Source: Stenotrophomonas aracearum (GTDB taxonomy: Bacteria > Pseudomonadota > Gammaproteobacteria > Xanthomonadales > Xanthomonadaceae). From it: 64,000 nt of DNA. How positions within the stretch are numbered: the stretch's first letter is position 1; every line of letters starts with the position of its first letter. The stretch is taken from the NCBI RefSeq assembly GCF_031834615.1, contig NZ_CP115543.1, forward strand, positions 1,127,001 to 1,191,000. The letters run 5' to 3'. The notes beneath the pieces are model-generated. The model was not told where the DNA came from. It worked only from the letters and a program-made list of their open reading frames with translations, and made no database searches. Of this stretch, positions 1 through 64,000 are shown piece after piece. The position numbers were made by a program, and so were the translations under genes.

Positions 1-1
1 C

Positions 2-2443
2 ACCAATGAGCTGACCGCGATCGCCGATGGCGCCGCCGACAGCCGCGCCCGCGTGGACGCGCTGGTGGCGCGCCACCGCGAGTTCCTGGCCGAACTGGCG
101 CTGGACGCCGGCACCCTGGACGCGCGCCTGGCTGCATTGCAGGGCCTGCTGGACGACCCGCGTGCGGCCACCCGCCCGCTGGACTGGCAGGCCGACGTGC
201 TCGGCCAGGGCGAGCTGCTGTCGTCCAGCATCGGCGCCGCGTACCTGCGCGCCGGCGGCCTGGATTTCGGCTGGATGGACGCGCGCGAGTGGCTGCAGGC
301 GCTGCCGCCGGAGCCCAACCAGAGCGACTGGTCGCAGCGCCTGTCGGTGAACTGCCAGTGGCGCTCGGACGCCGGGTGGGCCGCCGGTTTCCGCGCGCAG
401 CCGACCCGCATGCTGATCACCCAGGGCTTCATCTCGCGCCACGCCGACGGCGGTACCGCCATCCTCGGCCGTGGCGGTTCGGACACCTCGGCGGCGTACT
501 TCGGTGCGCTGCTCGGCGCCAGCCGGGTGGAGATCTGGACCGACGTGCCGGGCATGTTCAGCGCCAACCCGAAGGACGTGCCCGACGCGCGCCTGCTGAC
601 CCGCCTGGACTATTACGAAGCGCAGGAAATCGCCACCACCGGCGCCAAGGTGCTGCACCCGCGCTCGATCAAGCCGTGCCGCGACGCCGGCGTGCCGATG
701 GCGATCCTGGACACCGAGCGCCCGGAACTGCCGGGCACCAGCATCGACGGCAACGCCGCGCCGGTGCCGGGGGTGAAGGCGATCAGCCGCCGCAATGGCA
801 TCGTGCTGGTGTCGATGGAAGGCATCGGCATGTGGCAGCAGGTCGGCTTCCTGGCCGATGTGTTCGGCCTGTTCAAGAAGCATGGGCTGTCGGTGGACCT
901 GATCGGTTCGGCCGAAACCAACGTGACCGTGTCGCTGGATCCGTCCGAGAATCTGGTCAATACGGATGTGCTGGCCGCGCTGTCGGCCGACCTGTCGCAG
1001 ATCTGCAAGGTCAAGATCATCGTGCCGTGCGCGGCGATCACCCTGGTCGGGCGCGGCATGCGCTCGCTGCTGCACAAGCTGTCGGACGTGTGGGCGACCT
1101 TCGGGCGCGAGCGCGTGCACATGATTTCGCAGTCGTCCAACGACCTCAACCTGACCTTCGTGATCGACGAAGCCGACGCCGACGGCCTGCTGCCGATCCT
1201 GCACGCCGAGCTGATCGACAGCGGCGCGATGCCGGTGGAAGAGGGCGAGGTGTTCGGCCCGCGCTGGCGCGAGATCGCCGGCACCATCCGTCCGCGCGAA
1301 ACCGCCTGGTGGCGGGGCCAGCGCGAGCACCTGCTGCACCTGGCCCAGGCTGGTACGCCGCGTTACGTGTACAACCTGGCCACGGTCCGCGCGCGTGCGC
1401 GGGCGCTGGCGGCGATCAAGCCGATCGACCAGCGTTACTACGCGATCAAGGCCAACAGCCACCCGGCCATCCTGGAACTGCTGGAGCAGGAAGGCTTCGG
1501 CCTGGAGTGCGTCTCGCACGGCGAGCTCAAGCATGTGTTCAACGTGCTGCCGACGCTGTCGCCGCGCCGCGTGCTGTTCACCCCCAGCTTCGCGCCGCGT
1601 GCGGAGTATGAAGCGGCGTTCGCGCTGGGCGTGACCGTGACCCTGGACAACGTGGAAGCGCTGCAGCGCTGGCCCGAGCTGTTCCGCAACCGCGAGCTGT
1701 GGCTGCGCGTGGACCTGGGCCGTGGCGAAGGCCACCATGCCAAGGTCCGCACCGGTGGCAAGGACTCCAAGTTCGGCCTGCCGATCGCGCGCGTGGACGA
1801 GTTCGTGCGCCTGGCCACCGACCTGGGCACTCGCGTGGTCGGCCTGCATGCGCACCTGGGCAGCGGCGTGGAAACCGCGCAGCACTGGCGCCTGATGTGC
1901 GACGAACTGGCCGGCTTCGCGCGCCGCATCGGCAGCGTGGAAACCATCGACATCGGCGGCGGCCTGCCGATTCCGTACAGCGCCGATGACGAGCCGTTCG
2001 ACCTGGAGGCGTGGGCCGTAGGCCTGGCCGAGGTCAAGGCCGTGCACCCGGCGTTCCGCCTGGCGATCGAACCGGGCCGCTACCTGGTGGCGGAGTCGGG
2101 CGTGCTGCTCACCACCGCCACCCAGGTAATTGAAAAGGACGGCGTGCGCCGGGTCGGGCTGGATGCGGGCATGAACACGCTGATGCGCCCGGCGCTGTAC
2201 GACGCCTGGCACGACATCGAAAACCTCAGCCGCCTGGGCGGGTACTCGGAGGCGATGTTCGACGTGGTCGGGCCGATCTGCGAGTCCAGCGACGTGTTCG
2301 GCAAGCGCCGCCGCCTGCCGGCCACCACCGCGCCGGATGACGTGATGCTGATCGCCGATGCCGGCGCCTACGGCTACGTCATGGCCAACACCTACAACCA
2401 GCGGGAGCTGCCGCGCGAGGACGTCATCGACGATGTGCCCTGA
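2..2443 (+). CDS. lysAC: Bifunctional aspartokinase / diaminopimelate decarboxylase, 5' end outside the window
   Basis: A fusion of the first and last enzymes of lysine/meso-DAP synthesis: aspartate phosphorylation at the N-terminus and DAP decarboxylation at the C-terminus. The frame is open back to base 2, so the gene starts upstream; the GTG at 53 is internal. The aspartokinase half (to about base 1280) shows the GGSDTSAAYFGALLGA nucleotide/substrate segment and a pair of ACT-like regulatory segments. The decarboxylase half shows the PLP lysine in YYAIKAN (codon near 1448), HAHLGSG, DIGGGLP and EPGRYLV, and the substrate motif GPICESSDVFG. This fusion is characteristic of Xanthomonadaceae. 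It is followed after 41 bases by murL, so DAP supply and muropeptide building sit together. Only the N-terminal kinase residues are missing from view. Confidence 0.95.
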   Translation, partial: TNELTAIADGAADSRARVDALVARHREFLAELALDAGTLDARLAALQGLLDDPRAATRPLDWQADVLGQGELLSSSIGAAYLRAGGLDFGWMDAREWLQALPPEPNQSDWSQRLSVNCQWRSDAGWAAGFRAQPTRMLITQGFISRHADGGTAILGRGGSDTSAAYFGALLGASRVEIWTDVPGMFSANPKDVPDARLLTRLDYYEAQEIATTGAKVLHPRSIKPCRDAGVPMAILDTERPELPGTSIDGNAAPVPGVKAISRRNGIVLVSMEGIGMWQQVGFLADVFGLFKKHGLSVDLIGSAETNVTVSLDPSENLVNTDVLAALSADLSQICKVKIIVPCAAITLVGRGMRSLLHKLSDVWATFGRERVHMISQSSNDLNLTFVIDEADADGLLPILHAELIDSGAMPVEEGEVFGPRWREIAGTIRPRETAWWRGQREHLLHLAQAGTPRYVYNLATVRARARALAAIKPIDQRYYAIKANSHPAILELLEQEGFGLECVSHGELKHVFNVLPTLSPRRVLFTPSFAPRAEYEAAFALGVTVTLDNVEALQRWPELFRNRELWLRVDLGRGEGHHAKVRTGGKDSKFGLPIARVDEFVRLATDLGTRVVGLHAHLGSGVETAQHWRLMCDELAGFARRIGSVETIDIGGGLPIPYSADDEPFDLEAWAVGLAEVKAVHPAFRLAIEPGRYLVAESGVLLTTATQVIEKDGVRRVGLDAGMNTLMRPALYDAWHDIENLSRLGGYSEAMFDVVGPICESSDVFGKRRRLPATTAPDDVMLIADAGAYGYVMANTYNQRELPREDVIDDVP

Positions 2444-2484
2444 GCGCCGCCCGCTGTTTTCCCTCATGCCCCACCGGACCCACC

Positions 2485-3840
2485 ATGACTGCTGCATTCG
2501 ATAAACACCAGGTTGCCTGCTTCCGCTTCGTCCGCTGCGACCTTGCCGCGGACACCGGCGTGGCGCAGCTGGTCTACGCCTTCGACAACGGCCCGGAACT
2601 GGTCGAGACGGTCACCATTCCCGGCGCACCGTTCGTGCTGGAAGGGGCCCGTGCCGAGGCGGTGCAGCGCGCGCTGCGCCTGCTGCACCTGATCGCCGGC
2701 GTCAGCTATTACAAGGCGGGCGTGCCGGAGCAGGTGCGGATCGACAGCTACACGGTCGACGCCGATACCGCCGCGCTGGTGGAAACGGTGTACCTCAACG
2801 GCCTGGGCGAATTCGCCTACCGCAACGGCCTGAACCTGCGCGGGCGGTTCCGCCTGCCGGTGGACGGGGAAGCGGTTGCCGCGCCGGCGGTGGGCCTGCG
2901 CGGGCACGCGCTGGTGGCCATCGGCGGCGGCAAGGATTCGCTGGTCAGCATCGAAGCGCTGCGCACGCTGGGCATCGCCGAGACGGTGACCTGGATCGGT
3001 GGTTCGCAGCTGATCCGGGCCTGCGCCGAGCGCACCGGCCTGCCGATGCTCAACATCGGCCGCACGCTTGCGCCGGAGCTGTTCGAGCTCAACCGCCAGG
3101 GCGCCTGGAACGGGCATATTCCGGTGACCGCGGTGAACTCGGCGATCATGGTGCTGGCCGCGCTGCTGCAGGGCGTGGACCAGGTGGTGTTCTCCAACGA
3201 GCGCTCGGCCAGCTATGGCAGCCAGATCCCCGGCACCGGTGAAGTGAACCACCAGTGGTCCAAGGGCTGGGCGTTCGAGCAGGCCTTCGGCGAGCACCTG
3301 CAGCGCCACGTGGCCGCCGACCTGCAGTACTACTCGCTGCTGCGGCCGCTGTCGGAGCTTGCGGTGGCGCGGCAGTTCGCGAAAACCGATTACTACGACG
3401 CGCACTTCTCCAGCTGCAACCGCAACTTCCACATCCTGGGCGAGCGCCCGGTGAACCGCTGGTGCGGGGTGTGCCCGAAGTGCCACTTCGTGTTCCTGGC
3501 GCTGGCGCCGTTCATGCCCAAGACCCGGCTCGTGCGCATTTTTGGCCGCAACCTGCTGGACGATCTGGAGCAGGCCGGCGGTTTCGACGCCCTGTTGGAG
3601 TTCCAGGACCACAAGCCGTTCGAGTGCGTGGGCGAAGGCCGCGAGTCGCGGGCGGCGATGGCGACCCTGGCCGCGCGCCCGGAATGGAACGAGGACGCGC
3701 TGGTGAAGCGCTTCATCCACGAGATCCAGCCGCAGCTGGACGGCGCCGAGCTGCAGATCGAACCGCTGCTGGTGCTGGAAGGCGAGCACCGCATTCCGGC
3801 GGCGATCTGGGAGCGCCTGCGTGCGAATTTCGCAGCTTGA
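2485..3840 (+). CDS. murL: UDP-MurNAc-L-Ala-L-Glu epimerase MurL
   Basis: Predicted to convert the terminal L-Glu of UDP-MurNAc-L-Ala-L-Glu to D-Glu in an ATP-dependent step. It belongs to the alternative peptidoglycan route described in Xanthomonas, which bypasses glutamate racemase plus MurD. The 451-residue protein has a PP-loop-like motif [10 protein letters not shown] at residues 143-152, which fits an adenylating mechanism. It also has SNERSASYG in the middle and a C327-x2-C330-x2-C333 cluster (CGVCPKC). The last 20 bases overlap murD2, whose product makes the substrate, so the two are probably translationally coupled. The assignment rests on the motif set plus the murD2 neighbour. In isolation the protein would only be called an ATP-binding hypothetical protein. 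Confidence 0.9.
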
Positions 3841-5230
3841 GGGCAAGCGGGTTGCGCTGTGGGGCTGGGGGCGCGAAGGACGTGCTGCGTTTTCGGTTCT
3901 TCGGCAACGCCTGCCCGCGCTTGAACTGACCCTGTTCTGCCCCGAGGCCGAGGCCGCCGCTGCGCGTGCCGAAGCCGGCAGCGCGCTGCAGGTGCGTTCG
4001 GACGTGAGCGGCGATGCGCTGGCCGGGTTCGAGGTGGTGATCAAGTCGCCGGGCATCAGCCCCTACGGCGACGCCGCGATGGCGGCCGCCGCGCGTGGCA
4101 CGCAGTTCATCGGCGGCACCTCGCTGTGGTTTGCCGAGCACGCGGATGCCGACGGCACGGTGCGCGACACCGTGTGCGTGACCGGTACCAAGGGCAAGAG
4201 CACCACCACCTCGCTGCTGGCGCACCTGCTGCGCGCCTCCGGGGCGCGCACCGGGCTGGTCGGCAACATCGGCCTGCCATTGCTGGAAGTGCTCGATCCG
4301 CAGCCGGCGCCGGCGTACTGGGCGGTGGAGCTGTCCAGCTACCAGACCGGCGAGGTGGCGCGCAGTGGCGCGCACCCGCAGGTGGCGGTGGTGCTGAACC
4401 TGTTCCCCGAACACCTGGACTGGCACGGCAGCGAAGCGCGTTACATCCAGGACAAGCTGGCGCTGGTGACCGACGCGGCGCCGCGGATCGCCGTACTCAA
4501 TGCGGCCGATCCGCACCTGGCCGGGTTGTCGCTGCCGCGCAGCGAAGTGGTCTGGTTCAACCAGCCGCAGGGCTGGCACATGCGCGGCGAGATCGTGTAT
4601 CGCGGCGACCAGGCGGTGTTCGACACCGCCAACACGCCGTTGCCGGGCCGCCACAACCGCGGCAACCTGTGCGCGGTGCTGGCCGCGCTGGAAGCACTGG
4701 GCCTGGACGCGGTGGCGTTGGCCCCGGCGGTGCAGGATTTCCGCCCGTTGCCCAACCGGCTGCAGACCATCGGCACGCGTGACGGCCTGCGTTTCGTCAA
4801 CGATTCGATCAGCACCACCCCGCACGCCAGCCTGGCTGCGCTGGAGTGTTTCGCCGGCCAGCGCATCGCGCTGCTGGTGGGCGGGCACGACCGGGGGCTG
4901 GACTGGCAGGACTTCGTCGCGCACATGGCGCACGACGTGCCGCCGGTGGAGATCGTGACCATGGGCGCCAATGGGCCGCGCATCCATGCGCTGTTGCAGC
5001 CGCTGGCCGATGCCGGCCGGTTCGGCCTGCATGCGGCAGGCGACCTGGATGAAGCGGTGCGGCTTGCCTGCGCCGCGCTGGGCGGGCAGGGCGGGGTGGT
5101 GTTGATGTCGCCGGGCGCGCCGAGTTTCGGGGTGTATAGGGATTACGTCGCCCGCGGCCGCCATTTTGCCGAACTGGCGGGGTTCGATCCGGAGCAGATC
5201 ACCGCGATCCCGGGGATCGGGATCGCCTGA
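3821..5230 (+). CDS. murD2: UDP-MurNAc-L-alanine--L-glutamate ligase MurD2
   Basis: A Mur ligase that adds L-glutamate (not D-glutamate) to UDP-MurNAc-L-Ala in the cytoplasm and feeds MurL. The 469-residue protein has an N-terminal Rossmann-like UDP-binding domain ([10 protein letters not shown], residues 10-19), the ATP loop [11 protein letters not shown] at 121-131, the Mur signature [12 protein letters not shown], and a C-terminal domain with LLVGGHDRG and MSPGAPSFG. The start is the GTG at 3821, inside the end of murL, a 20-base overlap. The call MurD2 rather than MurD rests on this linkage to murL. A classical MurD should be encoded elsewhere, in the dcw cluster, if the genome keeps both routes. 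Confidence 0.88.
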
Positions 5231-5243
5231 TCGGGCACCGCGA

Positions 5244-5266
5244 AGCCACGCAGGGCGTGGCTCTAC
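5244..5266 (-). repeat. SMAG-like REP hairpin
   Basis: On the minus strand this reads GTAG followed by a perfect 8-base stem, AGCCACGC / GCGTGGCT, with a 3-base loop. The GTAG head directly before a GC-rich imperfect palindrome is the hallmark of the SMAG repeats known from Stenotrophomonas maltophilia. It lies in the 89-base gap between murD2 and the hydrolase gene and may affect mRNA stability or termination. Confidence 0.7.
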
Positions 5267-5319
5267 CGGGCGTCACATCGCATGTGGTTACATGGCGCTT
5301 TCCCGGAAGGAGCAGGCGC

Positions 5320-6114
5320 ATGAAGCAGCAATGGCGGTGGGGTGCGGCACTGGTGCTGGGCATGACGGCGTTGCCGGCGGTGGCCGCGATGCAGGCCAAA
5401 CCGGTCGAATGGCAGCATGAAGGCACCACCTTCAGCGGTGTGCTGGTCTACGACGACGAAGACAACGACAAGCGCCCCGGCCTGGTCATGGTGCCGAACT
5501 GGAAGGGCGTGAACGACTCCGCCATCGCCAAGGCCAAACAGCTGGCGGGCGACGACTACGTGGTGCTGGTCGCCGACGTGTACGGCAAGGGCGTGCGCCC
5601 GAAGACCGATGCCGAGGCGGGCCCGGTGGCGACCAAGCTGCGCAACGACCGCCCGGTGCTGCGCGCCCGCGCGTTGAAAGCGCTGGAGGTGCTCAAGGCC
5701 CAAGCCGGCAATGCGCCGCTGGATGCCTCGAAGATCGGCGCGGTGGGCTTCTGCTTCGGCGGCACCACGGTGCTGGAGCTGGCCCGTGCCGGCGCGCCGC
5801 TGGCCGGCGTGGTCAGCCTGCATGGTGGTCTGGGTTCGCCGCTGCCGGCCAAGGCCGGTGACACGCACCCGTCGGTGCTGGTGCTCAACGGCGCCGACGA
5901 CAAGAGCGTCAGCGCGGAAGACATCGCCGGTTTCCAGCAGGAAATGAACGCGGCCAAGATGGACTGGGAATTCACCAACTACAGCGGCGCGGTGCACTGC
6001 TTCGCCGAAGCCGACGCCAACAGCCCGCCGGGATGCGTGTACAACGAGCGTGCGGCGAAGCGGGCGTGGAAGAGCCTGGACAGCTTCTTCGAAGGCCTGT
6101 TCGACAAGCGGTAA
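5320..6114 (+). CDS. Secreted dienelactone hydrolase family protein
   Basis: An alpha/beta hydrolase of about 264 residues with a Sec signal peptide (MKQQWRWGAALVLGM..., cleavage after about residue 24), so it is periplasmic. The Cys-Asp-His triad of the dienelactone hydrolase family is visible: C145 in GFCFGG, D193 or D194 in NGADDKS, and H226 in GAVHCF. I chose the ATG at 5320 because GGAAGGAG lies just upstream and the signal peptide begins there; the frame is open further back to 5257 through a repeat. Dienelactone hydrolases open lactone rings in chlorocatechol breakdown, but most family members in non-degraders have unknown ester or lactone substrates. Nothing nearby suggests an aromatic pathway. 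SMAG-like repeats flank it on both sides. Confidence 0.85.
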   Translation: MKQQWRWGAALVLGMTALPAVAAMQAKPVEWQHEGTTFSGVLVYDDEDNDKRPGLVMVPNWKGVNDSAIAKAKQLAGDDYVVLVADVYGKGVRPKTDAEAGPVATKLRNDRPVLRARALKALEVLKAQAGNAPLDASKIGAVGFCFGGTTVLELARAGAPLAGVVSLHGGLGSPLPAKAGDTHPSVLVLNGADDKSVSAEDIAGFQQEMNAAKMDWEFTNYSGAVHCFAEADANSPPGCVYNERAAKRAWKSLDSFFEGLFDKR

Positions 6115-6146
6115 TCGGAATCCGGAAAACCGGAACAACGGAAACC

Positions 6147-6216
6147 GTAGTGCCGGCCGCCGGCCGGCTCCACGCGGTGCCGGCATCGTGCAGAGCCGGC
6201 CGGCGGCCGGCACTAC
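6147..6216. repeat. Paired inverted SMAG-like REP element
   Basis: Two 24-base arms (6147-6170 and 6193-6216) are perfect inverted repeats separated by 22 bases. Each begins with GTAGTGCCGGCC when read inward. Each arm can also fold on itself (GCCGGCCGCCGGCCGGC type). The GTAG head and the head-to-head pairing match SMAG dimers of S. maltophilia. It fills the gap between the convergent hydrolase and ispB genes, where such a structure can act as a two-way terminator or RNA stabiliser. Confidence 0.8.
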
Positions 6217-6254
6217 GCGTCAATGCGATTTAAGCCAATGCTGGCAGCGTTCGA

Positions 6255-7253
6255 TCAATGCGAGCGCTGCACCGCGTACCTGGCCAGGCCGCGCAACGCA
6301 GCCACGGCATCGTTGTCCGCCAACCCATCCAGCGCGCGCTCGGCGGCCTCGGCGTATTCCTCGGCACGCTTGCGGCTGTACTCCAGCCCACCGGTGGCAT
6401 GGATCGCAGCCAGCACTTCGGGCATCGCCTCGGCGTCGCCGTTCTGCACGATCTCACGCAGACGCTCATGGGTAGCCGTATCCGAATGGGCCATGGCGTG
6501 GATCAGCGGCAGGGTGGCCTTGCCTTCGGCGAGGTCATCGCCCAGGTTCTTGCCCAGCTCGTCGGCATTGGCCGAATAGTCCAGCACGTCGTCGGCAATC
6601 TGGAACGCGTAGCCCAGGTGCATGCCGTAGTCGTACAGGGCCTGCTGGGTGGCCGCGTCCACGCCGCTGGCCAGCGCGCCCAGCCTGGTGCCGGCGGCAA
6701 ACAGCACCGCGGTCTTGCGCTCGATCACGCGCAGGTACGCAGCCTCGTCCGTATCCGGATTATGCACGTGCAGCAGCTGCAGCACCTCGCCTTCGGCGAT
6801 CCGGTTGGTGGTGTCGGCCAGGATCTGCATGACCGGCATGCGGTCCAGTTCCACCATCAGCTGGAAGCTGCGCGAGTACAGGAAGTCGCCCACCAGCACG
6901 CTGGGCGCATTGCCCCACAGTGCATTGGCGGTGCTGCGGCCACGCCGCAGGCTGGACTCGTCGACCACATCGTCGTGCAGCAGGGTCGAGGTGTGGATGA
7001 ACTCGATGATCGCCGCCAGCTGGTGGTGCTCCGGGCCGGCCCGGCCGACCGCGTGGCCGGCCAGCATGACCAGCATCGGCCGCAGGCGCTTGCCCCCGGC
7101 GGAGATGATGTGGTCGGCGATCTGGTTGATCAGCACGACATCCGAAGACAGTCGGCGGCGGATCAGTGCGTCCACGGCGGCCATGTCGGGCGCGGCGAGC
7201 GACTGGATCTGGGGCAGGCCCAGCGCGGGGCGGGTGTCTTCGATGGTGGTCAT
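6255..7253 (-). CDS. ispB: Octaprenyl diphosphate synthase (trans-polyprenyl synthase)
   Basis: Makes the all-trans C40 isoprenoid tail of ubiquinone from farnesyl diphosphate and isopentenyl diphosphate in the cytoplasm. The 332-residue protein shows the family signatures in order: GGKRLRPML (isopentenyl diphosphate binding), the first Asp-rich motif LLHDDVVD, the GDFLYSRSF segment, and the second Asp-rich motif QIADDVLDY. The length is normal for IspB (about 320-330). The start is the ATG at 7253. The gene stands alone on the minus strand between a REP pair and the divergent alpha-glucosidase gene. The product chain length (C40 or otherwise) cannot be read from the motifs alone. Confidence 0.93.
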   Translation of the reverse strand: MTTIEDTRPALGLPQIQSLAAPDMAAVDALIRRRLSSDVVLINQIADHIISAGGKRLRPMLVMLAGHAVGRAGPEHHQLAAIIEFIHTSTLLHDDVVDESSLRRGRSTANALWGNAPSVLVGDFLYSRSFQLMVELDRMPVMQILADTTNRIAEGEVLQLLHVHNPDTDEAAYLRVIERKTAVLFAAGTRLGALASGVDAATQQALYDYGMHLGYAFQIADDVLDYSANADELGKNLGDDLAEGKATLPLIHAMAHSDTATHERLREIVQNGDAEAMPEVLAAIHATGGLEYSRKRAEEYAEAAERALDGLADNDAVAALRGLARYAVQRSH

Positions 7254-7338
7254 GCGGTCTGACTTTCAGGCTTGGGCGGAATTATAGGCGGTGCGGACGT
7301 ATTCCGCCCGCGAAGGCGTCCGGCGGCCGGGGAGGGCG

Positions 7339-7352
7339 TGAATACGTATGCA
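7339..7352 (+). promoter_or_regulatory. Predicted LacI-type operator, maltodextrin regulon, copy 1
   Basis: TGAATACGTATGCA, a near-palindrome centred on CG, 70 bases before the GH13 start. The identical 14-mer occurs at 12085-12098 (minus strand) and 14265-14278. All three are in front of starch or maltodextrin genes, which is strong circumstantial evidence for a shared regulator. A central CpG is typical of LacI-family operators. Confidence 0.7.
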
Positions 7353-7422
7353 TGTGGCGCCACCGCCAAGGGCCCCCCGCTAAGCTTGTCGGGTACGTTC
7401 TGGCCCGGAGGGGGGCCCCTCG

Positions 7423-9036
7423 ATGTCGCAGACTCCATGGTGGCGCGGTGCCGTCATCTATCAGATTTACCCGCGCAGTTTCCTCGATGCCAACGGTGAC
7501 GGCGTGGGCGACCTGCCCGGCATCATCGAGCGCCTGGACTACGTCGCTTCGCTGGGCGTGGACGCGATCTGGATCTCGCCGTTCTTCACCTCGCCGATGG
7601 CCGACTTCGGCTACGACATCGCCGACCACCGCGACGTGGACCCGCTGTTCGGCACCGTGGCCGACTTCGACCGGCTGCTGGCCAAGGCGCATGCGCTGGG
7701 CCTGAAGGTGATGATCGACCAGGTGTTCAGCCATACCTCGATCGAGCACGCCTGGTTCCGCGAGAGCCGCCAGGACCGAACCAATCCCAAGGCGGACTGG
7801 TACGTGTGGGCCGACCCGCGCGAGGACGGCACCCCGCCCAACAACTGGATGTCGATCTTCGGTGGCGTGGCCTGGCAGTGGGAGCCGCGCCGCGAGCAGT
7901 ACTTCCTGCACAACTTCCTGGCCGACCAGCCGGACCTGGACTTCCACAACCCGGCCGTGCAGCAGGCGACCCTGGACTACGTGAAGTTCTGGCTGGACCG
8001 GGGCGTGGACGGCTTCCGCCTGGATTCGATCAACTTCTGCTTCCACGACAAGGACCTGCGCGACAACCCGGCCAAGCCGCTGGAAAAGCGCCTTGGCCGT
8101 GGCTTCAGCGCGGACAATCCGTACGCCTACCAGTACCACTATTACAACAACACCCGGCCGGAGAACCTGCCGTTCATCGAGCGCCTGCGCGGGCTGCTGG
8201 ACCAGTACCCGGGCGCGGTCAGCCTCGGCGAGATCTCGGCCGAGGACTCGCTGGCGACCACCGCCGAATACACCGCGCCGGGCCGCCTGCACATGGGCTA
8301 CAGCTTCGAGCTGCTGGTGAAGGACTACAGCGCAGCCTACATCCGCGACACCGTGTCGCGGCTGGAAGCGACCATGACCGAAGGCTGGCCGTGCTGGGCG
8401 ATCTCCAACCACGACGTGGAGCGCGCGGTGACCCGTTGGGGCGGCCACCCGGCGCAGCCGCGCCTGGCCCGCCTGCTGGTGGCGGTGCTGTGCTCGCTGC
8501 GCGGTTCAATCTGCCTGTACCAGGGCGAAGAGCTGGGCCTGGGCGAAGCCGACGTGCCATTCGAAGCGTTGCAGGACCCGTATGGCATCACCTTCTGGCC
8601 GAACTTCAAGGGCCGCGACGGGTGCCGCACGCCGATGCCGTGGCTGGACGCGCCGCTGGCGGGGTTCACCACGGGCGAACCGTGGCTGCCGATTCCGCAG
8701 GACCACCAGGTGCGTGCGGTTGCGGTGCAGGAGCATGACCCGCATTCGGTGTTGAACGCCTTCCGCCAGTTCCTGGCCTGGCGCCGGACCATGCCGACGC
8801 TGCTGCTGGGCGACATCCGGTTCCTGGAGACGGCCGAGCCGGTGCTGATGTTCGAGCGCACGCATGGGGAGGAGACCCTGCTGCTGGCGTTCAATCTCTC
8901 GGCCGAAGTCACCACGGTGGCGCTGCCGGAAGGGCAGTGGCACGCGTTGCACGTGCCGGGTCCGGATGCGGGCCAGGCAGAAGGTACCCAGCTGCAGCTG
9001 CCGGCCCAGGCGATGTACTGCGCACGGCGCAGCTGA
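7423..9036 (+). CDS. Cytoplasmic GH13 alpha-glucosidase
   Basis: Hydrolyses alpha-glucosidic bonds of maltose or short maltodextrins, possibly with transglucosylation as reported for the Xanthomonas enzyme XgtA. The 537-residue protein has no signal peptide. GH13 regions are clear: IYQIYPRSF and DANGDGVGD at the start of the barrel, nucleophile D201 in GFRLDS, acid/base E270 in SLGEIS, and transition-state D331 in SNHDVE. The length and motifs fit the GH13_23 type better than amylases. A strong GGAGGGG precedes the ATG. It has a predicted operator upstream and a terminator downstream, so it is its own transcription unit. It would be the last step of the pathway, releasing glucose from sugars imported by the MFS carrier at 16660. 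Confidence 0.92.
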   Translation: MSQTPWWRGAVIYQIYPRSFLDANGDGVGDLPGIIERLDYVASLGVDAIWISPFFTSPMADFGYDIADHRDVDPLFGTVADFDRLLAKAHALGLKVMIDQVFSHTSIEHAWFRESRQDRTNPKADWYVWADPREDGTPPNNWMSIFGGVAWQWEPRREQYFLHNFLADQPDLDFHNPAVQQATLDYVKFWLDRGVDGFRLDSINFCFHDKDLRDNPAKPLEKRLGRGFSADNPYAYQYHYYNNTRPENLPFIERLRGLLDQYPGAVSLGEISAEDSLATTAEYTAPGRLHMGYSFELLVKDYSAAYIRDTVSRLEATMTEGWPCWAISNHDVERAVTRWGGHPAQPRLARLLVAVLCSLRGSICLYQGEELGLGEADVPFEALQDPYGITFWPNFKGRDGCRTPMPWLDAPLAGFTTGEPWLPIPQDHQVRAVAVQEHDPHSVLNAFRQFLAWRRTMPTLLLGDIRFLETAEPVLMFERTHGEETLLLAFNLSAEVTTVALPEGQWHALHVPGPDAGQAEGTQLQLPAQAMYCARRS

Positions 9037-9059
9037 TTTGCGATTTCCGGTGGTATTGA

Positions 9060-9092
9060 GGGGCGGGACCGCAGGGTTCCGCCCCTTTTTTT
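9060..9092 (+). terminator. Rho-independent terminator of the GH13 gene
   Basis: GGGGCGG pairs with CCGCCCC (11-base stem with one mismatch when extended), followed directly by seven T residues at 9086-9092. It sits 23 bases after the stop codon. Confidence 0.88.
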
Positions 9093-9106
9093 CGTGCGTT
9101 CGAAAA

Positions 9107-9129
9107 GCAGCCACGCCCTGCGTGGCTGC
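9107..9129. repeat. REP-like hairpin without the GTAG head
   Basis: GCAGCCACGC and GCGTGGCTGC pair perfectly around a CCT loop. The core is the same as the SMAG-like stem at 5244-5262, but no GTAG tetranucleotide is attached. It sits between two terminators of convergent genes. Confidence 0.55.
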
Positions 9130-9143
9130 GCGACGCGCCCAAC

Positions 9144-9170
9144 AAAAAACCCGCTGCTCGCGCAGCGGGT
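9144..9170 (-). terminator. Terminator of the TonB receptor gene
   Basis: ACCCGCTGC and GCAGCGGGT form a 9-base stem around TCGC. On the minus strand it is followed by a run of six T residues (the A-tract at 9144-9149). It lies 27 bases beyond the receptor stop codon. Confidence 0.85.
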
Positions 9171-9196
9171 TTCTCGTTCGTGCTTCTACACCGGGA

Positions 9197-11956
9197 TCAG
9201 AACTTGTAGTTCACACCCAGCATGTAGGTCCGGCCCCACTCGATGTATTCCAGCGGACGGTCCTTGGTACCCGCGTAGGTACGGTACGGCTCGTTGGTCA
9301 GGTTGCTTCCCTGCAGGAGCAGGGTCAGTCCATGCAGGCTGCTGCTGTCGGCGAAGGTGTAGCTGACCTGCGCGTCGGTCACGTTCTCGCCGACCACGTA
9401 ACGCAGGGTGCGGTTGCCGTTGAAGTTGCCAATTTCACCGATGAAGTCCGAACGACGGCGCTGGCTCACGCGTGCTTCAAAGCCGTTGCGCTCGAAATAG
9501 GCGGTGAAGTTGTACACGCGCTCGGACAGGCCCGGCAGGCTGATCGGATCGCTACCCACGCTGGAGGCGCTTTCCGGGTCCAGGATCTTGATGTCGCTGT
9601 CGTTGAAGGTCGCGCTGGCCTGCACGCCGAAACCACGCAGCGGGTCGGCAATCATTTCCAGCGGGAACGAGGCGGTCAGTTCCAGGCCACGCAGGGTGCC
9701 GCCTTCGCCGTTCTGCGGCGCCGAGAACGTACCGATGGTCTGCACCGGCGCAATCATCCCCGGCGGCGGCACGTAGTTGGCCAGCAGGTTGCTGAAATCG
9801 TAGTCGTCCACCGACTGGGTGTAGACGTAGCTCTTCAGGTCCTTGTAGAACACCGCGGCCGCCAGGTACGCCTTCTCGCCGAAGTACTTCTCGTACGAGA
9901 GGTCGATGGCGTTGGCGCGCCACGGATCCAGCAGCGGGTTGCCGCCGCTGCCGCCCGGCTTGCCGGTGGCGGTGTCCACGCCGAACTCCAGGCCGGCGCG
10001 CATCTGGTCCACGCGCGGACGCGCCACCTGCTTGGCCACCGCGAAACGCAGGGTCTGCTGGTGCGGGAACATGAAGGCCAGGTTCAAGCTCGGCAGCCAG
10101 TCGGTGTAGGTCTTGCCTTCGTCGATCGGCAGCACTTCCTGGCCGGCCGGGCGCGAGCGGTCGAAGTAGTTCGACTGCGAGCTCTGGTCGGTGCGGATCA
10201 TCTGCACGCCGACGTTGCCGCGTACGCCCACCTCACCGATATCGGTGTTGATGTTGGCACGCACCCACGCGGTGGTGGTCTTTTCCTGCACCACCCACGA
10301 CTTCGGGATCAGGTAGTCCAGGTTGGTGACCGGGTTGAACACCATGTAGCGGTCGACCGCAGCCGGCACGTTCCAGGCCGGGATGTAGCCGATGCCGGCA
10401 AAGCCCAGGTTGACCGGCCGGTACTGCAGGTCGCTGCCGACGTTGGCGTCGCCCTGCGCGCCGAGCAGGATATTGCCTTCGGCCTGGGTTTTTTCCTTGC
10501 GGCGGTCGGCGTAGTTCACGCCCACGTCCACGTCCTGGAACCAGGACATCGATTCGGGCAGGTTGAACGTGCCCTGCAGGCGCGCACCCTTCAGGCGGTC
10601 TTCAACCTGCGGCACCTTGCCGTAGCCCGAGCCGTAGATGGTGTTGGTCAGGTACAGCGCTTCGGGATTGGAGTAATCCAGGCCCGGGCGGATCTGCGAG
10701 AAGCCATTCGGGTTGACGGTCAGCCCGATGGTGTCCAGCTGCGGCATCGGGGTGAGCTGCAGGTTGTTCTCCAGGTTCAGCTCGTCGCGGGTGGCCTTGG
10801 AGTAGTTCACGTCGGCGGTCAGCTTGAAGCTGTCGAAGGTCAGCTCGTTGTTCCAGCCGAACGCATCGATCTTGTCTTCGCGCTTGTTGTACATGCCGCG
10901 CACCAGCGGGTACACGCCGCTGGCGGTGCCACCGGTGAAGGTGCCGTTGCCGTTGACCTGCGGGTTGCTGATGAACAGCCCCGGGGTATAGCCGCCGTTG
11001 TAGTTGCTGAGGTTGACCTCGAACTGGTTGGCGGTGTCGATCTGCTCGGCTTCGGTGTGGAACAGGTCCAGGGTGCTGGTCCACGTGTTCGACGGGCGGA
11101 ACTGCACGGTGGCCATGTAGCCGTCGCGCTTGGCGTTGCCTGTACGGCGCAGCGCCTTGATGCCGTCGGAGAACGCGGTGCCCGGCGCAACGCCCGGGCG
11201 GTTGCCCTGGTCGGTCTGCTCGGTGGTCCACGGCTCGTACAGGCCGACCTGGTTTTCCTGGATCGGGTTGTCGCTGTGCGCGTAGCCGATCGCCAGGCCC
11301 CAGGTGTTGTCGGCGAACTGGTCGATGTAGCTGGCGCTGAAGCGGTTGCCGAAGGCGTCCACGTTGGCGGCCTTGCCCAGCGAGTTCTTCGAGTAGCGGC
11401 CGCTCAGCGCGATCACGCGTTCGCTGAAGGCCAGCGGGCGCACGGTCTGCATGTCGATGGTGCCGGACAGGCCCTGGCCGACCAGCGCCGCGTCGGGGGT
11501 CTTGTACACGGTCACGCCGTTGACCAGCTCGGACGGGTACTGGTCGAACTCGACGCTGCGGTTGTCGCCGGTGCTGACCACTTCACGCCCGTTGAGAAGG
11601 GTGGTGGCGAAGTCCGGGGACAGGCCGCGCACGCTGATCACCTGGGCACGGCCGGCCACGCGCTGTGCGGCCAGGCCGGGCAGGCGGGCCAGCGACTCGG
11701 CGATGCTGACATCCGGCAGCTTGCCGATGTCTTCGGCCGAGATCACTTCGACCACCGAGGTGGCGTCCTGCTTGATCTGGATGGCGTTCTCGATGCCACG
11801 GCGGATGCCGGTGACCTGCACGGTGTCCAGGTCGGTGGCGGCGGTACCGGCCGGCGGCACGGTGCTCGACGTGGTGGTGGACTGCGCCGACGCCAACAGC
11901 GGCGTCAGGGCGACGGCCAGCGCGATACTCAGCGCGCTGCGCTTGCGATTCAACAT
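9197..11956 (-). CDS. TonB-dependent receptor, probably for maltodextrins
   Basis: An outer-membrane active transporter of about 919 residues. I start at the ATG at 11956 because GGGAGGGG precedes it and a clean signal peptide (MLNRKRSALSIALAVAL...) begins there; an in-frame ATG 30 bases upstream lacks both. After the signal come a TonB-box-like segment (DTVQVTGIR), the plug domain (VVEVISAEDIGKLPD, LPGLAAQRV, ISVRGLSPDF), and a long beta barrel ending in GVNYKF, with the terminal aromatic residue expected for barrel assembly. The plug style matches the large Caulobacter/Xanthomonas family that includes the maltose receptor MalA. The operator 14-mer lies 128 bases upstream, and GH97 is encoded behind it on the same strand. 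The substrate is inferred from context. Confidence 0.88.
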   Translation of the reverse strand: MLNRKRSALSIALAVALTPLLASAQSTTTSSTVPPAGTAATDLDTVQVTGIRRGIENAIQIKQDATSVVEVISAEDIGKLPDVSIAESLARLPGLAAQRVAGRAQVISVRGLSPDFATTLLNGREVVSTGDNRSVEFDQYPSELVNGVTVYKTPDAALVGQGLSGTIDMQTVRPLAFSERVIALSGRYSKNSLGKAANVDAFGNRFSASYIDQFADNTWGLAIGYAHSDNPIQENQVGLYEPWTTEQTDQGNRPGVAPGTAFSDGIKALRRTGNAKRDGYMATVQFRPSNTWTSTLDLFHTEAEQIDTANQFEVNLSNYNGGYTPGLFISNPQVNGNGTFTGGTASGVYPLVRGMYNKREDKIDAFGWNNELTFDSFKLTADVNYSKATRDELNLENNLQLTPMPQLDTIGLTVNPNGFSQIRPGLDYSNPEALYLTNTIYGSGYGKVPQVEDRLKGARLQGTFNLPESMSWFQDVDVGVNYADRRKEKTQAEGNILLGAQGDANVGSDLQYRPVNLGFAGIGYIPAWNVPAAVDRYMVFNPVTNLDYLIPKSWVVQEKTTTAWVRANINTDIGEVGVRGNVGVQMIRTDQSSQSNYFDRSRPAGQEVLPIDEGKTYTDWLPSLNLAFMFPHQQTLRFAVAKQVARPRVDQMRAGLEFGVDTATGKPGGSGGNPLLDPWRANAIDLSYEKYFGEKAYLAAAVFYKDLKSYVYTQSVDDYDFSNLLANYVPPPGMIAPVQTIGTFSAPQNGEGGTLRGLELTASFPLEMIADPLRGFGVQASATFNDSDIKILDPESASSVGSDPISLPGLSERVYNFTAYFERNGFEARVSQRRRSDFIGEIGNFNGNRTLRYVVGENVTDAQVSYTFADSSSLHGLTLLLQGSNLTNEPYRTYAGTKDRPLEYIEWGRTYMLGVNYKF

Positions 11957-12084
11957 TTTCCCCTCCCAGGCAATGTTGCCAAACATGTTGTGATCAACGG
12001 CGATGCGTTGCCGCAGGTGTCATGGCGCGGTGGCCGTTGACTGCGTGGCTATGGTAGGCAGCGCGCCTCCGGCGTGAATCACCC

Positions 12085-12098
12085 TGCATACGTATTCA
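12085..12098 (-). promoter_or_regulatory. Predicted LacI-type operator, maltodextrin regulon, copy 2
   Basis: The minus strand reads TGAATACGTATGCA, identical to the copies at 7339 and 14265. It lies between the GH97 stop and the TonB receptor start, so the receptor most likely has its own promoter rather than depending on GH97 read-through. Confidence 0.7.
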
Positions 12099-12124
12099 AT
12101 GGATATGCAGGGGTTTGAAAGCGA

Positions 12125-14191
12125 TTACATGGGGCTGAACCGGATGGCCTGGCCGCCGCCCGGTGCCAGCACGATGGTCAGGGTGTCGGCGCTGGTCACC
12201 TCGCGGGTTTCGCGGGCGAATGCGAACGGGTTGCGCTGGTAATCGGCGCCCTCGCCATCGCGGTAGATCTCGGCCCGATACCGCACCCCCGGCTCCAGGA
12301 ACGACAGTGGTACCGGCAGCGCGCGGCCGTGTTCGTCGGTGATGCTGCCCAGGAACCAGTCGCGGCTGTTGCGGTCCTTGCGCGCGATGGTCACGTAGTC
12401 GCCGACCTCGCCATCCAGCACCCGGGTGTCGTCCCAGTCCACCGCCACGTCTTCGATGAACTGGAACGCCTCACGGTGCTGTTCATAGTGTTCAGGCAGG
12501 TCGGCGGCCATCTGGATCGGGCTGTAGATCACCACGTACAGCGCCAGCTGGCGGGCCAGCGTGCTCGGAATGGCCTGTCCGTGGCGGCCCTTCAGGCTGA
12601 GGATGCCCGGGGTGTAGTCCATCGGCCCGGACAACATGCGGGTGAATACCAGGTTGACCTCATGCTCGGGCGGGTTCGGCGGCTGCCCCCACGCGTTGTA
12701 TTCCATACCGCGCGCACCTTCGCGCGAGATCCAGTTGGGGTAGGTCCGGCGCAGGCCGGTGTCCTTGATCGGCTCATGCGGGTTCACCGCGATATGCCGC
12801 TTCGCTGCCTCCTGTACCACCTTCAAATGATGCCGGGCCATGAACTGGCCGTCGTGCCACTCCCGCCACAGCGGGCCGCCGGCCGGGTTGCGGCGGTCGA
12901 CCTGGCCGTCGTCGCAGACGTAGCCGCTCTTGAACGAGTCCACGCCCAGCCGCGCGTACAGGTCCAAGGCGGCGCCGAGCTGGTCTTCGTAATGCTCGAT
13001 CGCACAGCCGGTTTCATGGTGGCCGATCAGGTGCACGCCCTTTTTCGCCCCGTAGGCCGACAGCGCGTCGATGTCGAAGTCGGGCGTGGCCCGGGTGAAG
13101 TCGAAGTCGTAGCCGTTGCCGACCCAGTTGCCGTCCCAGCCCGGATTCCAGCCTTCCACCAGCACGCCGCGGAAGCCGTGCTTCGCGGCGAAGTCGATCA
13201 CCTTCTTCGTCTTGGCCGTGGTCGCGGCATGCTTCGGGCCGGTTGCCCAGCTCTCGCTGTCCAGGTGCATCGACCACCACACGCCCAGGTACTTGGACGG
13301 TTTGACCCAGCTCACATCGCCCAGCACGTTGGGCTCGTTGAGGTTGAGGATCAGGTTGGACTCGACCAGGCCGCCGGCCTGGTCGCTGATCTGCAGGGTG
13401 CGCCACGGCGTGCTGAAGGGCAGGGTACGGCGTACCTTCCAGCCCTCCGCGGACGGCGACAGCTGCGCGCGCAGGCGCTGGCCGTCGGTACGGCGCAGCC
13501 ACATGCCGGCGTAGTCGACCAGGGCGGCTTCATGGATCGCCACGTGCAGGCCGTCGGTGCTGCGCAGGGTCAGCGGCGTGTGCGCCACCGGCACCTGGTC
13601 CAGCGGGGTGCGCTGGTACAGGTATTCGTAATGGATCGGCTCGCCGGCGGGAATCCACCACGCAGTGGATTCGGGGGCGATGGCGAACTCGGTCAGCTCG
13701 TCGTCGATGATCGCCTCGCGCAGGCCCGGTTGTTCCGGGAAGTGGTAGCGAAAGCCCAGGCCGTCGTCGTAGACGCGGAACACCACGTCCAGCCGGCGCT
13801 TGGCGCCACTGCGTTCGCCCAGCTGCACGGTCACTTCGTTGTAGTGGTTGCGCACGCTTCGGCGTTCGCCCCACGGCTGTTCCCAGGTGTCGTCGACACT
13901 GCGCGTGTCCTGCCCCAGCAGTTCCAGGTCGCGGTCGAGGCGGCCGTCGCGCAGCTGGAAGCCCAGCTTCGACTCGGCCACCACGGTCTGGCCCAGGCGC
14001 TCGACCCGGTAGCTCGGGTTGCCACCGTCGAGCTGCAGCGACACCTTCAGCACCTTGCCGGGCGAACTGGCACTGGCCACGGTGACCGGTTCAGCGTGCG
14101 CACCCACCGCGCAGAACAGCAACGACATGGCCAGCCAGGCCAGCGGACGGGGCGCACGCAACGCGCGCGGCAACGCAACAACCAAAGGCAT
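12125..14191 (-). CDS. GH97 family alpha-glucosidase (SusB-like)
   Basis: An exported glycosidase of 688 residues that would trim glucose from malto-oligosaccharides in the periplasm, like SusB of Bacteroides. A signal peptide (LAWLAMSLLFCAVGAHAEP, cleavage near residue 33) is followed by an N-terminal beta-sandwich domain (GKVLKVSLQLDGGNPSY), then a TIM barrel with YLGVWWSMH, GFRGVLVEGWNPGWDGN, LIGHHETGC and GVDSFKSGYVCDDGQ, and a C-terminal beta domain. The start is supported by GGGAGGGGAA directly before the ATG at 14191. Whether it is an inverting glucosidase or a retaining galactosidase-type member needs alignment of the catalytic carboxylates; the starch context favours alpha-glucosidase. 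Confidence 0.88.
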   Translation of the reverse strand: MPLVVALPRALRAPRPLAWLAMSLLFCAVGAHAEPVTVASASSPGKVLKVSLQLDGGNPSYRVERLGQTVVAESKLGFQLRDGRLDRDLELLGQDTRSVDDTWEQPWGERRSVRNHYNEVTVQLGERSGAKRRLDVVFRVYDDGLGFRYHFPEQPGLREAIIDDELTEFAIAPESTAWWIPAGEPIHYEYLYQRTPLDQVPVAHTPLTLRSTDGLHVAIHEAALVDYAGMWLRRTDGQRLRAQLSPSAEGWKVRRTLPFSTPWRTLQISDQAGGLVESNLILNLNEPNVLGDVSWVKPSKYLGVWWSMHLDSESWATGPKHAATTAKTKKVIDFAAKHGFRGVLVEGWNPGWDGNWVGNGYDFDFTRATPDFDIDALSAYGAKKGVHLIGHHETGCAIEHYEDQLGAALDLYARLGVDSFKSGYVCDDGQVDRRNPAGGPLWREWHDGQFMARHHLKVVQEAAKRHIAVNPHEPIKDTGLRRTYPNWISREGARGMEYNAWGQPPNPPEHEVNLVFTRMLSGPMDYTPGILSLKGRHGQAIPSTLARQLALYVVIYSPIQMAADLPEHYEQHREAFQFIEDVAVDWDDTRVLDGEVGDYVTIARKDRNSRDWFLGSITDEHGRALPVPLSFLEPGVRYRAEIYRDGEGADYQRNPFAFARETREVTSADTLTIVLAPGGGQAIRFSPM

Positions 14192-14264
14192 TTCCCCTCC
14201 CAGGGCAGCCGGAACCTGCCCCGGACTATAGCCACGCTGTCCGCCGCATCACCGCGCCAGGCCA

Positions 14265-14278
14265 TGAATACGTATGCA
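14265..14278 (+). promoter_or_regulatory. Predicted LacI-type operator, maltodextrin regulon, copy 3 in a divergent promoter region
   Basis: TGAATACGTATGCA, 73 bases from the GH97 start on one side and 147 bases from the six-hairpin glycosidase start on the other. One site could control both directions. The remainder of the 234-base gap (14192-14425) holds two purine-rich tracts, CCTGGGAGGGGG near 14325 and AGGGAGGAAGG at 14383-14393, with no start codon at normal spacing. Confidence 0.7.
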
Positions 14279-14425
14279 AGCGGGCGGCAACCGGCGCGTC
14301 TCGCCTACCATGCAGGCAGGCACCCTGGGAGGGGGCCGCGACGACAGCGCTCCGGCACTGTTGAACCACACCGCGTGCAAGAAGGGAGGAAGGCAGACGG
14401 GCACACGCCGGTCGGCCGCTTTTCG

Positions 14426-16663
14426 ATGCTGAAGACGATCTGCCTGACCGCTGCCCTTGGGGCGGCGCTGTTGTCCACCGCTGCTGCGGCGGACCTCACT
14501 TTCGATGGCCGCAGTGCGCGCGCCAGCGCCGCCGCCGATGGCAGCTTCACGCTGCTGGCCGATGGCAGGCCGGTGGCGATCGCCGCCCAGCCGATGCGCA
14601 GCCAGACCGGCAGCGTGATGTTCGACGCCTTGTTCGCGCTCGCCCAGCAGGAAATGGCGGCCAACCGCGTGGATGCGATCCGCGACCCGGCCTTCAACTT
14701 CGGCAAGCCGGTCGACTGCGAATGTTTTGAAACCGGCGAACGCTGGCCCTACGTGTGGACGCGTGATGTGAGCTTTGCGGCCGATCTGGCACTGGCCCGG
14801 CTGGATCCGGTGCGCACCCGCCAGTCGCTGCAGTTCAAGCTCTCCAAGGCCCGCGACGGCCACACCCCGGGCCTGTTCGTGGCCCAGGACACCGGCTCGG
14901 GCGGCAGCTGGCCGATCAGCAGCGACCGCGTGGTGTGGTTCCTGGCCGCGCGCGACCTGCACGACAATGCCGTGTTCACCGAGCAGACCTGGCAGGCCCT
15001 GCAGGCCACGCTGGCGAAGGACCGCGCGATGGTGTTCGACCCGCGCACTGGCCTGTACCGGGGCGAGACCTCGTTCCTGGACTGGCGCGAACAGACCTAC
15101 CCGGACTGGACCCGCCAGGACGTGCGCTTCATCGGCGACTCCTTCGCACTGTCGACCAACGTGCTGCACTACCAGGCGCTGCGCCTGGCCGAGCGCTTTG
15201 CACGCGAGCGCGGCGATGCCCGCGCCACCGAGTACGCCGCGTGGGCCGATGCGCTTGCCGGGGAGATCGACGCACGCTTCTGGCGCGAAGATGCCGGCAT
15301 GTACATGAGTTACATCGGCGAAGCCGCGCACCCCGTGCCTTACGCCAAGTACGACCTGCTCGGCATTTCGCTGGGCGTGCTGGCCGAGGTGTTTCCGGCC
15401 GACCGTGCCCGCCGTGCGCTGGCCAACTACCCGTATGTAGAGGGCGGCAGCCCGGTGGTGTGGCCGCAGGAAGCGCAGCAGCCGATCTACCACAACCGCG
15501 CGGTGTGGCCGTTCGTGAGCGCCTATTCGCTGCGCGCTGCCCGCAAGGTGGGCGATGCCACCCGCATCCAGCGCGAGATCGAATCGCTGATGCGCGGCAG
15601 CGCGCTGGCCGGTTCGAACATGGAAAATTACGAGATGCGCACCCTCGCGGTGCACGTCGACGAAGGCGCGCTGAGCGGCCCGGTGGTCAACTCCCCGCGC
15701 CAGCTGTGGTCGGTCGCCGGTTATCTCTCGATGGTGCTGGAAGGCGTGTATGGCGTGGAAGCCGACGGCAGCGTAACGCCCCAACTGCCAACCGCCCTGG
15801 TCCCGCAGTTGTTCGGCACCCGCACGAGCATCGAACTCAACGACGGCACGACCACCTATGTCCTCCAGCGCCCCGAAACACTGGAAGGCACCCTGCTGGT
15901 CGCCGGGAGCGTGAAGCGCAACGCCAACACGGTCACCGTGAAACTGCAACCGCGCGCGGCCGACCTGCATCCTCATGCGGCGGCCCCGCAACCGCGTAGC
16001 GACACGCCACGCGTGTCCCAAGCGACCCCCACCGAAGCCAGCGCCTTCGCCCCACCCACCCCAGCGGCACCCGTAGTCGTCGCCCAACAGAACGCCTGGA
16101 TCACCATTATCCCGGCCAACCATCAGCTCTGGCTGGACGGCAAACCCGCAGCGGGCGCCTCCACCCAAACCCTCGCCATCGACGGCCACCAGCACTGCTT
16201 CTCCCTGACCCGTCGCGAAGGTGTATTGGAATCCCTGCACAGTCCCATGACCTGCGTCGGCCCGCAGCACACTCTGGCCGGCGCCACGAATTGGACATGG
16301 ACCGCACCCGAACCCACCCGCGTCCGCCTGCGCCTGCGCTACGACAACCCCAACGGCCCGATCAACACCGGCGTCACCGCTGCGGTGAAGCAGCTGGCCG
16401 TGCAGTGCACTGGCCATTCCCCGCAACGCGCCACCGTGGTGATGCCGCACAGTGTCGGCCCGCAGGACTCCACCGCCGCCGAATTCGACCTGCCCAAGGG
16501 CAGCTGCACGTTCACCCTGGAACCGGGCTTCAACATGAGTGCACTGGAACACTTTGCCCAGTACAACGGCGGCAAGGGCGGGCGCGACGGCGTGCTCAAT
16601 GCGGCCAACGTCCGCGCGCTGCTGCTCGCGCCCGTTGCCGGTAACGTGGAGGCCGCACGATGA
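14426..16663 (+). CDS. Exported six-hairpin glycosidase (glycogen-debranching/GH63-like fold) with C-terminal beta domain
   Basis: A protein of 745 residues with a Sec signal peptide (MLKTICLTAALGAALLSTAAA). Residues from about 75 on show the (alpha/alpha)6-barrel pattern of glucoamylase- and debranching-type enzymes: ERWPYVWTRDVSFAADL, NYPYVEGGSPVVWPQE, YHNRAVWPFVSAYSLRA and SGPVVNSPRQLWSVAGYL. After a Pro/Ala-rich linker (about residues 510-555) comes an extra domain with five cysteines that may bind carbohydrate. The exact GH family is not certain. The ORF is open about 2 kb upstream, but that is antisense to GH97 and not coding. The ATG at 14426 is chosen for the signal peptide, although the nearest strong ribosome-binding tract is 32 bases away. 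The MFS gene overlaps its end by 4 bases. Confidence 0.8.
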   Translation: MLKTICLTAALGAALLSTAAAADLTFDGRSARASAAADGSFTLLADGRPVAIAAQPMRSQTGSVMFDALFALAQQEMAANRVDAIRDPAFNFGKPVDCECFETGERWPYVWTRDVSFAADLALARLDPVRTRQSLQFKLSKARDGHTPGLFVAQDTGSGGSWPISSDRVVWFLAARDLHDNAVFTEQTWQALQATLAKDRAMVFDPRTGLYRGETSFLDWREQTYPDWTRQDVRFIGDSFALSTNVLHYQALRLAERFARERGDARATEYAAWADALAGEIDARFWREDAGMYMSYIGEAAHPVPYAKYDLLGISLGVLAEVFPADRARRALANYPYVEGGSPVVWPQEAQQPIYHNRAVWPFVSAYSLRAARKVGDATRIQREIESLMRGSALAGSNMENYEMRTLAVHVDEGALSGPVVNSPRQLWSVAGYLSMVLEGVYGVEADGSVTPQLPTALVPQLFGTRTSIELNDGTTTYVLQRPETLEGTLLVAGSVKRNANTVTVKLQPRAADLHPHAAAPQPRSDTPRVSQATPTEASAFAPPTPAAPVVVAQQNAWITIIPANHQLWLDGKPAAGASTQTLAIDGHQHCFSLTRREGVLESLHSPMTCVGPQHTLAGATNWTWTAPEPTRVRLRLRYDNPNGPINTGVTAAVKQLAVQCTGHSPQRATVVMPHSVGPQDSTAAEFDLPKGSCTFTLEPGFNMSALEHFAQYNGGKGGRDGVLNAANVRALLLAPVAGNVEAAR

Positions 16664-18147
16664 GCCGCCCCGCCAAGCCGACCCTGTCGTTCTGGCAGAT
16701 CTGGAACATGTGCTTCGGCTTCCTCGGCATCCAGTTCGGTTTCGCCCTGCAGAACGCCAACGCGAGCCGCATCTTCGAAACCCTGGGCGCGCCGATGGAC
16801 GCGGTTCCCGGGCTGTGGATCGCCGCGCCGCTGACCGGCCTGCTGGTACAGCCGATCATCGGCTATCTGTCCGACCGCACCTGGACCCGCTGGGGCCGAC
16901 GTCGTCCGTACTTCATGATCGGCGCGGTGCTCACCACGCTGGCCCTGCTGGTGATGCCGAACTCGCCCACGCTGTGGATCGCCGCCGGCACGCTGTGGGT
17001 ACTGGACGCTTCCATCAACGTCTCGATGGAACCCTTCCGCGCCTTCGTCGGCGACAAACTGGCCCCGCGCCAGCGCCCCACCGGCTACGCGATGCAGAGC
17101 TTCTTCATCGGCGTGGGTGCCATCGTCGCCAGCTTCCTGCCCTTCATCCTCGCCCACTTCGGCGTGGCCAACACCGCCCCGGCGGGCGAGATGCCGCCCA
17201 CCGTGCGCTACGCGTTCTACTTCGGCGCGGTGGTGCTGCTGGCTTCGATCGCGTGGACGGTGTTCAGCACCCGCGAGTACTCGCCGGCCGAGCTGGCCAG
17301 CTTCGACGACGCCGAGCCGCCGGCGGTGCACCAGTCCGCGCCGCTGGCCGGGCCGCCGCCGCTGCTGCAGATCGGGGCGTGGATCGCGCTCGGCCTGGCG
17401 CTGGCCGCCGCCATCGCCTGGCGCGACGGCGACAAGATGCTCTACGTACTGGCCGGGCTGTGCATGGGCTACGGCCTGCTGCTCGGCGTGGCGAGAATGC
17501 TGCCCGGCCCGCACATGCTCGCCACCATCGTCGGCGACCTGCGCAGCATGCCGCGCACCATGCGCCGGCTGGCCTGGGTGCAGTTCTTCTCCTGGTTCGC
17601 ACTGTTCGCGATGTGGATCTACACCACCGCAGCGGTGGCCGGCACCCACTTCGGTTCGACCGATCCGGCCTCGGCTGCCTACAACGAAGGCGCCAACTGG
17701 GTGGGCGTGCTGTTCGGCGCCTACAACGGTTTCGCCGCGCTGGCCGCGTTGCTGATCCCGCTGATGGTGCGCTGGATGGGCCTGCGCCTGAGCCACCTGG
17801 TCAACCTGTGGCTGGGCGGCCTGGGGCTGATTTCGCTGATGCTGATCGACGACCCGAAGTGGCTGTTGCTGTCTATGGTCGGGGTCGGCTTCGCCTGGGC
17901 CTCGATCCTGTCGCTGCCGTACGCGCTGCTGTCCGACAGCGTGCCAGCGGCCAAGATGGGCGTGTACATGGGCCTGTTCAATTTCTTCATCGTCATTCCG
18001 CAGCTGGTTGCGGCCAGCGCGCTTGGATTCATGCTGCGCCTGTGGCTGGGCGGCGACCCGATGCATGTGCTGGCGCTCGGTGGCGCCAGTCTGCTGGTTG
18101 CCGGGCTGTGCGTGCTGCGTGTTCCGTCCCACCAGGAGGTTGTCTGA
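16660..18147 (+). CDS. Sugar MFS transporter, MalY/GPH type, inner membrane
   Basis: A 495-residue polytopic protein with about 12 hydrophobic segments, predicted to carry maltose or maltodextrins across the inner membrane by cation symport. The N-terminus (FWQIWNMCFGFLGIQFGFALQ) and the loop motif GYLSDRTWTRWGRRRP are typical of the glycoside-pentoside-hexuronide/SLC45-like branch, the group that includes MalY of Caulobacter. It overlaps the glycosidase upstream by four bases (ATGA) and shares one base (TGATG) with the amylase-type gene downstream, so the three form one operon. It takes over from the TonB receptor once substrate is in the periplasm. The exact sugar is inferred from context. 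Confidence 0.9.
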   Translation: MSRPAKPTLSFWQIWNMCFGFLGIQFGFALQNANASRIFETLGAPMDAVPGLWIAAPLTGLLVQPIIGYLSDRTWTRWGRRRPYFMIGAVLTTLALLVMPNSPTLWIAAGTLWVLDASINVSMEPFRAFVGDKLAPRQRPTGYAMQSFFIGVGAIVASFLPFILAHFGVANTAPAGEMPPTVRYAFYFGAVVLLASIAWTVFSTREYSPAELASFDDAEPPAVHQSAPLAGPPPLLQIGAWIALGLALAAAIAWRDGDKMLYVLAGLCMGYGLLLGVARMLPGPHMLATIVGDLRSMPRTMRRLAWVQFFSWFALFAMWIYTTAAVAGTHFGSTDPASAAYNEGANWVGVLFGAYNGFAALAALLIPLMVRWMGLRLSHLVNLWLGGLGLISLMLIDDPKWLLLSMVGVGFAWASILSLPYALLSDSVPAAKMGVYMGLFNFFIVIPQLVAASALGFMLRLWLGGDPMHVLALGGASLLVAGLCVLRVPSHQEVV

Positions 18148-19865
18148 TGCCGTGCCGTTCGCGTTTGTCGCTGGGTCTTTGCTTCGCCCTGATGGCCGGC
18201 AGTGCCGTTGCCGCGCCGCGCCCGGAGTACGTGGGTACGCTCGAGCCGTTCGCCAGCGACGCGGTCTACTTCGTGGTTACCGACCGTTTCGTCAACGGCG
18301 ACCCGTCCAATGACCACCGCGACCAGGGCGGCAAGCACCGCACCTTCGACATTCCAGTGCCCTGCCCAGACAAGGTGGACGGCAACATCGGCTACCTGGG
18401 CGGCGACTTCCGCGGCGTGCTCGACAACGCGGACTACATCCGCAACCTCGGCTTCGGCGCGGTCTGGATCACCCCGATCATCGACAACCCGGATGAAGCC
18501 TTCACTGGCAGCAAGCCGATCAGCTGCACCAGCACCCTGACCGACCGCGGCAAGACCGGCTATCACGGTTACTGGGGCATCAACTTCTACAAGCTCGACG
18601 AACACCTGCCGAGCAAGGACCTGGATTTCGCCGGGCTGACCCGTGGCCTGCACGATGCCAAACTGAAAGTGGTGCTGGACATCGTCGGCAACCACGGCTC
18701 CCCGGCGTGGACCATGCCGGTCAGGCAACCGCAGTTCGGCCAGATCTTCGACAAGGACGGCACGCTCATCGCCGACCATGAGAACCTGCCGCCGCAGCAG
18801 CTGGACCCCAGGCACAACCCGCTGCACGCGTTCTATAACAACATCGGCCCGGTCGATTCGGCCAAGGGCTCGATCTTCGACGGCAACCTGGCCGAGCTGG
18901 GCGACTTCAATCAGGACAATCCGGCGGTGATGGACTACCTGGTCGGCGCCTACCTGCAGTGGACCGCGCAGGGCGTGGATGCGCTGCGCATCGACACCAT
19001 CGGCTGGCTGCCGCATCCGTGGTGGAACGAATTCGTCAAGCGCATCCGCGCCGAACACCCGGGCATGTTCATGTTCGGCGAAGCGTTCGACTATGACGCG
19101 GCCAAGATCGCCGAGCACACCTGGCCGGCCAACGCCAACGTGAGCGTGCTCGACTTCCCGCTGCGGGGCGCGATGTCCAGCGTGTTCGGCAAGGAGCAGA
19201 AGGGCTTCGAGGCGCTGGCCGAGCCGCTGCACCTGATGGGTGGGCCGTATGCCAATCCGTACGAACTGATGAGCTTCTACGACAACCACGACATGGCGCG
19301 GCTGGATGCCACCGACGACGGCTTCATCGACGCGCACAACTGGCTGTTCACGGCGCGCGGCATTCCGGTGCTCTACTACGGCTCGGAAACCGGCTTCATG
19401 CGCAGCCGCGCTGAACACGCCGGCAACCGTGCCTACTTCGGCCAGCCCCGCGTGGACGCCGCGCCGCAGAGCCCGATTTTCGGGCCGCTGCAGCGCATCG
19501 CCACGCTGCGTGAAGCCACCCCGGCGCTGCAACGCGGGCTGCAGGTCAACGAGCGCCTGCAGGGCGACGAAGCGGTGTTCTTCCGCGTGCTGCAGCATGG
19601 CGACACCGCGCAGACCGCGCTGGTGCTGCTGAACAAGGGCGAGGCCGCGCGCAGCATCGAAGTGAGCCGGTACCTGCAGGCAGGTACCTGGCGCGATGCG
19701 CTGGGGCAGGGGAGCGTGACGGTGAAGAACAGCCTGAAGGCTGAAGTTCCCGCCCACGGGGTGAAGGTGTACCTGCTGGATGCGCCGGTAAAGCAGAAGG
19801 CGCTCGAAGCCGAGCTGAGCCGCGCGATGGCGGACCAGGCAGCCCGAACCCAGCGCCTCCGGTAG
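18147..19865 (+). CDS. Exported GH13 alpha-amylase family enzyme
   Basis: A 572-residue glycosidase with a signal peptide (LSLGLCFALMAGSAVAAP), acting on alpha-glucans in the periplasm or outside. GH13 signatures: DAVYFVVTDRFVNGDPSNDH at the barrel entry, VVLDIVGNHG (region I), nucleophile D283 in ALRIDT, acid/base E312 in FGEAF, and D382 in YDNHDM. It starts at the ATG at 18147 with AGGAGG eight bases upstream, coupled to the MFS stop codon. The reading frame is open further back through the MFS gene, which is fortuitous. It could be a cyclodextrinase or a periplasmic alpha-amylase; motif reading does not settle this. Its stop codon lies inside a GTAG repeat. Confidence 0.9.
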   Translation: MPCRSRLSLGLCFALMAGSAVAAPRPEYVGTLEPFASDAVYFVVTDRFVNGDPSNDHRDQGGKHRTFDIPVPCPDKVDGNIGYLGGDFRGVLDNADYIRNLGFGAVWITPIIDNPDEAFTGSKPISCTSTLTDRGKTGYHGYWGINFYKLDEHLPSKDLDFAGLTRGLHDAKLKVVLDIVGNHGSPAWTMPVRQPQFGQIFDKDGTLIADHENLPPQQLDPRHNPLHAFYNNIGPVDSAKGSIFDGNLAELGDFNQDNPAVMDYLVGAYLQWTAQGVDALRIDTIGWLPHPWWNEFVKRIRAEHPGMFMFGEAFDYDAAKIAEHTWPANANVSVLDFPLRGAMSSVFGKEQKGFEALAEPLHLMGGPYANPYELMSFYDNHDMARLDATDDGFIDAHNWLFTARGIPVLYYGSETGFMRSRAEHAGNRAYFGQPRVDAAPQSPIFGPLQRIATLREATPALQRGLQVNERLQGDEAVFFRVLQHGDTAQTALVLLNKGEAARSIEVSRYLQAGTWRDALGQGSVTVKNSLKAEVPAHGVKVYLLDAPVKQKALEAELSRAMADQAARTQRLR

Positions 19866-19884
19866 AGCCGGCCCCTGGCCGGTT
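19862..19884 (+). repeat. SMAG-like REP hairpin overlapping a stop codon
   Basis: GTAG followed by AGCCGGCC / GGCCGGTT around CCT. The TAG of the repeat head is the stop codon of the amylase-family gene, so the element supplies the end of the CDS. It may also protect or end the operon transcript. Confidence 0.65.
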
Positions 19885-19904
19885 GCACCGGGTAAAATGG
19901 CGAG

Positions 19905-20285
19905 ATGACCGATCTCGCCCCCCAGAATCCGCTCGAAACCCTGCTCAAGTCCGCCATGGACGGGCAGGTACCGGTCCCGGCCTTCATGAAAGCCTTCCTG
20001 GCCTCGGACGTGGTGCTGCTCACCGGCAGCCTGGTCACCGTCGATGGCAGCGGTTTCGATCCGCTGCTGTTTGCCATCAACAGCGTCATGCACGTGGCGG
20101 TGTTCACCGATGAGGTACGCGTCGGTGATTACCCGCAGGAAGCCCCGCATATGATCCGCATGCGCATGATCGAGGTGCTCAAGCGCGTACCGGGGGGCTA
20201 CGGCGTAGTGGTCAACCCGGGCACGTCACTCGGCCTTGAGCTGTCCTGGCAGGGCATCCAGGAAATCCTCAAGGATTTCGCCTGA
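19905..20285 (+). CDS. SseB-family protein
   Basis: A 126-residue cytoplasmic protein resembling the SseB N-terminal-type domain: LETLLKSAMDGQVPVPAFMKAFLASDVVLL, then VAVFTDEVRVGDYP and GYGVVVNPGTSLGLELSWQGIQ. The family fold is small alpha/beta. Its role is undefined in free-living bacteria, and the name comes from a Salmonella gene with a different context. It begins at the ATG at 19905, shortly after the SMAG-like repeat, and is followed by 142 bases of non-coding DNA before the KaiC gene. No link to either neighbour is apparent. Confidence 0.72.
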   Translation: MTDLAPQNPLETLLKSAMDGQVPVPAFMKAFLASDVVLLTGSLVTVDGSGFDPLLFAINSVMHVAVFTDEVRVGDYPQEAPHMIRMRMIEVLKRVPGGYGVVVNPGTSLGLELSWQGIQEILKDFA

Positions 20286-20427
20286 GCAGGCACTGCAGTG
20301 TGCCCGTCCACATCGCTTTGACCTGCATGAACATGGTCGCAGCGTGACGGCTCGTAGAGCCTGCGATCACACAAATCCTACACAGAACCCGTTGCTAGAC
20401 TCCCCCCGTCAAACAGGGTGGACTCAT

Positions 20428-21927
20428 ATGCAGACACAGTCTTCGCGTGTCACTACCGGAGTGCTGGGCCTCGATACCGTCATCGGCGGTGGCCTGCCGC
20501 AGGGAAGGTTGTACCTGCTGGAAGGGCCACCGGGCTCGGGCAAGACCACGTTGTCGCTGCAGTTCCTGCTGCAGGGGCTGAAGCAGGGCGAGCGTTGCCT
20601 GTACATCACCCTCTCGGAAACCGCAGAGGAACTGCGTGAGGTTGCCAGTGCGCACGGCTGGTCGCTGGACGGCCTGCACCTGTTCGAACTGGGTTCGGCC
20701 GAGGATGCGCTGGGCAATGGCCGCCTGCAGTCGGTGCTGCACTCCTGGGAAGTGGAGCTGGATGAAACGGTCAACCTGATCCAGGCCGAGGTGGACCGGA
20801 TCCGGCCCAGCCGGGTGGTCTTCGATTCACTGTCCGAGCTGCGGCTGCTGGCCCAGGACTCACTGCGCTACCGACGCCAGATCCTTGCACTCAAGCAGTA
20901 TTTCGCTCCGCAGAGCGCCACCGTGATCCTCGTCGACGACCTGACGTCGGGCGCGGATGATCGCGACGGCCAGTTGCACAGCCTGTGCCACGGTGTAATC
21001 TCGCTGGAGCGGCTGACCCTGGATTTCGGTCCCGCCCGACGCCGGCTGCAGGTGCAGAAGCTGCGTGGCGTCAACTTCATCGCCGGCTACCACGACATCG
21101 CGATCCGCACCGGCGGCCTGGAAGTGTTCCCGCGCCTGATCGCATCCGATCATCATGCGGACTTTGCCGAGGCAACGCTGGCGAGCGGCATCACGGAGGT
21201 CGACAACCTGCTGGGCGGCGGCCCGCTGCGAGGCACCAGCACGCTGCTGACCGGCCCGGCCGGCAGCGGCAAGACCAATCTGGCCCTGCAGTACGTCTGG
21301 GCTGCCTGCACGCGCGGCGAAAAGTGCTGCATCTTCGAGTTCGATGAGCGCGTGGGCACGCTGCTTGCCCGCGCCAAGGCGCTGGGCATCGACCTGGAGC
21401 CGCATATCGCCAGCGGACGCCTGGAAATCATGCAGATCGACCCTGCCGAGATCTCACCGGGCGAATTCTCCTGGAACGTACAGAAGGCCGTGGAGGAACG
21501 AGGCTGCAGCGTACTGGTGATCGACAGCCTCAACGGCTACGTCGCCGCCATGCCGCAGGAAAAGCAACTGATGCTGCAGCTGCATGAGATGTTGTCCTAC
21601 CTCAACCAGAAGGGCGTGGCCACGTTCCTGGTCAACCCCCAGCACGGGCTGGTGGGCACCATGTCCACCGGCAACCTCAACGTGTCCTACATCGCCGATG
21701 CGGTCGTCCTGTTCCGCTTCTTCGAAGCGCAGGGACGCATCCGCAAGGCCGTTTCGGTGATCAAGAACCGCGGAGGCGCCCATGAAGACACCATCCGCGA
21801 GCTCAAGATCAACCGCCAGGGCATCGCCCTGAGCGGCCCGTTGAAGGAGTTCAAGGGCATCCTCACCGGCACTCCGGAGTTCGTCGGCGACTCGGCCTCG
21901 CTGCTGAGTCACCCCTATGCGGGATGA
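20428..21927 (+). CDS. Double-domain KaiC-like (RAD55/RecA) ATPase
   Basis: A 499-residue protein with two tandem KaiC domains. Domain 1 has Walker A GPPGSGKTT (K39), the catalytic acidic pair region LSETAEEL, and Walker B VVFDSLSE. Domain 2 has GPAGSGKTN (K282), FEFDERV, and LVIDSLNGY. The frame opens at 20236, but I start at the ATG at 20428, where the first domain begins at normal distance. The clock genes kaiA and kaiB are absent, so this is a signalling ATPase rather than a circadian clock. Its 3' end overlaps a hybrid histidine kinase by 11 bases, a pairing that suggests the ATPase controls or is controlled by the kinase. The output is unknown. Confidence 0.87.
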   Translation: MQTQSSRVTTGVLGLDTVIGGGLPQGRLYLLEGPPGSGKTTLSLQFLLQGLKQGERCLYITLSETAEELREVASAHGWSLDGLHLFELGSAEDALGNGRLQSVLHSWEVELDETVNLIQAEVDRIRPSRVVFDSLSELRLLAQDSLRYRRQILALKQYFAPQSATVILVDDLTSGADDRDGQLHSLCHGVISLERLTLDFGPARRRLQVQKLRGVNFIAGYHDIAIRTGGLEVFPRLIASDHHADFAEATLASGITEVDNLLGGGPLRGTSTLLTGPAGSGKTNLALQYVWAACTRGEKCCIFEFDERVGTLLARAKALGIDLEPHIASGRLEIMQIDPAEISPGEFSWNVQKAVEERGCSVLVIDSLNGYVAAMPQEKQLMLQLHEMLSYLNQKGVATFLVNPQHGLVGTMSTGNLNVSYIADAVVLFRFFEAQGRIRKAVSVIKNRGGAHEDTIRELKINRQGIALSGPLKEFKGILTGTPEFVGDSASLLSHPYAG

Positions 21928-23971
21928 CTGTCGCGGTGGCGTGGTGCATATCGTCGCGCCGTTCGGGCGCGATGCGGCCAGCATGGCCTCGGTGCTGGAT
22001 GCCGCCGGCCTGAGCACACGCGATGCGGGCAGCCTGGAAGACCTGGCGGCGGCCCTGGACGACCAGGCTGGCGTGGTCCTGATCACCGAAGAGGCATTGG
22101 CGACCGGTACCGATGCGCTGCTGGCGGCGTTGGAAGACCAACCCAGCTGGTCCGACCTGCCGGTAATCCTGCTGCGTTCGCCGCGCGCGCATCGGCGGTC
22201 ACCGTTGCCGATCCTGCTGCCGCAGACCATCAACGTGGTCGAGCTTGACCGCCCGCTGGGCGGTATTTCGCTGCTGAGCGCCGTGCAGGGCGCGCTGCGC
22301 GCACGCCAGAAGCAGTTCCTGGTGCGCGACCAGATGCGCGCGCTGGCCGACAGCCGCAGCGCGCTGGCGCGCAGCGAGTCGGAGCTGCGCCTGATCGCCG
22401 ATGCGATGCCGGTGCTGATCGCCTTTGTCGATCGCAGCATGCACTACCGCTTCGCCAACAAGGCCTACGAGACGTGGTTCGACCTGCCGGTGGGCGAGGT
22501 GATCGGCAGGCACATCGGCGATGTCGTGGGCACGCGGGTGTGGGAAGAGCGGCAGCCGATCATGCAGCGGGTGCTGGCCGGCGAGGAACGCGTGTTTGAA
22601 GTGAGCTGGCCCACCCGGGACGGGCGCCGCCGCGACTGCGAGGTGCGCTACTCGCCGCGCCGGGCAACGGATGGAACCGTGGACGGTTTCCACGTATTCG
22701 TGACCGATATCACGGCGGCGAAACAGGCGCTCGAGGCCAGCGTTCAGCACGCGCTGGAGCTGGAAACGCTGGTGGCCGAGCGCACCCGTGAGCTGGAAGC
22801 ACAGATGGCCGCGCGCGAAGCCAGCGAGGCCGCGCTGCGCCAGTCGCAGAAGATGGAAGCCATCGGGCAGCTCACCGGCGGCATCGCCCACGACTTCAAC
22901 AACATGTTGACCGGCATCCTCTCGGCCCTGGACATCATCCGCATGCGGGTGGAGATGGGACGGGTGAACGACCTGGAACGCTTCCTGGACGCAGCCACCA
23001 CATCCAGCCAGCGCGCGGCCGCGCTCACCCAACGACTGCTGGCGTTTTCCCGGCGGCAGTCGCTGGACGCACGCCCGGTCGAGGTCAACGCGCTGGTCGA
23101 TGCGATGCAGCCGCTGCTGCGCAGCTCGCTTGGCGAAAGCGTGCGCATCCGCACCGAAGTCGCCACCGCGCCGCTGCACGCCACGCTGGACAGCAACCAG
23201 TTCGAAAGCGCGCTGCTGAACCTGGCCATCAACGCGCGCGACGCCATGCCCAACGGCGGCGAACTGGTGCTGCGCGCGTTTCCATTGCACCTGGCCGAAG
23301 GCGAGCGTGCCACCGTGCCGGCCGGCCACTACGCCGTGGTGGCGGTGTCCGACACCGGTACCGGCATGCCACCGGAAGTGATCGAGCGCGCCTTCGAGCC
23401 GTTCTTCACCACCAAGCCGATCGGAAAGGGCACCGGCCTGGGCATGTCGATGGTGTATGGCTTCATGCAGCAGTCTGGCGGACATATCGACATTGCCTCG
23501 GAGACGGGGCAGGGCACCACTATCTCGCTGTTCATCCCACTGGTGGACGAAGCGGCCGACGAGACCGCCGCCCAGGTGTCATCCCCGGTTGCCAAGGGCG
23601 ACGGCCAGTCGATCCTGGTGGTCGAGGACGACCCGCAGGTGCGCATGCTGGTGACCGTGGTGCTGGAGGACCTGGGCTACGCGGTGCAGGTGGTGGGCGA
23701 TGCCGACGGCGCCCTCCCGATCCTGTCCTCGTCCCGCAGGATCGACCTGCTGGTCACCGACGTCGGACTGCCGGGCCTCAACGGGCGCCAGCTGGCCGAG
23801 ATCGCCCGACAGTCCCGCCCTGAGTTGCCGGTGCTGTTCATGACCGGCTACGCCGAGAAGGCGCAGGAGCGCGCCGCGTTCCTGGACGAAGGGATGAGCA
23901 TGATCGCCAAACCCTTTCCGCTGGAGGCGTTCAGCGACGCGGTTCGGGGAGCGCTGGCGACAGCCGGATAG
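21917..23971 (+). CDS. Hybrid sensor histidine kinase with PAS and C-terminal receiver
   Basis: A 684-residue soluble signalling protein without membrane segments. Domains in order: an N-terminal region of about 125 residues resembling a degenerate receiver (VHIVAPFGRDAASMASVL); a PAS sensor (about 155-280, ending HVFVTDITAAKQ); a coiled coil; a kinase core with phospho-acceptor H325 in GGIAHDFNN, N-box NLAINARDAMPNGG and DTGTGMPPEV; and a receiver with phospho-acceptor D615 in LLVTDVGLPG. It starts within the end of the KaiC-like gene, so the two are probably coupled. Its last 41 bases overlap the 3' end of the LacI gene on the other strand. No response regulator with an output domain lies next to it. 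Confidence 0.9.
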   Translation: MRDDCRGGVVHIVAPFGRDAASMASVLDAAGLSTRDAGSLEDLAAALDDQAGVVLITEEALATGTDALLAALEDQPSWSDLPVILLRSPRAHRRSPLPILLPQTINVVELDRPLGGISLLSAVQGALRARQKQFLVRDQMRALADSRSALARSESELRLIADAMPVLIAFVDRSMHYRFANKAYETWFDLPVGEVIGRHIGDVVGTRVWEERQPIMQRVLAGEERVFEVSWPTRDGRRRDCEVRYSPRRATDGTVDGFHVFVTDITAAKQALEASVQHALELETLVAERTRELEAQMAAREASEAALRQSQKMEAIGQLTGGIAHDFNNMLTGILSALDIIRMRVEMGRVNDLERFLDAATTSSQRAAALTQRLLAFSRRQSLDARPVEVNALVDAMQPLLRSSLGESVRIRTEVATAPLHATLDSNQFESALLNLAINARDAMPNGGELVLRAFPLHLAEGERATVPAGHYAVVAVSDTGTGMPPEVIERAFEPFFTTKPIGKGTGLGMSMVYGFMQQSGGHIDIASETGQGTTISLFIPLVDEAADETAAQVSSPVAKGDGQSILVVEDDPQVRMLVTVVLEDLGYAVQVVGDADGALPILSSSRRIDLLVTDVGLPGLNGRQLAEIARQSRPELPVLFMTGYAEKAQERAAFLDEGMSMIAKPFPLEAFSDAVRGALATAG

Positions 23972-25019
23972 ACGACTCGCGCAGCACCAGTTTCACTGGA
24001 ATGCTCTGACTTTCCACCGGGTCGCCCTGGATCAGCGTCAGCAACCGCTCCACCAGCAGCTGCCCCGCCTGCTTGGTGTCCTGCTGCACGGTAGACAAGG
24101 TCGGCGAGACCGACGCCGCGAGCGGAATGTCATCGAACCCCACCAGCGCCACGTCCTGCGGAACTCGCAGGCCGTGTTCGCGCAGGGCGCGCATGGCGCC
24201 GATCGCGATCAGATCGCTCGCAGCGAACACCGCATCCATTCCGCCACCCTGCGTCAGGAGCGCCTGGCAGGCTTCATATCCCGATTGCTCGGTGGTGATC
24301 GCATCGAACTGCAATCCTGGATCCGCCACCATCCCGCGCGCGGTGAGTGCCGCCACGTGCCCCCGATAGCGCTCCTCGAACTCGGGGTAATGGCTGGAGG
24401 CGTGGCCGACAAACGCGATGCGCCGGCAACCCTGGTCCAGCAGGTGGGCGGTGATGTCGAAGCCACCCTGGAAGTTGTCGCAGCCGATCGACACCCCGGG
24501 CTGGTCCGGCAGCGCCGCGCCCCAGCGCACGAAGTGGGTGCCCTGTTCGACCAGACGCTGCAGCCGCTCGCGCGACTCGTGGTAGTCGCCATAGCCGAGC
24601 AGGATGATGCCGTCGGCCTTGTTGCTGTCCTCGTAATCGGCCTGCCAGTCGGTGGACAGCTGCTGGAACGACACCAGCAGGTCATAGCCGCGCAGCGCGC
24701 AGGCACGGGTGATCGAGCCCAGCATGGCGTGGAAGAACGGGTTGATCAGCGAATCGTCGTTGGTCGGGTCTTCGAAGAACAGCAGGGCCAGCGTGCCGGC
24801 ATTGCGCAGGCGCAGGCTGGAGGCGTTCTTGTCCACCTTGTAATTCAGCTCCCGGGCGATCCGCAGGATCCGCTCCCGGGTCTCCGGGTTGACCATCGGG
24901 CTGCCCCGCAGCGCCCGCGACACGGTCGGCTGGGACACCCCGGCCAGGTGGGCGATGTCCAGGGAGGTGGCTTTGCCGCGGATGGTCATGGAAGGCAGGG
25001 CTTGGACGACGGAAGCCAT
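23931..25019 (-). CDS. LacI-family transcriptional regulator, candidate maltodextrin repressor
   Basis: A 362-residue regulator with an N-terminal helix-turn-helix (SLDIAHLAGVSQPTVSRALRG), a hinge, and a periplasmic-binding-like sensor domain (LALLFFEDPTNDDSL, GIILLGYGDY, VALVGFDDIPLA). It is the only LacI protein near the maltodextrin locus and is the natural candidate for the TGAATACGTATGCA sites, though 7-17 kb separate them. That is inference. No copy of the 14-mer lies before its own gene. An in-frame ATG at 24989 is an alternative start; neither has a clear Shine-Dalgarno. Its 3' end overlaps the histidine kinase gene tail to tail over 41 bases. Confidence 0.88.
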   Translation of the reverse strand: MASVVQALPSMTIRGKATSLDIAHLAGVSQPTVSRALRGSPMVNPETRERILRIARELNYKVDKNASSLRLRNAGTLALLFFEDPTNDDSLINPFFHAMLGSITRACALRGYDLLVSFQQLSTDWQADYEDSNKADGIILLGYGDYHESRERLQRLVEQGTHFVRWGAALPDQPGVSIGCDNFQGGFDITAHLLDQGCRRIAFVGHASSHYPEFEERYRGHVAALTARGMVADPGLQFDAITTEQSGYEACQALLTQGGGMDAVFAASDLIAIGAMRALREHGLRVPQDVALVGFDDIPLAASVSPTLSTVQQDTKQAGQLLVERLLTLIQGDPVESQSIPVKLVLRESSIRLSPALPEPRR

Positions 25020-25186
25020 GATGCCATGGCCATGCCGGGCCCGGGCGGTGGCGCCTTGTAGGCCTTGTCCTATAAGGGTCGGGCCGAAATCGGAGGATCA
25101 GCAGGGGCATCCCCGACAGGGCCCGGGCGCACGGCGGTGATAGAATGCGTCGTTCAGTCATCCCTCGGACAACCGAAGAGCACCCT

Positions 25187-25738
25187 ATGGCGCGCGGCAT
25201 CAATAAAGTCATCCTGGTCGGCAACCTCGGCAACGACCCGGACGTGAAGTACACCCAAGGCGGCATGGCGATCACCCGCATCAGCCTGGCCACCACCAGC
25301 GTCCGCAAGGACAAGGATGGCAACCAGCAGGAGCGCACCGAATGGCACCGCGTTGTCTTCTTCGGCAAGCTCGGTGAAATCGCCGGTGAATACCTGCGCA
25401 AGGGCAGCTCGGTCTACGTCGAAGGCAGCCTGCGTTACGACAAGTACACCGGCCAGGACGGCGTGGAGAAGTACTCCACCGACATCATCGCCGACGAAAT
25501 GCAGATGCTCGGCGGCCGCGGTGAAGGCGGCGGCGGTGGTGGCGGTGGCGGCAACTACGGCGGTGACCGTCCGCAGCGCCAGCAGGCCCCGCGCCAGGAG
25601 TACGGCGGTGGCGGCGGTGGCGGTGGTCAGCGCGGCGGTGGCAGCGGTGGTGGCTACGGCCAGCAGCAGCGCCCGCAGCAGCCGCAGCAGTCGGCTCCGC
25701 CGATGGACGACTTCGCAGACGACGACATTCCGTTCTGA
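25187..25738 (+). CDS. ssb: Single-stranded DNA-binding protein
   Basis: Binds single-stranded DNA in replication, repair and recombination and recruits partners through its tail. The 183-residue protein has the OB fold ([67 protein letters not shown]), a linker of Gly-rich blocks mixed with Gln-rich stretches (about residues 117-170), and the acidic C-terminal tip DDDIPF needed for partner binding. The start at 25187 follows GAAGAG and leads straight into the OB fold. It is a single-gene unit with its own terminator. No LexA-like box was recognised in the 167 bases upstream. Confidence 0.96.
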
Positions 25739-25750
25739 TCGAAGCGAATC

Positions 25751-25781
25751 AAAAGGCCCTTGCATTGCAAGGGCCTTTTTT
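25751..25781 (+). terminator. Rho-independent terminator of ssb
   Basis: AAAAGGCCCTTGC pairs with GCAAGGGCCTTTT around a 3-base loop, giving a 13-base perfect stem followed by T residues. It starts 13 bases after the ssb stop codon and could work in both directions. Confidence 0.92.
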
Positions 25782-26084
25782 GTGCCGTCCACGTGGAAAA
25801 GCGTTATGAACATGCGTCCTCTCCAAACCGAGCGTGACTCCTGCAACCTTGGAGAGCTGGACCTTGGCGAGTCGTTCCATGGCCTATCCAAGCCTGAACC
25901 GTTGAACGCGCAGCGGATTGTCATTGGCCGATCCGGTCTTGCCGATTCGGATCCAATGGGCTGACCAAGGGCCTTCTCTTGTCTGGATATATATCAGCAC
26001 AGCATTAGTGATATTCCACTATTGCACTTTTTCTATCACCCGGCCTGACGTACGTTGCCCATTCTTATCGTGACTGGGTGCGCC
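25782..26084. other. 303-base non-coding gap with an AT-rich promoter zone
   Basis: This stretch has no convincing gene. A 52-codon ORF (25806-25964, plus strand) has no recognisable domain and no clear ribosome-binding site. From about 25985 to 26045 the sequence turns AT-rich (TCTGGATATATATCAGCAC, then CATTAGTGATATTCCACTA), unusual for this genome, and is the likely promoter region of the secreted hydrolase gene that follows. Confidence 0.5.
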
Positions 26085-27173
26085 ATGAAGCCAACCGTAC
26101 TGCCTCTGCGCGTTCGCGTTGCCACCGTTCTGCTCGCTTCCACCGCGCTCGTACCGATGGCAATGGCATCCGCACGCGATCCCCTTCAGATCGAATCACA
26201 AGGCAGCGTCATCGCCGGGGGAGCGGTGCACACCCAGGCAGGCGCCTTCGATCCGCTCACGCCGACCAAGCCGGACGGGCAGACCTATCACGGCGATCAC
26301 GTCTACGCCTTCTACCAGGTTCCGGTGGGCGCCAAGCCCCTTCCGATCATCATGTGGCACGGTGCGGGTCAGTCGTCCAAGAGTTGGGAGACCACCGCAG
26401 ACGGCCGCGAAGGCTTCCAGAACCTGTTTCTCCGCCGCCACTTCACGACGTACCTGATCGACCAACCCCGTCGGGGGAAGGCTGGCCGCAGCATGATCGA
26501 AGCGACAGTGAAGCCGGTTCCCGATGAGCAGATGTGGTTCAATCAGTTCCGCATCGGTTTCTGGCCGAATCGCTTCAAGGACAGCCAGTTCCCCGGCGGC
26601 GAGGAGGCCCTTGATCAGTTCTTCCGCTCGATGACGCCCAACACCGGTCCGTTCGATGTGCAGGTGCTCTCTGATGGCGTGGCGGCCCTGCTGCAGAAGA
26701 CCGGTCCGGCGATCCTGTTCACTCACTCACAGGCAGGTGGGCCGGGATGGATGACGGCGACCAAGAGCCCGAATGTACGCGCGATCGTCGCGTTCGAGCC
26801 AGGCAGCAGCTTCGTCTTCGCAAAGGGCGATGCGCCGGCGCCGATTCCCAGTGCGTTCGACACTGTTTCGGCCACCGAGGTGTCGCCCGAGGCATTCAAG
26901 GCATTGACCCGGATCCCGATCCTGGTCCTGTACGGCGACAACATTCCTGAAACGCCGGTCCACCTGCCTGCCTTGGACAGCTGGCGCGCGCGGCTGGAAA
27001 TGGCCCGGCTGTGGCGCGATGCCGTCAATCGGCAAGGCGGAGATGTAACGCTGGTCCACCTGCCGGATGTGGGAATCCGCGGCAACAGCCATTTCCTGTT
27101 TTCCGACATGAACAATATCGAGATCGCGGATCTGGTGGGCGACTTCCTGAAGAAGAAGGCGCTGGATCGTTGA
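26085..27173 (+). CDS. Secreted alpha/beta hydrolase (esterase-like)
   Basis: A protein of about 362 residues with a signal peptide ([21 protein letters not shown]), so periplasmic or secreted. The alpha/beta-hydrolase core shows [17 protein letters not shown] near the oxyanion site, a nucleophile elbow FTHSQAGG (Ser in HSQAG), and [14 protein letters not shown] near the acid residue. The catalytic histidine is probably in RGNSHFLF. I prefer the ATG at 26085 over the TTG at 26055 because the signal peptide begins there. It starts a block of redox genes, 16 bases before the cupin-decarboxylase gene, so the two are probably co-transcribed. The substrate is unknown; an ester or lactone is plausible. 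Confidence 0.8.
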
Positions 27174-27189
27174 GCCACGGAGCGACGGC

Positions 27190-28347
27190 ATGAAATTTCC
27201 TTTTCTGGCTTGGATCAGTACCTCCGTCCTGGCCTTTGCCGGCGACGCAGCGGCCAGCCCCGACGAACACGCAAGGCAACGGGTGACGCCTGCAGGAACG
27301 CAGGCGGCCGTGTATGGCGCACCGGAAAACTTCACCGGGCGCGTTCGCGTGGATCCCTTGTTCGGGGCGGAGCCGGCGATTTCCGCATCCGGGGCCTACG
27401 TGACGTTCGAGCCCGGAGCGCGTTCGGCGTGGCACACCCACCCGGCCGGGCAGCGGCTGGTCGTAACCGCGGGAACGGGCTTGACGCAGGAATGGGGCAA
27501 GCCCATCAAGGTCATCCGCGAGGGTGACGTGGTCGTGTGCCCGCCGGGCGTGAAACATTGGCATGGCGCCGGTCCTGGCACTGCCATGACTCATCTTGCC
27601 GTTACCGGCGTCGTTGACGGCAAGAGCGTGCAGTGGCTGGAGAAGGTGAGCCAGGAAGAGTATGAGCGTCATGCGCCTGCCACGGCGCCGTCGGTTCAAG
27701 CGGATTCGGTGCTGTCACCAAAGCGCAGGTCCATTCCCGTGATCGGCGCCGCTGCCGCGAGCGGCGACCCGGTTCGACTGCGCCATGCCATGAATCAAGG
27801 CCTGAATGCCGGCCTTTCAGTAAGCGAGGCCAAGGAGGTCCTGGTCCAGCTGTATGCCTATGCCGGTTTCCCGCGCAGCTTGAATGCCCTGGGTGAGCTG
27901 ATGAACGTGGTGGACGCGCGCAGGCAACAAGGCGCGCATGACCTGGCGGGTCCGAATCCAACCGGCCCACTTGCCCAAGGCGCCGAACTTCAGCGGATCG
28001 GGCGTGAGAACCAGACACGCATATCCGGGCGGCCCGTCGATGGACCGGTCTTCCAGTTCGCACCCGTGATCAATGACTACCTGCAGGCGTACCTGTTCGG
28101 CGCGATCTTCGAGCGCGACACGCTTAGCTGGCAGGACCGCGAACTGGCGACCGTGGGAATCCTTTCCACGATGCCGGACGTTACGGCCCAGCTGCGCTCG
28201 CACATCGCCGCGAGTCTTCGCGTGGGCCTGGAGGTCGAGCAGCTGCGTCGGTTGGCAGGGTCGCTCGACGACGCCGGCATGTCCGAAGCAGGCCAGCGGG
28301 TGGATGCCGCGATCGATTGGCATCTTGCCCAGAACGCTTCCGGATGA
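27190..28347 (+). CDS. Exported cupin - carboxymuconolactone decarboxylase fusion
   Basis: A 385-residue protein with an N-terminal signal ([17 protein letters not shown]). Residues 40-150 form a cupin with metal-ligand histidines in WHTHPAGQ and KHWHGAGPG. The C-terminal half has two carboxymuconolactone decarboxylase (AhpD-like) segments ([30 protein letters not shown] and [28 protein letters not shown]). No CxxC redox pair is present, so it is not an AhpD peroxidase. Such cupin-CMD proteins often accompany aldo-keto reductases and flavodoxins in LysR-controlled clusters, as here, but their reaction is not established. Its 3' end nearly touches the convergent LysR gene. Confidence 0.82.
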
Positions 28348-28349
28348 CC

Positions 28350-29243
28350 TCACGGGTCGTGGCGCAAGGCGTCTCGAACCAACGTGAACGCCGGTGACGT
28401 CTGCCGCCGGCTGGGGTAGTACAGGTGATAACCGGGGAAGGGCGGGCACCAGTCCGCCAGCACCCGGACCAGTCGTCCGCTCGCGATGTGCTCCAGCACC
28501 AGGTCCTCCGGCATGTAGGCCAGGCCCAGTCCATTCAACGCAGCATCCAGTCGCATGGCGATGTTGTTGAACACCAGCTGGCCTTCGACCCGGACCTTCA
28601 GTTCTTCGCCTTTCTTCTCGAATTCCCACGCATAGATGCCACCGTAGGTCGGAAGCCGGATGGTGATGCAGTTGTGCTGCATCAGGTCGCGCGGTGTCTT
28701 CGGGCGCGGTCGACCCTTGAAGTAGGGGGGTGATCCCACCACGGCCATGCGCAGGTCCGGCCCGACCCGCACCGCGATCATGTCCTTGGCCAGCTGCTCG
28801 CCCAGGCGGACGCCGGCGTCATACCCTTCGGCCACGATGTCGGTCAGTCCGTAGTCGACGATGATCTCGATATGCAGGTCCGGGTTGTCGGGCAGCAGAC
28901 GGGCCAGTGCGGGACGCAGCACGGTCACCGCCGCGTGCTCGCCGGCGGTAATGCGGACCTTGCCCGCGGGCTTGTCCCGATAGGCGCTGAGCAGGGCCAG
29001 CTCCGTATTTATCTCCTCGAAGCGCGGCGCCACGACGCGCAGCAGGCGTTCCCCGGCTTCGGTGGGCGAAACGCTGCGCGTGGTGCGCGCCAGCAGGCGC
29101 ACGCCCAGGCGCTCTTCCAGTTGCCGGATGACGCGGCTCAACGCGGGCTGCGACATACCGAGCTTGGCGGCAGCGCGGGTAAAGCTGCGCTCCCGGGCCA
29201 CGAGGGCGAACAGTGCCAGCTGGTCATAGTTCTCGGTGATCAT
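28350..29243 (-). CDS. LysR-family transcriptional regulator
   Basis: A 297-residue regulator with a winged helix at the N-terminus (SFTRAAAKLGMSQPALSRVIRQLEERLG) and a substrate-binding-like effector domain (GKVRITAGEHAAVTVLRPAL, IVDYGLTDIVAEGYDAGVRLG). It is transcribed away from the aldo-keto reductase genes, with 103 bases between the starts, the classic arrangement in which a LysR protein controls its divergent neighbour. The stop codon lies 2 bases from that of the convergent cupin fusion gene. The effector is unknown. Relatives in similar clusters respond to electrophiles or redox stress, but the sequence does not show this. Confidence 0.9.
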   Translation of the reverse strand: MITENYDQLALFALVARERSFTRAAAKLGMSQPALSRVIRQLEERLGVRLLARTTRSVSPTEAGERLLRVVAPRFEEINTELALLSAYRDKPAGKVRITAGEHAAVTVLRPALARLLPDNPDLHIEIIVDYGLTDIVAEGYDAGVRLGEQLAKDMIAVRVGPDLRMAVVGSPPYFKGRPRPKTPRDLMQHNCITIRLPTYGGIYAWEFEKKGEELKVRVEGQLVFNNIAMRLDAALNGLGLAYMPEDLVLEHIASGRLVRVLADWCPPFPGYHLYYPSRRQTSPAFTLVRDALRHDP

Positions 29244-30330
<1,087 letters not shown>

Positions 30331-30342
30331 AGGAGTCTGTTC

Positions 30343-30927
30343 ATGGCGGTTCCCCAAGACCCTTCACGCAGGGCAGTCGTCGCCGCGCTGGCAAGCCTGC
30401 CCTTGGGTGGCGCAGTGCCTGCCGGTGGCGAAGCGCCGGAGAACCGGATGAACGGCTCGGCGACATTGGTGGCGTACTTCTCGCGGTCGGGTAACACCCG
30501 TGTCGTAGCGGGGCTGATCCAACGTGCCTTCGGTGCAGATCTGTTCGAGATCCAGCCGGCCGTGCCGTACCCGGACGAGTACCTGGCCACGGTAGAGCAG
30601 GCACGCCAGGAACGGGACCGCGGCATCGAGCCCGCCCTTGAAGCCACGATCGCCACGATCCGCAGCTACGAGACGGTCTACCTGGGGTTCCCCATCTGGG
30701 GAGAAACCGCGCCACCGGTGATCCGATCATTTCTTTCCCGCCACGATCTTTCTGGCAAGACCCTTATTCCCTTCGTCACCCATGGGGGCTATGGCCTGGG
30801 CAGCAGCAGGGCAGTGGTCGCCCGCATGGCGCCCGAAGCGAACCTGCAGAAGGAGTTCCTGATGCAGGCCGACCAGGAGCGCCAGACGATGGAGCGTGTA
30901 AACCAGTGGCTGCAACGCAGTCGATGA
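30343..30927 (+). CDS. Flavodoxin-like protein with a possible Tat signal
   Basis: A 194-residue protein with the flavodoxin fold: FMN phosphate loop YFSRSGNTR, then VYLGFPIWGETAPP and FVTHGGYGLGSS around the isoalloxazine ring. Ahead of the domain, residues 1-30 read MAVPQDPSRRAVVAALASL..., with twin arginines (9-10) and a hydrophobic stretch, a weak Tat-type leader. If real, the FMN protein is exported folded. It lies 12 bases after one aldo-keto reductase and 15 bases before the next, so it is part of one operon. It may pass electrons to a partner or act as a quinone reductase of the WrbA/flavodoxin type; neither is proven. Confidence 0.82.
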   Translation: MAVPQDPSRRAVVAALASLPLGGAVPAGGEAPENRMNGSATLVAYFSRSGNTRVVAGLIQRAFGADLFEIQPAVPYPDEYLATVEQARQERDRGIEPALEATIATIRSYETVYLGFPIWGETAPPVIRSFLSRHDLSGKTLIPFVTHGGYGLGSSRAVVARMAPEANLQKEFLMQADQERQTMERVNQWLQRSR

Positions 30928-33187
<2,260 letters not shown>

Positions 33188-33227
33188 CGGGACCTCAGGA
33201 CCGCCTACAAGCAGAGCGAGCCTTTCC

Positions 33228-33253
33228 AAAAAGCCCCGTTCACGGGGCTTTTT
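33228..33253 (+). terminator. Rho-independent terminator of the aldo-keto reductase operon
   Basis: AAAAAGCCCCG and CGGGGCTTTTT form the stem around TTCA, followed by TGTTG. It lies about 40 bases after the last stop codon and separates this operon from the sugar-oxidation operon. Confidence 0.9.
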
Positions 33254-33322
33254 GTTGTGCCTTGCAGCATGCATTTTTTTCGTGCACTGCGACTTGCAAT
33301 GAATCGATTCGCTACTTTATGG

Positions 33323-33336
33323 TGCAATCGATTGCA
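33323..33336. promoter_or_regulatory. Predicted LacI operator, keto-glycoside regulon, copy 1
   Basis: TGCAATCGATTGCA is a perfect 14-base palindrome with central CG, 48 bases before the ATG at 33385. The same palindrome with matching flanks (GRTGCAATCGATTGCATTRCC) recurs at 41998-42011 next to the LacI gene. A weaker palindrome, GAATCGATTC at 33301-33310, lies 24 bases upstream centre to centre and may be an auxiliary site. Confidence 0.75.
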
Positions 33337-33384
33337 TTGCCCCGAATTGTTGCGTTTGATACCGGTTGGGAGGCCGGAGTGCGA

Positions 33385-34281
33385 ATGTCCGACCGTTCGA
33401 TTGGATCGATCCAAGTTTCGCGGCTCTCGCGACGGGATGCGTTGCGCATCGCCGTCGCCGGAAGCTTGGGTCTTGGCGCTTCTGGCGTGCTGCCGGCGCT
33501 GGCCGCCGCCGCGCCGCTCAAGGGCAACATCAAGCATTCGGTCGCCCGTTGGACATTCCCGCAACAGTCGGTCGCCCAACTCTGCCAGACGGTAAAAGGC
33601 ATCGGCTTCGCCGCCATCGATCTGGTCGGCCCGGAAGACTGGCCCACGTTGAAGGCGCATGGGGTGTACAGCTCCATGTGCAATGGCGCGGAACTGGGGC
33701 TGACCAAGGGCTTCGCAGGCGCCCAGTTCCACGAGGAACTGGTAGCGCGTTACACACGGCACATCGACCTCGTCGCCGATGCCGGCTATCGCAACCTCAT
33801 CTGTTTCTCCGGCAACCGCAACGGCATGGACCCGCAGGAAGGCCTGGCGCATGCCGAGGCCGGGCTCAAGCGCATCCTTGGCCATGCCGAGAAGCGCGGC
33901 GTGGTGCTGGTGATGGAGCTGCTGAACTCCCGGGTCGATCATCCCGATTATCTGTGCGACCACTCCGCATGGGGCGTGGAACTGTGCCAGCGGCTTGGTT
34001 CGGACAACTTCGGCCTGCTCTACGACATCTACCACATGCAGATCATGGAGGGCGACATCATCGCCACCATCGGTCGGGATCATGCGCATTTCAAGCATTA
34101 CCACACCGCGGGCGTACCTGGCCGACACGAGATCGGGGACCAGCAGGAACTCAATTATCCCGCCATCTGTCGCGCGATCCGCGACACCGGTTTCGATGGG
34201 TATCTGGCGCAGGAATTCAGCCCTGTGTCCGCCGATCCCGTCGGTTCGCTGCGCGAGGCGATCCGCCTCTGCGACGTCTGA
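33385..34281 (+). CDS. Tat-exported sugar isomerase/epimerase-like TIM barrel
   Basis: A 298-residue protein of the hydroxypyruvate isomerase/xylose isomerase-like superfamily. It has a Tat signal (RLSRRDALRIAVAGSLGLG, R16-R17), so it acts in the periplasm. The barrel shows metal-site segments: LVMELLNSR (Glu), GLLYDIYHMQIMEGD (Asp, His), HYHTAGVPGRHE and GYLAQEFSP (Glu). It opens the operon with the GMC dehydrogenase, 30 bases ahead of it. In related 3-keto-glycoside loci such proteins rearrange or cleave the oxidised sugar; that role is inferred here. The start at 33385 is chosen because the twin-arginine signal lies at normal distance and the operator lies upstream of it. Confidence 0.85.
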   Translation: MSDRSIGSIQVSRLSRRDALRIAVAGSLGLGASGVLPALAAAAPLKGNIKHSVARWTFPQQSVAQLCQTVKGIGFAAIDLVGPEDWPTLKAHGVYSSMCNGAELGLTKGFAGAQFHEELVARYTRHIDLVADAGYRNLICFSGNRNGMDPQEGLAHAEAGLKRILGHAEKRGVVLVMELLNSRVDHPDYLCDHSAWGVELCQRLGSDNFGLLYDIYHMQIMEGDIIATIGRDHAHFKHYHTAGVPGRHEIGDQQELNYPAICRAIRDTGFDGYLAQEFSPVSADPVGSLREAIRLCDV

Positions 34282-34311
34282 AACGATATCCACCAAGGTG
34301 AAGTAGAACCC

Positions 34312-35997
34312 ATGGCAGACAATCATTACGACGCCATCGTTGTTGGCTCGGGAATCAGTGGCGGTTGGGCGGCAAAGGAACTGACCGAGAAAGGCCTCAA
34401 GGTGCTGATGCTCGAACGCGGGCGCAACATCGAGCACGTCAAGGACTACGTCAATGCGATGAAGGAACCGTGGGATTTCCCGCATCGCAACCGGCCGACC
34501 CAGGCGATGAAGGTGGATTTCCCGGTGCTGATGCGCGATTACGGCCTGGCCGAGAACCTTGAGGGCATGTGGGCGGACGAAAAAGAATCGCCCTATGTCG
34601 AGACCAAACGCTTCGACTGGTTCCGTGGCTATCACGTGGGCGGGCGCTCGCTGATGTGGGGGCGGCAGAGCTATCGCCTGTCCGACCTGGATTTCCAGGC
34701 CAACCTCAAGGAGGGCATCGCCACCGACTGGCCGATCCGTTACGCCGACATCGCGCCGTGGTATGACCACGTGGAGAAGTTCGCCGGCATCGCCGGCACG
34801 CGCGAAGGGCTGGACGTGCTGCCGGACGGGGAGTTCCTGCCGCCGATTCCGCTCAACATCGTCGAGAAGGACGTCGCGGCGCGGATCAAGCAGGCATTTG
34901 GCGGCACCCGCCACATGATCCACTCGCGCACCGCGAACATCACCCAGCCCAAGCCGGAGCAGGGCCGCGTCAACTGCCAGTATCGCAACAAGTGCATCCT
35001 CGGCTGTCCGTTCGGCGCCTACTTCTCCACCCAGTCGGCGACGCTGCCGGCGGCGATGAAGACCGGCAACCTGACCCTGCGGCCGTTCTCGATCGTCAAG
35101 GAAGTGCTGTACGACAAGGACCGCAAGCGCGCACGGGGCGTGGAGGTCATCGATGCCGAGACCGGCCAGACCTATGAGTACACGGCGAAGGTGATCTTCC
35201 TCAACGCCTCCTCGTTCAACTCGACCTGGCTGCTGATGAACTCGGCCACCGACGTCTGGGAAGGCGGGCTGGGATCGTCGTCCGGCGAGCTCGGGCACAA
35301 CGTAATGGACCATCACTTCGGCGCAGGCGCTTCTGGTCGCGTAGAGGGTTACGACGACAAGTATTACTTCGGGCGTCGTCCCTGCGGTTTCTACATTCCG
35401 CGCTTCCGCAACGTGGCGGCCGACAAGCGCGGCTACACGCGTGGCTTCGGATACCAGGGCGGTGCCAGCCGCAACGGCTGGTCGCGCGAGATCGCCGAGC
35501 TGAACATCGGTGCCGACCTCAAGGAAGCGCTGACCCTGCCGGGCGACTGGCGGATCGGCATGACCGGGTTCGGCGAGATGCTGCCGCACCACGACAACAC
35601 AATTCGCCTTGATCCGGAACGCAAGGACAAGTGGGGGTTGCCGGTGCTGGCCATGGACGTCGCCCTGCGCGCGAACGAAAAGGCCATGCGCAAGGACATG
35701 GCCGCCGATGCCGCCGAGATGCTGGAGGCTGCCGGGGTGAAGGACGTGGAGATGCACGACAACGATTACGCCCCGGGCAAGGGCATCCACGAGATGGGCA
35801 CCGCCCGCATGGGCCGTGACCGCAAAAGCTCGGTTCTGAACCAGCACAACCAGGTCTGGGACGCGCCGAATGTCTACGTGACCGATGGCGCCTGCATGAC
35901 CTCCAGTGCCTGCGTGAATCCGTCGCTGACCTACATGGCGCTGACCGCGCGGGCAGCGGACCATGCGGTGCGCGAACTGAAAGCGGGGAACCTGTAA
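34312..35997 (+). CDS. GMC-family FAD sugar dehydrogenase, large subunit (candidate glycoside 3-dehydrogenase)
   Basis: A 561-residue flavoprotein. The FAD dinucleotide-binding motif VVGSGISGGWAAKEL opens the protein, LMLERGRN follows, and the GMC C-terminal domain has GKGIHEMGTARMG (active-site His) and SACVNPSLTYMALTAR. Cysteines at 222, 228 and 232 (C-x5-C-x3-C) match the spacing of the [3Fe-4S] ligands in the FAD glucose dehydrogenase of Burkholderia, suggesting an iron-sulfur relay. It has no signal peptide but probably leaves the cell with its Tat subunit, whose ATG shares one base with this stop codon. It would oxidise a sugar or glycoside, most likely at C3, and pass electrons to the cytochrome c encoded at 37358. 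It could also be a gluconate or sorbitol type dehydrogenase. Confidence 0.87.
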   Translation: MADNHYDAIVVGSGISGGWAAKELTEKGLKVLMLERGRNIEHVKDYVNAMKEPWDFPHRNRPTQAMKVDFPVLMRDYGLAENLEGMWADEKESPYVETKRFDWFRGYHVGGRSLMWGRQSYRLSDLDFQANLKEGIATDWPIRYADIAPWYDHVEKFAGIAGTREGLDVLPDGEFLPPIPLNIVEKDVAARIKQAFGGTRHMIHSRTANITQPKPEQGRVNCQYRNKCILGCPFGAYFSTQSATLPAAMKTGNLTLRPFSIVKEVLYDKDRKRARGVEVIDAETGQTYEYTAKVIFLNASSFNSTWLLMNSATDVWEGGLGSSSGELGHNVMDHHFGAGASGRVEGYDDKYYFGRRPCGFYIPRFRNVAADKRGYTRGFGYQGGASRNGWSREIAELNIGADLKEALTLPGDWRIGMTGFGEMLPHHDNTIRLDPERKDKWGLPVLAMDVALRANEKAMRKDMAADAAEMLEAAGVKDVEMHDNDYAPGKGIHEMGTARMGRDRKSSVLNQHNQVWDAPNVYVTDGACMTSSACVNPSLTYMALTARAADHAVRELKAGNL

Positions 35998-36569
35998 TGG
36001 ACCGTCGCGACCTCCTGAAGATGATCGTCGCCGCCACTGGCGCGGCGATGGTGGGCCTGCCTGCGCTGGCCGGTGGGAAATCGCCGGGCGCGGGGAGCGC
36101 CTCGTTCTCTGCCACCGACATCGCCACGCTGGATGAGATTGCCGAGACCATCCTGCCGCGCACGAAGACGCCGGGTGCCAAGGAAGCGGGGACCGGCGCA
36201 TTCATGGCGACCTTCGTTGCCGACTGCTACACGGACCGCCAGCAGGCTGCGTTCCATGCAGGCCTGGCGGACATCGACAAACGCGCCGGCGGCCGCTTCG
36301 TCTCGCTCGCGCCGGACGCCCGCGCCGCGCTGCTGCGCGAGTTGGATGCAGAGGCGAAGAAGCGCAATGTCGACGTCAGCTCAACCGGTGAGGTGGACGC
36401 GTCCGAGGCGACGCCGCATTACTTCACGATGATCAAGCAACTGACCATCTTCGGTTTCTTCACCTCGAAGGTGGGCGCGACCGAAGTGCTGCAGTACGTT
36501 GCGGTACCGGGTCGCTATGACGGCGACCTGGCCTATGCCCCCGGAACCCCCGCCTGGGCGACCGGCTGA
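35997..36569 (+). CDS. Gluconate 2-dehydrogenase subunit 3-like protein, Tat-exported small subunit
   Basis: A 190-residue partner of GMC dehydrogenases. It carries a very short Tat signal (MDRRDLLKMIVAATGAAMVG, R3-R4) that brings the large subunit to the periplasm by piggyback. The mature part has the family pattern TDIATLDEIAETILPRTKTPGAKEAG and QLTIFGFFTSKVGATEVLQYV. The ATG overlaps the stop codon of the large subunit by one base, so the two are made in equal amounts. The gene ends at TGATGG, overlapping a possible start for the DUF1080 gene. Confidence 0.92.
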   Translation: MDRRDLLKMIVAATGAAMVGLPALAGGKSPGAGSASFSATDIATLDEIAETILPRTKTPGAKEAGTGAFMATFVADCYTDRQQAAFHAGLADIDKRAGGRFVSLAPDARAALLRELDAEAKKRNVDVSSTGEVDASEATPHYFTMIKQLTIFGFFTSKVGATEVLQYVAVPGRYDGDLAYAPGTPAWATG

Positions 36570-36586
36570 TGGAGTGCAAAGACACG

Positions 36587-37330
36587 ATGACCCGACCCCT
36601 GTTGATGGCGGCCTGCCTGCTGGCCGCTGCCCCCGCGTTCGCGCAGTCCAGCGGCGACCCCGCACGCGATCCGACCAGGACCGAAGTGTGGACGCACGTG
36701 CCTGCGGTCGTGGCCACGCCGGTGGGCGGTGCGCCCTCCGATGCGATCGTGCTGTTCGACGGCAAGGACACCTCCGCATGGGAGTCGGAGCAGGGTGGCC
36801 GCGTGCCATGGACCGTTGCCGACGGCGCGATGACGGTGGTGCCGGGCAGCAAGGGCATCCGGACCACGCAGAAGTTCTGCGACATCCAGCTGCACGTGGA
36901 GTGGCGCACGCCCACGCAGACCCAGGGCTTCGACGGCCAGCACCGGGGCAACAGCGGCATCTTCCTGCAGGAAGTGTATGAGCTGCAGGTGCTCGACAGT
37001 TACAACAACCCGACCTATCCCAACGGGCAGGCGGCATCGCTGTACAAGCAGGCCATTCCGCTGGTGAACGCTTCGCGTGCGCCGGGGCAGTGGCAGGCCT
37101 ACGACATCATCTGGAAGGCGCCGCGCTTCTCGGCCGGAGGCGGACTTACCTCGCCCGCGCGCATCACCGTGCTGCACAACGGCGTGCTGGTGCAGGATGA
37201 CACCGTGCTGTCGGGCAAGACCGAATACATCGGCGCCCCTTCCTACCCGGTTCATGGGTGCGCACCCATCTACCTGCAGGAGCACGATTCAAAAGTCAGC
37301 TACCGCAACATCTGGGTGCGCGCGCTGTAA
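36587..37330 (+). CDS. Exported DUF1080 protein (3-keto-glycoside hydrolase/lyase type)
   Basis: A protein of about 247 residues with a Sec signal (RPLLMAACLLAAAPAFAQ). The rest is a single beta-sandwich concanavalin-like domain with family segments AIVLFDGKDTSAWES, HVEWRTP, GNSGIFLQEVYELQVLDSY and GCAPIYLQEHDSKVSYRNIWVR. DUF1080 proteins studied in Bacteroides and elsewhere cleave 3-keto-glycosides, which fits the dehydrogenase just upstream. An in-frame ATG at 36569 overlaps the previous stop codon and would add six residues; GGAG between the two favours 36587. It is the last gene of the plus-strand operon and converges on the cytochrome c gene with 27 bases between. Confidence 0.88.
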   Translation: MTRPLLMAACLLAAAPAFAQSSGDPARDPTRTEVWTHVPAVVATPVGGAPSDAIVLFDGKDTSAWESEQGGRVPWTVADGAMTVVPGSKGIRTTQKFCDIQLHVEWRTPTQTQGFDGQHRGNSGIFLQEVYELQVLDSYNNPTYPNGQAASLYKQAIPLVNASRAPGQWQAYDIIWKAPRFSAGGGLTSPARITVLHNGVLVQDDTVLSGKTEYIGAPSYPVHGCAPIYLQEHDSKVSYRNIWVRAL

Positions 37331-37357
37331 CGCTCGCGCACCCCCGGCGCCGGCTTC

Positions 37358-37654
37358 CTATTTGACGAGGAAGCTGGCGATGTCGTTGATCTCCTGCGGC
37401 GACAGCTGGGCAAACGGCGGCATCAGGCCGCCGCCCTTGGTGATCTTCTCCTTGATCTGTGCAGGCTGCAGGCGCTTGCCGATGTCGGTGAGCGCGGGGA
37501 ACGTAGGCGGAACGCCTGCGCGCTCCGCCCCGTGACACGCGACGCAGTGGGTGGCGTAAAGCTTCGCACCGGCCGCAGGATTGTCTTCGCACCACGCGGC
37601 ACTGGCCAGCGTCGACCCACAGATCAGTACAGCCACGGTCAGAATCGTTTTCAA
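37358..37654 (-). CDS. Periplasmic class I cytochrome c
   Basis: A 98-residue mono-heme cytochrome. The signal peptide (MKTILTVAVLICGSTLASA) is followed by the heme motif CVACH (C37, C40, H41) and the axial methionine M78 in GGLMPPFAQL. It is a likely electron acceptor for the GMC dehydrogenase, to be re-oxidised by the respiratory chain. It is the last gene of the minus-strand operon, 18 bases after the TIM-barrel gene, although its proposed partner is in the plus-strand operon. The shared operator would keep both halves in step. Confidence 0.93.
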   Translation of the reverse strand: MKTILTVAVLICGSTLASAAWCEDNPAAGAKLYATHCVACHGAERAGVPPTFPALTDIGKRLQPAQIKEKITKGGGLMPPFAQLSPQEINDIASFLVK

Positions 37655-37672
37655 GCAGAACTCCTTCGCGTA

Positions 37673-38527
37673 CTAGCGCTGCGCACGCGCCGTCAGGTGG
37701 GCACGCAGATAATCGGCCCCGGCCTGGATGGCCTTGGCCGGATCGTGCGGTTGGTCGTGTTCGACGATGTACCACTGCACGCCGTCCGCCGCAGCTGCGG
37801 GCAGGATCGCGTTCCAGTCCAGCACGCCTTGGCCGACAGCGGCGAAGCCACCTTCGTCTTCGGCCTCGCCCTTCGGTGCGTTGTCCTTGGCATGGACGGC
37901 GAACAGGCGGCCCTTGAATTTGCCCAGCATCACCACCGGGTCATGCCCTGAACGCTGCACCCAGGCCAGGTCGAGCTCGGTCTGCAGGTCGGGGCCGGCG
38001 GCGGCGAACAGCAGTTCAAGGCCGGTCTTGCCGTTGAAGTCGACCAGCTCGAAGTCGTGGTTGTGGTAGGCCAGGCGCATGCCCTGTGCGCGCACCCGCT
38101 TGGAGATCTGGCCCAGTTCCGTGCCCAGGGCCGTCCAGCCTGCGGCATCGGTGGGGCGATCCTTCTGGTCCAGGTACGGCACCACCAGCACGGTGTTGCC
38201 GATCGCGCGGTTGAAGGCGATGGCAGCGTCCAGGTCATTGCGCAGGTCGGCCAGCTGAACGTGCGATGAGATCGCCTTGATCGCGTAGCGGTCCAGCAGC
38301 TGCTTGAGCTCCGCCGCGCTGACGTTCTGGGTGCCCACCGTTTCCACCGCGTGCACGCCCGCGTCGTGGACGATCTTCAACTGCTGGTCAAGTGAGCCTG
38401 CATTGCGCAGCGTGTACATCTGCACCGCGATGGGCGGTTGCGCACCGGCCGGGTCGCCTGCGAAGGCGGGCAGGGCGACCATCATCATCAGCGCGAACGT
38501 TGCAGTCCTACGTGCAGCAATCTTCAT
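37673..38527 (-). CDS. Sec-exported sugar isomerase/epimerase-like TIM barrel
   Basis: A 284-residue protein with a signal peptide (FALMMMVALPAFAGDP) and an AP-endonuclease-2/xylose-isomerase-like barrel: IAVQMYTLRNAG, GVHAVETVGTQNVS, RLAYHNHDFE (metal-binding HNH), ELDLAWVQRSG, FAVHAKDN and WYIVEHDQP. The ATG at 38527 follows GAGGAC and begins the signal peptide, whereas the longer frame (to 38569) adds residues that overlap the upstream gene's ribosome-binding region. It is the second periplasmic barrel of the cluster beside the Tat-exported one, so they probably act on different steps or anomers of oxidised sugars. Confidence 0.85.
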   Translation of the reverse strand: MKIAARRTATFALMMMVALPAFAGDPAGAQPPIAVQMYTLRNAGSLDQQLKIVHDAGVHAVETVGTQNVSAAELKQLLDRYAIKAISSHVQLADLRNDLDAAIAFNRAIGNTVLVVPYLDQKDRPTDAAGWTALGTELGQISKRVRAQGMRLAYHNHDFELVDFNGKTGLELLFAAAGPDLQTELDLAWVQRSGHDPVVMLGKFKGRLFAVHAKDNAPKGEAEDEGGFAAVGQGVLDWNAILPAAAADGVQWYIVEHDQPHDPAKAIQAGADYLRAHLTARAQR

Positions 38528-38546
38528 CCGGATGTCCTCAGGGAAC

Positions 38547-39671
38547 TCAATCGATGGCGGTCCAGGCACGGGACCTGGCCGAGGCGATGACGCGGTCGAC
38601 GATCAGCGCCGAGCGCGCGCCGTCTTCAAAGGTGGGCAGGCCCTCCGGGCGTTCGCCGTGGATGGCGGCATAGGTGTCGGCGACGAACGCCTCGAAGCAG
38701 TGGCCGTAGCCCTGTGCATGCCCGGGCGGCAACACCGAGAGTCGCCGCTGCTCGGCACTGCCGGCGCCCGGGCCGCGCACGAAGATCTCCTCGCGCTGGT
38801 CGGGTCGGCCGATCCACAGCCGCTCGGCGTCTTCCTGGTTGAAGGCCACGCTGGCGTTGGCCGCGTCGATCTCGAACCAGAGGCGATTGTGGCGGCCCGC
38901 CGAGACCTGGCTGACCGTCAACGAGGCCAGCGTTCCGGCGCCCGTCTTGAACAGTGCCGCCGCCACGTCCTCGCTGGAGACCGCCTGCATCGCGCCGCTG
39001 GCGGCGGGCGTGGTGAAGATCTGTCCACCGCCCGCGCCGCGCTCGCCGATCACGGTGGCAAACGCTGCGCTGACGTCGACGAAGCGCTCACCGCTCACCC
39101 ATTCCACCAGGTCGCACCAGTGCGAGCCGATGTCGGCGAACACGCGCGAGGTGCCGCCCAGTGCCGGGTCCACGCGCCAGTTGTTGCTGGCCGGGTCCAG
39201 CAGCCAGTCCTGCAGGTAGCTGCCATGGATCAGGTGCAGCGGCCCCAGCTCGCCCTGCGCGACCCGTGCGCGCGCCTCGCGGACCACCGGGTGGTAGCGG
39301 TAGACGAACGGGACGGTGGCCACGCGCCCGCTGGAGGCGGCCAGCGCCGCCAGCACCTGGGCATCTTCCAGTGTCGTCGCCAGCGGCTTCTCGCAGATCA
39401 CGTGCTTGCCGGCTTCCAGCGCCGCCTGCGCCATGGCGCGGTGCAGGTGGTTGGGGGTGCAGACGTGCACGACCTGCACCTGCGGGTCGGCGACCACCTC
39501 GTCGATATCGCGGTAGCCACGCGGCAGATTCCACGCACGCGCCACCTCGGTGGCGCGCTCCGGCGACGAAGCGGCGACCCCGCGGACCTCCGCGCCCGCG
39601 AGCAGGGCCGCGCGGTGGTGCACCGCGCCGATCATGCCGGTGCCGACGATGGCGATTCCAAGCTTGGGCAT
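38547..39671 (-). CDS. Gfo/Idh/MocA family NAD(P) oxidoreductase
   Basis: A 374-residue cytoplasmic dehydrogenase. It has an N-terminal Rossmann fold with IAIVGTGMIGAVHH, the conserved VHVCTPNHLH strand and the family motif CEKPLATTLEDA. The C-terminal alpha/beta domain carries GSHWCDLVEWVSGE and ends with AARSALIVDRVIASA-type helices. In keto-sugar pathways such enzymes reduce 3-keto-glucose to glucose or oxidise the sugar further; the direction here is not determined. It lies between the MFS gene (12 bases upstream) and the TIM barrel (19 bases downstream). Confidence 0.9.
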   Translation of the reverse strand: MPKLGIAIVGTGMIGAVHHRAALLAGAEVRGVAASSPERATEVARAWNLPRGYRDIDEVVADPQVQVVHVCTPNHLHRAMAQAALEAGKHVICEKPLATTLEDAQVLAALAASSGRVATVPFVYRYHPVVREARARVAQGELGPLHLIHGSYLQDWLLDPASNNWRVDPALGGTSRVFADIGSHWCDLVEWVSGERFVDVSAAFATVIGERGAGGGQIFTTPAASGAMQAVSSEDVAAALFKTGAGTLASLTVSQVSAGRHNRLWFEIDAANASVAFNQEDAERLWIGRPDQREEIFVRGPGAGSAEQRRLSVLPPGHAQGYGHCFEAFVADTYAAIHGERPEGLPTFEDGARSALIVDRVIASARSRAWTAID

Positions 39672-39683
39672 CGGGGGCGGTCC

Positions 39684-40901
39684 TCAGTTCGTGGCGGGCG
39701 AGGCCGCCACCGCCGGGCGGTCGCGGAACAGCGCCAGGAAGGCGATCAGCACCACCAGCGCAACGCCGGCGGGGAACAGCCAGATCTGCTGCCAGTCCGG
39801 ACCGGCCGCCGTGGTGTAGTGCTCGACCACCGCGCCGGACAGGAACGTGCCGATCAGCATGCCCACGCCATAGGTGGCCAACGTGATGAAGCCCTGCGCG
39901 CTGCTGCGTGCGTCCGGGCCGGCATGCGCGTCGGTGTAGATCTGGCCGGTGACGAAGAAGAAGTCATAGCAGATGCCGTGCAGCACGATGCCGATCACCA
40001 GCAGCGAGAAGCCGCCACCCGCATCGCCGAACGCGAACATGACATAGCGCACCACCCACGCAGCCATGCCGACCGCCAGCATGGTCTTGACCCCCAGCCG
40101 CACGAACAGGAACGGCATGGCCAGCATCAGCAGCACTTCGGAGACCTGGCCCAGCGACTGCAGGCCGGCCGCGCCGCGCACGCCGAGGTCGTTGAGGTAG
40201 GGGTTGGTGAAGTTGTAGTAGAACGCCAGCGGGATGCAGATGGCGATGGAGGCGAGGAAGAACACCAGGTACGAGCGCGACTTCAGCAGCTTCAGCGAAT
40301 CCAGTCCCAGGACCTTTCCGAGGCCGGCATCACGCTGCTGTGCCAGCGGCGGCGTATGCGGCAGGGTGAAGGCGTACAGGCCGAGTGCCAGCGACGCCAT
40401 CGCCGCCATCTGGAAGGTCAGCTCCAGTCGATGCGCCTGTTCCCAGCCCAGCCAGCCGATCAGCACGCCGGCCACGATCCAGCCGATGCTGCCGGCCACG
40501 CGCACCGGGGGAAATTGCTTCTCAGGCGATTGCATGTGGCGCATCGCCACGCTGTTGGCCAGTGCCAGCGTGGGCATGAACAGCAGCATGTAGCCCATCA
40601 CGCAGGCGAAGAACGTGTTGAAATCCGTTGCCGTGGAGGCCAGCCACATCAGCACTGCACCGGCCAGGTGCAGTACGCCCAGGATGCGCTGCGCGGCGAA
40701 GTAGCGGTCGGCCACCAGGCCGACCAGGAATGGCGCGACGATGGCGCCGATAGACTGGCTGAGGAAGGCGGTCGCGACCTGGCTGGCGCTGGCCTTGAGC
40801 GGACCCTGCACCAGGTACGTACCCAGGGTGACGAACCAGGCGCCCCAGATGAAGAACTGCAGAAACATCATCGCGCCCAAACGCGACATGGTGTGCTTCA
40901 T
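39684..40901 (-). CDS. MFS transporter, nucleoside:H+ symporter-like, probably sugar uptake
   Basis: A 405-residue inner-membrane protein with about 12 hydrophobic segments. The N-terminus (MMFLQFFIWGAWFVTLGTYL) and the segment FLVGLVADRYFAAQRILGVLHLAG are typical of the NupG-like branch of the major facilitator superfamily, whose members often sit in sugar catabolic clusters. GGGAGGG stands before the ATG. Its place between the cytoplasmic isomerase and the Gfo/Idh gene suggests import of a keto-sugar or glycoside released in the periplasm. A nucleoside substrate is the less likely alternative. Confidence 0.88.
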   Translation of the reverse strand: MKHTMSRLGAMMFLQFFIWGAWFVTLGTYLVQGPLKASASQVATAFLSQSIGAIVAPFLVGLVADRYFAAQRILGVLHLAGAVLMWLASTATDFNTFFACVMGYMLLFMPTLALANSVAMRHMQSPEKQFPPVRVAGSIGWIVAGVLIGWLGWEQAHRLELTFQMAAMASLALGLYAFTLPHTPPLAQQRDAGLGKVLGLDSLKLLKSRSYLVFFLASIAICIPLAFYYNFTNPYLNDLGVRGAAGLQSLGQVSEVLLMLAMPFLFVRLGVKTMLAVGMAAWVVRYVMFAFGDAGGGFSLLVIGIVLHGICYDFFFVTGQIYTDAHAGPDARSSAQGFITLATYGVGMLIGTFLSGAVVEHYTTAAGPDWQQIWLFPAGVALVVLIAFLALFRDRPAVAASPATN

Positions 40902-40928
40902 GACGTGCCCTCCCGGGGCGGTAATGGC

Positions 40929-41981
40929 TCAGATTCCGAGCATGCGGCGCAGTGAGTGGGGATCGGTGCCGCCCTCGGCAAAATCGTCGAAGGCGCGTTC
41001 GGTGACGCGGATGACGTGGTCGCGCACGAAGGCGGCACCTTCACGCGCGCCGTCTTCCGGATGCTTCAGGCAGCACTCCCACTCCACCACCGCCCAGCCT
41101 GGGAAGTCGTACTGTGCGAATTTCGAGAAGATCGCCTTGAAGTCGATCTGGCCGTCGCCGAGCGAACGGAATCGCCCGGGCCGGTCGATCCAGTCCTGGT
41201 AGCCGCCATACACGCCGCTGCGCGCGCTCGGGCGGAACTCCGCGTCCTTGACGTGGAAGATGCCGATGCGCGGGTGGTAGCGGTCGATGAAGCCCAGGTA
41301 GTCGATCTGCTGCAGCAGCAGGTGGCTGGGGTCGTACAGCATCTTCGCGCGGGGATGGTGGTCGACCACCTCAAGGAAGCGCTCGAAGGTCGCACCGTCG
41401 TGCAGGTCCTCGCCCGGGTGGATCTCGAAGCACAGGTCCACGCCGCAGGCGTCGAACGCGTCGAGGATGGGGCGCCAGCGTCGGCCGAGTTCGGCGAAGG
41501 CTTCCTCCACCAGGCCCGGCGGGCGCTGTGGCCACGGATAGAGGTACGGCCAGGCCAGCGCGCCGGAGAAGGTGGCATGTGCTTTCAGCCCGAGGCGCTG
41601 GCTGGCCTTCGCGGCAAGCAGCAGCTGCTCCACCGCCCACGCCTGGCGGGCGGCGGGATCGCCGCGCTTGTCCGGTGGCGCAAAACCGTCAAACAGGCTG
41701 TCATAGGCCGGATGCACGGCGACCAGCTGCCCCTGCAGGTGGGTGGACAGCTCGGTGATCTGCAGGCCGTGTCCGGCCAGCATGCCGGCGAGGTCGTCGC
41801 AGTAGTCCTGGCTGCGCGCAGCTTCGGCCAGGTCGAACAGATGCGGCGCGCCGGTCGGCACCTGTACGCCAGAATAGCCCAGGCCGGCCGCCCAGCCGGC
41901 CAGCGTGTCCAGCCGATCAAACGGAGGTGTGTCGCTGATGAACTGCGCCAGGAACAGCGCCGGACCCTTGAGCGTCTTCAA
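40929..41981 (-). CDS. Cytoplasmic sugar phosphate isomerase/epimerase family TIM barrel
   Basis: A protein of about 350 residues without a signal peptide. It belongs to the xylose-isomerase-like superfamily: MKTLKGPALFLAQFISD at the start, LGYSGVQVPTGAP, LKAHATFSGALAWPYLYPWP, GVDLCFEIHPGEDLHDG, AKMLYDPSHLLLQQIDYLGF, GIFHVKDAEF and AVVEWECCLKHPEDGA. The metal-ligand Glu, Asp and His segments are intact. I start at the TTG at 41981; an in-frame TTG at 42002 would lie inside the operator palindrome. It is the first gene of the minus-strand operon and divergent from the LacI gene. It probably rearranges the imported keto-sugar. Confidence 0.85.
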   Translation of the reverse strand: MKTLKGPALFLAQFISDTPPFDRLDTLAGWAAGLGYSGVQVPTGAPHLFDLAEAARSQDYCDDLAGMLAGHGLQITELSTHLQGQLVAVHPAYDSLFDGFAPPDKRGDPAARQAWAVEQLLLAAKASQRLGLKAHATFSGALAWPYLYPWPQRPPGLVEEAFAELGRRWRPILDAFDACGVDLCFEIHPGEDLHDGATFERFLEVVDHHPRAKMLYDPSHLLLQQIDYLGFIDRYHPRIGIFHVKDAEFRPSARSGVYGGYQDWIDRPGRFRSLGDGQIDFKAIFSKFAQYDFPGWAVVEWECCLKHPEDGAREGAAFVRDHVIRVTERAFDDFAEGGTDPHSLRRMLGI

Positions 41982-41997
41982 TGGGATTCGCCCGCGA

Positions 41998-42011
41998 TGC
42001 AATCGATTGCA
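41998..42011. promoter_or_regulatory. Predicted LacI operator, keto-glycoside regulon, copy 2
   Basis: TGCAATCGATTGCA, identical to 33323-33336, lies in the 95-base gap between the divergent isomerase operon (17 bases away) and the LacI gene (66 bases away). A site so close to the operon start would block transcription or initiation and would also allow autoregulation of the LacI gene. Confidence 0.8.
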
Positions 42012-42076
42012 TTACCCTAGCAGGGACTTCCGGAAATCCCGTTGTGCACTGCACAGCGGCAACCACACCTGACGCC

Positions 42077-43078
42077 ATGGCCACCATCTACGACATTGCA
42101 AAACACGTGGGCGTCTCCGCCGGCACCGTATCGCGCGCGCTCTCGCGGCCCGACAAGGTGCTGCCGGCCACGCGCACGCGCATCGAACAGGCGGCCCTCG
42201 CACTCGGCTATGTGCCCAACACCGTGGCGCGTACGCTCAAGACCCAGCGCAGCGGCAAGCTGCTGGTAACCGTGCCGGACATCGCCAATCCGTTCTTCGC
42301 GCAGATCCTGCAGGGCGCCGAGGACGCGGCGCAGGCGGTGGGCTACGCCGTGCTGCTGGGCGACACCCAGCACCTTCCCGAGCGCGAGGAGCGTTACGCG
42401 CAGATGCTCCGCCGCAACGAGGCCGACGGCCTGATCGTGCTGGGCCATCGCCTGCCGCCGACCGCGCGCGAGATCGTGCAGCAGCAGGGCGTCGCTGCGC
42501 CGGTGGTCAATGGCTGCGAGTTCGACCCCGCACTGGGCATTCCCAGTGTGCACATCGACAACGCGGCTGCCGCGCGCGCGGTCATGGAGCACCTGTATGG
42601 GCTGGGGCACGAACGGATCGCGGTCGTGGGTGGGCCGCCGGACAACCCGCTGCATCAACAGCGGCTGGAAGGCGTTCGCAGCGCCGGCAAGGCACGTGGC
42701 CGCTTGCGCAGCCTGAGCGTGGTGCCGGGCGACTTCTCGGTCGAGTCCGGGCATGCCGCTGCGCATGCGCTGCTGGACGGCGCGCGCCCCACCGCGATCT
42801 TCTGCTTCAGCGACCAGATGGCGCTGGGCGCGCTGGCGGCGTGCCGGGAGCGGGGCGTGCGCGTGCCGGAAGATCTCTCGATTGTCGGCTTCGACGATCT
42901 GGCATCATCCAGCTATCTGTCGCCGCCGTTGACGACCATCCGGCAGCCGATGCGGGAGATTGGCGTGCGCGCGGTCAAGCTGCTGCTGGCCATCATCGAA
43001 GGGGTGGACGTGCCGCTGCAGCAGACGCTCGAATTCAGTTTGATGGTGCGGGGATCTACCGGGGTGTCGAAGGGCTGA
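42077..43078 (+). CDS. LacI-family repressor of the keto-glycoside cluster
   Basis: A 333-residue regulator: helix-turn-helix ATIYDIAKHVGVSAGTVSRAL, hinge with NTVARTLKTQRSG, and a sugar-binding-protein-like effector domain (LLVTVPDIANPFFAQILQGAEDAA, HIDNAAAARAVMEHLYGLGHERIAVVGGP, LSIVGFDDLASSSYLSPPLTTI). The ATG at 42077 puts the HTH at the very N-terminus, normal for LacI proteins; the frame is open to 41981 but that runs through the promoter. Divergent placement beside one copy of the TGCAATCGATTGCA palindrome makes it the likely binder. The effector is probably an intermediate of the pathway. The stop codon is 2 bases from that of the convergent aldehyde dehydrogenase gene. Confidence 0.9.
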   Translation: MATIYDIAKHVGVSAGTVSRALSRPDKVLPATRTRIEQAALALGYVPNTVARTLKTQRSGKLLVTVPDIANPFFAQILQGAEDAAQAVGYAVLLGDTQHLPEREERYAQMLRRNEADGLIVLGHRLPPTAREIVQQQGVAAPVVNGCEFDPALGIPSVHIDNAAAARAVMEHLYGLGHERIAVVGGPPDNPLHQQRLEGVRSAGKARGRLRSLSVVPGDFSVESGHAAAHALLDGARPTAIFCFSDQMALGALAACRERGVRVPEDLSIVGFDDLASSSYLSPPLTTIRQPMREIGVRAVKLLLAIIEGVDVPLQQTLEFSLMVRGSTGVSKG

Positions 43079-43080
43079 CG

Positions 43081-44463
43081 TCAGCTCCTGCGCATCAGGA
43101 TCATCTTCTCCTGGGTCATGTCGCGCATGGTGTACGGAATGCCGCCGGTGCCGTAGCCGGATTCGCGGCGGCCTGCGAACGGCATCCAGTCGGTGCGGAA
43201 CGCGGTGGGGTCGTTGATCATCACGGCCGAAGCATCCAGGCGGTTGGCGGCGCGCATCGCGATGTCGATGTCCTGCGCGAAGATGCTGGCCTGGAATGCA
43301 ACGGGCAGGGCGTTGGCGCGCGCGATGGCATCGTCCAGGTCGGCGTAACGGTATACCGCTACCACCGGACCAAAGACTTCCAATGTGGAAATGCGTGCGT
43401 CGGCGGCGGGATCGAGAAGTACCGTGGGCTGGTACGTCGTCTCTGAAAGGCGTTCGCCGCCGGTCGCCAGCGTCGCGCCACCCTTGACCGCTTCATCTAC
43501 CCACTCCGCAACCCGATCTACTTCGCGGGGCTGGATCAGCGGGCCCACTTCGGTGTCCTTCAACGTGGGATCGGCGGTGCGCAGCTTTTCCACGCGGGCG
43601 ATCAGCCGCTCGGTGAAGTCATCGGCGATGGCGTTGTGCACGAAGATGCGCTGCGTGGACACGCAGACCTGCCCGGCATGGTAGTAGCCTCCCTTCACGA
43701 CGGGCTCGATGATCTTGTCCAGGTCGGCGCTGCGGTCGACGATGGCCGGGGCCACGCCCCCGTGCTCCAGCGCAGAGCGTGCGCCATGGGCAAGCTTGGC
43801 ATGCAACGACCAGCCGACCCGTGCCGAGCCGATGAAGCTGAAGAAGGCCACGCGCTTGTCCGTCGCCAGCGCTTCGGCCAGTTCGTTGCCGTCGGGCAGG
43901 AAGGTCTGGCACCACGGTTCGGGCAGGCCCGCCTCGTGCGCAAGTGCGACGAACTCCAGGCAGGACAGGGGCGTGGCACTGGCGGGTTTGATGATGACCG
44001 GGCAGCCCACCGCAATCGCCGGCGCCACCTGGTGCACGATCAGGTTAAGCGGATGATTGAATGCCGAGATGGCGGCGACAATGCCGATCGGCTCCCTGGT
44101 GGTGAACGCCCACCGGTTCTCCGCCGCGGCCGAGAGGCCCATGGGGATTTCGCGGCCTGCAAAGTTGCGAAGCTCGTCGGCGGCGTTGTGCACGCCGTCG
44201 ATGGCGCGGGTGGTTTCCACGATGGCATCGGGCAGCGGCTTGCCGCCTTCGCGCGCGATCTGCAGGGCAAGGTGATCGCGCCTTGCGTCCATCAATGCGG
44301 CCAGGCGGCGAAGGATGGCGATGCGCTGATGGGGCGGCAACCAGCCGTCGCGGTCCTTGAAGACGCGGGCGGCGGCCTGAAGCTTGTGCTCCAGCGCTGC
44401 AGCATCGTCGGTAGCGACTTCTGCGATCTGCGCGCGGTCAAACGCCTGTACGACCTTCAACAT
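43081..44463 (-). CDS. NAD(P)-dependent aldehyde dehydrogenase
   Basis: A 460-residue member of the ALDH superfamily, oxidising an aldehyde to an acid in the cytoplasm. Visible motifs: ISAFNHPLNLIVHQVAPAIA (cofactor/active-site Asn region), KPASATPLS, FIGSARVG, general-base Glu in ALEHGGVAP, the catalytic Cys in AGQVCVSTQRIF, and EVFGPVVAVYRY near the C-terminus. The pattern is closest to lactaldehyde/phosphonoacetaldehyde-type dehydrogenases. The ATG at 44463 follows GAGGAG; the frame opens 36 bases earlier inside the preceding gene's tail. It is the second gene of an operon with the ThDP enzyme 26 bases upstream, so its aldehyde may come from that enzyme. Confidence 0.9.
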   Translation of the reverse strand: MLKVVQAFDRAQIAEVATDDAAALEHKLQAAARVFKDRDGWLPPHQRIAILRRLAALMDARRDHLALQIAREGGKPLPDAIVETTRAIDGVHNAADELRNFAGREIPMGLSAAAENRWAFTTREPIGIVAAISAFNHPLNLIVHQVAPAIAVGCPVIIKPASATPLSCLEFVALAHEAGLPEPWCQTFLPDGNELAEALATDKRVAFFSFIGSARVGWSLHAKLAHGARSALEHGGVAPAIVDRSADLDKIIEPVVKGGYYHAGQVCVSTQRIFVHNAIADDFTERLIARVEKLRTADPTLKDTEVGPLIQPREVDRVAEWVDEAVKGGATLATGGERLSETTYQPTVLLDPAADARISTLEVFGPVVAVYRYADLDDAIARANALPVAFQASIFAQDIDIAMRAANRLDASAVMINDPTAFRTDWMPFAGRRESGYGTGGIPYTMRDMTQEKMILMRRS

Positions 44464-44489
44464 GGTGGAGCTCCTCGAAACGGTTTGGC

Positions 44490-46145
44490 CTACCGGCATT
44501 CAACGTCGGGCGTGCGGTTGCGCAGCTCGTCGACCAGTACGCGGGTATTTTCGGAATAGTCGATGGGCACGTCGATCAGATGCACGCCGCCACCGGCGAA
44601 GGCGGCTTCAATGGTAGGCACAAGCTCGGCGACCGCGCTCACCCGTGAGCCCTTCGCACCATAGGCCTCGGCATAGCGCACGAAATCGGGATTGCCAAAA
44701 CGCATGCCGAAATCCTCGAACCCATCGACCGCCTGCTTCCAGCGGATCATGCCGTAGGCGCTGTCATTGAGGATCACCACAACCAGGTTCAGTCCCAGTC
44801 GCACGGCGGTTTCCATTTCCTGCGAGTTCATCATGAAGCCGCCGTCCCCGCATACCGCCATGACACGGCGCTGCGGGTACAGCATCGACGCCATCATCGC
44901 AGAGGGCAGGCCGGCGCCCATGGTGGCCAGGGCGTTGTCCAGCAGCAGCGTATTGGCCACGTGGGTGCGGTAGTTGCGCGCGAACCAGATCTTGTACATG
45001 CCGTTGTCCAGGCACACGATGCCATCGTCGGGCATCACCTCACGCACGTCGTGCACCAGGCGCTGCGGGGTGACCGGAAAGCGGTCCTCCTCGGCGCGGT
45101 CGTTGAGACGGGTGAGAATCTTCTGGCGCAGCTCGGTCATCCCCTCGTCGGGCGACAGTTTGCCCTCCAACTGCGCGGCCAGCGCCTCCACTGCGCTGCC
45201 GACATCACCGATCACTTCGATGTCAGGGTGGTACACCTGTTCGACCGTCGCCGACTGGAAGCTGAGGTGGATGACCTTGGGGCCGCCGGCGTCCTTCATC
45301 AGGAATGGCGGCTTCTCGATCGTGTCGTGGCCGATCGCCAGGATCACGTCCGCGCGTGCAATGGCTTCGTGCACATAGTCGCCTTCGGAGAGCGCGGCAG
45401 TGCCCATGTACAGGTTCGAGCCACCGGTGACGGCACCCTTGCCCATCTGCGTATTGAAGAAGGGCAGGCGGGTGCGGCCCACGAAGCTGGACAGCGCGTC
45501 AGCCAGATGCGGTCGGCTGCAGGCAGCACCGATCATCACCAGTGGACGCTTTGCAGCCAGCAGCGCCGCGGCCGCCCGTTCGAGCGCGGCGGGGTGGGCG
45601 AGCGGGCGTTCCAGCGGATGCACCGGAACGACGGCGACGTCCTTTACCTCTTCGCCGGCGATGTCTTCCGGCAGCTCCAGATGGACCGGCCCGGGCCGGT
45701 CTTCCATGGCGACGCGGAACGCATCACGCACCATGCTGGGGAGCGCCTCCGCATTGACGATCTGCCGCGTCATCTTGGTCAACGGCTTCATCGAAGCAAC
45801 GATGTCCACGATCTGGAAGCGTGCCTGCTTGGCGCTCATCACTGCCTTCTGGCCGGTGATGAGGATCATCGGCATAGCGCCGAGATGGGCATAGGCTGCA
45901 CCGGTGGAGAAATTCAGAGCGCCCGGCCCCAGCGTGGCCAGGCAGACACCGGGACGCCCGGTAAGTCGCCCATGCGTGGCGGCCATGAACGCGGCAGCCT
46001 GCTCATGCCGGGTCAGCACCAGTTCGATCCGCGAGGTTCGCAGCGCTTCGAGGAAGTCGAGGTTTTCCTCGCCGGGGACGCCGAAAATCCGATCGACACC
46101 TTCATTCTCAAGCGCTTCAACCAACAGGGCAGCACCGTTGCGCAT
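44490..46145 (-). CDS. ThDP-dependent acetolactate synthase-like enzyme, large subunit type
   Basis: A 551-residue thiamine diphosphate enzyme. The N-terminal domain has FGVPGEENLDFLEAL and the catalytic Glu in LTRHEQAAAFMA; the central domain has PLVMIGAACSRPHL; the C-terminal ThDP site runs from GDGGFMMNSQEMETA to NDSAYGMIRWKQ. The motifs are those of acetolactate synthase without a regulatory ilvN-type partner nearby, so a catabolic role is likelier than branched-chain amino acid synthesis. The ATG at 46145 is preceded by AGGA; the one at 46160 is an alternative. Pairing with an aldehyde dehydrogenase hints at a decarboxylation-oxidation sequence. The true substrate is not known. Confidence 0.85.
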   Translation of the reverse strand: MRNGAALLVEALENEGVDRIFGVPGEENLDFLEALRTSRIELVLTRHEQAAAFMAATHGRLTGRPGVCLATLGPGALNFSTGAAYAHLGAMPMILITGQKAVMSAKQARFQIVDIVASMKPLTKMTRQIVNAEALPSMVRDAFRVAMEDRPGPVHLELPEDIAGEEVKDVAVVPVHPLERPLAHPAALERAAAALLAAKRPLVMIGAACSRPHLADALSSFVGRTRLPFFNTQMGKGAVTGGSNLYMGTAALSEGDYVHEAIARADVILAIGHDTIEKPPFLMKDAGGPKVIHLSFQSATVEQVYHPDIEVIGDVGSAVEALAAQLEGKLSPDEGMTELRQKILTRLNDRAEEDRFPVTPQRLVHDVREVMPDDGIVCLDNGMYKIWFARNYRTHVANTLLLDNALATMGAGLPSAMMASMLYPQRRVMAVCGDGGFMMNSQEMETAVRLGLNLVVVILNDSAYGMIRWKQAVDGFEDFGMRFGNPDFVRYAEAYGAKGSRVSAVAELVPTIEAAFAGGGVHLIDVPIDYSENTRVLVDELRNRTPDVECR

Positions 46146-46247
46146 CGTTCGGTTCCTCATGGATGGAGTCGTACACACTGCAAGCCACTTCGATGCTAGC
46201 AGGCACGCACTACCGCATCCCTTCACGCACGCCCGGTGCAGCCGCAA

Positions 46248-49200
46248 TCACCAGTTCCATCGCATCCCGACCTTCGCATCCCATGCGTCGAAGGTCCGGT
46301 TGAAGCTCTTCTGGTAACCGACGTTCGCATAGGTACTGGTGGACGCGCCCAGCTGCCAGGTCATTCCTGCATTCAGCTGCCACCAGGTGCCCTGCAGGTC
46401 GGCCTTGAATGGCACGTAGCCTTCCGCGGAGGAGAATTCGGTAACCGGCTGGCCGCGGAATTCATGCCAGACATTCAGCCGCAACCAGCCACTGAACAGG
46501 CGCCGGATGCCGTTGTCGGTCGGCTCCAGCGTCCAGGTATCGGCCCAGCGCAGCCCCAGCCGCGCGGCGAGTGAGTCCATGTCGTCGAAACGGATCATCG
46601 CCGCCGGGTCTGCGTTGCTGTCCTTGTCGATGCGCTGGTAGATCACCTGTGCCTGGGGTTCGAACACGCGGGTGTCGTTGCCGTCCTGGCGGAATGGATA
46701 GCCTCCCTCGAGGGAGACGCCCCAGCCGAAGGTGTCGCGGTCCAGCAGCAGGCCGTTGGAGGAACGCGACTTGCCTTTGCCCCAGCTGCCCTGCCACACC
46801 GCGTCCAGGTACTGACCCTCTTCCCAGTAACGCGTCCAGTACAGGCCGAGCGAGGTGGCGCGCACTTCGTTGCGCCCGGCAAGGTTGCCGTCGTAGTGGA
46901 TCACGTCGCTGCGCATGCGGCCTTGGCCCAGGTAGAAGCCGGCGTGGTCGCGCAGGCCATTTTCACGCTCGACCGCGTACGCGTCGGTGCCGGCCTGGAT
47001 GGCGAGGATGTCGTAGTCGTAGCGGGGCGCGCCTTCATACACACCGCGGCGGCGGCCTTCGGCGTCGCCGTTCTCGCCGATCACGCGCACCCAGGCGCCA
47101 TTGAAGTAATCGTCGCCGCGCAGATCGGCGCGTGCGCGCAGCTGTTCCTGCTCGCCCACGCGCTCGTGCAGGTTGCCCAGCGTGGCCCAGCCGTAGCGCA
47201 GCGCGATCGCCGGCAGCGCGGTGTACAGCGAAACCTCCGCGCGATAGTCGGGCACGGGCTCGGGACCCGGCTCGGGCGGGTCCGGTGGCGTGGGTGGGGT
47301 CGGGGTCGGAGCAGGCGGCACCGGGATCGGCGGTGGCTCCGGATCCGGGATGGGATCGGGGGCCGGGTCCGGCGCTGGCGGTGCCGGCGGCTCAGGCTCG
47401 GGCGGTGGCGGCACCGGGGTGGGGGGATCGGGTGTCGGCGGTACCGGGTCAGGCGGCGTCGGCGTGGGGGCGGGGCATGGCGGGGAGGGCGCCGACGGGT
47501 CGCTGCAGTCCAGCGCGGAGCGCAGGAACCAGTCGTCGCCGGTGCCGGGCGTGTCGCCGCCCCGATAGAGCCGGTAGTTGTAGGGTCCCGCCAGCAAGGC
47601 TACCGCCTGGGTAAACGCATTCGGCGCGGAGGTGGCACCGTCCAGGGCCACCACCACGCGGATGCCGTCGCCGCGGGTCAGCGCGCCGGGGCCACCTGTG
47701 TTGGTGAATTCCAGCAGGCTCTGGCCGCTGGCGCTGCCGCCCTCCAGTATCAGCTGGTCGGTCGGTGAATCGTCTTCGCCCAGGTAGGTGTTGAGTGCAA
47801 ACACGCTGCCACTGCCACCCATGTAGCTGCCGGTGTACAGACGCTTGTAGAGATCACCGGTCATCGGCGTGAACGCGATGCGCCCGTTGTTGGTGACAAG
47901 CTGCGAGACGGTAGACGTTTCCGGAATGATCCAGCTGCTGGTGGCATCCACGTCGACGTTGGTGATGTTCCACGCGGCGCCGGTCCACTGCGACTGGTTG
48001 GCCAGCGCGATGTTGGCTTGGCTGGCTGAATCCGCTTCTGCCAGCCCTTGCAGGACGCTGCGGTCGGCATTGAGTTGCACCAGGGTGGGCAGTGCCGGCC
48101 CGCTGCTGCCCTCGGCCGACAGCAGGCCCTGCACGCCGGCGACGCGCGCGCCGTCGCTGGCGCTGAACAGCAGCGGGCCTTCGGCGATGATCGCCCAGCG
48201 GTCGCTGGCCAGGCTGCCCCCCTGCAGGCTCACTGCATGCGCGAAACCGCCCGAGGCGTTGTTTGAATACAGGCCGTAGGCGCTGCCGGTGGTGGTGACG
48301 GTGCTGTTGACCAGTGCGATGGTGTTGTCGCGGGTAACCTGGCCGGCGCCGCCGTTGTAGCTCCACTGGTAGATCGCAACCAGCCCGTTGTCGTTGCGCA
48401 GCGAACTGTTGGTCGCCGCGACCTGCGCGTTGTTGTAGGTCTGCAGGGTGGTGCCGCGCGTGCCCGTGGTGGTGACGGTGTCGCCGCTCAGGGTGATCGT
48501 GCTTGGCACGCTGCCGTTGTAACCGGCGTACAGCCCGTAGCCGTTGGCGGTGGGATTGCTCCAGGTCGTCCCGGTACTGTTGAGGGTGCCACCCTGCACC
48601 AACGCACCCGCGCGCTGCGAGGCACCCGATACGCTTCCGAAAATCGTGGTCGTGGCCATCGACGAGGTCGGGCCCGGCGAAAATGCGTAGGACTGCCCGT
48701 TGTTGTTCGAGGAGACCGTGACCTGGCTGCCGCCGGTCAGTGTCAGCGCCGACCCGCTGCGCACCCAGGCCCCAAGCCCCACACCGGGTCCACTGACCAC
48801 CAGGTGGTTCAGGCTGGCCGATCCACCGTTGGTGGCAACCACGGCAGTGCCGGATGAGCTGGTGGTCACGGTCGAAGCGAAGTTCATGCTCAGGTCCGAC
48901 AACGGCGCGGCGTTGGCGCCGCCGTCCACAGTGAGCCCGACCGAACTGGTGCCCGTGAAGGTGAGCGCAATGGGCGCGCTGGCCTGCAGTTGACCGCCGC
49001 CATACAGGTAGATGCCGAGTGCGCCATTGTTCTGGAACGTGATCGGAAGCGCGCCGCTGACTGCGATGCTGGCGGATGGACCCTGCACGCCCAACCCGAC
49101 CCGGTTGGTAGCGCCTCCTACGAACAGACGGTTTCCACCGGCAATTTCGGCGCGACCGGTTCCTTCGACGCCTACGCCATCGCCACCGCCTGGTGCCAGC

Positions 49201-49673
49201 AGCGGATCGTTGTAACTGGTGTTGGCAATGCGCACGTTTCCCGCCGTGACGCCGGCCAGGCGCCCGTTGGTGGTGCCGATGTTGCCACCGTTGACGATGA
49301 TGCTGCCGCCGTCCGCGAACAGGGCGGCGCCGCGGTTCGTGAACACGTTCAACCCATTTGGCGCTGCGATCGTGCCGTTGGTAGCGTGCAGGCCACGACT
49401 GTTGCCGGTGCGCACGACAATCGCACCGGGCGATGCGCCGGCCTGCATGTCCAGCACCACATCGCCCCCGTTGGCGAGTACGCCATCGGTGGCGCCGGCG
49501 CTGGTGTCGATGGTGGTGTTGCCCACGACCGTGGTGGTGCCCGTGGTGGCGGTGAGCGTCGTGGTGCGGGCGCCGGGCCCCACAGTGGCCTGTGCGGCGC
49601 ATTCTTCGACCAGGCAGGCGTGGCCGAGTGCGAGCGCGATGCTGGTGGCGAGGGCGTGTCGAATCAGGTTCAT
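46248..49673 (-). CDS. Autotransporter with Pro-rich linker
   Basis: A 1,141-residue type Va secretion protein. The signal peptide is MNLIRHALATSIALALGHA. The passenger (about 25-715) is rich in Gly, Asn, Thr and Ser, with short repeated strands typical of a beta-helix (GGSIIVNGGNIGTTNG, DGGANAAPLSD). Residues of about 720-812 form a striking linker of alternating Pro with Asp, Glu, Thr and Val (coding about 47230-47510). The C-terminal 330 residues form the beta-barrel, ending in MRWNW with the terminal aromatic. The passenger function is not evident; adhesion or biofilm roles are common for the family. It is divergent from the larger autotransporter at 49892, with 218 bases between. Confidence 0.9.
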   Translation of the reverse strand: MNLIRHALATSIALALGHACLVEECAAQATVGPGARTTTLTATTGTTTVVGNTTIDTSAGATDGVLANGGDVVLDMQAGASPGAIVVRTGNSRGLHATNGTIAAPNGLNVFTNRGAALFADGGSIIVNGGNIGTTNGRLAGVTAGNVRIANTSYNDPLLAPGGGDGVGVEGTGRAEIAGGNRLFVGGATNRVGLGVQGPSASIAVSGALPITFQNNGALGIYLYGGGQLQASAPIALTFTGTSSVGLTVDGGANAAPLSDLSMNFASTVTTSSSGTAVVATNGGSASLNHLVVSGPGVGLGAWVRSGSALTLTGGSQVTVSSNNNGQSYAFSPGPTSSMATTTIFGSVSGASQRAGALVQGGTLNSTGTTWSNPTANGYGLYAGYNGSVPSTITLSGDTVTTTGTRGTTLQTYNNAQVAATNSSLRNDNGLVAIYQWSYNGGAGQVTRDNTIALVNSTVTTTGSAYGLYSNNASGGFAHAVSLQGGSLASDRWAIIAEGPLLFSASDGARVAGVQGLLSAEGSSGPALPTLVQLNADRSVLQGLAEADSASQANIALANQSQWTGAAWNITNVDVDATSSWIIPETSTVSQLVTNNGRIAFTPMTGDLYKRLYTGSYMGGSGSVFALNTYLGEDDSPTDQLILEGGSASGQSLLEFTNTGGPGALTRGDGIRVVVALDGATSAPNAFTQAVALLAGPYNYRLYRGGDTPGTGDDWFLRSALDCSDPSAPSPPCPAPTPTPPDPVPPTPDPPTPVPPPPEPEPPAPPAPDPAPDPIPDPEPPPIPVPPAPTPTPPTPPDPPEPGPEPVPDYRAEVSLYTALPAIALRYGWATLGNLHERVGEQEQLRARADLRGDDYFNGAWVRVIGENGDAEGRRRGVYEGAPRYDYDILAIQAGTDAYAVERENGLRDHAGFYLGQGRMRSDVIHYDGNLAGRNEVRATSLGLYWTRYWEEGQYLDAVWQGSWGKGKSRSSNGLLLDRDTFGWGVSLEGGYPFRQDGNDTRVFEPQAQVIYQRIDKDSNADPAAMIRFDDMDSLAARLGLRWADTWTLEPTDNGIRRLFSGWLRLNVWHEFRGQPVTEFSSAEGYVPFKADLQGTWWQLNAGMTWQLGASTSTYANVGYQKSFNRTFDAWDAKVGMRWNW

Positions 49674-49891
49674 GGCGGCACTCCTTTGCAGGGTTCCATG
49701 GTCCCGTGCGCGGCTGCCACGGGCCTCCGCAAAAGCACCGTTGATCTCTCGGTACTTCTACTGCGTCAGCGGCGACGGTTTCCGGCTGAACGGCAGCCAT
49801 CGCGTCTGCGCGCAGTTGCGCGGACATGATCCAGGTCAAGAGGCGCCGGCCGGCACTGCCTAGGCTCTGCTCACCCTCCTGGAGCCTTGTC
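49674..49891. promoter_or_regulatory. Intergenic region between divergent autotransporters
   Basis: These 218 bases must hold both promoters. Purine-rich ribosome-binding tracts stand before each start (TGCAAAGGAGTGCC on the minus strand; CTGGAGCC on the plus strand). I see no clear inverted repeat or known operator, only short poly-purine and GC-rich sequence. Confidence 0.4.
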
Positions 49892-52800
49892 ATGAATTCG
49901 TATCGCATTGCCCGCCCCAACCGCCGCGCGCTGTCACTGGCCTTGATGAATGCGCTTGCCGCTACCGGCCTGGCGACCTTTGCCGCCCCCGGCGTCGCAC
50001 TGGCCGACGGCTGCCAGCTGTACAGCGTCAACGGCCACATCTCGTGCTATCTCAACTCCAATGGCAGCGCAGGCTCGCCGGCGGGAAGTTCCGGCTCGGA
50101 CCCGATCTTCGACGACAAGAACGGTTACACCGGCGGACCCGGTGGCCCGGCAGCGGACATCAACCTGGTGGTGGGATTGAACCCCACGCTGTACGACTAC
50201 TCCGCCTACAACAGCAAGAACCAGTTGCTGCTCGCCTCTTCGCCGATCAATTCGGTGAGCATCGGTGGCGCCGGTGCGCAGGGCTCGGATGCCACGGCAG
50301 GCGGGTTCGACAAGGTCGGCGGCAACGGCGGCCTGGGCAACAGCGGTGGCGCGCTGACCGTCTCGGTGGGGCCGCAGGTCACCTCGCTGTCGCAGGACAC
50401 GGTCAACGGCATCAGCGGCATCACCCTGATCTCGCTGGGTGGCGAAGGCGGCGCGGCCGGCAAAGGCAACATGAGCGGTGAAGACGGCACCTCCGGCGTG
50501 GGCGGCGTGGGCGGCAGCATCAACGCGACGCTCGATGGCTACACGCATTCGAACTTCCGCAGCGTGCTGGTGTCGAGCCAGGGCGGCGCAGGCGGCCGTG
50601 GCCGGGATTACGGCACCGGGCTGAATTCCCAGGGCGCCGACGCGACTGACGGCATTGGTGGCAACGGTGGCACGGTCACCGCCAGCTTCACCAACACCAG
50701 CAACAACGCCAACAACGGCTTCGTGGGCACTGCCGGCGTGATGGTCCAGAGCGTGGGTGGCAACGGCGGCAACGGCGGCTCCGCCGAGGATGTGGACGGT
50801 TCGCAGGGCGGCGATGGCGGCTTGGCCGGCAACGGCGGCAACGTTGGCGTCACCGTGGCGTCGAACGTGATCATGGTGGAAACCGGCGACAACGACGCGG
50901 CGTTGCATGTGCTGTCGCAGGGCGGCGCCGGCGGCCAGGGCAACAGCTCCGGCGGCTCCGGTGGCAACGCGGGCGCTGGCGGCAATGGCGGCAATGCCAG
51001 CCTGGTCATCGATGGCAGCGCCGGCAGTGGCGGTGCCATCGCCGCCAACGGCACCTACGCGCCTGCGGTGCTGGTGCAGTCGCTGGGCGGCAATGGCGGC
51101 GACGGCGGTACGCCCTCGCAGTTCGTGATCGGGCCCAACGGCGGTTCCGGTTCCGATGGCGGTACCGCAGGCACGGTGTCGGTGACCGGCAGCGGCCTGC
51201 TGGCACGCACCGGCTCGTATGTCGACCCGACCGACTTTGAAGGGTCACCGGGCGTGCTGGCGCAGTCGATCGGCGGCGGCGGTGGCTCCGGTGGCGTTTC
51301 CAAAGGAATTTTCGCAGTGGGTGGCGAAGGCGCAAACGGCGTGAACGGCAACAGCGCCACCGTTGCGCTGCAGTCGAACGTGGAAACCTTCGGGTTCGGT
51401 TCGGACGGCCTGGCGGTGCAGTCCATCGGCGGCGGTGGCGGCAAGGGCGGCGACGCCAGCGGCGACAGTGTCGGCCTGCAGTACGTGATCGGCGGTTCGG
51501 CCGGTGGCGGTGGCGACGGCTACAGTGCGTCGCTGACCAGCCAGGCCGGCAGCACCGTGCTGACCAACGGCGTGCACGCGCCCGGGCTGCTGTCGCAGTC
51601 GATTGGTGGCGGTGGCGGCCAGGGCGGTTCGGCCTACAGCAAGTCCACGTCCGCCGGTTTCGGTGCCTCGATGGCGGTCGGCGGCAGCGGTGGCGCCGGT
51701 GGCGATGCCTGCGGCAGCGGCTGCACCGGCACCCTGGCCCAGAACGACGGGCGCATCGGCACCGACGGTTCGGACAGCTACGGCATCCTGGCGCAGTCCA
51801 TCGGCGGTGGCGGCGGTGCAGGCGGTGCGTCCACCGCCAAGTCGAAGGTCTACGCCGCCGAAGACGTGAGCATTTCGCTGAGCGCCTCGCTCGGCGGTTC
51901 CGGTGGCCAGGCCGGCAGTGGCGGCCTGCTCACCGCCACCAACACCGGCCTGGTCACCACCGGTGGCCAGGGCGCGGTCGGCATGCTCGCGCAGTCGATC
52001 GGCGGCGGCGGCGGTGCCGGTGGCGACTCGTCGTCGGCCTCGACCGCCACCGGTGGCGAGTTCGACATCAGTGCTTCGATGGCGCTGGGCGGCAAGGGCG
52101 GCACCGCCGGTGACGGCGGCGCGGTGACGGGGACCAACAGCGGCCTGGTGCTGACCACCGGGGAATCGGCAGCAGGCCTGCTGGTGCAGTCGGTCGGCGG
52201 TGGTGGTGGTGCTGGTGGCACGGGCGATGGCCAGGCCTCGGCGACCGGCGGTGAAACCAAGATATCCACCACGCTGACCATGGGAGGTACCGGTGGCGCC
52301 GGGGGCGATGGTTATGCGGCCACCGCCAACAACATCAACGGCTCCATCATCACGCTGGGCGACGGTGCGTTCGGCATTGGCGCGCAGTCGATCGGCGGTG
52401 GCGGAGGCGCAGGCGGCGGTGCTGCCGGATCGGCCAAGGGCGAGTACGTGGCCACCGTGACCATGGGCGCAAACGGCGGCAAGGGCGGCAACACGTACCA
52501 CACCGATGGCAACGGCAATGAGATCGACGGCGTGTCGGTGCACAACGACGCAACGTCCACGGTGGTGACCTTCGGTGCAGACGCCAACGGCATCGTGGCG
52601 CAGTCGATCGGCGGCGGTGGTGGCGTCGGCGGCAAGGCCGGCTCCAACATCGCCAGCAGCAAGTCCGACGGCGCCGGTGGCAACAAGGGCAGCAACGCGG
52701 GCACCGCGACCAGCACGCTCACCGCCGCCTACGATGCCAACGGCACGGCGGCGCTCAATGACTATCTGGGCCTCAACAACGCAGTCACCTTTACCAACAG

Positions 52801-55800
52801 CCTGCTGGCCGACAGCGCTTCGCAGGTGGCGGCGCGTTCGCGGTTGGCAGCCGTAAGTGACGGCGACCTGGACGACGACCTCAACGACGCCGCCGAGTCG
52901 AAAGGCGAGACCGACGATGACAACGAGTCCACCAGCATCCAGCTCTCGGTCGCGCTGGGCGCCTCCGGCGGCAGTGGCGGTACGGCGGGCCTGGTCACGG
53001 TGACCAACGACGGCGGGATCGCCACGCTGGGCAACCACGCCGACGCGATCCTGGCGCAGGCCGTCGGCGGCGGTGGCGGCAAGGGCGGCGCGGCCAGCAC
53101 CGCCTCGACCAACGACTACAGCGGCAACCTGTCCGTGGGTGGCTCGGGTGGCGGAGGTGGCTACGGTGGCCAGGTGATCGTCAACAACACCGGCGCGATC
53201 TACACCAAGGGCGCGCTCGCGGCAGGCATCGTGGCCGAATCGATTGCCGGCGGCGGTGGCGTCGGCGGCGTGTCGGCGTCCTCGGTGAAGGCCAGCAGCA
53301 AGAACTCCGGGGACGACGACGCCAACGATGGCGCGTTCAAGTCGATCTCGCTGTCGGTCGGCGGCAATGGCGGCGCCAGCTACGACTCCGGGCAGGCCAA
53401 GGTGACCAGCAGCGGCGCGATCTCCACGGCGGCGCACGATTCCAGCGGCATCATCGCGCAGTCCATCACCGGCGGTGGCGGTATCGCCAAGACCCTGGCC
53501 AGCGACCTGGAAGGCGCCGGCGGCAGCGCCAGCGTGAAGGGGGGCGACTACGACGTCATGTTCAAGTTCGGCGGCAGCGGCGGTGAAGCCTCCGGCGGCA
53601 GCGGCCTGGTCAATGTCACCACTGCAACGGGCGGCTCGATCACCACCAAGGGCGACAACAGCCACGGCATCCTGGCCCAGTCGATCAGCGGTGGCGGTGG
53701 CCTGCAGCTGGGTGGCACGGTCAGCGGCAGCACGGTGGCCGACTTCTTCGGCTCCGGCAAGACCACCGGTAGCGTCAACAATGACGGCGTGAACAGCCCG
53801 ACCGCCGGCAACAGCGGCCTGTCGGTAACGGTGGGCGATGCGATCAGCACCGCCGGCGCCAACGCGGTGGGCGTGCTGGCACAGTCGATCGGCGGGGGCG
53901 GCGGCCTGGCCGGTGGGATTGCCGGGCAGACCAACCTGGCGGCTGCACCGCAGTACTTCAGTGGGAGTCGCAATGCCTCGGGCAACGGCGGCGTGATCAA
54001 TGCCACCGTGGACGCCGGCGCGTCGATCAGCACCACCGGCAACAATGCTCCGGCGATGCTGCTGCAGTCGCTGGGCGGCGGCGGTGGCCGCGTCATCACC
54101 GACAACGCGATCTACATGGGCAGCGCCGGCGGTACCGGCACCGGCGCGGCAATCACTGCCACGATCAATGGCACGGTATCGGCCACTGGTTCGGGCTCGG
54201 CCGGCATCGTCGCGCAGAGCATGGGCGACAGTGCCTCCAACGCGCCGATCAGCATTACCATCGCCTCCACCGGCAAGGTCACTGCCGGCCAGCAATCGGT
54301 GGCCACCTCGCCCAATGGCGGCTCAGCCGGCGTCTACATCGACCATGGCGGTACCGGCAAGAACGGAAGCAACGGCACGCCGGTGGTCAACACGGTCACC
54401 AACAACGGCACGCTGTACACCTACGGTTCGCAGACCAACGCGGTGGCGGTGTACAGCACCGCCGGCGATACCCAGGTGATCAACAACGGCACCATGGGCG
54501 GCGACGTGCTGCTCACCAATGGCGGCGGCACCGGCTGCTTCACCAACAACGGCACCTTCAACGCCGGCGACAGCGTCACCGTAGGCAAGTGCGGGGTGAC
54601 CAACAACGGCGTGATGGACATCCGCGCCACGCCGCTGGCAGTGCAGGGCAACCTGCTCAACAACGCCGGCGGTCGCATCGTCGTGGCCGCGGACTTCTCC
54701 GGCAAGGCCGCCACGCCGTTGACCGTGGACGGCGACGCGACCATTGCCGGTACGGTCGAGGTACGCCCCACGCTGATGCGCCGGAACACGGTGACGCTGG
54801 CCAGCGCCACCGGCACCCTGCAGCTGGATCCAACCCTGGCGGCGGTGCGCAACGACCACCTGTTCGACTACCGCTTCGACACCGACGGACAGAACCTGCG
54901 GGTCACCCCGAGCGCGCTGTTCAGTGCCCAGGCGGCGGGCATGGGCGCCAACAAGCGCGCGGTCGGCAACAACCTGCAGTCGATCTTCGACAGCGGCGCG
55001 GCGATGGATACCGGCTTCACCCGGTTGAGCAGCGTGGCCGACGGCGTCGAATACGAGCGCAGCCTGGCGGCGATGTCGGGCAAGGCACTGGGTGCCTTCG
55101 GCGCGTATCGGGTCAGCAGCAGCCGCGACTTCGCCGTGAACCTGTATGGCGGCTGCTCCAGCGCGCCGGTGGCCAGCAAGAGCACCGACAGCTGCGGCTG
55201 GGGCCGGGTGATCGCCAATGGCGCGGAGCAGAAGGAAACCAACGACGCGCTGGGCTACAAGGTCGACGCATCGGCGTTCCAGGCCGGCGGCCAGCTGCAG
55301 CTGTCGCCCGACCTGGCCCTGACCGGTTCGCTGGCCTATGAGAACAGCCGCCTGCGCGACGCCGACGGCAGCGCACGGGTGAATGGCGACGCGGTGCTGG
55401 GCGGGGTGGGGCTGCTGTACGACGCGGGCAGGATGGAACTGTCCGGCGGGCTGGACGCGGCATCGGGCAAATACCGCTCCACCCGCGACGTGTCGGTGGC
55501 CGGTTTCGATGATGAAGCCAACGCCAGTCCGAAGCAGTGGCAGGCCGGTGCGCACCTGCGTGCGGCGTACAGCGTGCCGGTAGGCCATGAGGGCTTCATG
55601 CGCCCGTTCGTGGAAGGCCATGCCATCCGCGTGGACAACAAGGCATTCACCGAAGACGGCAATTCGCCGTTCCGCCTGGCCGTGGAGGGCAATGCAGAAA
55701 CCGCGCTGATCGGGGTGGTGGGTGTCGAGCTCGGCAACAGCGTGCACTTCAACAACGGCATGACGCTGCGCCCGTTCGCCAGCGCTGCGGCCGAGTTCAG

Positions 55801-56020
55801 CAACAACCGCGACTGGACCACCACTGCGCGCTTCGCCGACCAGCCGCAGAGTCAGTCTTTCGATGTCACCACGGCGGGGCCGGGCACGATCGGTCGCTTC
55901 GCGGTAGGTGCCGATCTGTATGGCTCCAACCACCTCAACCTGTCGCTGCAGTACGTGAAGGAAGTGGGCCAGGGCTTCGATGCCAACACCGGGCTGGCGC
56001 GCCTGACGTACAGCTTCTGA
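49892..56020 (+). CDS. Giant Gly-rich repeat autotransporter
   Basis: A protein of about 2,042 residues. The signal peptide region (ALSLALMNALAATGLATFAAPGVALA) is of the extended type common in large adhesins. The passenger (about 40-1735) is built from irregular units, each containing a core like VLAQSIGGGGGAGG, separated by beta-strand segments; I count 16-19 such cores. The C-terminal 300 residues form the autotransporter barrel, beginning near the AMSGKALGAFGAYRV segment and ending in LARLTYSF. The ATG at 49892 follows TGGAG and gives the signal peptide. The passenger is probably a long beta-helix or Gly-rich sheet on the cell surface with an adhesive or biofilm role, but no enzymatic motif is visible. 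Confidence 0.92.
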   Translation: MNSYRIARPNRRALSLALMNALAATGLATFAAPGVALADGCQLYSVNGHISCYLNSNGSAGSPAGSSGSDPIFDDKNGYTGGPGGPAADINLVVGLNPTLYDYSAYNSKNQLLLASSPINSVSIGGAGAQGSDATAGGFDKVGGNGGLGNSGGALTVSVGPQVTSLSQDTVNGISGITLISLGGEGGAAGKGNMSGEDGTSGVGGVGGSINATLDGYTHSNFRSVLVSSQGGAGGRGRDYGTGLNSQGADATDGIGGNGGTVTASFTNTSNNANNGFVGTAGVMVQSVGGNGGNGGSAEDVDGSQGGDGGLAGNGGNVGVTVASNVIMVETGDNDAALHVLSQGGAGGQGNSSGGSGGNAGAGGNGGNASLVIDGSAGSGGAIAANGTYAPAVLVQSLGGNGGDGGTPSQFVIGPNGGSGSDGGTAGTVSVTGSGLLARTGSYVDPTDFEGSPGVLAQSIGGGGGSGGVSKGIFAVGGEGANGVNGNSATVALQSNVETFGFGSDGLAVQSIGGGGGKGGDASGDSVGLQYVIGGSAGGGGDGYSASLTSQAGSTVLTNGVHAPGLLSQSIGGGGGQGGSAYSKSTSAGFGASMAVGGSGGAGGDACGSGCTGTLAQNDGRIGTDGSDSYGILAQSIGGGGGAGGASTAKSKVYAAEDVSISLSASLGGSGGQAGSGGLLTATNTGLVTTGGQGAVGMLAQSIGGGGGAGGDSSSASTATGGEFDISASMALGGKGGTAGDGGAVTGTNSGLVLTTGESAAGLLVQSVGGGGGAGGTGDGQASATGGETKISTTLTMGGTGGAGGDGYAATANNINGSIITLGDGAFGIGAQSIGGGGGAGGGAAGSAKGEYVATVTMGANGGKGGNTYHTDGNGNEIDGVSVHNDATSTVVTFGADANGIVAQSIGGGGGVGGKAGSNIASSKSDGAGGNKGSNAGTATSTLTAAYDANGTAALNDYLGLNNAVTFTNSLLADSASQVAARSRLAAVSDGDLDDDLNDAAESKGETDDDNESTSIQLSVALGASGGSGGTAGLVTVTNDGGIATLGNHADAILAQAVGGGGGKGGAASTASTNDYSGNLSVGGSGGGGGYGGQVIVNNTGAIYTKGALAAGIVAESIAGGGGVGGVSASSVKASSKNSGDDDANDGAFKSISLSVGGNGGASYDSGQAKVTSSGAISTAAHDSSGIIAQSITGGGGIAKTLASDLEGAGGSASVKGGDYDVMFKFGGSGGEASGGSGLVNVTTATGGSITTKGDNSHGILAQSISGGGGLQLGGTVSGSTVADFFGSGKTTGSVNNDGVNSPTAGNSGLSVTVGDAISTAGANAVGVLAQSIGGGGGLAGGIAGQTNLAAAPQYFSGSRNASGNGGVINATVDAGASISTTGNNAPAMLLQSLGGGGGRVITDNAIYMGSAGGTGTGAAITATINGTVSATGSGSAGIVAQSMGDSASNAPISITIASTGKVTAGQQSVATSPNGGSAGVYIDHGGTGKNGSNGTPVVNTVTNNGTLYTYGSQTNAVAVYSTAGDTQVINNGTMGGDVLLTNGGGTGCFTNNGTFNAGDSVTVGKCGVTNNGVMDIRATPLAVQGNLLNNAGGRIVVAADFSGKAATPLTVDGDATIAGTVEVRPTLMRRNTVTLASATGTLQLDPTLAAVRNDHLFDYRFDTDGQNLRVTPSALFSAQAAGMGANKRAVGNNLQSIFDSGAAMDTGFTRLSSVADGVEYERSLAAMSGKALGAFGAYRVSSSRDFAVNLYGGCSSAPVASKSTDSCGWGRVIANGAEQKETNDALGYKVDASAFQAGGQLQLSPDLALTGSLAYENSRLRDADGSARVNGDAVLGGVGLLYDAGRMELSGGLDAASGKYRSTRDVSVAGFDDEANASPKQWQAGAHLRAAYSVPVGHEGFMRPFVEGHAIRVDNKAFTEDGNSPFRLAVEGNAETALIGVVGVELGNSVHFNNGMTLRPFASAAAEFSNNRDWTTTARFADQPQSQSFDVTTAGPGTIGRFAVGADLYGSNHLNLSLQYVKEVGQGFDANTGLARLTYSF
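50700..54240 (+). repeat. In-frame repeat array AQSIGGGGG within the autotransporter
   Basis: The DNA word encoding AQSIGGGGG (for example near 51260, 51600, 51796, 51990, 52383, 52599 and 53881) recurs roughly every 130-400 bases with variations such as VQSVGG, AQAVGG and AESIAG. Units are irregular in length and diverged in between, so this is an old protein repeat rather than a recent tandem duplication. It is nonetheless a plausible substrate for recombination. Confidence 0.8.
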
Positions 56021-56116
56021 CAGTAGAAATACTGGCGCGCTCTGCGTAGAAGTCAGCATTGGCCCGGTGGTGCTGCCGGGCGATGCTGTCAGGGTCGATC
56101 CGCAAGGAGCAGTTCC

Positions 56117-57742
56117 ATGGCAACAGCACGTGCAAAGAAGGCGGCGCCCAAGGCGTCGCCTGCCGCGAAGAAGGGGCCCACTTCCGGCGGCGCCAAGCCA
56201 GGAAAGCCCGGCAAGCGCCCCAACATCCTGGTGATCTGGGGCGATGACATCGGCATCAGCAACCTGAGCTGTTACAGCCATGGATTGATGGGCTACCAGA
56301 CCCCGAACATCGACCGTCTCGCGCGCGAAGGCATGATGTTCACCGATTCCTACGGCGAGCAGTCCTGCACCGCAGGGCGCTCGTCCTTCATCACCGGCCA
56401 GAGCGTGTACCGCACCGGGTTGTCCAAGGTGGGCCGCCCCGGCGGCAAGGAGGGCCTGCAGCCCGAAAGCGTGACCATCGCCGAGCTGCTCAAGGAGCAG
56501 GGCTATGCCACCGGCCAGTTCGGCAAGAACCACCTGGGCGACCTGAACAAGTACCTGCCCACGGTGCACGGCTTCGATGAATTCTTCGGCAACCTGTATC
56601 ACCTCAATGCCGAGGAAGAGCCGGAAATGTACGACTACTTCCCGGAGCAGGACTTCCCCAACTTCCGCAAGCAGAACGGTCCGCGTGGCGTGCTGCACTG
56701 CTGGGCGCAGGACAAGGACGACCCGACCGACCAGCCGCGCTGGGGCAAGGTAGGCAAGCAGAAGATCAAGGACACCGGGCCGCTGACCAAAAAGCGCATG
56801 GAGACCTGCGACGACGAGTTCGTGGCGGCGGCGCAGAAGTTCATCCGGCGCCAGCATGAGGACGACCAGCCGTTCTTCGTCTGGTTGAACACCACCCACA
56901 TGCACATGTTCACCCACACCAAGAAATCCAGCCTCGGCCAGGCCGGACGCTGGCAGTCGCCGTACCACGACACCATGATCGACCACGACCGCAACGTGGG
57001 TCAGATGCTGGACCTGCTGGACGAACTGGGCATCGCCGAAGACACCCTGGTGCTGTACTCCACCGACAACGGCCCGCATCGCAACTCCTGGCCGGACGCC
57101 GGCACCACGCCGTTCCGCAGCGAAAAGGACACCAACTGGGAAGGCGCGTTCCGCATTCCGCTGCTGGCGCGCTGGCCGGGGAACATCGCGCCCGGGTCCA
57201 TCGCCAACGGCATCGTGCAGCACCACGATTGGCTGCCCACGTTCCTGGAAATGGCCGGTGCGCCGCAGGTGGTGGAGGAACTGAAGACCGGCTATACCGC
57301 CAACGGCAAGACCTTCCGCAACCACATCGACGGGACCAGCCTGCTGGGATATCTGACCGGCAAGGAGAAGGAAAGCCCGCGCAAGCTGTTCATGTACTTC
57401 AGCGACGACGGCGACGTACTGGCGATGCGCTATGACAACTGGAAGGTCGTGTTCATGGAACAGCGGTGCCGGGGCACGATGCAGATCTGGGCCGAGCCGT
57501 TCACCACGCTGCGATTGCCCAAGTTGTTCAACCTGCGCACCGACCCTTACGAGTACGCCGACATCACCTCCAACAGCTATTACGAGTGGTTCCTGTACCA
57601 CGACTACCTGCTATTCGCGGCCTTCGGCATAGCCGACCAGTTCGCCAAGACCCTGGTCGAGTACCCGCGCGTGCAGGAGCCCGGGAGCTTCACCATCGAT
57701 GACGCGCTGGCCAAGATGAGCGCGATGTCGTCGAAGGACTGA
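56117..57742 (+). CDS. Formylglycine-type sulfatase with basic N-terminal tail
   Basis: A 541-residue arylsulfatase-family enzyme. The catalytic Cys is C84 in CTAGRS (the C-x-A-x-R sulfatase signature, converted to formylglycine). Metal ligands begin with D43-D44 in WGDDIG and continue with DNGPH later (STDNGPHRNSW). GQFGKNHLGD is the second signature. There is no signal peptide; instead residues 1-35 are a Lys/Ala/Pro-rich tail (ATARAKKAAPKASPAAKKG) resembling histone-H1-like tails. AAGGAG precedes the ATG at 56117. It lies 96 bases after the giant autotransporter with no obvious link. The substrate may be an aryl or sugar sulfate; no dedicated maturase is seen in the window. Confidence 0.88.
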   Translation: MATARAKKAAPKASPAAKKGPTSGGAKPGKPGKRPNILVIWGDDIGISNLSCYSHGLMGYQTPNIDRLAREGMMFTDSYGEQSCTAGRSSFITGQSVYRTGLSKVGRPGGKEGLQPESVTIAELLKEQGYATGQFGKNHLGDLNKYLPTVHGFDEFFGNLYHLNAEEEPEMYDYFPEQDFPNFRKQNGPRGVLHCWAQDKDDPTDQPRWGKVGKQKIKDTGPLTKKRMETCDDEFVAAAQKFIRRQHEDDQPFFVWLNTTHMHMFTHTKKSSLGQAGRWQSPYHDTMIDHDRNVGQMLDLLDELGIAEDTLVLYSTDNGPHRNSWPDAGTTPFRSEKDTNWEGAFRIPLLARWPGNIAPGSIANGIVQHHDWLPTFLEMAGAPQVVEELKTGYTANGKTFRNHIDGTSLLGYLTGKEKESPRKLFMYFSDDGDVLAMRYDNWKVVFMEQRCRGTMQIWAEPFTTLRLPKLFNLRTDPYEYADITSNSYYEWFLYHDYLLFAAFGIADQFAKTLVEYPRVQEPGSFTIDDALAKMSAMSSKD

Positions 57743-57746
57743 GCCG

Positions 57747-57769
57747 CAGGGGCGGCTCAGCCGCCCCTG
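57747..57769. terminator. Hairpin between the convergent sulfatase and helicase genes
   Basis: CAGGGGCGGC and GCCGCCCCTG pair perfectly around TCA, which is also the reverse complement of the helicase stop codon. There is no T-tract, so it is either a Rho-assisted two-way terminator or a REP-like element (GTAC, not GTAG, flanks it). Confidence 0.5.
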
Positions 57770-59781
57770 TACGGTCGACCCGGCGGCGCCGCCTTGCTGC
57801 GGCGCTGTTCGGTGCGGCGCTCCTGATAGCGCTGCATACTGAGCTGCAGCTCTTCCAGCGCATCGCCCGGCAGCCACAACTGGCGGGTACCTCGGGTCAT
57901 TGCGGTGTACGCCGCGCGCACCGGATTGTGGGGGTACTGGCGGGTGAATCCCGTGCGGAAGCAGCAGCGCGACATCGCCACGTTGGCAAATTCGGCATTC
58001 TTGGCGTGCTCCACCAGCATCAGCTGCAACGCTGCGTCGTGGAAGGGCAGCAGGCGCTCCATAAGCTCCACGAATCGTTCGCGGTTGTAGCCGCGCATGA
58101 ACATACGCGGGATCTGCGCCAGGTCCTGTTCCTCGCACTCGGCCAACAGGTCTTCCCAGCGCTGGCTGCTGCCACCGTGCGCGGTAAGCTCGCGATAGGC
58201 TTCCGCGCCCCGGGTGACCTCGCGGCCAAGCGTGGCCAGCGAATCGGGATGGATGGAGAAGGCGGCGCCTGCTGCGGCCAGTCGCTGCGCCTCTTCCAAC
58301 AGCCGCCATGGGCTGCCGTAAATGCGTGCGCCCGAGACCGGTACGTCGCTCCACGCGGTGTAGGTGCTGGACAGCGTCGGCTGGTCCGCCGAGCCGACGA
58401 ACGGCGCTTCGTAGCGGTTTCCGGGATCCAGCGCCAGCGTTTCGTTGACGAGCTGCTCCACCAGGCGCCCCTGGCGGACCGACTGGTCGATCTCCAGCGT
58501 CATGCCGGTGGCGAAGCGCGGGGCGTGACCGACCAGGCGCTGGTTGGGATCGCCCAGGCTGATCACCGCGCCTTCGTAGCTGGAAAGCAGGGCTTTCCAC
58601 GCCGGACTCAGATCGTGGCCTTCGTCGATCAGCAGGGTGCCCCAGGTGGCCGGCACGCTGACCTGGTGCAACGCCAGCCACTTGCCGATGTGGTCGACGT
58701 TGACGCTGAGCAGCGCATGGCGCTGCAGCTGCGGGTCGAACATGCTTCGCCAGACGTGCTCCGCTGCTGCCATCAACGCAGCGCTGTCGATCACGGTCCA
58801 CGGCACCGCGCGCGCGAAGTGCCGCGGCGCAAGCTGCAGGGTCGTCGAACGGCACCAGGTGGCAATGCCTTCCAGCGCGATGCGCAGCACGCTGGCGGGC
58901 GCGAAAGAGCCGATGGATTGCAGCTCGATCCGTGCGGCGATGTCGCGCAGCGCGTGCTTGCTGATCTGGAACACGGGTCGCCAGGCGGTACGTAGCAGGC
59001 CGCGGCGGAACGCGTCACCGGCGACGTGGTTGGCGAATGCGATCTGCGAAACCACCTGCACCGGCAGCGCCGCGCTGAGCCGTTGCCGGAACGCCTGCAC
59101 CTGGCCGGCACGCGGGGCGATGTAGGTGTAGCGACGCGCGCCGCTGTCCAGCAGCTGCAGGATCAGGTGGGTCTTGCCGGCGCCGGCGTAGGCGTCCAGG
59201 TCGATGTGCTCGTGATCGTTGGCGATGATTGCGCGCAGCGCACGCGCCTGTTCCTGGGTATAGGAATGCGTCCGCTCCACGAACGCGGGTGCGCGCTGGC
59301 TGTCGTCGGCCACGTGGCCTTCTTCGGCATACGCAGCCTCGGTGGCAAAGCGCAGTGTGTGCGGCTCCAAGGTGACCTGGCTGTCGGCCTGGAATGCATC
59401 CACCGGATAGGCGTCGGGCGAGGCCTGCGCGTAGCGCGCCACCACTGCGTCCGGGCCCAGCACCACGCCCTGCGCGGCTAGACCGTGCAGCCAGTCGTCT
59501 GCAGTGGGAGGCAACGCACTGCGCAGCGCCTGGAACTGACCGACAGCTGCGTCCGGCTGGGCCACGAACAGCGCGCACGCGTCATCGAGCAGCCGGGTCA
59601 GGGCGGCGGGATGGTGTGGGCGCTGCTGGCACAGCGCAGCGGCGAACAGCCCGGCGCGTTCCAATGCCGTTGTAGGAACGGCGCCAGACTCCAGGAATGC
59701 GCCCAGGTCCGTTTCAGTCAGCGGCAGGGCATAGGCGGGCGAGGTCACAGCAGCATGCTCAGTACGGATGCGCCTTGCCAC
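57757..59781 (-). CDS. Divergent superfamily 1 (UvrD-like) helicase
   Basis: A 674-residue protein with the SF1 motif series: Walker A in AYAGAGKTHL (K203), motif II LLIDEGHDLSPAW, motif III SLGDPNQR, a motif V-like LVEHAKNAEFANVAMS and motif VI AAYTAMTRGTRQLWL. The first 170 residues match nothing I recognise, and the usual UvrD 1B/2B insertions seem short. It could be a DNA repair helicase or a stand-alone ATPase of the FBH1-like kind. The ATG at 59781 overlaps the end of the upstream small gene by 23 bases; a GTG at 59748 is an alternative. No nuclease or toxin partner lies next to it. Confidence 0.78.
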   Translation of the reverse strand: MARRIRTEHAAVTSPAYALPLTETDLGAFLESGAVPTTALERAGLFAAALCQQRPHHPAALTRLLDDACALFVAQPDAAVGQFQALRSALPPTADDWLHGLAAQGVVLGPDAVVARYAQASPDAYPVDAFQADSQVTLEPHTLRFATEAAYAEEGHVADDSQRAPAFVERTHSYTQEQARALRAIIANDHEHIDLDAYAGAGKTHLILQLLDSGARRYTYIAPRAGQVQAFRQRLSAALPVQVVSQIAFANHVAGDAFRRGLLRTAWRPVFQISKHALRDIAARIELQSIGSFAPASVLRIALEGIATWCRSTTLQLAPRHFARAVPWTVIDSAALMAAAEHVWRSMFDPQLQRHALLSVNVDHIGKWLALHQVSVPATWGTLLIDEGHDLSPAWKALLSSYEGAVISLGDPNQRLVGHAPRFATGMTLEIDQSVRQGRLVEQLVNETLALDPGNRYEAPFVGSADQPTLSSTYTAWSDVPVSGARIYGSPWRLLEEAQRLAAAGAAFSIHPDSLATLGREVTRGAEAYRELTAHGGSSQRWEDLLAECEEQDLAQIPRMFMRGYNRERFVELMERLLPFHDAALQLMLVEHAKNAEFANVAMSRCCFRTGFTRQYPHNPVRAAYTAMTRGTRQLWLPGDALEELQLSMQRYQERRTEQRRSKAAPPGRPYRGG

Positions 59782-60178
59782 AGGCCAGCACGTGGTTGTA
59801 GTCGCTGGACATGCACTGATAGAAGGCGCGCTTGTTGCCCTCGGCCGCGCTGCAGTCGGCCTGGGTCAGCTGCGGCAGCAAGGCGCGCAGCGGTGCGGCC
59901 GCCTTGTTGAACTGTTCGGCCGGCATATAGCCGCCCGCGACGTTCTTTGCGCCGACTTCGAGCATTGTCTCCACCCCGTAGCGCGCATTCTCCACCGCCT
60001 TGGTGCAGTCCAGCTCGGCCGGGTACTTCTGTACTTCCAGCAGGGCCTGCGCCATCTCGTTGGCGTCGGCGATGGCCTTGGCGCGAGGGTCGGCAACGGG
60101 CGAGGGCTCGGCGGCCCCGGCGGCAGCGGAAAGCGCGGTCATCAGCACCAGGCAGGTCAGGCGGGGAAACGTCGGCAC
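59759..60178 (-). CDS. Small exported protein of unknown function
   Basis: A 139-residue protein with a signal peptide (LTCLVLMTALSAAAGAAEP). The mature part is mainly helical (RAKAIADANEMAQALLEVQKYPAELD) with four cysteines (in LDCTKA, ADCSAA, YQCMSS, LACGKA) that could form two disulfides in the periplasm. I do not recognise a family. It lies upstream of the helicase gene on the same strand with a 23-base overlap, which may be chance or coupling. There is no hint of function beyond location. Confidence 0.75.
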   Translation of the reverse strand: MPTFPRLTCLVLMTALSAAAGAAEPSPVADPRAKAIADANEMAQALLEVQKYPAELDCTKAVENARYGVETMLEVGAKNVAGGYMPAEQFNKAAAPLRALLPQLTQADCSAAEGNKRAFYQCMSSDYNHVLACGKAHPY

Positions 60179-60256
60179 GCGGTGGATCCTTCGGGCAGCG
60201 GGGCGGTCTGGGTCACGATGATACCGTGCGGCCCAGACCTGCTCCTGCCCGACCCG

Positions 60257-61372
60257 TTACTGCGCGCTGGCCACGGATGTGTTCCGGCGTGCCTCCGCCT
60301 CGGCCTTCATCGTCCGCCACCACGGCCTGCCCGCATGGGGCGCCGACAGGTCCAGGCGCTCGCCCATCTCCGGGGTGGACAGGGCGATGCCGCGTTGCGC
60401 CGCCAGTGCACTGACCCGCTCGAAGGGCTCTTCCCAGCGGTGCATGGCCAGGTCGAAGGTACCGTTGTGGATCGGCACCAGCCACTTGCCGCGCAGGTCC
60501 TGGTGGGCCTGCACGGTCTGCTCGGGCTGCATGTGCACGTAGGGCCACTTGGCGTCGTAGGCGCCGGTTTCCACGAACGCCACGTCGAACGGCCCGTAGC
60601 GCTCACCGATCTTCCTGAAGCCGTCGAAGTAGCCGGAGTCGCCGCTGAAGAACACGCGCAGGTCGTTGTCGATGATGACCCACGAGCCCCACAGCGTCTT
60701 GTTGCTGTCGCGCAGTCCGCGGCCGGAGAAATGCTGGGTGGGGGTGAGTGCGAATCGCACGCCGTCCACCTCGGTTTCCTGCCACCAGTCGAACTGGCGC
60801 ACCTTGTCGCGCGGCACGCCCCAATCGACCAGGCGGTCCCCCACGCCCAGCGGGGTGAGGAACACGCCCACGCGGCTGGCCAGGAACTTCACCGTCGCGC
60901 GGTCCAGGTGGTCGTAGTGGTCGTGCGAGAGCAGCACGCCGCGGATCGGCGGCAGGTCTTCCAGCGCGATCGGCGGGGCGTGGAAGCGCTTCGGCCCGAT
61001 CCACTGGAACGGCGAGGCGCGCTCTGAGAACACCGGGTCAGTGAGCCACCAGCCGCCACGCAGCTTGATCAGCAGGGTCGAGTGGCCCAGCCGGTACACG
61101 CTGCGATCCGGGGCTTCGGCCAGCGCCTGCGCGGTCAGCGCATGCACCGGCGTGGCGACATCCGGCACGGTGCCGGTCGGGCGGTTGAAGAAGAACTCCC
61201 AGAACAGCTTGATCGTGGCGCCCAAAGATTCCTTGGGCTTGGCCACGACGTTGGTGAACTGGTCGTCCGCACGCTGCGGCGACGTTTCATAGGAGGCGAT
61301 AGGCACTTTAAGGGTCATCCCGATCAGAACGGCAAGGGCGAAGGCGACAGCGAGAAAGGACAGAATGCGCAT
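60257..61372 (-). CDS. Membrane-anchored metallo-beta-lactamase-fold hydrolase (RomA/NAPE-PLD-like)
   Basis: A protein of about 371 residues with an N-terminal hydrophobic segment (MRILSFLAVAFALAVLIG) that exports or anchors it. The MBL core has the metal motif LSHDHYDHLD, LTPTQHFSGRG, FFSGDSGYFDGF and a final VPIHNGTFDLA, as in UlaG/RomA/NAPE-phospholipase-D-like proteins. The ATG at 61372 follows GGAG; the frame opens 45 bases earlier through the operator. A palindrome of TetR type lies just upstream, and a TetR gene lies 63 bases before it on the same strand. The substrate is unknown; phospholipid-like or acylated compounds are possible. Confidence 0.85.
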   Translation of the reverse strand: MRILSFLAVAFALAVLIGMTLKVPIASYETSPQRADDQFTNVVAKPKESLGATIKLFWEFFFNRPTGTVPDVATPVHALTAQALAEAPDRSVYRLGHSTLLIKLRGGWWLTDPVFSERASPFQWIGPKRFHAPPIALEDLPPIRGVLLSHDHYDHLDRATVKFLASRVGVFLTPLGVGDRLVDWGVPRDKVRQFDWWQETEVDGVRFALTPTQHFSGRGLRDSNKTLWGSWVIIDNDLRVFFSGDSGYFDGFRKIGERYGPFDVAFVETGAYDAKWPYVHMQPEQTVQAHQDLRGKWLVPIHNGTFDLAMHRWEEPFERVSALAAQRGIALSTPEMGERLDLSAPHAGRPWWRTMKAEAEARRNTSVASAQ

Positions 61373-61397
61373 GCGTCTCCAGAGGCTGGTGAGGTAG

Positions 61398-61417
61398 GTG
61401 AGTGCGTAAGCACTCAC
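61398..61417. promoter_or_regulatory. TetR-type operator before the metallo-hydrolase gene
   Basis: GTGAGTGC-GTAA-GCACTCAC, a perfect 20-base inverted repeat, 25 bases before the hydrolase start and 18 bases after the TetR stop. TGAGTGC...GCACTCA is a common operator form for TetR proteins controlling neighbouring genes. Confidence 0.75.
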
Positions 61418-61435
61418 TTAAAAAACGCAAAAAAA

Positions 61436-62005
61436 TCATCGCTGGATGCCCTTCCAGAACAGGTCGAATCCCGCCTGCTGGAGGACCTCGCGCTGTTCCG
61501 GCTGCGCCGCCATGGCTTCCAGCGTGGTTTCCAGCAGGGTGATCAGCACCCGACCCAGATAGAACGACAGCCGCTCCGGATCCACGTACCGGGCCAGGCT
61601 CGCTTCCAGGGTCTGCAGGGTGGTGCCGAACAGGCCGGCGCAATGGGTGCGGGTGCAGTCGGTGATCCGCTCGGACACCTTGAGCTGGCGCAGCGCCATG
61701 CGGTCCACCGGATGCGCCGCGCCCCAGACCAGCAACGCCTTCCACACATGCAGCAGCTGCCCGCGGACCTCGGCGTCGGCCGGGAAGCTGCCGCCCACAG
61801 CCAGCGCCAGGCGCTCTTCAAGCCGCACGAACAGCGCGTTGAGCAGCACGTCCTTGGTCTCGAAGTACGTGAACACCGTGCCTTCGGCCACCTTGGCCGC
61901 CTTTGCGATCTGCGCGGTCGACGCACCCACGCCCTGCGCCGCCACCAGTCGGGCGGCGGCATCAAGGATGGCGGTACGTTTTGCGTCGCTGAGCGGGCGG
62001 GCCAT
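61436..62005 (-). CDS. TetR-family transcriptional regulator
   Basis: A 189-residue repressor: DNA-binding helices TAILDAAARLVAAQGVGASTAQIAKAA, then VAEGTVFTYFETKDVLLNALF, and a ligand-binding all-helical C-terminal part with two cysteines (DCTRTHCAG). It is encoded ahead of the metallo-hydrolase on the same strand. The perfect palindrome between them and the weaker one before its own start suggest that it represses both. The ligand is unknown. Confidence 0.92.
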   Translation of the reverse strand: MARPLSDAKRTAILDAAARLVAAQGVGASTAQIAKAAKVAEGTVFTYFETKDVLLNALFVRLEERLALAVGGSFPADAEVRGQLLHVWKALLVWGAAHPVDRMALRQLKVSERITDCTRTHCAGLFGTTLQTLEASLARYVDPERLSFYLGRVLITLLETTLEAMAAQPEQREVLQQAGFDLFWKGIQR

Positions 62006-62018
62006 GGAAACATTTAGT

Positions 62019-62032
62019 TGAGTGGTCGCTCA
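62019..62032. promoter_or_regulatory. Possible weaker TetR operator before the TetR gene
   Basis: TGAGTGGTCGCTCA, an imperfect inverted repeat (arms TGAGTG and CGCTCA) with the same TGAG...CTCA ends as the site at 61398, 14 bases before the TetR ATG. It would allow autoregulation. Confidence 0.5.
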
Positions 62033-62109
62033 TTTATAGGCGCCTCCGCAGTCCAAATCAACCCCGCCTCCCCGCTGACAACGGCGTTCGTTCAGGCACT
62101 ATAGGCGGG

Positions 62110-62131
62110 GTAGCGCCGGGCTCTGCCCGGC
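62110..62131 (+). repeat. SMAG-like REP hairpin near a start codon
   Basis: GTAG followed by one unpaired base and GCCGGGC / GCCCGGC around TCT. It ends 12 bases before the DUF1801 ATG, so its hairpin would be in the 5' leader of that mRNA, close to the ribosome-binding tract GAGGG. Confidence 0.55.
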
Positions 62132-62143
62132 CGAGGGAAACCC

Positions 62144-62572
62144 ATGGCCACCTCCAGCACCCATGCAGCCCCGCGCCTGCTCGCCGGCGGGAACCCCCAG
62201 ATTCCCAAAGGCGAGGGCGACGCCCCCGTGCAGGCGTGGATCGCCGCAGTACCCGGCTGGAAGCAGCAAGCGGCACGGCAACTCGACGCCCTGGTCGTGG
62301 CGGCCATTCCAAAGGTCCGCAAGGCAGTGAAATGGAACTCGCCGCTGTACGCGGTCGAAGGCAAGGAGGGCTGGTTCCTGAGCATGCACTGCTACGCGCG
62401 CTACATCAAAGTCGCGTTCTTCCGGGGCGCGTCGCTCGACCCGATGCCGCCGGAATCCTCCAAGAGCCAGGACACCCGCTACCTGCACGTGTTCGAGGAC
62501 ATCCCGCTGGACACGGCTCAGTTCACCCGCTGGGTGAAGCAGGCCAGCCGGCTTCCCGGCGAGCGCATGTAG
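62144..62572 (+). CDS. DUF1801 domain protein
   Basis: A 142-residue cytoplasmic protein of the DUF1801 (YdhG/YdeI-like) family. The key segments are VQAWIAAVPGWKQQAARQLDALVVAAIPKVRKAVKWNSPLYAV and GWFLSMHCYARYIKVAFFRGASLDP. The family fold is known, but its biochemical role is not; some members are linked to metal or iron-related stress. GAGGG precedes the ATG at 62144. Monocistronic in appearance; the next gene starts 112 bases later. Confidence 0.85.
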   Translation: MATSSTHAAPRLLAGGNPQIPKGEGDAPVQAWIAAVPGWKQQAARQLDALVVAAIPKVRKAVKWNSPLYAVEGKEGWFLSMHCYARYIKVAFFRGASLDPMPPESSKSQDTRYLHVFEDIPLDTAQFTRWVKQASRLPGERM

Positions 62573-62684
62573 GCCGCTGCCGGAACCCACCTTTCCACGC
62601 GCCTGCGGTGGCAGACGCAACCAACTTCGGCAAAGATGGTGCGCTGCACGATCGCCCCGCGCGTCCGTGCATCCCCCATTGAAG

Positions 62685-63833
62685 ATGGAACTGCCTGTGC
62701 TGAGTGTTGTTGGAGTGGTGCTTGCGTTGTACGTGGTGTGGCGGCTGATCTGGCCGCTGCGGGTGCCGGTCTCGCTGCGGGGGCCATTGGGCCTGCTGGT
62801 GCTGGCCTTGGCGCTGCACCATCGGATCGTGGCGCGGTTTGCCGGCACCATGGCGTCCCCTGAAATTCCCAAGGCTGCCATTGCGGTGCTGGCCAGTGGA
62901 TTCACCGCACTGCTGCTGGTGGCGGTCTTCCTGCTGGTACTGGACGCGCTGCTCCTGCTTTCGCGCCTGCTGGGCCAGCCGCGCATCGCCGACGCATTGC
63001 GTCGCAGCTGGCTCCGTCCAGCCGCCGGTGTGCTCGCCCTGGCGCTGGGCATCTACGGCGTGCAGCAGGGCATGGCCGTACCCAAGGTGCGGCAGGTCGA
63101 CGTCGCCATCGCCGGGTTGCCTGCCGCCTTTGACGGCTACCGGGTACTGCAGCTCACCGACATCCACGCCAGCCGCCTGCTCACCGGCGACTGGGTCACC
63201 CAGGTGGTGGCCGAAAGCAACGCGCAGATACCGGACCTGGTGGTGATCACCGGCGACCTGGTCGACGGCAGCGTGCGTGCGCGCTCCAACGACGTGCGCT
63301 CGCTGGGCCAGCTGCAGGCACCTGACGGCGTGATCGCCATCACCGGCAACCATGAGTACTACGGCCAGTATGCGCAGTGGATGCAGGCCTTCCGCGGTCT
63401 CGGCATGCAGGTGCTGGAAAACAGCCATACCCGGGTCACCCGCAACGGCAGCTCGCTCACCATCGCCGGTGTCACCGACCCGGTGGCCGCGCGCTATGGC
63501 CTGCCTATGCCGGACCTGAAGGCCGCGCTGGCCGGGGCGGATCCCAAGGATCCGGTGATCCTGCTGGATCATCGACCGAACCAGGCCGCTCCCAACGCCG
63601 CACAGGGCGTGAAGCTGCAGCTGTCCGGGCATACCCACGGCGGGCACATCGTGGGCATGGACCAGCTGGTGAAGCGCGCCAACGGCGGCTACGTCTCGGG
63701 CCGTTATGAAGTGAACGGGATGACTTTGTACGTCAGCAACGGCGCCGGGTTGTGGCCAGGGTTCGCCGCCCGTATCGGCGTTCCGTCGGAAATCACCGTG
63801 TTCACCCTGCGCCCAACCGTCACCACCCCGTAA
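62685..63833 (+). CDS. Membrane metallophosphoesterase
   Basis: A protein of about 382 residues. The N-terminal 120 residues hold about four hydrophobic helices (LSVVGVVLALYVVWRLIW, GLLVLALALHH, ALLLVAVFLLVLDALLLL, AGVLALALGIYGV). The C-terminal calcineurin-like domain has the metal-site motifs LTDIHASRL, VITGDLVDG, GNHEYYG and LSGHTHGGH in the proper order. This arrangement matches YaeI/YkuE-type phosphoesterases that act on lipid-linked substrates at the membrane. An upstream GTG at 62667 is a possible start but has no better ribosome-binding site. The substrate is unknown. Confidence 0.9.
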   Translation: MELPVLSVVGVVLALYVVWRLIWPLRVPVSLRGPLGLLVLALALHHRIVARFAGTMASPEIPKAAIAVLASGFTALLLVAVFLLVLDALLLLSRLLGQPRIADALRRSWLRPAAGVLALALGIYGVQQGMAVPKVRQVDVAIAGLPAAFDGYRVLQLTDIHASRLLTGDWVTQVVAESNAQIPDLVVITGDLVDGSVRARSNDVRSLGQLQAPDGVIAITGNHEYYGQYAQWMQAFRGLGMQVLENSHTRVTRNGSSLTIAGVTDPVAARYGLPMPDLKAALAGADPKDPVILLDHRPNQAAPNAAQGVKLQLSGHTHGGHIVGMDQLVKRANGGYVSGRYEVNGMTLYVSNGAGLWPGFAARIGVPSEITVFTLRPTVTTP

Positions 63834-63879
63834 CACGCAGCGCTTACCTTGCGCCGCACTTCAGGGGTGGGGCGGCACA

Positions 63880-64000
63880 GTGGCCGAGCAGGCAAGAGGG
63901 CGGCTGGCGCGGATGTTCGAGCAACATGCGCCGGTGCTTCGGGGCTTCTTCGTGCGCCGGGGGGCGCGACAGGACGCCGAAGACCTGGTGCAGGAGACGT
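63880..64000 (+). CDS. ECF-type RNA polymerase sigma factor, 3' end outside the window
   Basis: The visible 40 codons read VAEQARGRLARMFEQHAPVL..., continuing with FFVRRGARQDAEDLVQET. The pattern, an N-terminal helix then A/R-x-DAEDLVQE, is sigma region 2 of extracytoplasmic-function sigma factors, the part that binds core polymerase. The GTG at 63880 is the proposed start, with AGGGGTGGGG upstream. The end of the gene and any anti-sigma factor lie beyond base 64000, so the subgroup (for example FecI-like) is not determined. Confidence 0.75.
   Translation, partial: MAEQARGRLARMFEQHAPVLRGFFVRRGARQDAEDLVQET

Follow-up and report, generated by a model that had tools for sequence, protein, structure and literature searches.

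Ten genes in the window, by which we mean the whole stretch of 64,000 nucleotides analysed, appear to encode a LacI-controlled route that breaks down small O-glycosides by oxidation and mostly without hydrolysis, a reading to which we assign a probability of roughly 0.8. In its general form this pathway has been described before, in Caulobacter, Halomonas and Agrobacterium. As the initial annotation had described, the genes form two operons that face each other (plus-strand 33385-37330, minus-strand 37358-41981), and each of the parts it had named was found by Pfam match or by frame reading. No internal stop was present in any of the ten frames. The features are as follows.

33385..34281, plus strand: Tat-exported xylose-isomerase-like TIM barrel (Pfam match PF01261)
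34312..35997, plus strand: GMC flavoprotein, probable catalytic subunit of a glycoside 3-dehydrogenase (PF05199/PF00732)
35997..36569, plus strand: Tat-signal small subunit (hitchhiker) of the dehydrogenase (PF13618)
36569..37330, plus strand: secreted DUF1080 protein, probably an eliminase/hydratase or hydrolase of 3-keto-glycosides (PF06439)
37358..37654, minus strand: small secreted cytochrome c that probably accepts the electrons (PF13442/PF00034; CVACH after the leader; TTG start assumed)
37673..38527, minus strand: secreted TIM barrel, homologue of the O-glycoside beta-eliminase AtOGE (PF01261; match to 8bvk)
38547..39671, minus strand: Gfo/Idh/MocA enzyme, probable cytoplasmic 3-keto-glucose reductase (PF01408)
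39684..40901, minus strand: MFS carrier of the Nuc_H_symport family (PF03825, 386.7 bits)
40929..41981, minus strand: 2-hydroxy-3-keto-glucal hydratase homologue, no leader seen (PF01261; match to 8ro4; TTG start picked to match 8ro4)
42077..43078, plus strand: repressor of the LacI family, predicted to regulate both operons (PF00356 and PF13377), divergent from the hydratase operon
33323..33336, no strand: operator-like palindrome TGCAATCGATTGCA, site 1, 48 bases ahead of the start codon of the Tat barrel
41998..42011, no strand: operator-like palindrome TGCAATCGATTGCA, site 2, between the hydratase and LacI genes, 16 bases ahead of the hydratase start codon

Across 61 genomes of the genus, the genes for the GMC protein, the DUF1080 protein and the secreted barrel occurred in an identical set of 41, and their grouping therefore goes beyond chance. 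GMC identity in these 41 genomes was 94-100%; four of the other 20 gave remote GMC matches only. The initial annotation had called for a neighbourhood search for the same gene set; 80 loci were fetched, which span at most about 10 kb on each side of the GMC gene. The set forms a conserved unit in the Xanthomonadaceae, where the order and orientation of nine of the ten genes were kept in all 32 loci. The cytochrome gene was found in 28 of these and was absent from four, as it was from most loci of other lineages. ABC-transporter genes took the place of the MFS gene at all six Rhodobacteraceae loci and all seven Rhizobiaceae loci. Two genes flanking the cluster were rejected as parts of the pathway: a third aldo-keto reductase (31949-33187) had a match above 60 bits at only one of the 32 Xanthomonadaceae loci (L023, 57%), and an aldehyde dehydrogenase (43081-44499) had none at any of them.

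A perfect 14-bp palindrome lies ahead of each operon. These two copies are the only sites with at most one mismatch to it in the 4.33-Mb genome, for which base composition predicts 0.003 exact sites and 0.18 sites at one mismatch or better by chance. Exactly two palindromes were found in each of the 41 cluster-bearing genomes of the genus. At the Xanthomonadaceae loci, the palindrome (at most two mismatches) occurred at both promoters in 32 of 32 cases and was exact at both in 27. The pair had not figured in the initial annotation, which had placed the genes under one predicted repressor, and that proposal gains support from the identical operator-like sites at both promoters. One LacI repressor probably switches all ten genes through these two predicted sites. 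A consensus promoter scan of the cluster found none, and the terminator-like sites numbered two, fewer than the 5.1 in shuffles.

The GMC protein is 80.0% identical to that of Halomonas (Vreelandella) titanicae BH1 and 75.6% identical to that of an Agrobacterium locus (L055). A CX5CX3C motif, the mark of a predicted iron-sulfur site, was found in GMC at all 80 loci and consists of C222, C228 and C232 in the window protein. The adjoining gene encodes the Tat subunit, which has the leader MDRRDLLK and scored 116.6 bits against PF13618 (cut-off 23.4); a PDB search with it gave no match. The CX5CX3C GMC protein, its Tat-signal PF13618 partner and the cytochrome c gene together give the make-up of GlycDH and LacABC, dehydrogenases of the direct-electron-transfer FAD type. 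The GMC protein is probably the catalytic subunit of a glycoside 3-dehydrogenase.

The initial annotation had counted three isomerase-type barrels. Three PF01261 barrels are indeed present, but two of them appear to be more than isomerases. The secreted barrel matched 8bvk with an E value of 7.5e-92, and its residues E62, H89, H155, H157, D186, H212 and E256 were invariant in 24 of 24 aligned rows (the window and 23 of the 74 matching loci). These correspond to the seven metal-ligand and catalytic-His residues of AtOGE (E39, H66, H132, H134, D163, H189 and E233), as named in the available text of Bitter et al. (PMC10628242), and all seven are conserved in every row. The protein is probably a bond-cleaving O-glycoside beta-eliminase. 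The leaderless barrel matched residues 1-349 of the 349-residue chain of 8ro4 (E 9.4e-179) and is probably a cytoplasmic 2-hydroxy-3-keto-glucal hydratase. The DUF1080 protein, the only one for which a gene was found in the genome, scored 147.7 bits against PF06439 (gathering cut-off 26.8). Its model (mean pLDDT 72.6) had 4qhz, 9fbe, 8rr2, 8tda and 8v31 as fold relatives, and the solved DUF1080 enzymes to set beside it are 9fbe, 8rr2, 8tda, 8v31 and BT2157 (3osd). The PDB titles name 9fbe and 8rr2 as 3-keto-glycoside eliminase/hydratase and 8tda and 8v31 as 3-keto-2-hydroxy-glucal hydratase.

In the Tat barrel, the twin arginine and E178, D214, H217, H240, R247 and E277 were invariant in 25 aligned rows. 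Its nearest folds were 3ngf, 1k77 and 6wn6 (YcjR, the E. coli 3-keto-D-glucoside 4-epimerase). The ketose-epimerase fold and the E/D/H/E metal set fit YcjR, although this set is not specific to it, being common to ketose 3-epimerases and hydroxypyruvate isomerase. The name YcjR was not adopted because 3ngf and 1k77 scored higher. The protein is possibly a keto-sugar epimerase. A narrower assignment, which we offer tentatively and consider rather doubtful, is a periplasmic 3-keto-glycoside epimerase acting at C4 or C2, the carbons that flank the ketone, and turning 3-keto-galactosides, mannosides and other isomers into 3-keto-glucosides. If so, one eliminase, carrier, hydratase and reductase could serve many glycosides, and the assignment would be relevant to what becomes of 3-ketogalactose, a point that the available text of PMC9007349 leaves unexplained.

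Leaders were read on the secreted barrel, the DUF1080 protein and the Tat barrel, and none on the hydratase homologue or the Gfo protein. Of 69 proteins of each kind, a computed leader score also passed 34 Gfo proteins and 18 hydratases, and the division into compartments therefore rests on the reading of the leaders; the score is crude, in that some cytoplasmic proteins pass it and a few frames were misread (the shortest had 9 residues for the Tat barrel, 0 for the hydratase and 14 for the MFS protein). From the gene content, conservation, conserved residues, leader sequences and paired palindrome, all observed directly, we infer each reaction, the compound carried, regulation by the cluster's LacI protein and the inducer. 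A glycoside would enter the periplasm, where the GMC protein, carried out by its Tat partner, would oxidise the sugar at C3 and pass electrons from its iron-sulfur site to cytochrome c. Together with the DUF1080 protein, which would likewise cleave or else hydrate, the secreted AtOGE homologue would then free the aglycone and leave 2-hydroxy-3-keto-glucal or 3-keto-glucose for import by the MFS carrier. In the cytoplasm, the hydratase would yield 3-keto-glucose, and the Gfo enzyme would reduce this to glucose. A periplasmic keto-sugar is probably the substrate of the Tat barrel, which would act as an epimerase or isomerase.

For this route speak the co-inheritance of the GMC, DUF1080 and secreted barrel genes with two palindromes in the same 41 genomes, the 8bvk match with its seven kept residues, the whole-chain match to 8ro4, the likeness of GMC to that of an Agrobacterium operon with eliminase, hydratase and Gfo homologues, and the CX5CX3C motif at all 80 loci. 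The leader pattern, the MFS-to-ABC exchange and a BH1 locus of the same make-up minus the cytochrome also count in its favour. Against it stand the low identity of the Gfo protein, the gaps in cytochrome occurrence, the unspecific leader score, the empty promoter scan and the presence of two predicted secreted cleaving enzymes in one cluster, as well as the finding of no receptor, porin or glycosidase gene within the cluster.

Three other explanations were weighed. The DUF1080 protein could be the main cleaving enzyme, acting, as has been put forward for Caulobacter, on lactose or a different galactoside, with the AtOGE homologue as a side route. DUF1080 genes occur at 67 of the 80 loci, solved relatives bear eliminase/hydratase titles, and the Caulobacter gene CCNA_01705 matters for lactose according to the available text of PMC9007349. 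However, AtOGE homologues occur at 74 of the 80 loci, 55 of them with at least 45% identity, and all seven Rhizobiaceae loci carry one with no DUF1080 match within the flank. AtOGE is also described as fast on 3-keto-beta-glucosides (PMC10628242, available text), and the titles of 8tda and 8v31 would allow the DUF1080 protein to be mainly a periplasmic hydratase. We regard this alternative as unlikely, though by no means negligible. Far less probable, and in our ranking the most improbable of the three, is that the GMC complex is a dehydrogenase acting on gluconate at C2, on some other simple sugar or on a polyol, and that its neighbours are unrelated. PF13618 takes its name from gluconate 2-dehydrogenase, and glucose and fructose dehydrogenases are the best solved matches of the GMC protein, but these matches are remote (E about 1e-32), and strict co-inheritance with the eliminase and DUF1080 genes speaks against unrelated neighbours. 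This reading was set aside because the 75.6% identical Agrobacterium homologue lies in an operon of GlycDH make-up.

The last explanation concerns the Gfo protein, which in the glycoside route is the probable cytoplasmic 3-keto-glucose reductase. It shares 27-34% identity with Gfo proteins at loci outside the Xanthomonadaceae, so that its role rests on position. In a levoglucosan or 1,6-anhydrosugar pathway, the MFS carrier would take up the substrate, the Gfo enzyme would oxidise it in the cytoplasm, and the barrels would complete elimination and hydration. Levoglucosan dehydrogenase (NF052479) is the best NCBIfam match of the protein, and 6a3f, which we take to be levoglucosan dehydrogenase-like, supplies a chain among its best PDB matches. 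However, the score of 180.6 bits falls far below the family cut-off of 650, the cluster already encodes an exported flavoprotein that is probably a 3-dehydrogenase, and the eliminase homologue carries a secretion leader. We consider this pathway very improbable. Scores against the BT_2158 and BT_2159 glycoside 3-dehydrogenase families were also below their cut-offs (NF058561, 39.1 against 750 bits; NF058563, 48.5 against 650).

The initial annotation had proposed a 3-keto-glycoside pathway in which periplasmic oxidation supplies a cytochrome and cleavage takes place outside the cytoplasm, and each of these proposals is supported by homology, export signals and the shared operator-like sites. 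An 'alternative broad-specificity pathway for glycan breakdown' was reportedly the subject of work in 2024. The claim that the layout is a distinct variant is not supported, as a very similar set of genes, differently ordered, is already published (PMC9007349 and PMC10628242, available text). According to that text, Price et al. (2022) described Caulobacter crescentus LacABC with a secreted DUF1080 protein, a transporter, epimerases and a reductase, a set of parts similar to that predicted in the window, proposed that the DUF1080 protein hydrolyses 3'-ketolactose in the periplasm, and treated similar clusters of Halomonas titanicae BH1 and others more briefly (PMC9007349). Nine of the ten genes have homologues at the BH1 locus. 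It differs in that the eliminase homologue is part of the GMC operon, the Gfo proteins match at only 31%, and the vicinity yielded no cytochrome gene. The available text of Bitter et al. (2023) describes an Agrobacterium operon of GlycDH, AtOGE, AtHYD and Gfo, with the eliminase assayed and the same order of chemistry, namely oxidation, elimination, hydration and reduction (PMC10628242). From their gene content, the seven Rhizobiaceae loci appear to represent this operon. They share with the window GMC (75-76%), the Tat subunit, the eliminase (54-57%), the hydratase (70-72%) and a cytochrome gene, but have no Tat barrel match within the flank, an ABC transporter instead of an MFS carrier, and a Gfo protein at only 27-29%. 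'Periplasm' had no match in the available text of PMC10628242. A narrow search, mainly of open-access literature, listed no paper with both '2-hydroxy-3-keto' and 'periplasm', and a search of similar coverage found none joining Stenotrophomonas with glucoside 3-dehydrogenase; both results are weak evidence of absence.

The cluster is a compact, apparently single-regulator example of the oxidise-eliminate-hydrate-reduce glycoside route in widespread, easily grown bacteria. It allows three points to be tested: the identity of the compound that crosses the inner membrane, the reason for keeping two predicted secreted cleaving enzymes side by side, and the function of the Tat barrel. The identical pair of palindromes offers a ready reporter for the natural inducer, and finding the inducer would thereby reveal the substrate.

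All ten genes of the cluster were located as intact frames within 33301-43078 of the window. The gene list of the initial annotation was correct, cytochrome included. They form a plus-strand operon and a minus-strand operon that converges on it, with a LacI-family gene divergent from the latter.

Genes of the cluster
33385-34281, plus strand, TIM barrel with a Tat signal
34312-35997, plus strand, GMC flavoprotein
between the GMC and DUF1080 genes, plus strand, PF13618 Tat subunit
36569-37330, plus strand, secreted DUF1080 protein
between the DUF1080 gene and the secreted barrel, minus strand, small cytochrome c (98 residues, TTG start assumed)
37673-38527, minus strand, secreted barrel (PF01261), homologue of the Agrobacterium O-glycoside beta-eliminase (OGE)
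38547-39671, minus strand, Gfo/Idh/MocA enzyme
39684-40901, minus strand, MFS carrier
40929-41981, minus strand, hydratase-type barrel
42077-43078, divergent from the minus-strand operon, LacI-family protein

The frames of the GMC, Tat-subunit and DUF1080 genes overlap by one base at each junction.

The layout had initially been proposed as a distinct variant, but similar clusters are published. Price et al. 2022 (PMC9007349) report that lactose use by C. crescentus requires lacABC. In their account CCNA_01705, which encodes a DUF1080 protein, is likewise important for growth on this sugar, and so are, to some degree, the genes upstream of lacB for a transporter, two epimerases and a reductase; comparable clusters are reported for H. 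titanicae BH1 and other bacteria. At the H. titanicae BH1 locus, nine of the ten genes have homologues. Bitter et al. 2023 (PMC10628242) describe an Agrobacterium operon with an assayed eliminase and preliminary evidence for the hydratase, and state that this operon varies with distance. The present cluster is a further, well-preserved member of this known pathway type. Our analysis contributes the paired palindrome, assigns two of the barrels, points to a probable division between compartments and to an exchange of carriers, and singles out the Tat barrel as a pathway step without an assigned role.

A search of named genomes with the GMC protein gave at least 597 matching stretches, at least 591 of them encoding a relative. 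The best 80 loci were retained; every GMC in them is at least 72% identical, and the locus counts below describe this set. The neighbourhood comparison suggested for this gene set showed nine of the ten genes in the same order and orientation in all 32 of the 80 loci whose record titles place them in the Xanthomonadaceae (Stenotrophomonas, Xanthomonas, Pseudoxanthomonas, Lysobacter and Luteimonas), and the cytochrome gene was found in 28 of them. Genes flanking the cluster were not conserved at the compared loci. Judging by its close relatives, the window most likely belongs to Stenotrophomonas. Among 61 genomes of the genus, taken out of a larger group, the same 41 contained the DUF1080 gene, the secreted barrel and the GMC at 94-100% identity. 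Both DUF1080 and the secreted barrel were absent from the remaining 20, four of which gave remote GMC matches. The grouping of the cluster genes is beyond chance.

Several neighbouring genes were also recorded. Immediately ahead of the cluster (29311-33187), the plus strand carries three closely spaced aldo-keto reductase genes, the third (31949-33187) having a twin-arginine leader with a lipobox-like stretch at its end. On the minus strand, an aldehyde dehydrogenase gene (43081-44499), for which none of the 32 Xanthomonadaceae loci gave a match, adjoins that of a thiamine-diphosphate enzyme (together 43081-46247), followed by an autotransporter of 1141 residues (46248-49673; PF03797 and PF18883). 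In Pseudoxanthomonas sangjuensis (L028), where the cytochrome is missing, the gap between DUF1080 and OGE genes is occupied by a twin-arginine protein (13088-15589) with weak GH31 and melibiase matches, seen at this locus alone among the best 80. Loci L032-L034 also lack the cytochrome, and the gap at its position is longer.

A perfect palindrome, TGCAATCGATTGCA, was found upstream of both operons (33323-33336 and 41998-42011). Its core has the form AANCGNTT known from operators of the LacI family. From base composition, 0.003 exact sites would be expected in the 4.33-Mb genome; two were observed, and no additional site was detected in this genome at one mismatch. Each of the 41 genus genomes with the cluster had exactly two copies of the palindrome, 19 of the 61 had none, and one genome (83% complete), in which neither DUF1080 nor the secreted barrel was detected, had a single copy. 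With up to two mismatches it was present at both promoters in all 32 Xanthomonadaceae loci, and in 27 of these both copies were exact. We infer that the two operons form one regulon and that the LacI protein of the cluster binds the palindrome.

In the window, leaders were found on the OGE homologue, the DUF1080 protein, the Tat barrel and the Tat subunit. Among the best 80 loci, a crude hydrophobicity score detected leaders in 67 of 74 OGE homologues, 65 of 66 DUF1080 proteins, 60 of 68 Tat barrels (twin arginine in 65) and 70 of 80 Tat subunits (twin arginine in all 80). The score is unspecific, since 34 of the 69 Gfo proteins and 18 of the 69 hydratases also pass. Reading of 15 selected loci showed that the hydratase and Gfo proteins start straight at the catalytic domain and that the OGE of Agrobacterium carries a leader. 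Because of this distribution, oxidation and cleavage look periplasmic, whereas hydration and reduction look cytoplasmic; cleavage outside the cytoplasm, as first proposed, is consistent with the leaders on the OGE homologue and DUF1080. The compound crossing the membrane would be 2-hydroxy-3-keto-glucal, or 3-keto-glucose if DUF1080 hydrates first. The MFS carrier was matched at 58 of the best 80 loci. It was absent, and genes for an ABC ATPase and a binding protein were present, in all six Rhodobacteraceae loci, all seven Rhizobiaceae loci and one Halomonad locus; adjacency of the ABC genes was read for two loci, L041 and L055 (Agrobacterium).

Apart from the DUF1080 protein of the cluster, the genome contained no PF06439 match. 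The nearest solved relative of this protein, 4qhz, has no assigned function; other fold relatives are titled 3-keto-glycoside eliminase/hydratase (9fbe, 8rr2) or 3-keto-2-hydroxy-glucal hydratase (8tda, 8v31), in a comparison that rests on a model with a mean pLDDT of 72.6 and weak stretches. Given these titles, the "hydrolysis" by DUF1080 may really be elimination followed by hydration. With the OGE homologue and DUF1080, a single bond type would be served by two secreted enzymes, and our guess is that they divide the labour according to anomer or sugar. Across the 32 Xanthomonadaceae loci the Gfo enzyme shows at least 83% identity, but its identity to Gfo matches at the other loci of the best 80 is just 27-34%, which suggests that the reductase was exchanged.

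A CX5CX3C site was present in the GMC at all of the best 80 loci; it resembles the site that holds the 3Fe-4S cluster of the Burkholderia glucose dehydrogenase (PMC6719666). Cytochrome c is the likely electron acceptor in this cluster. At most loci belonging to neither Xanthomonadaceae nor Rhizobiaceae, the surroundings of the GMC gave no small CXXCH frame with a leader. In the Agrobacterium locus a cytochrome c immediately follows the Tat subunit, and a similar one occurs at all seven Rhizobiaceae loci. Elsewhere in the window's own genome, a second PF13618 subunit (C1:2242361-2242825) lies beside a second GMC (C1:2242937-2244622), 27% identical to that of the window; this pair is another exported flavoprotein dehydrogenase.
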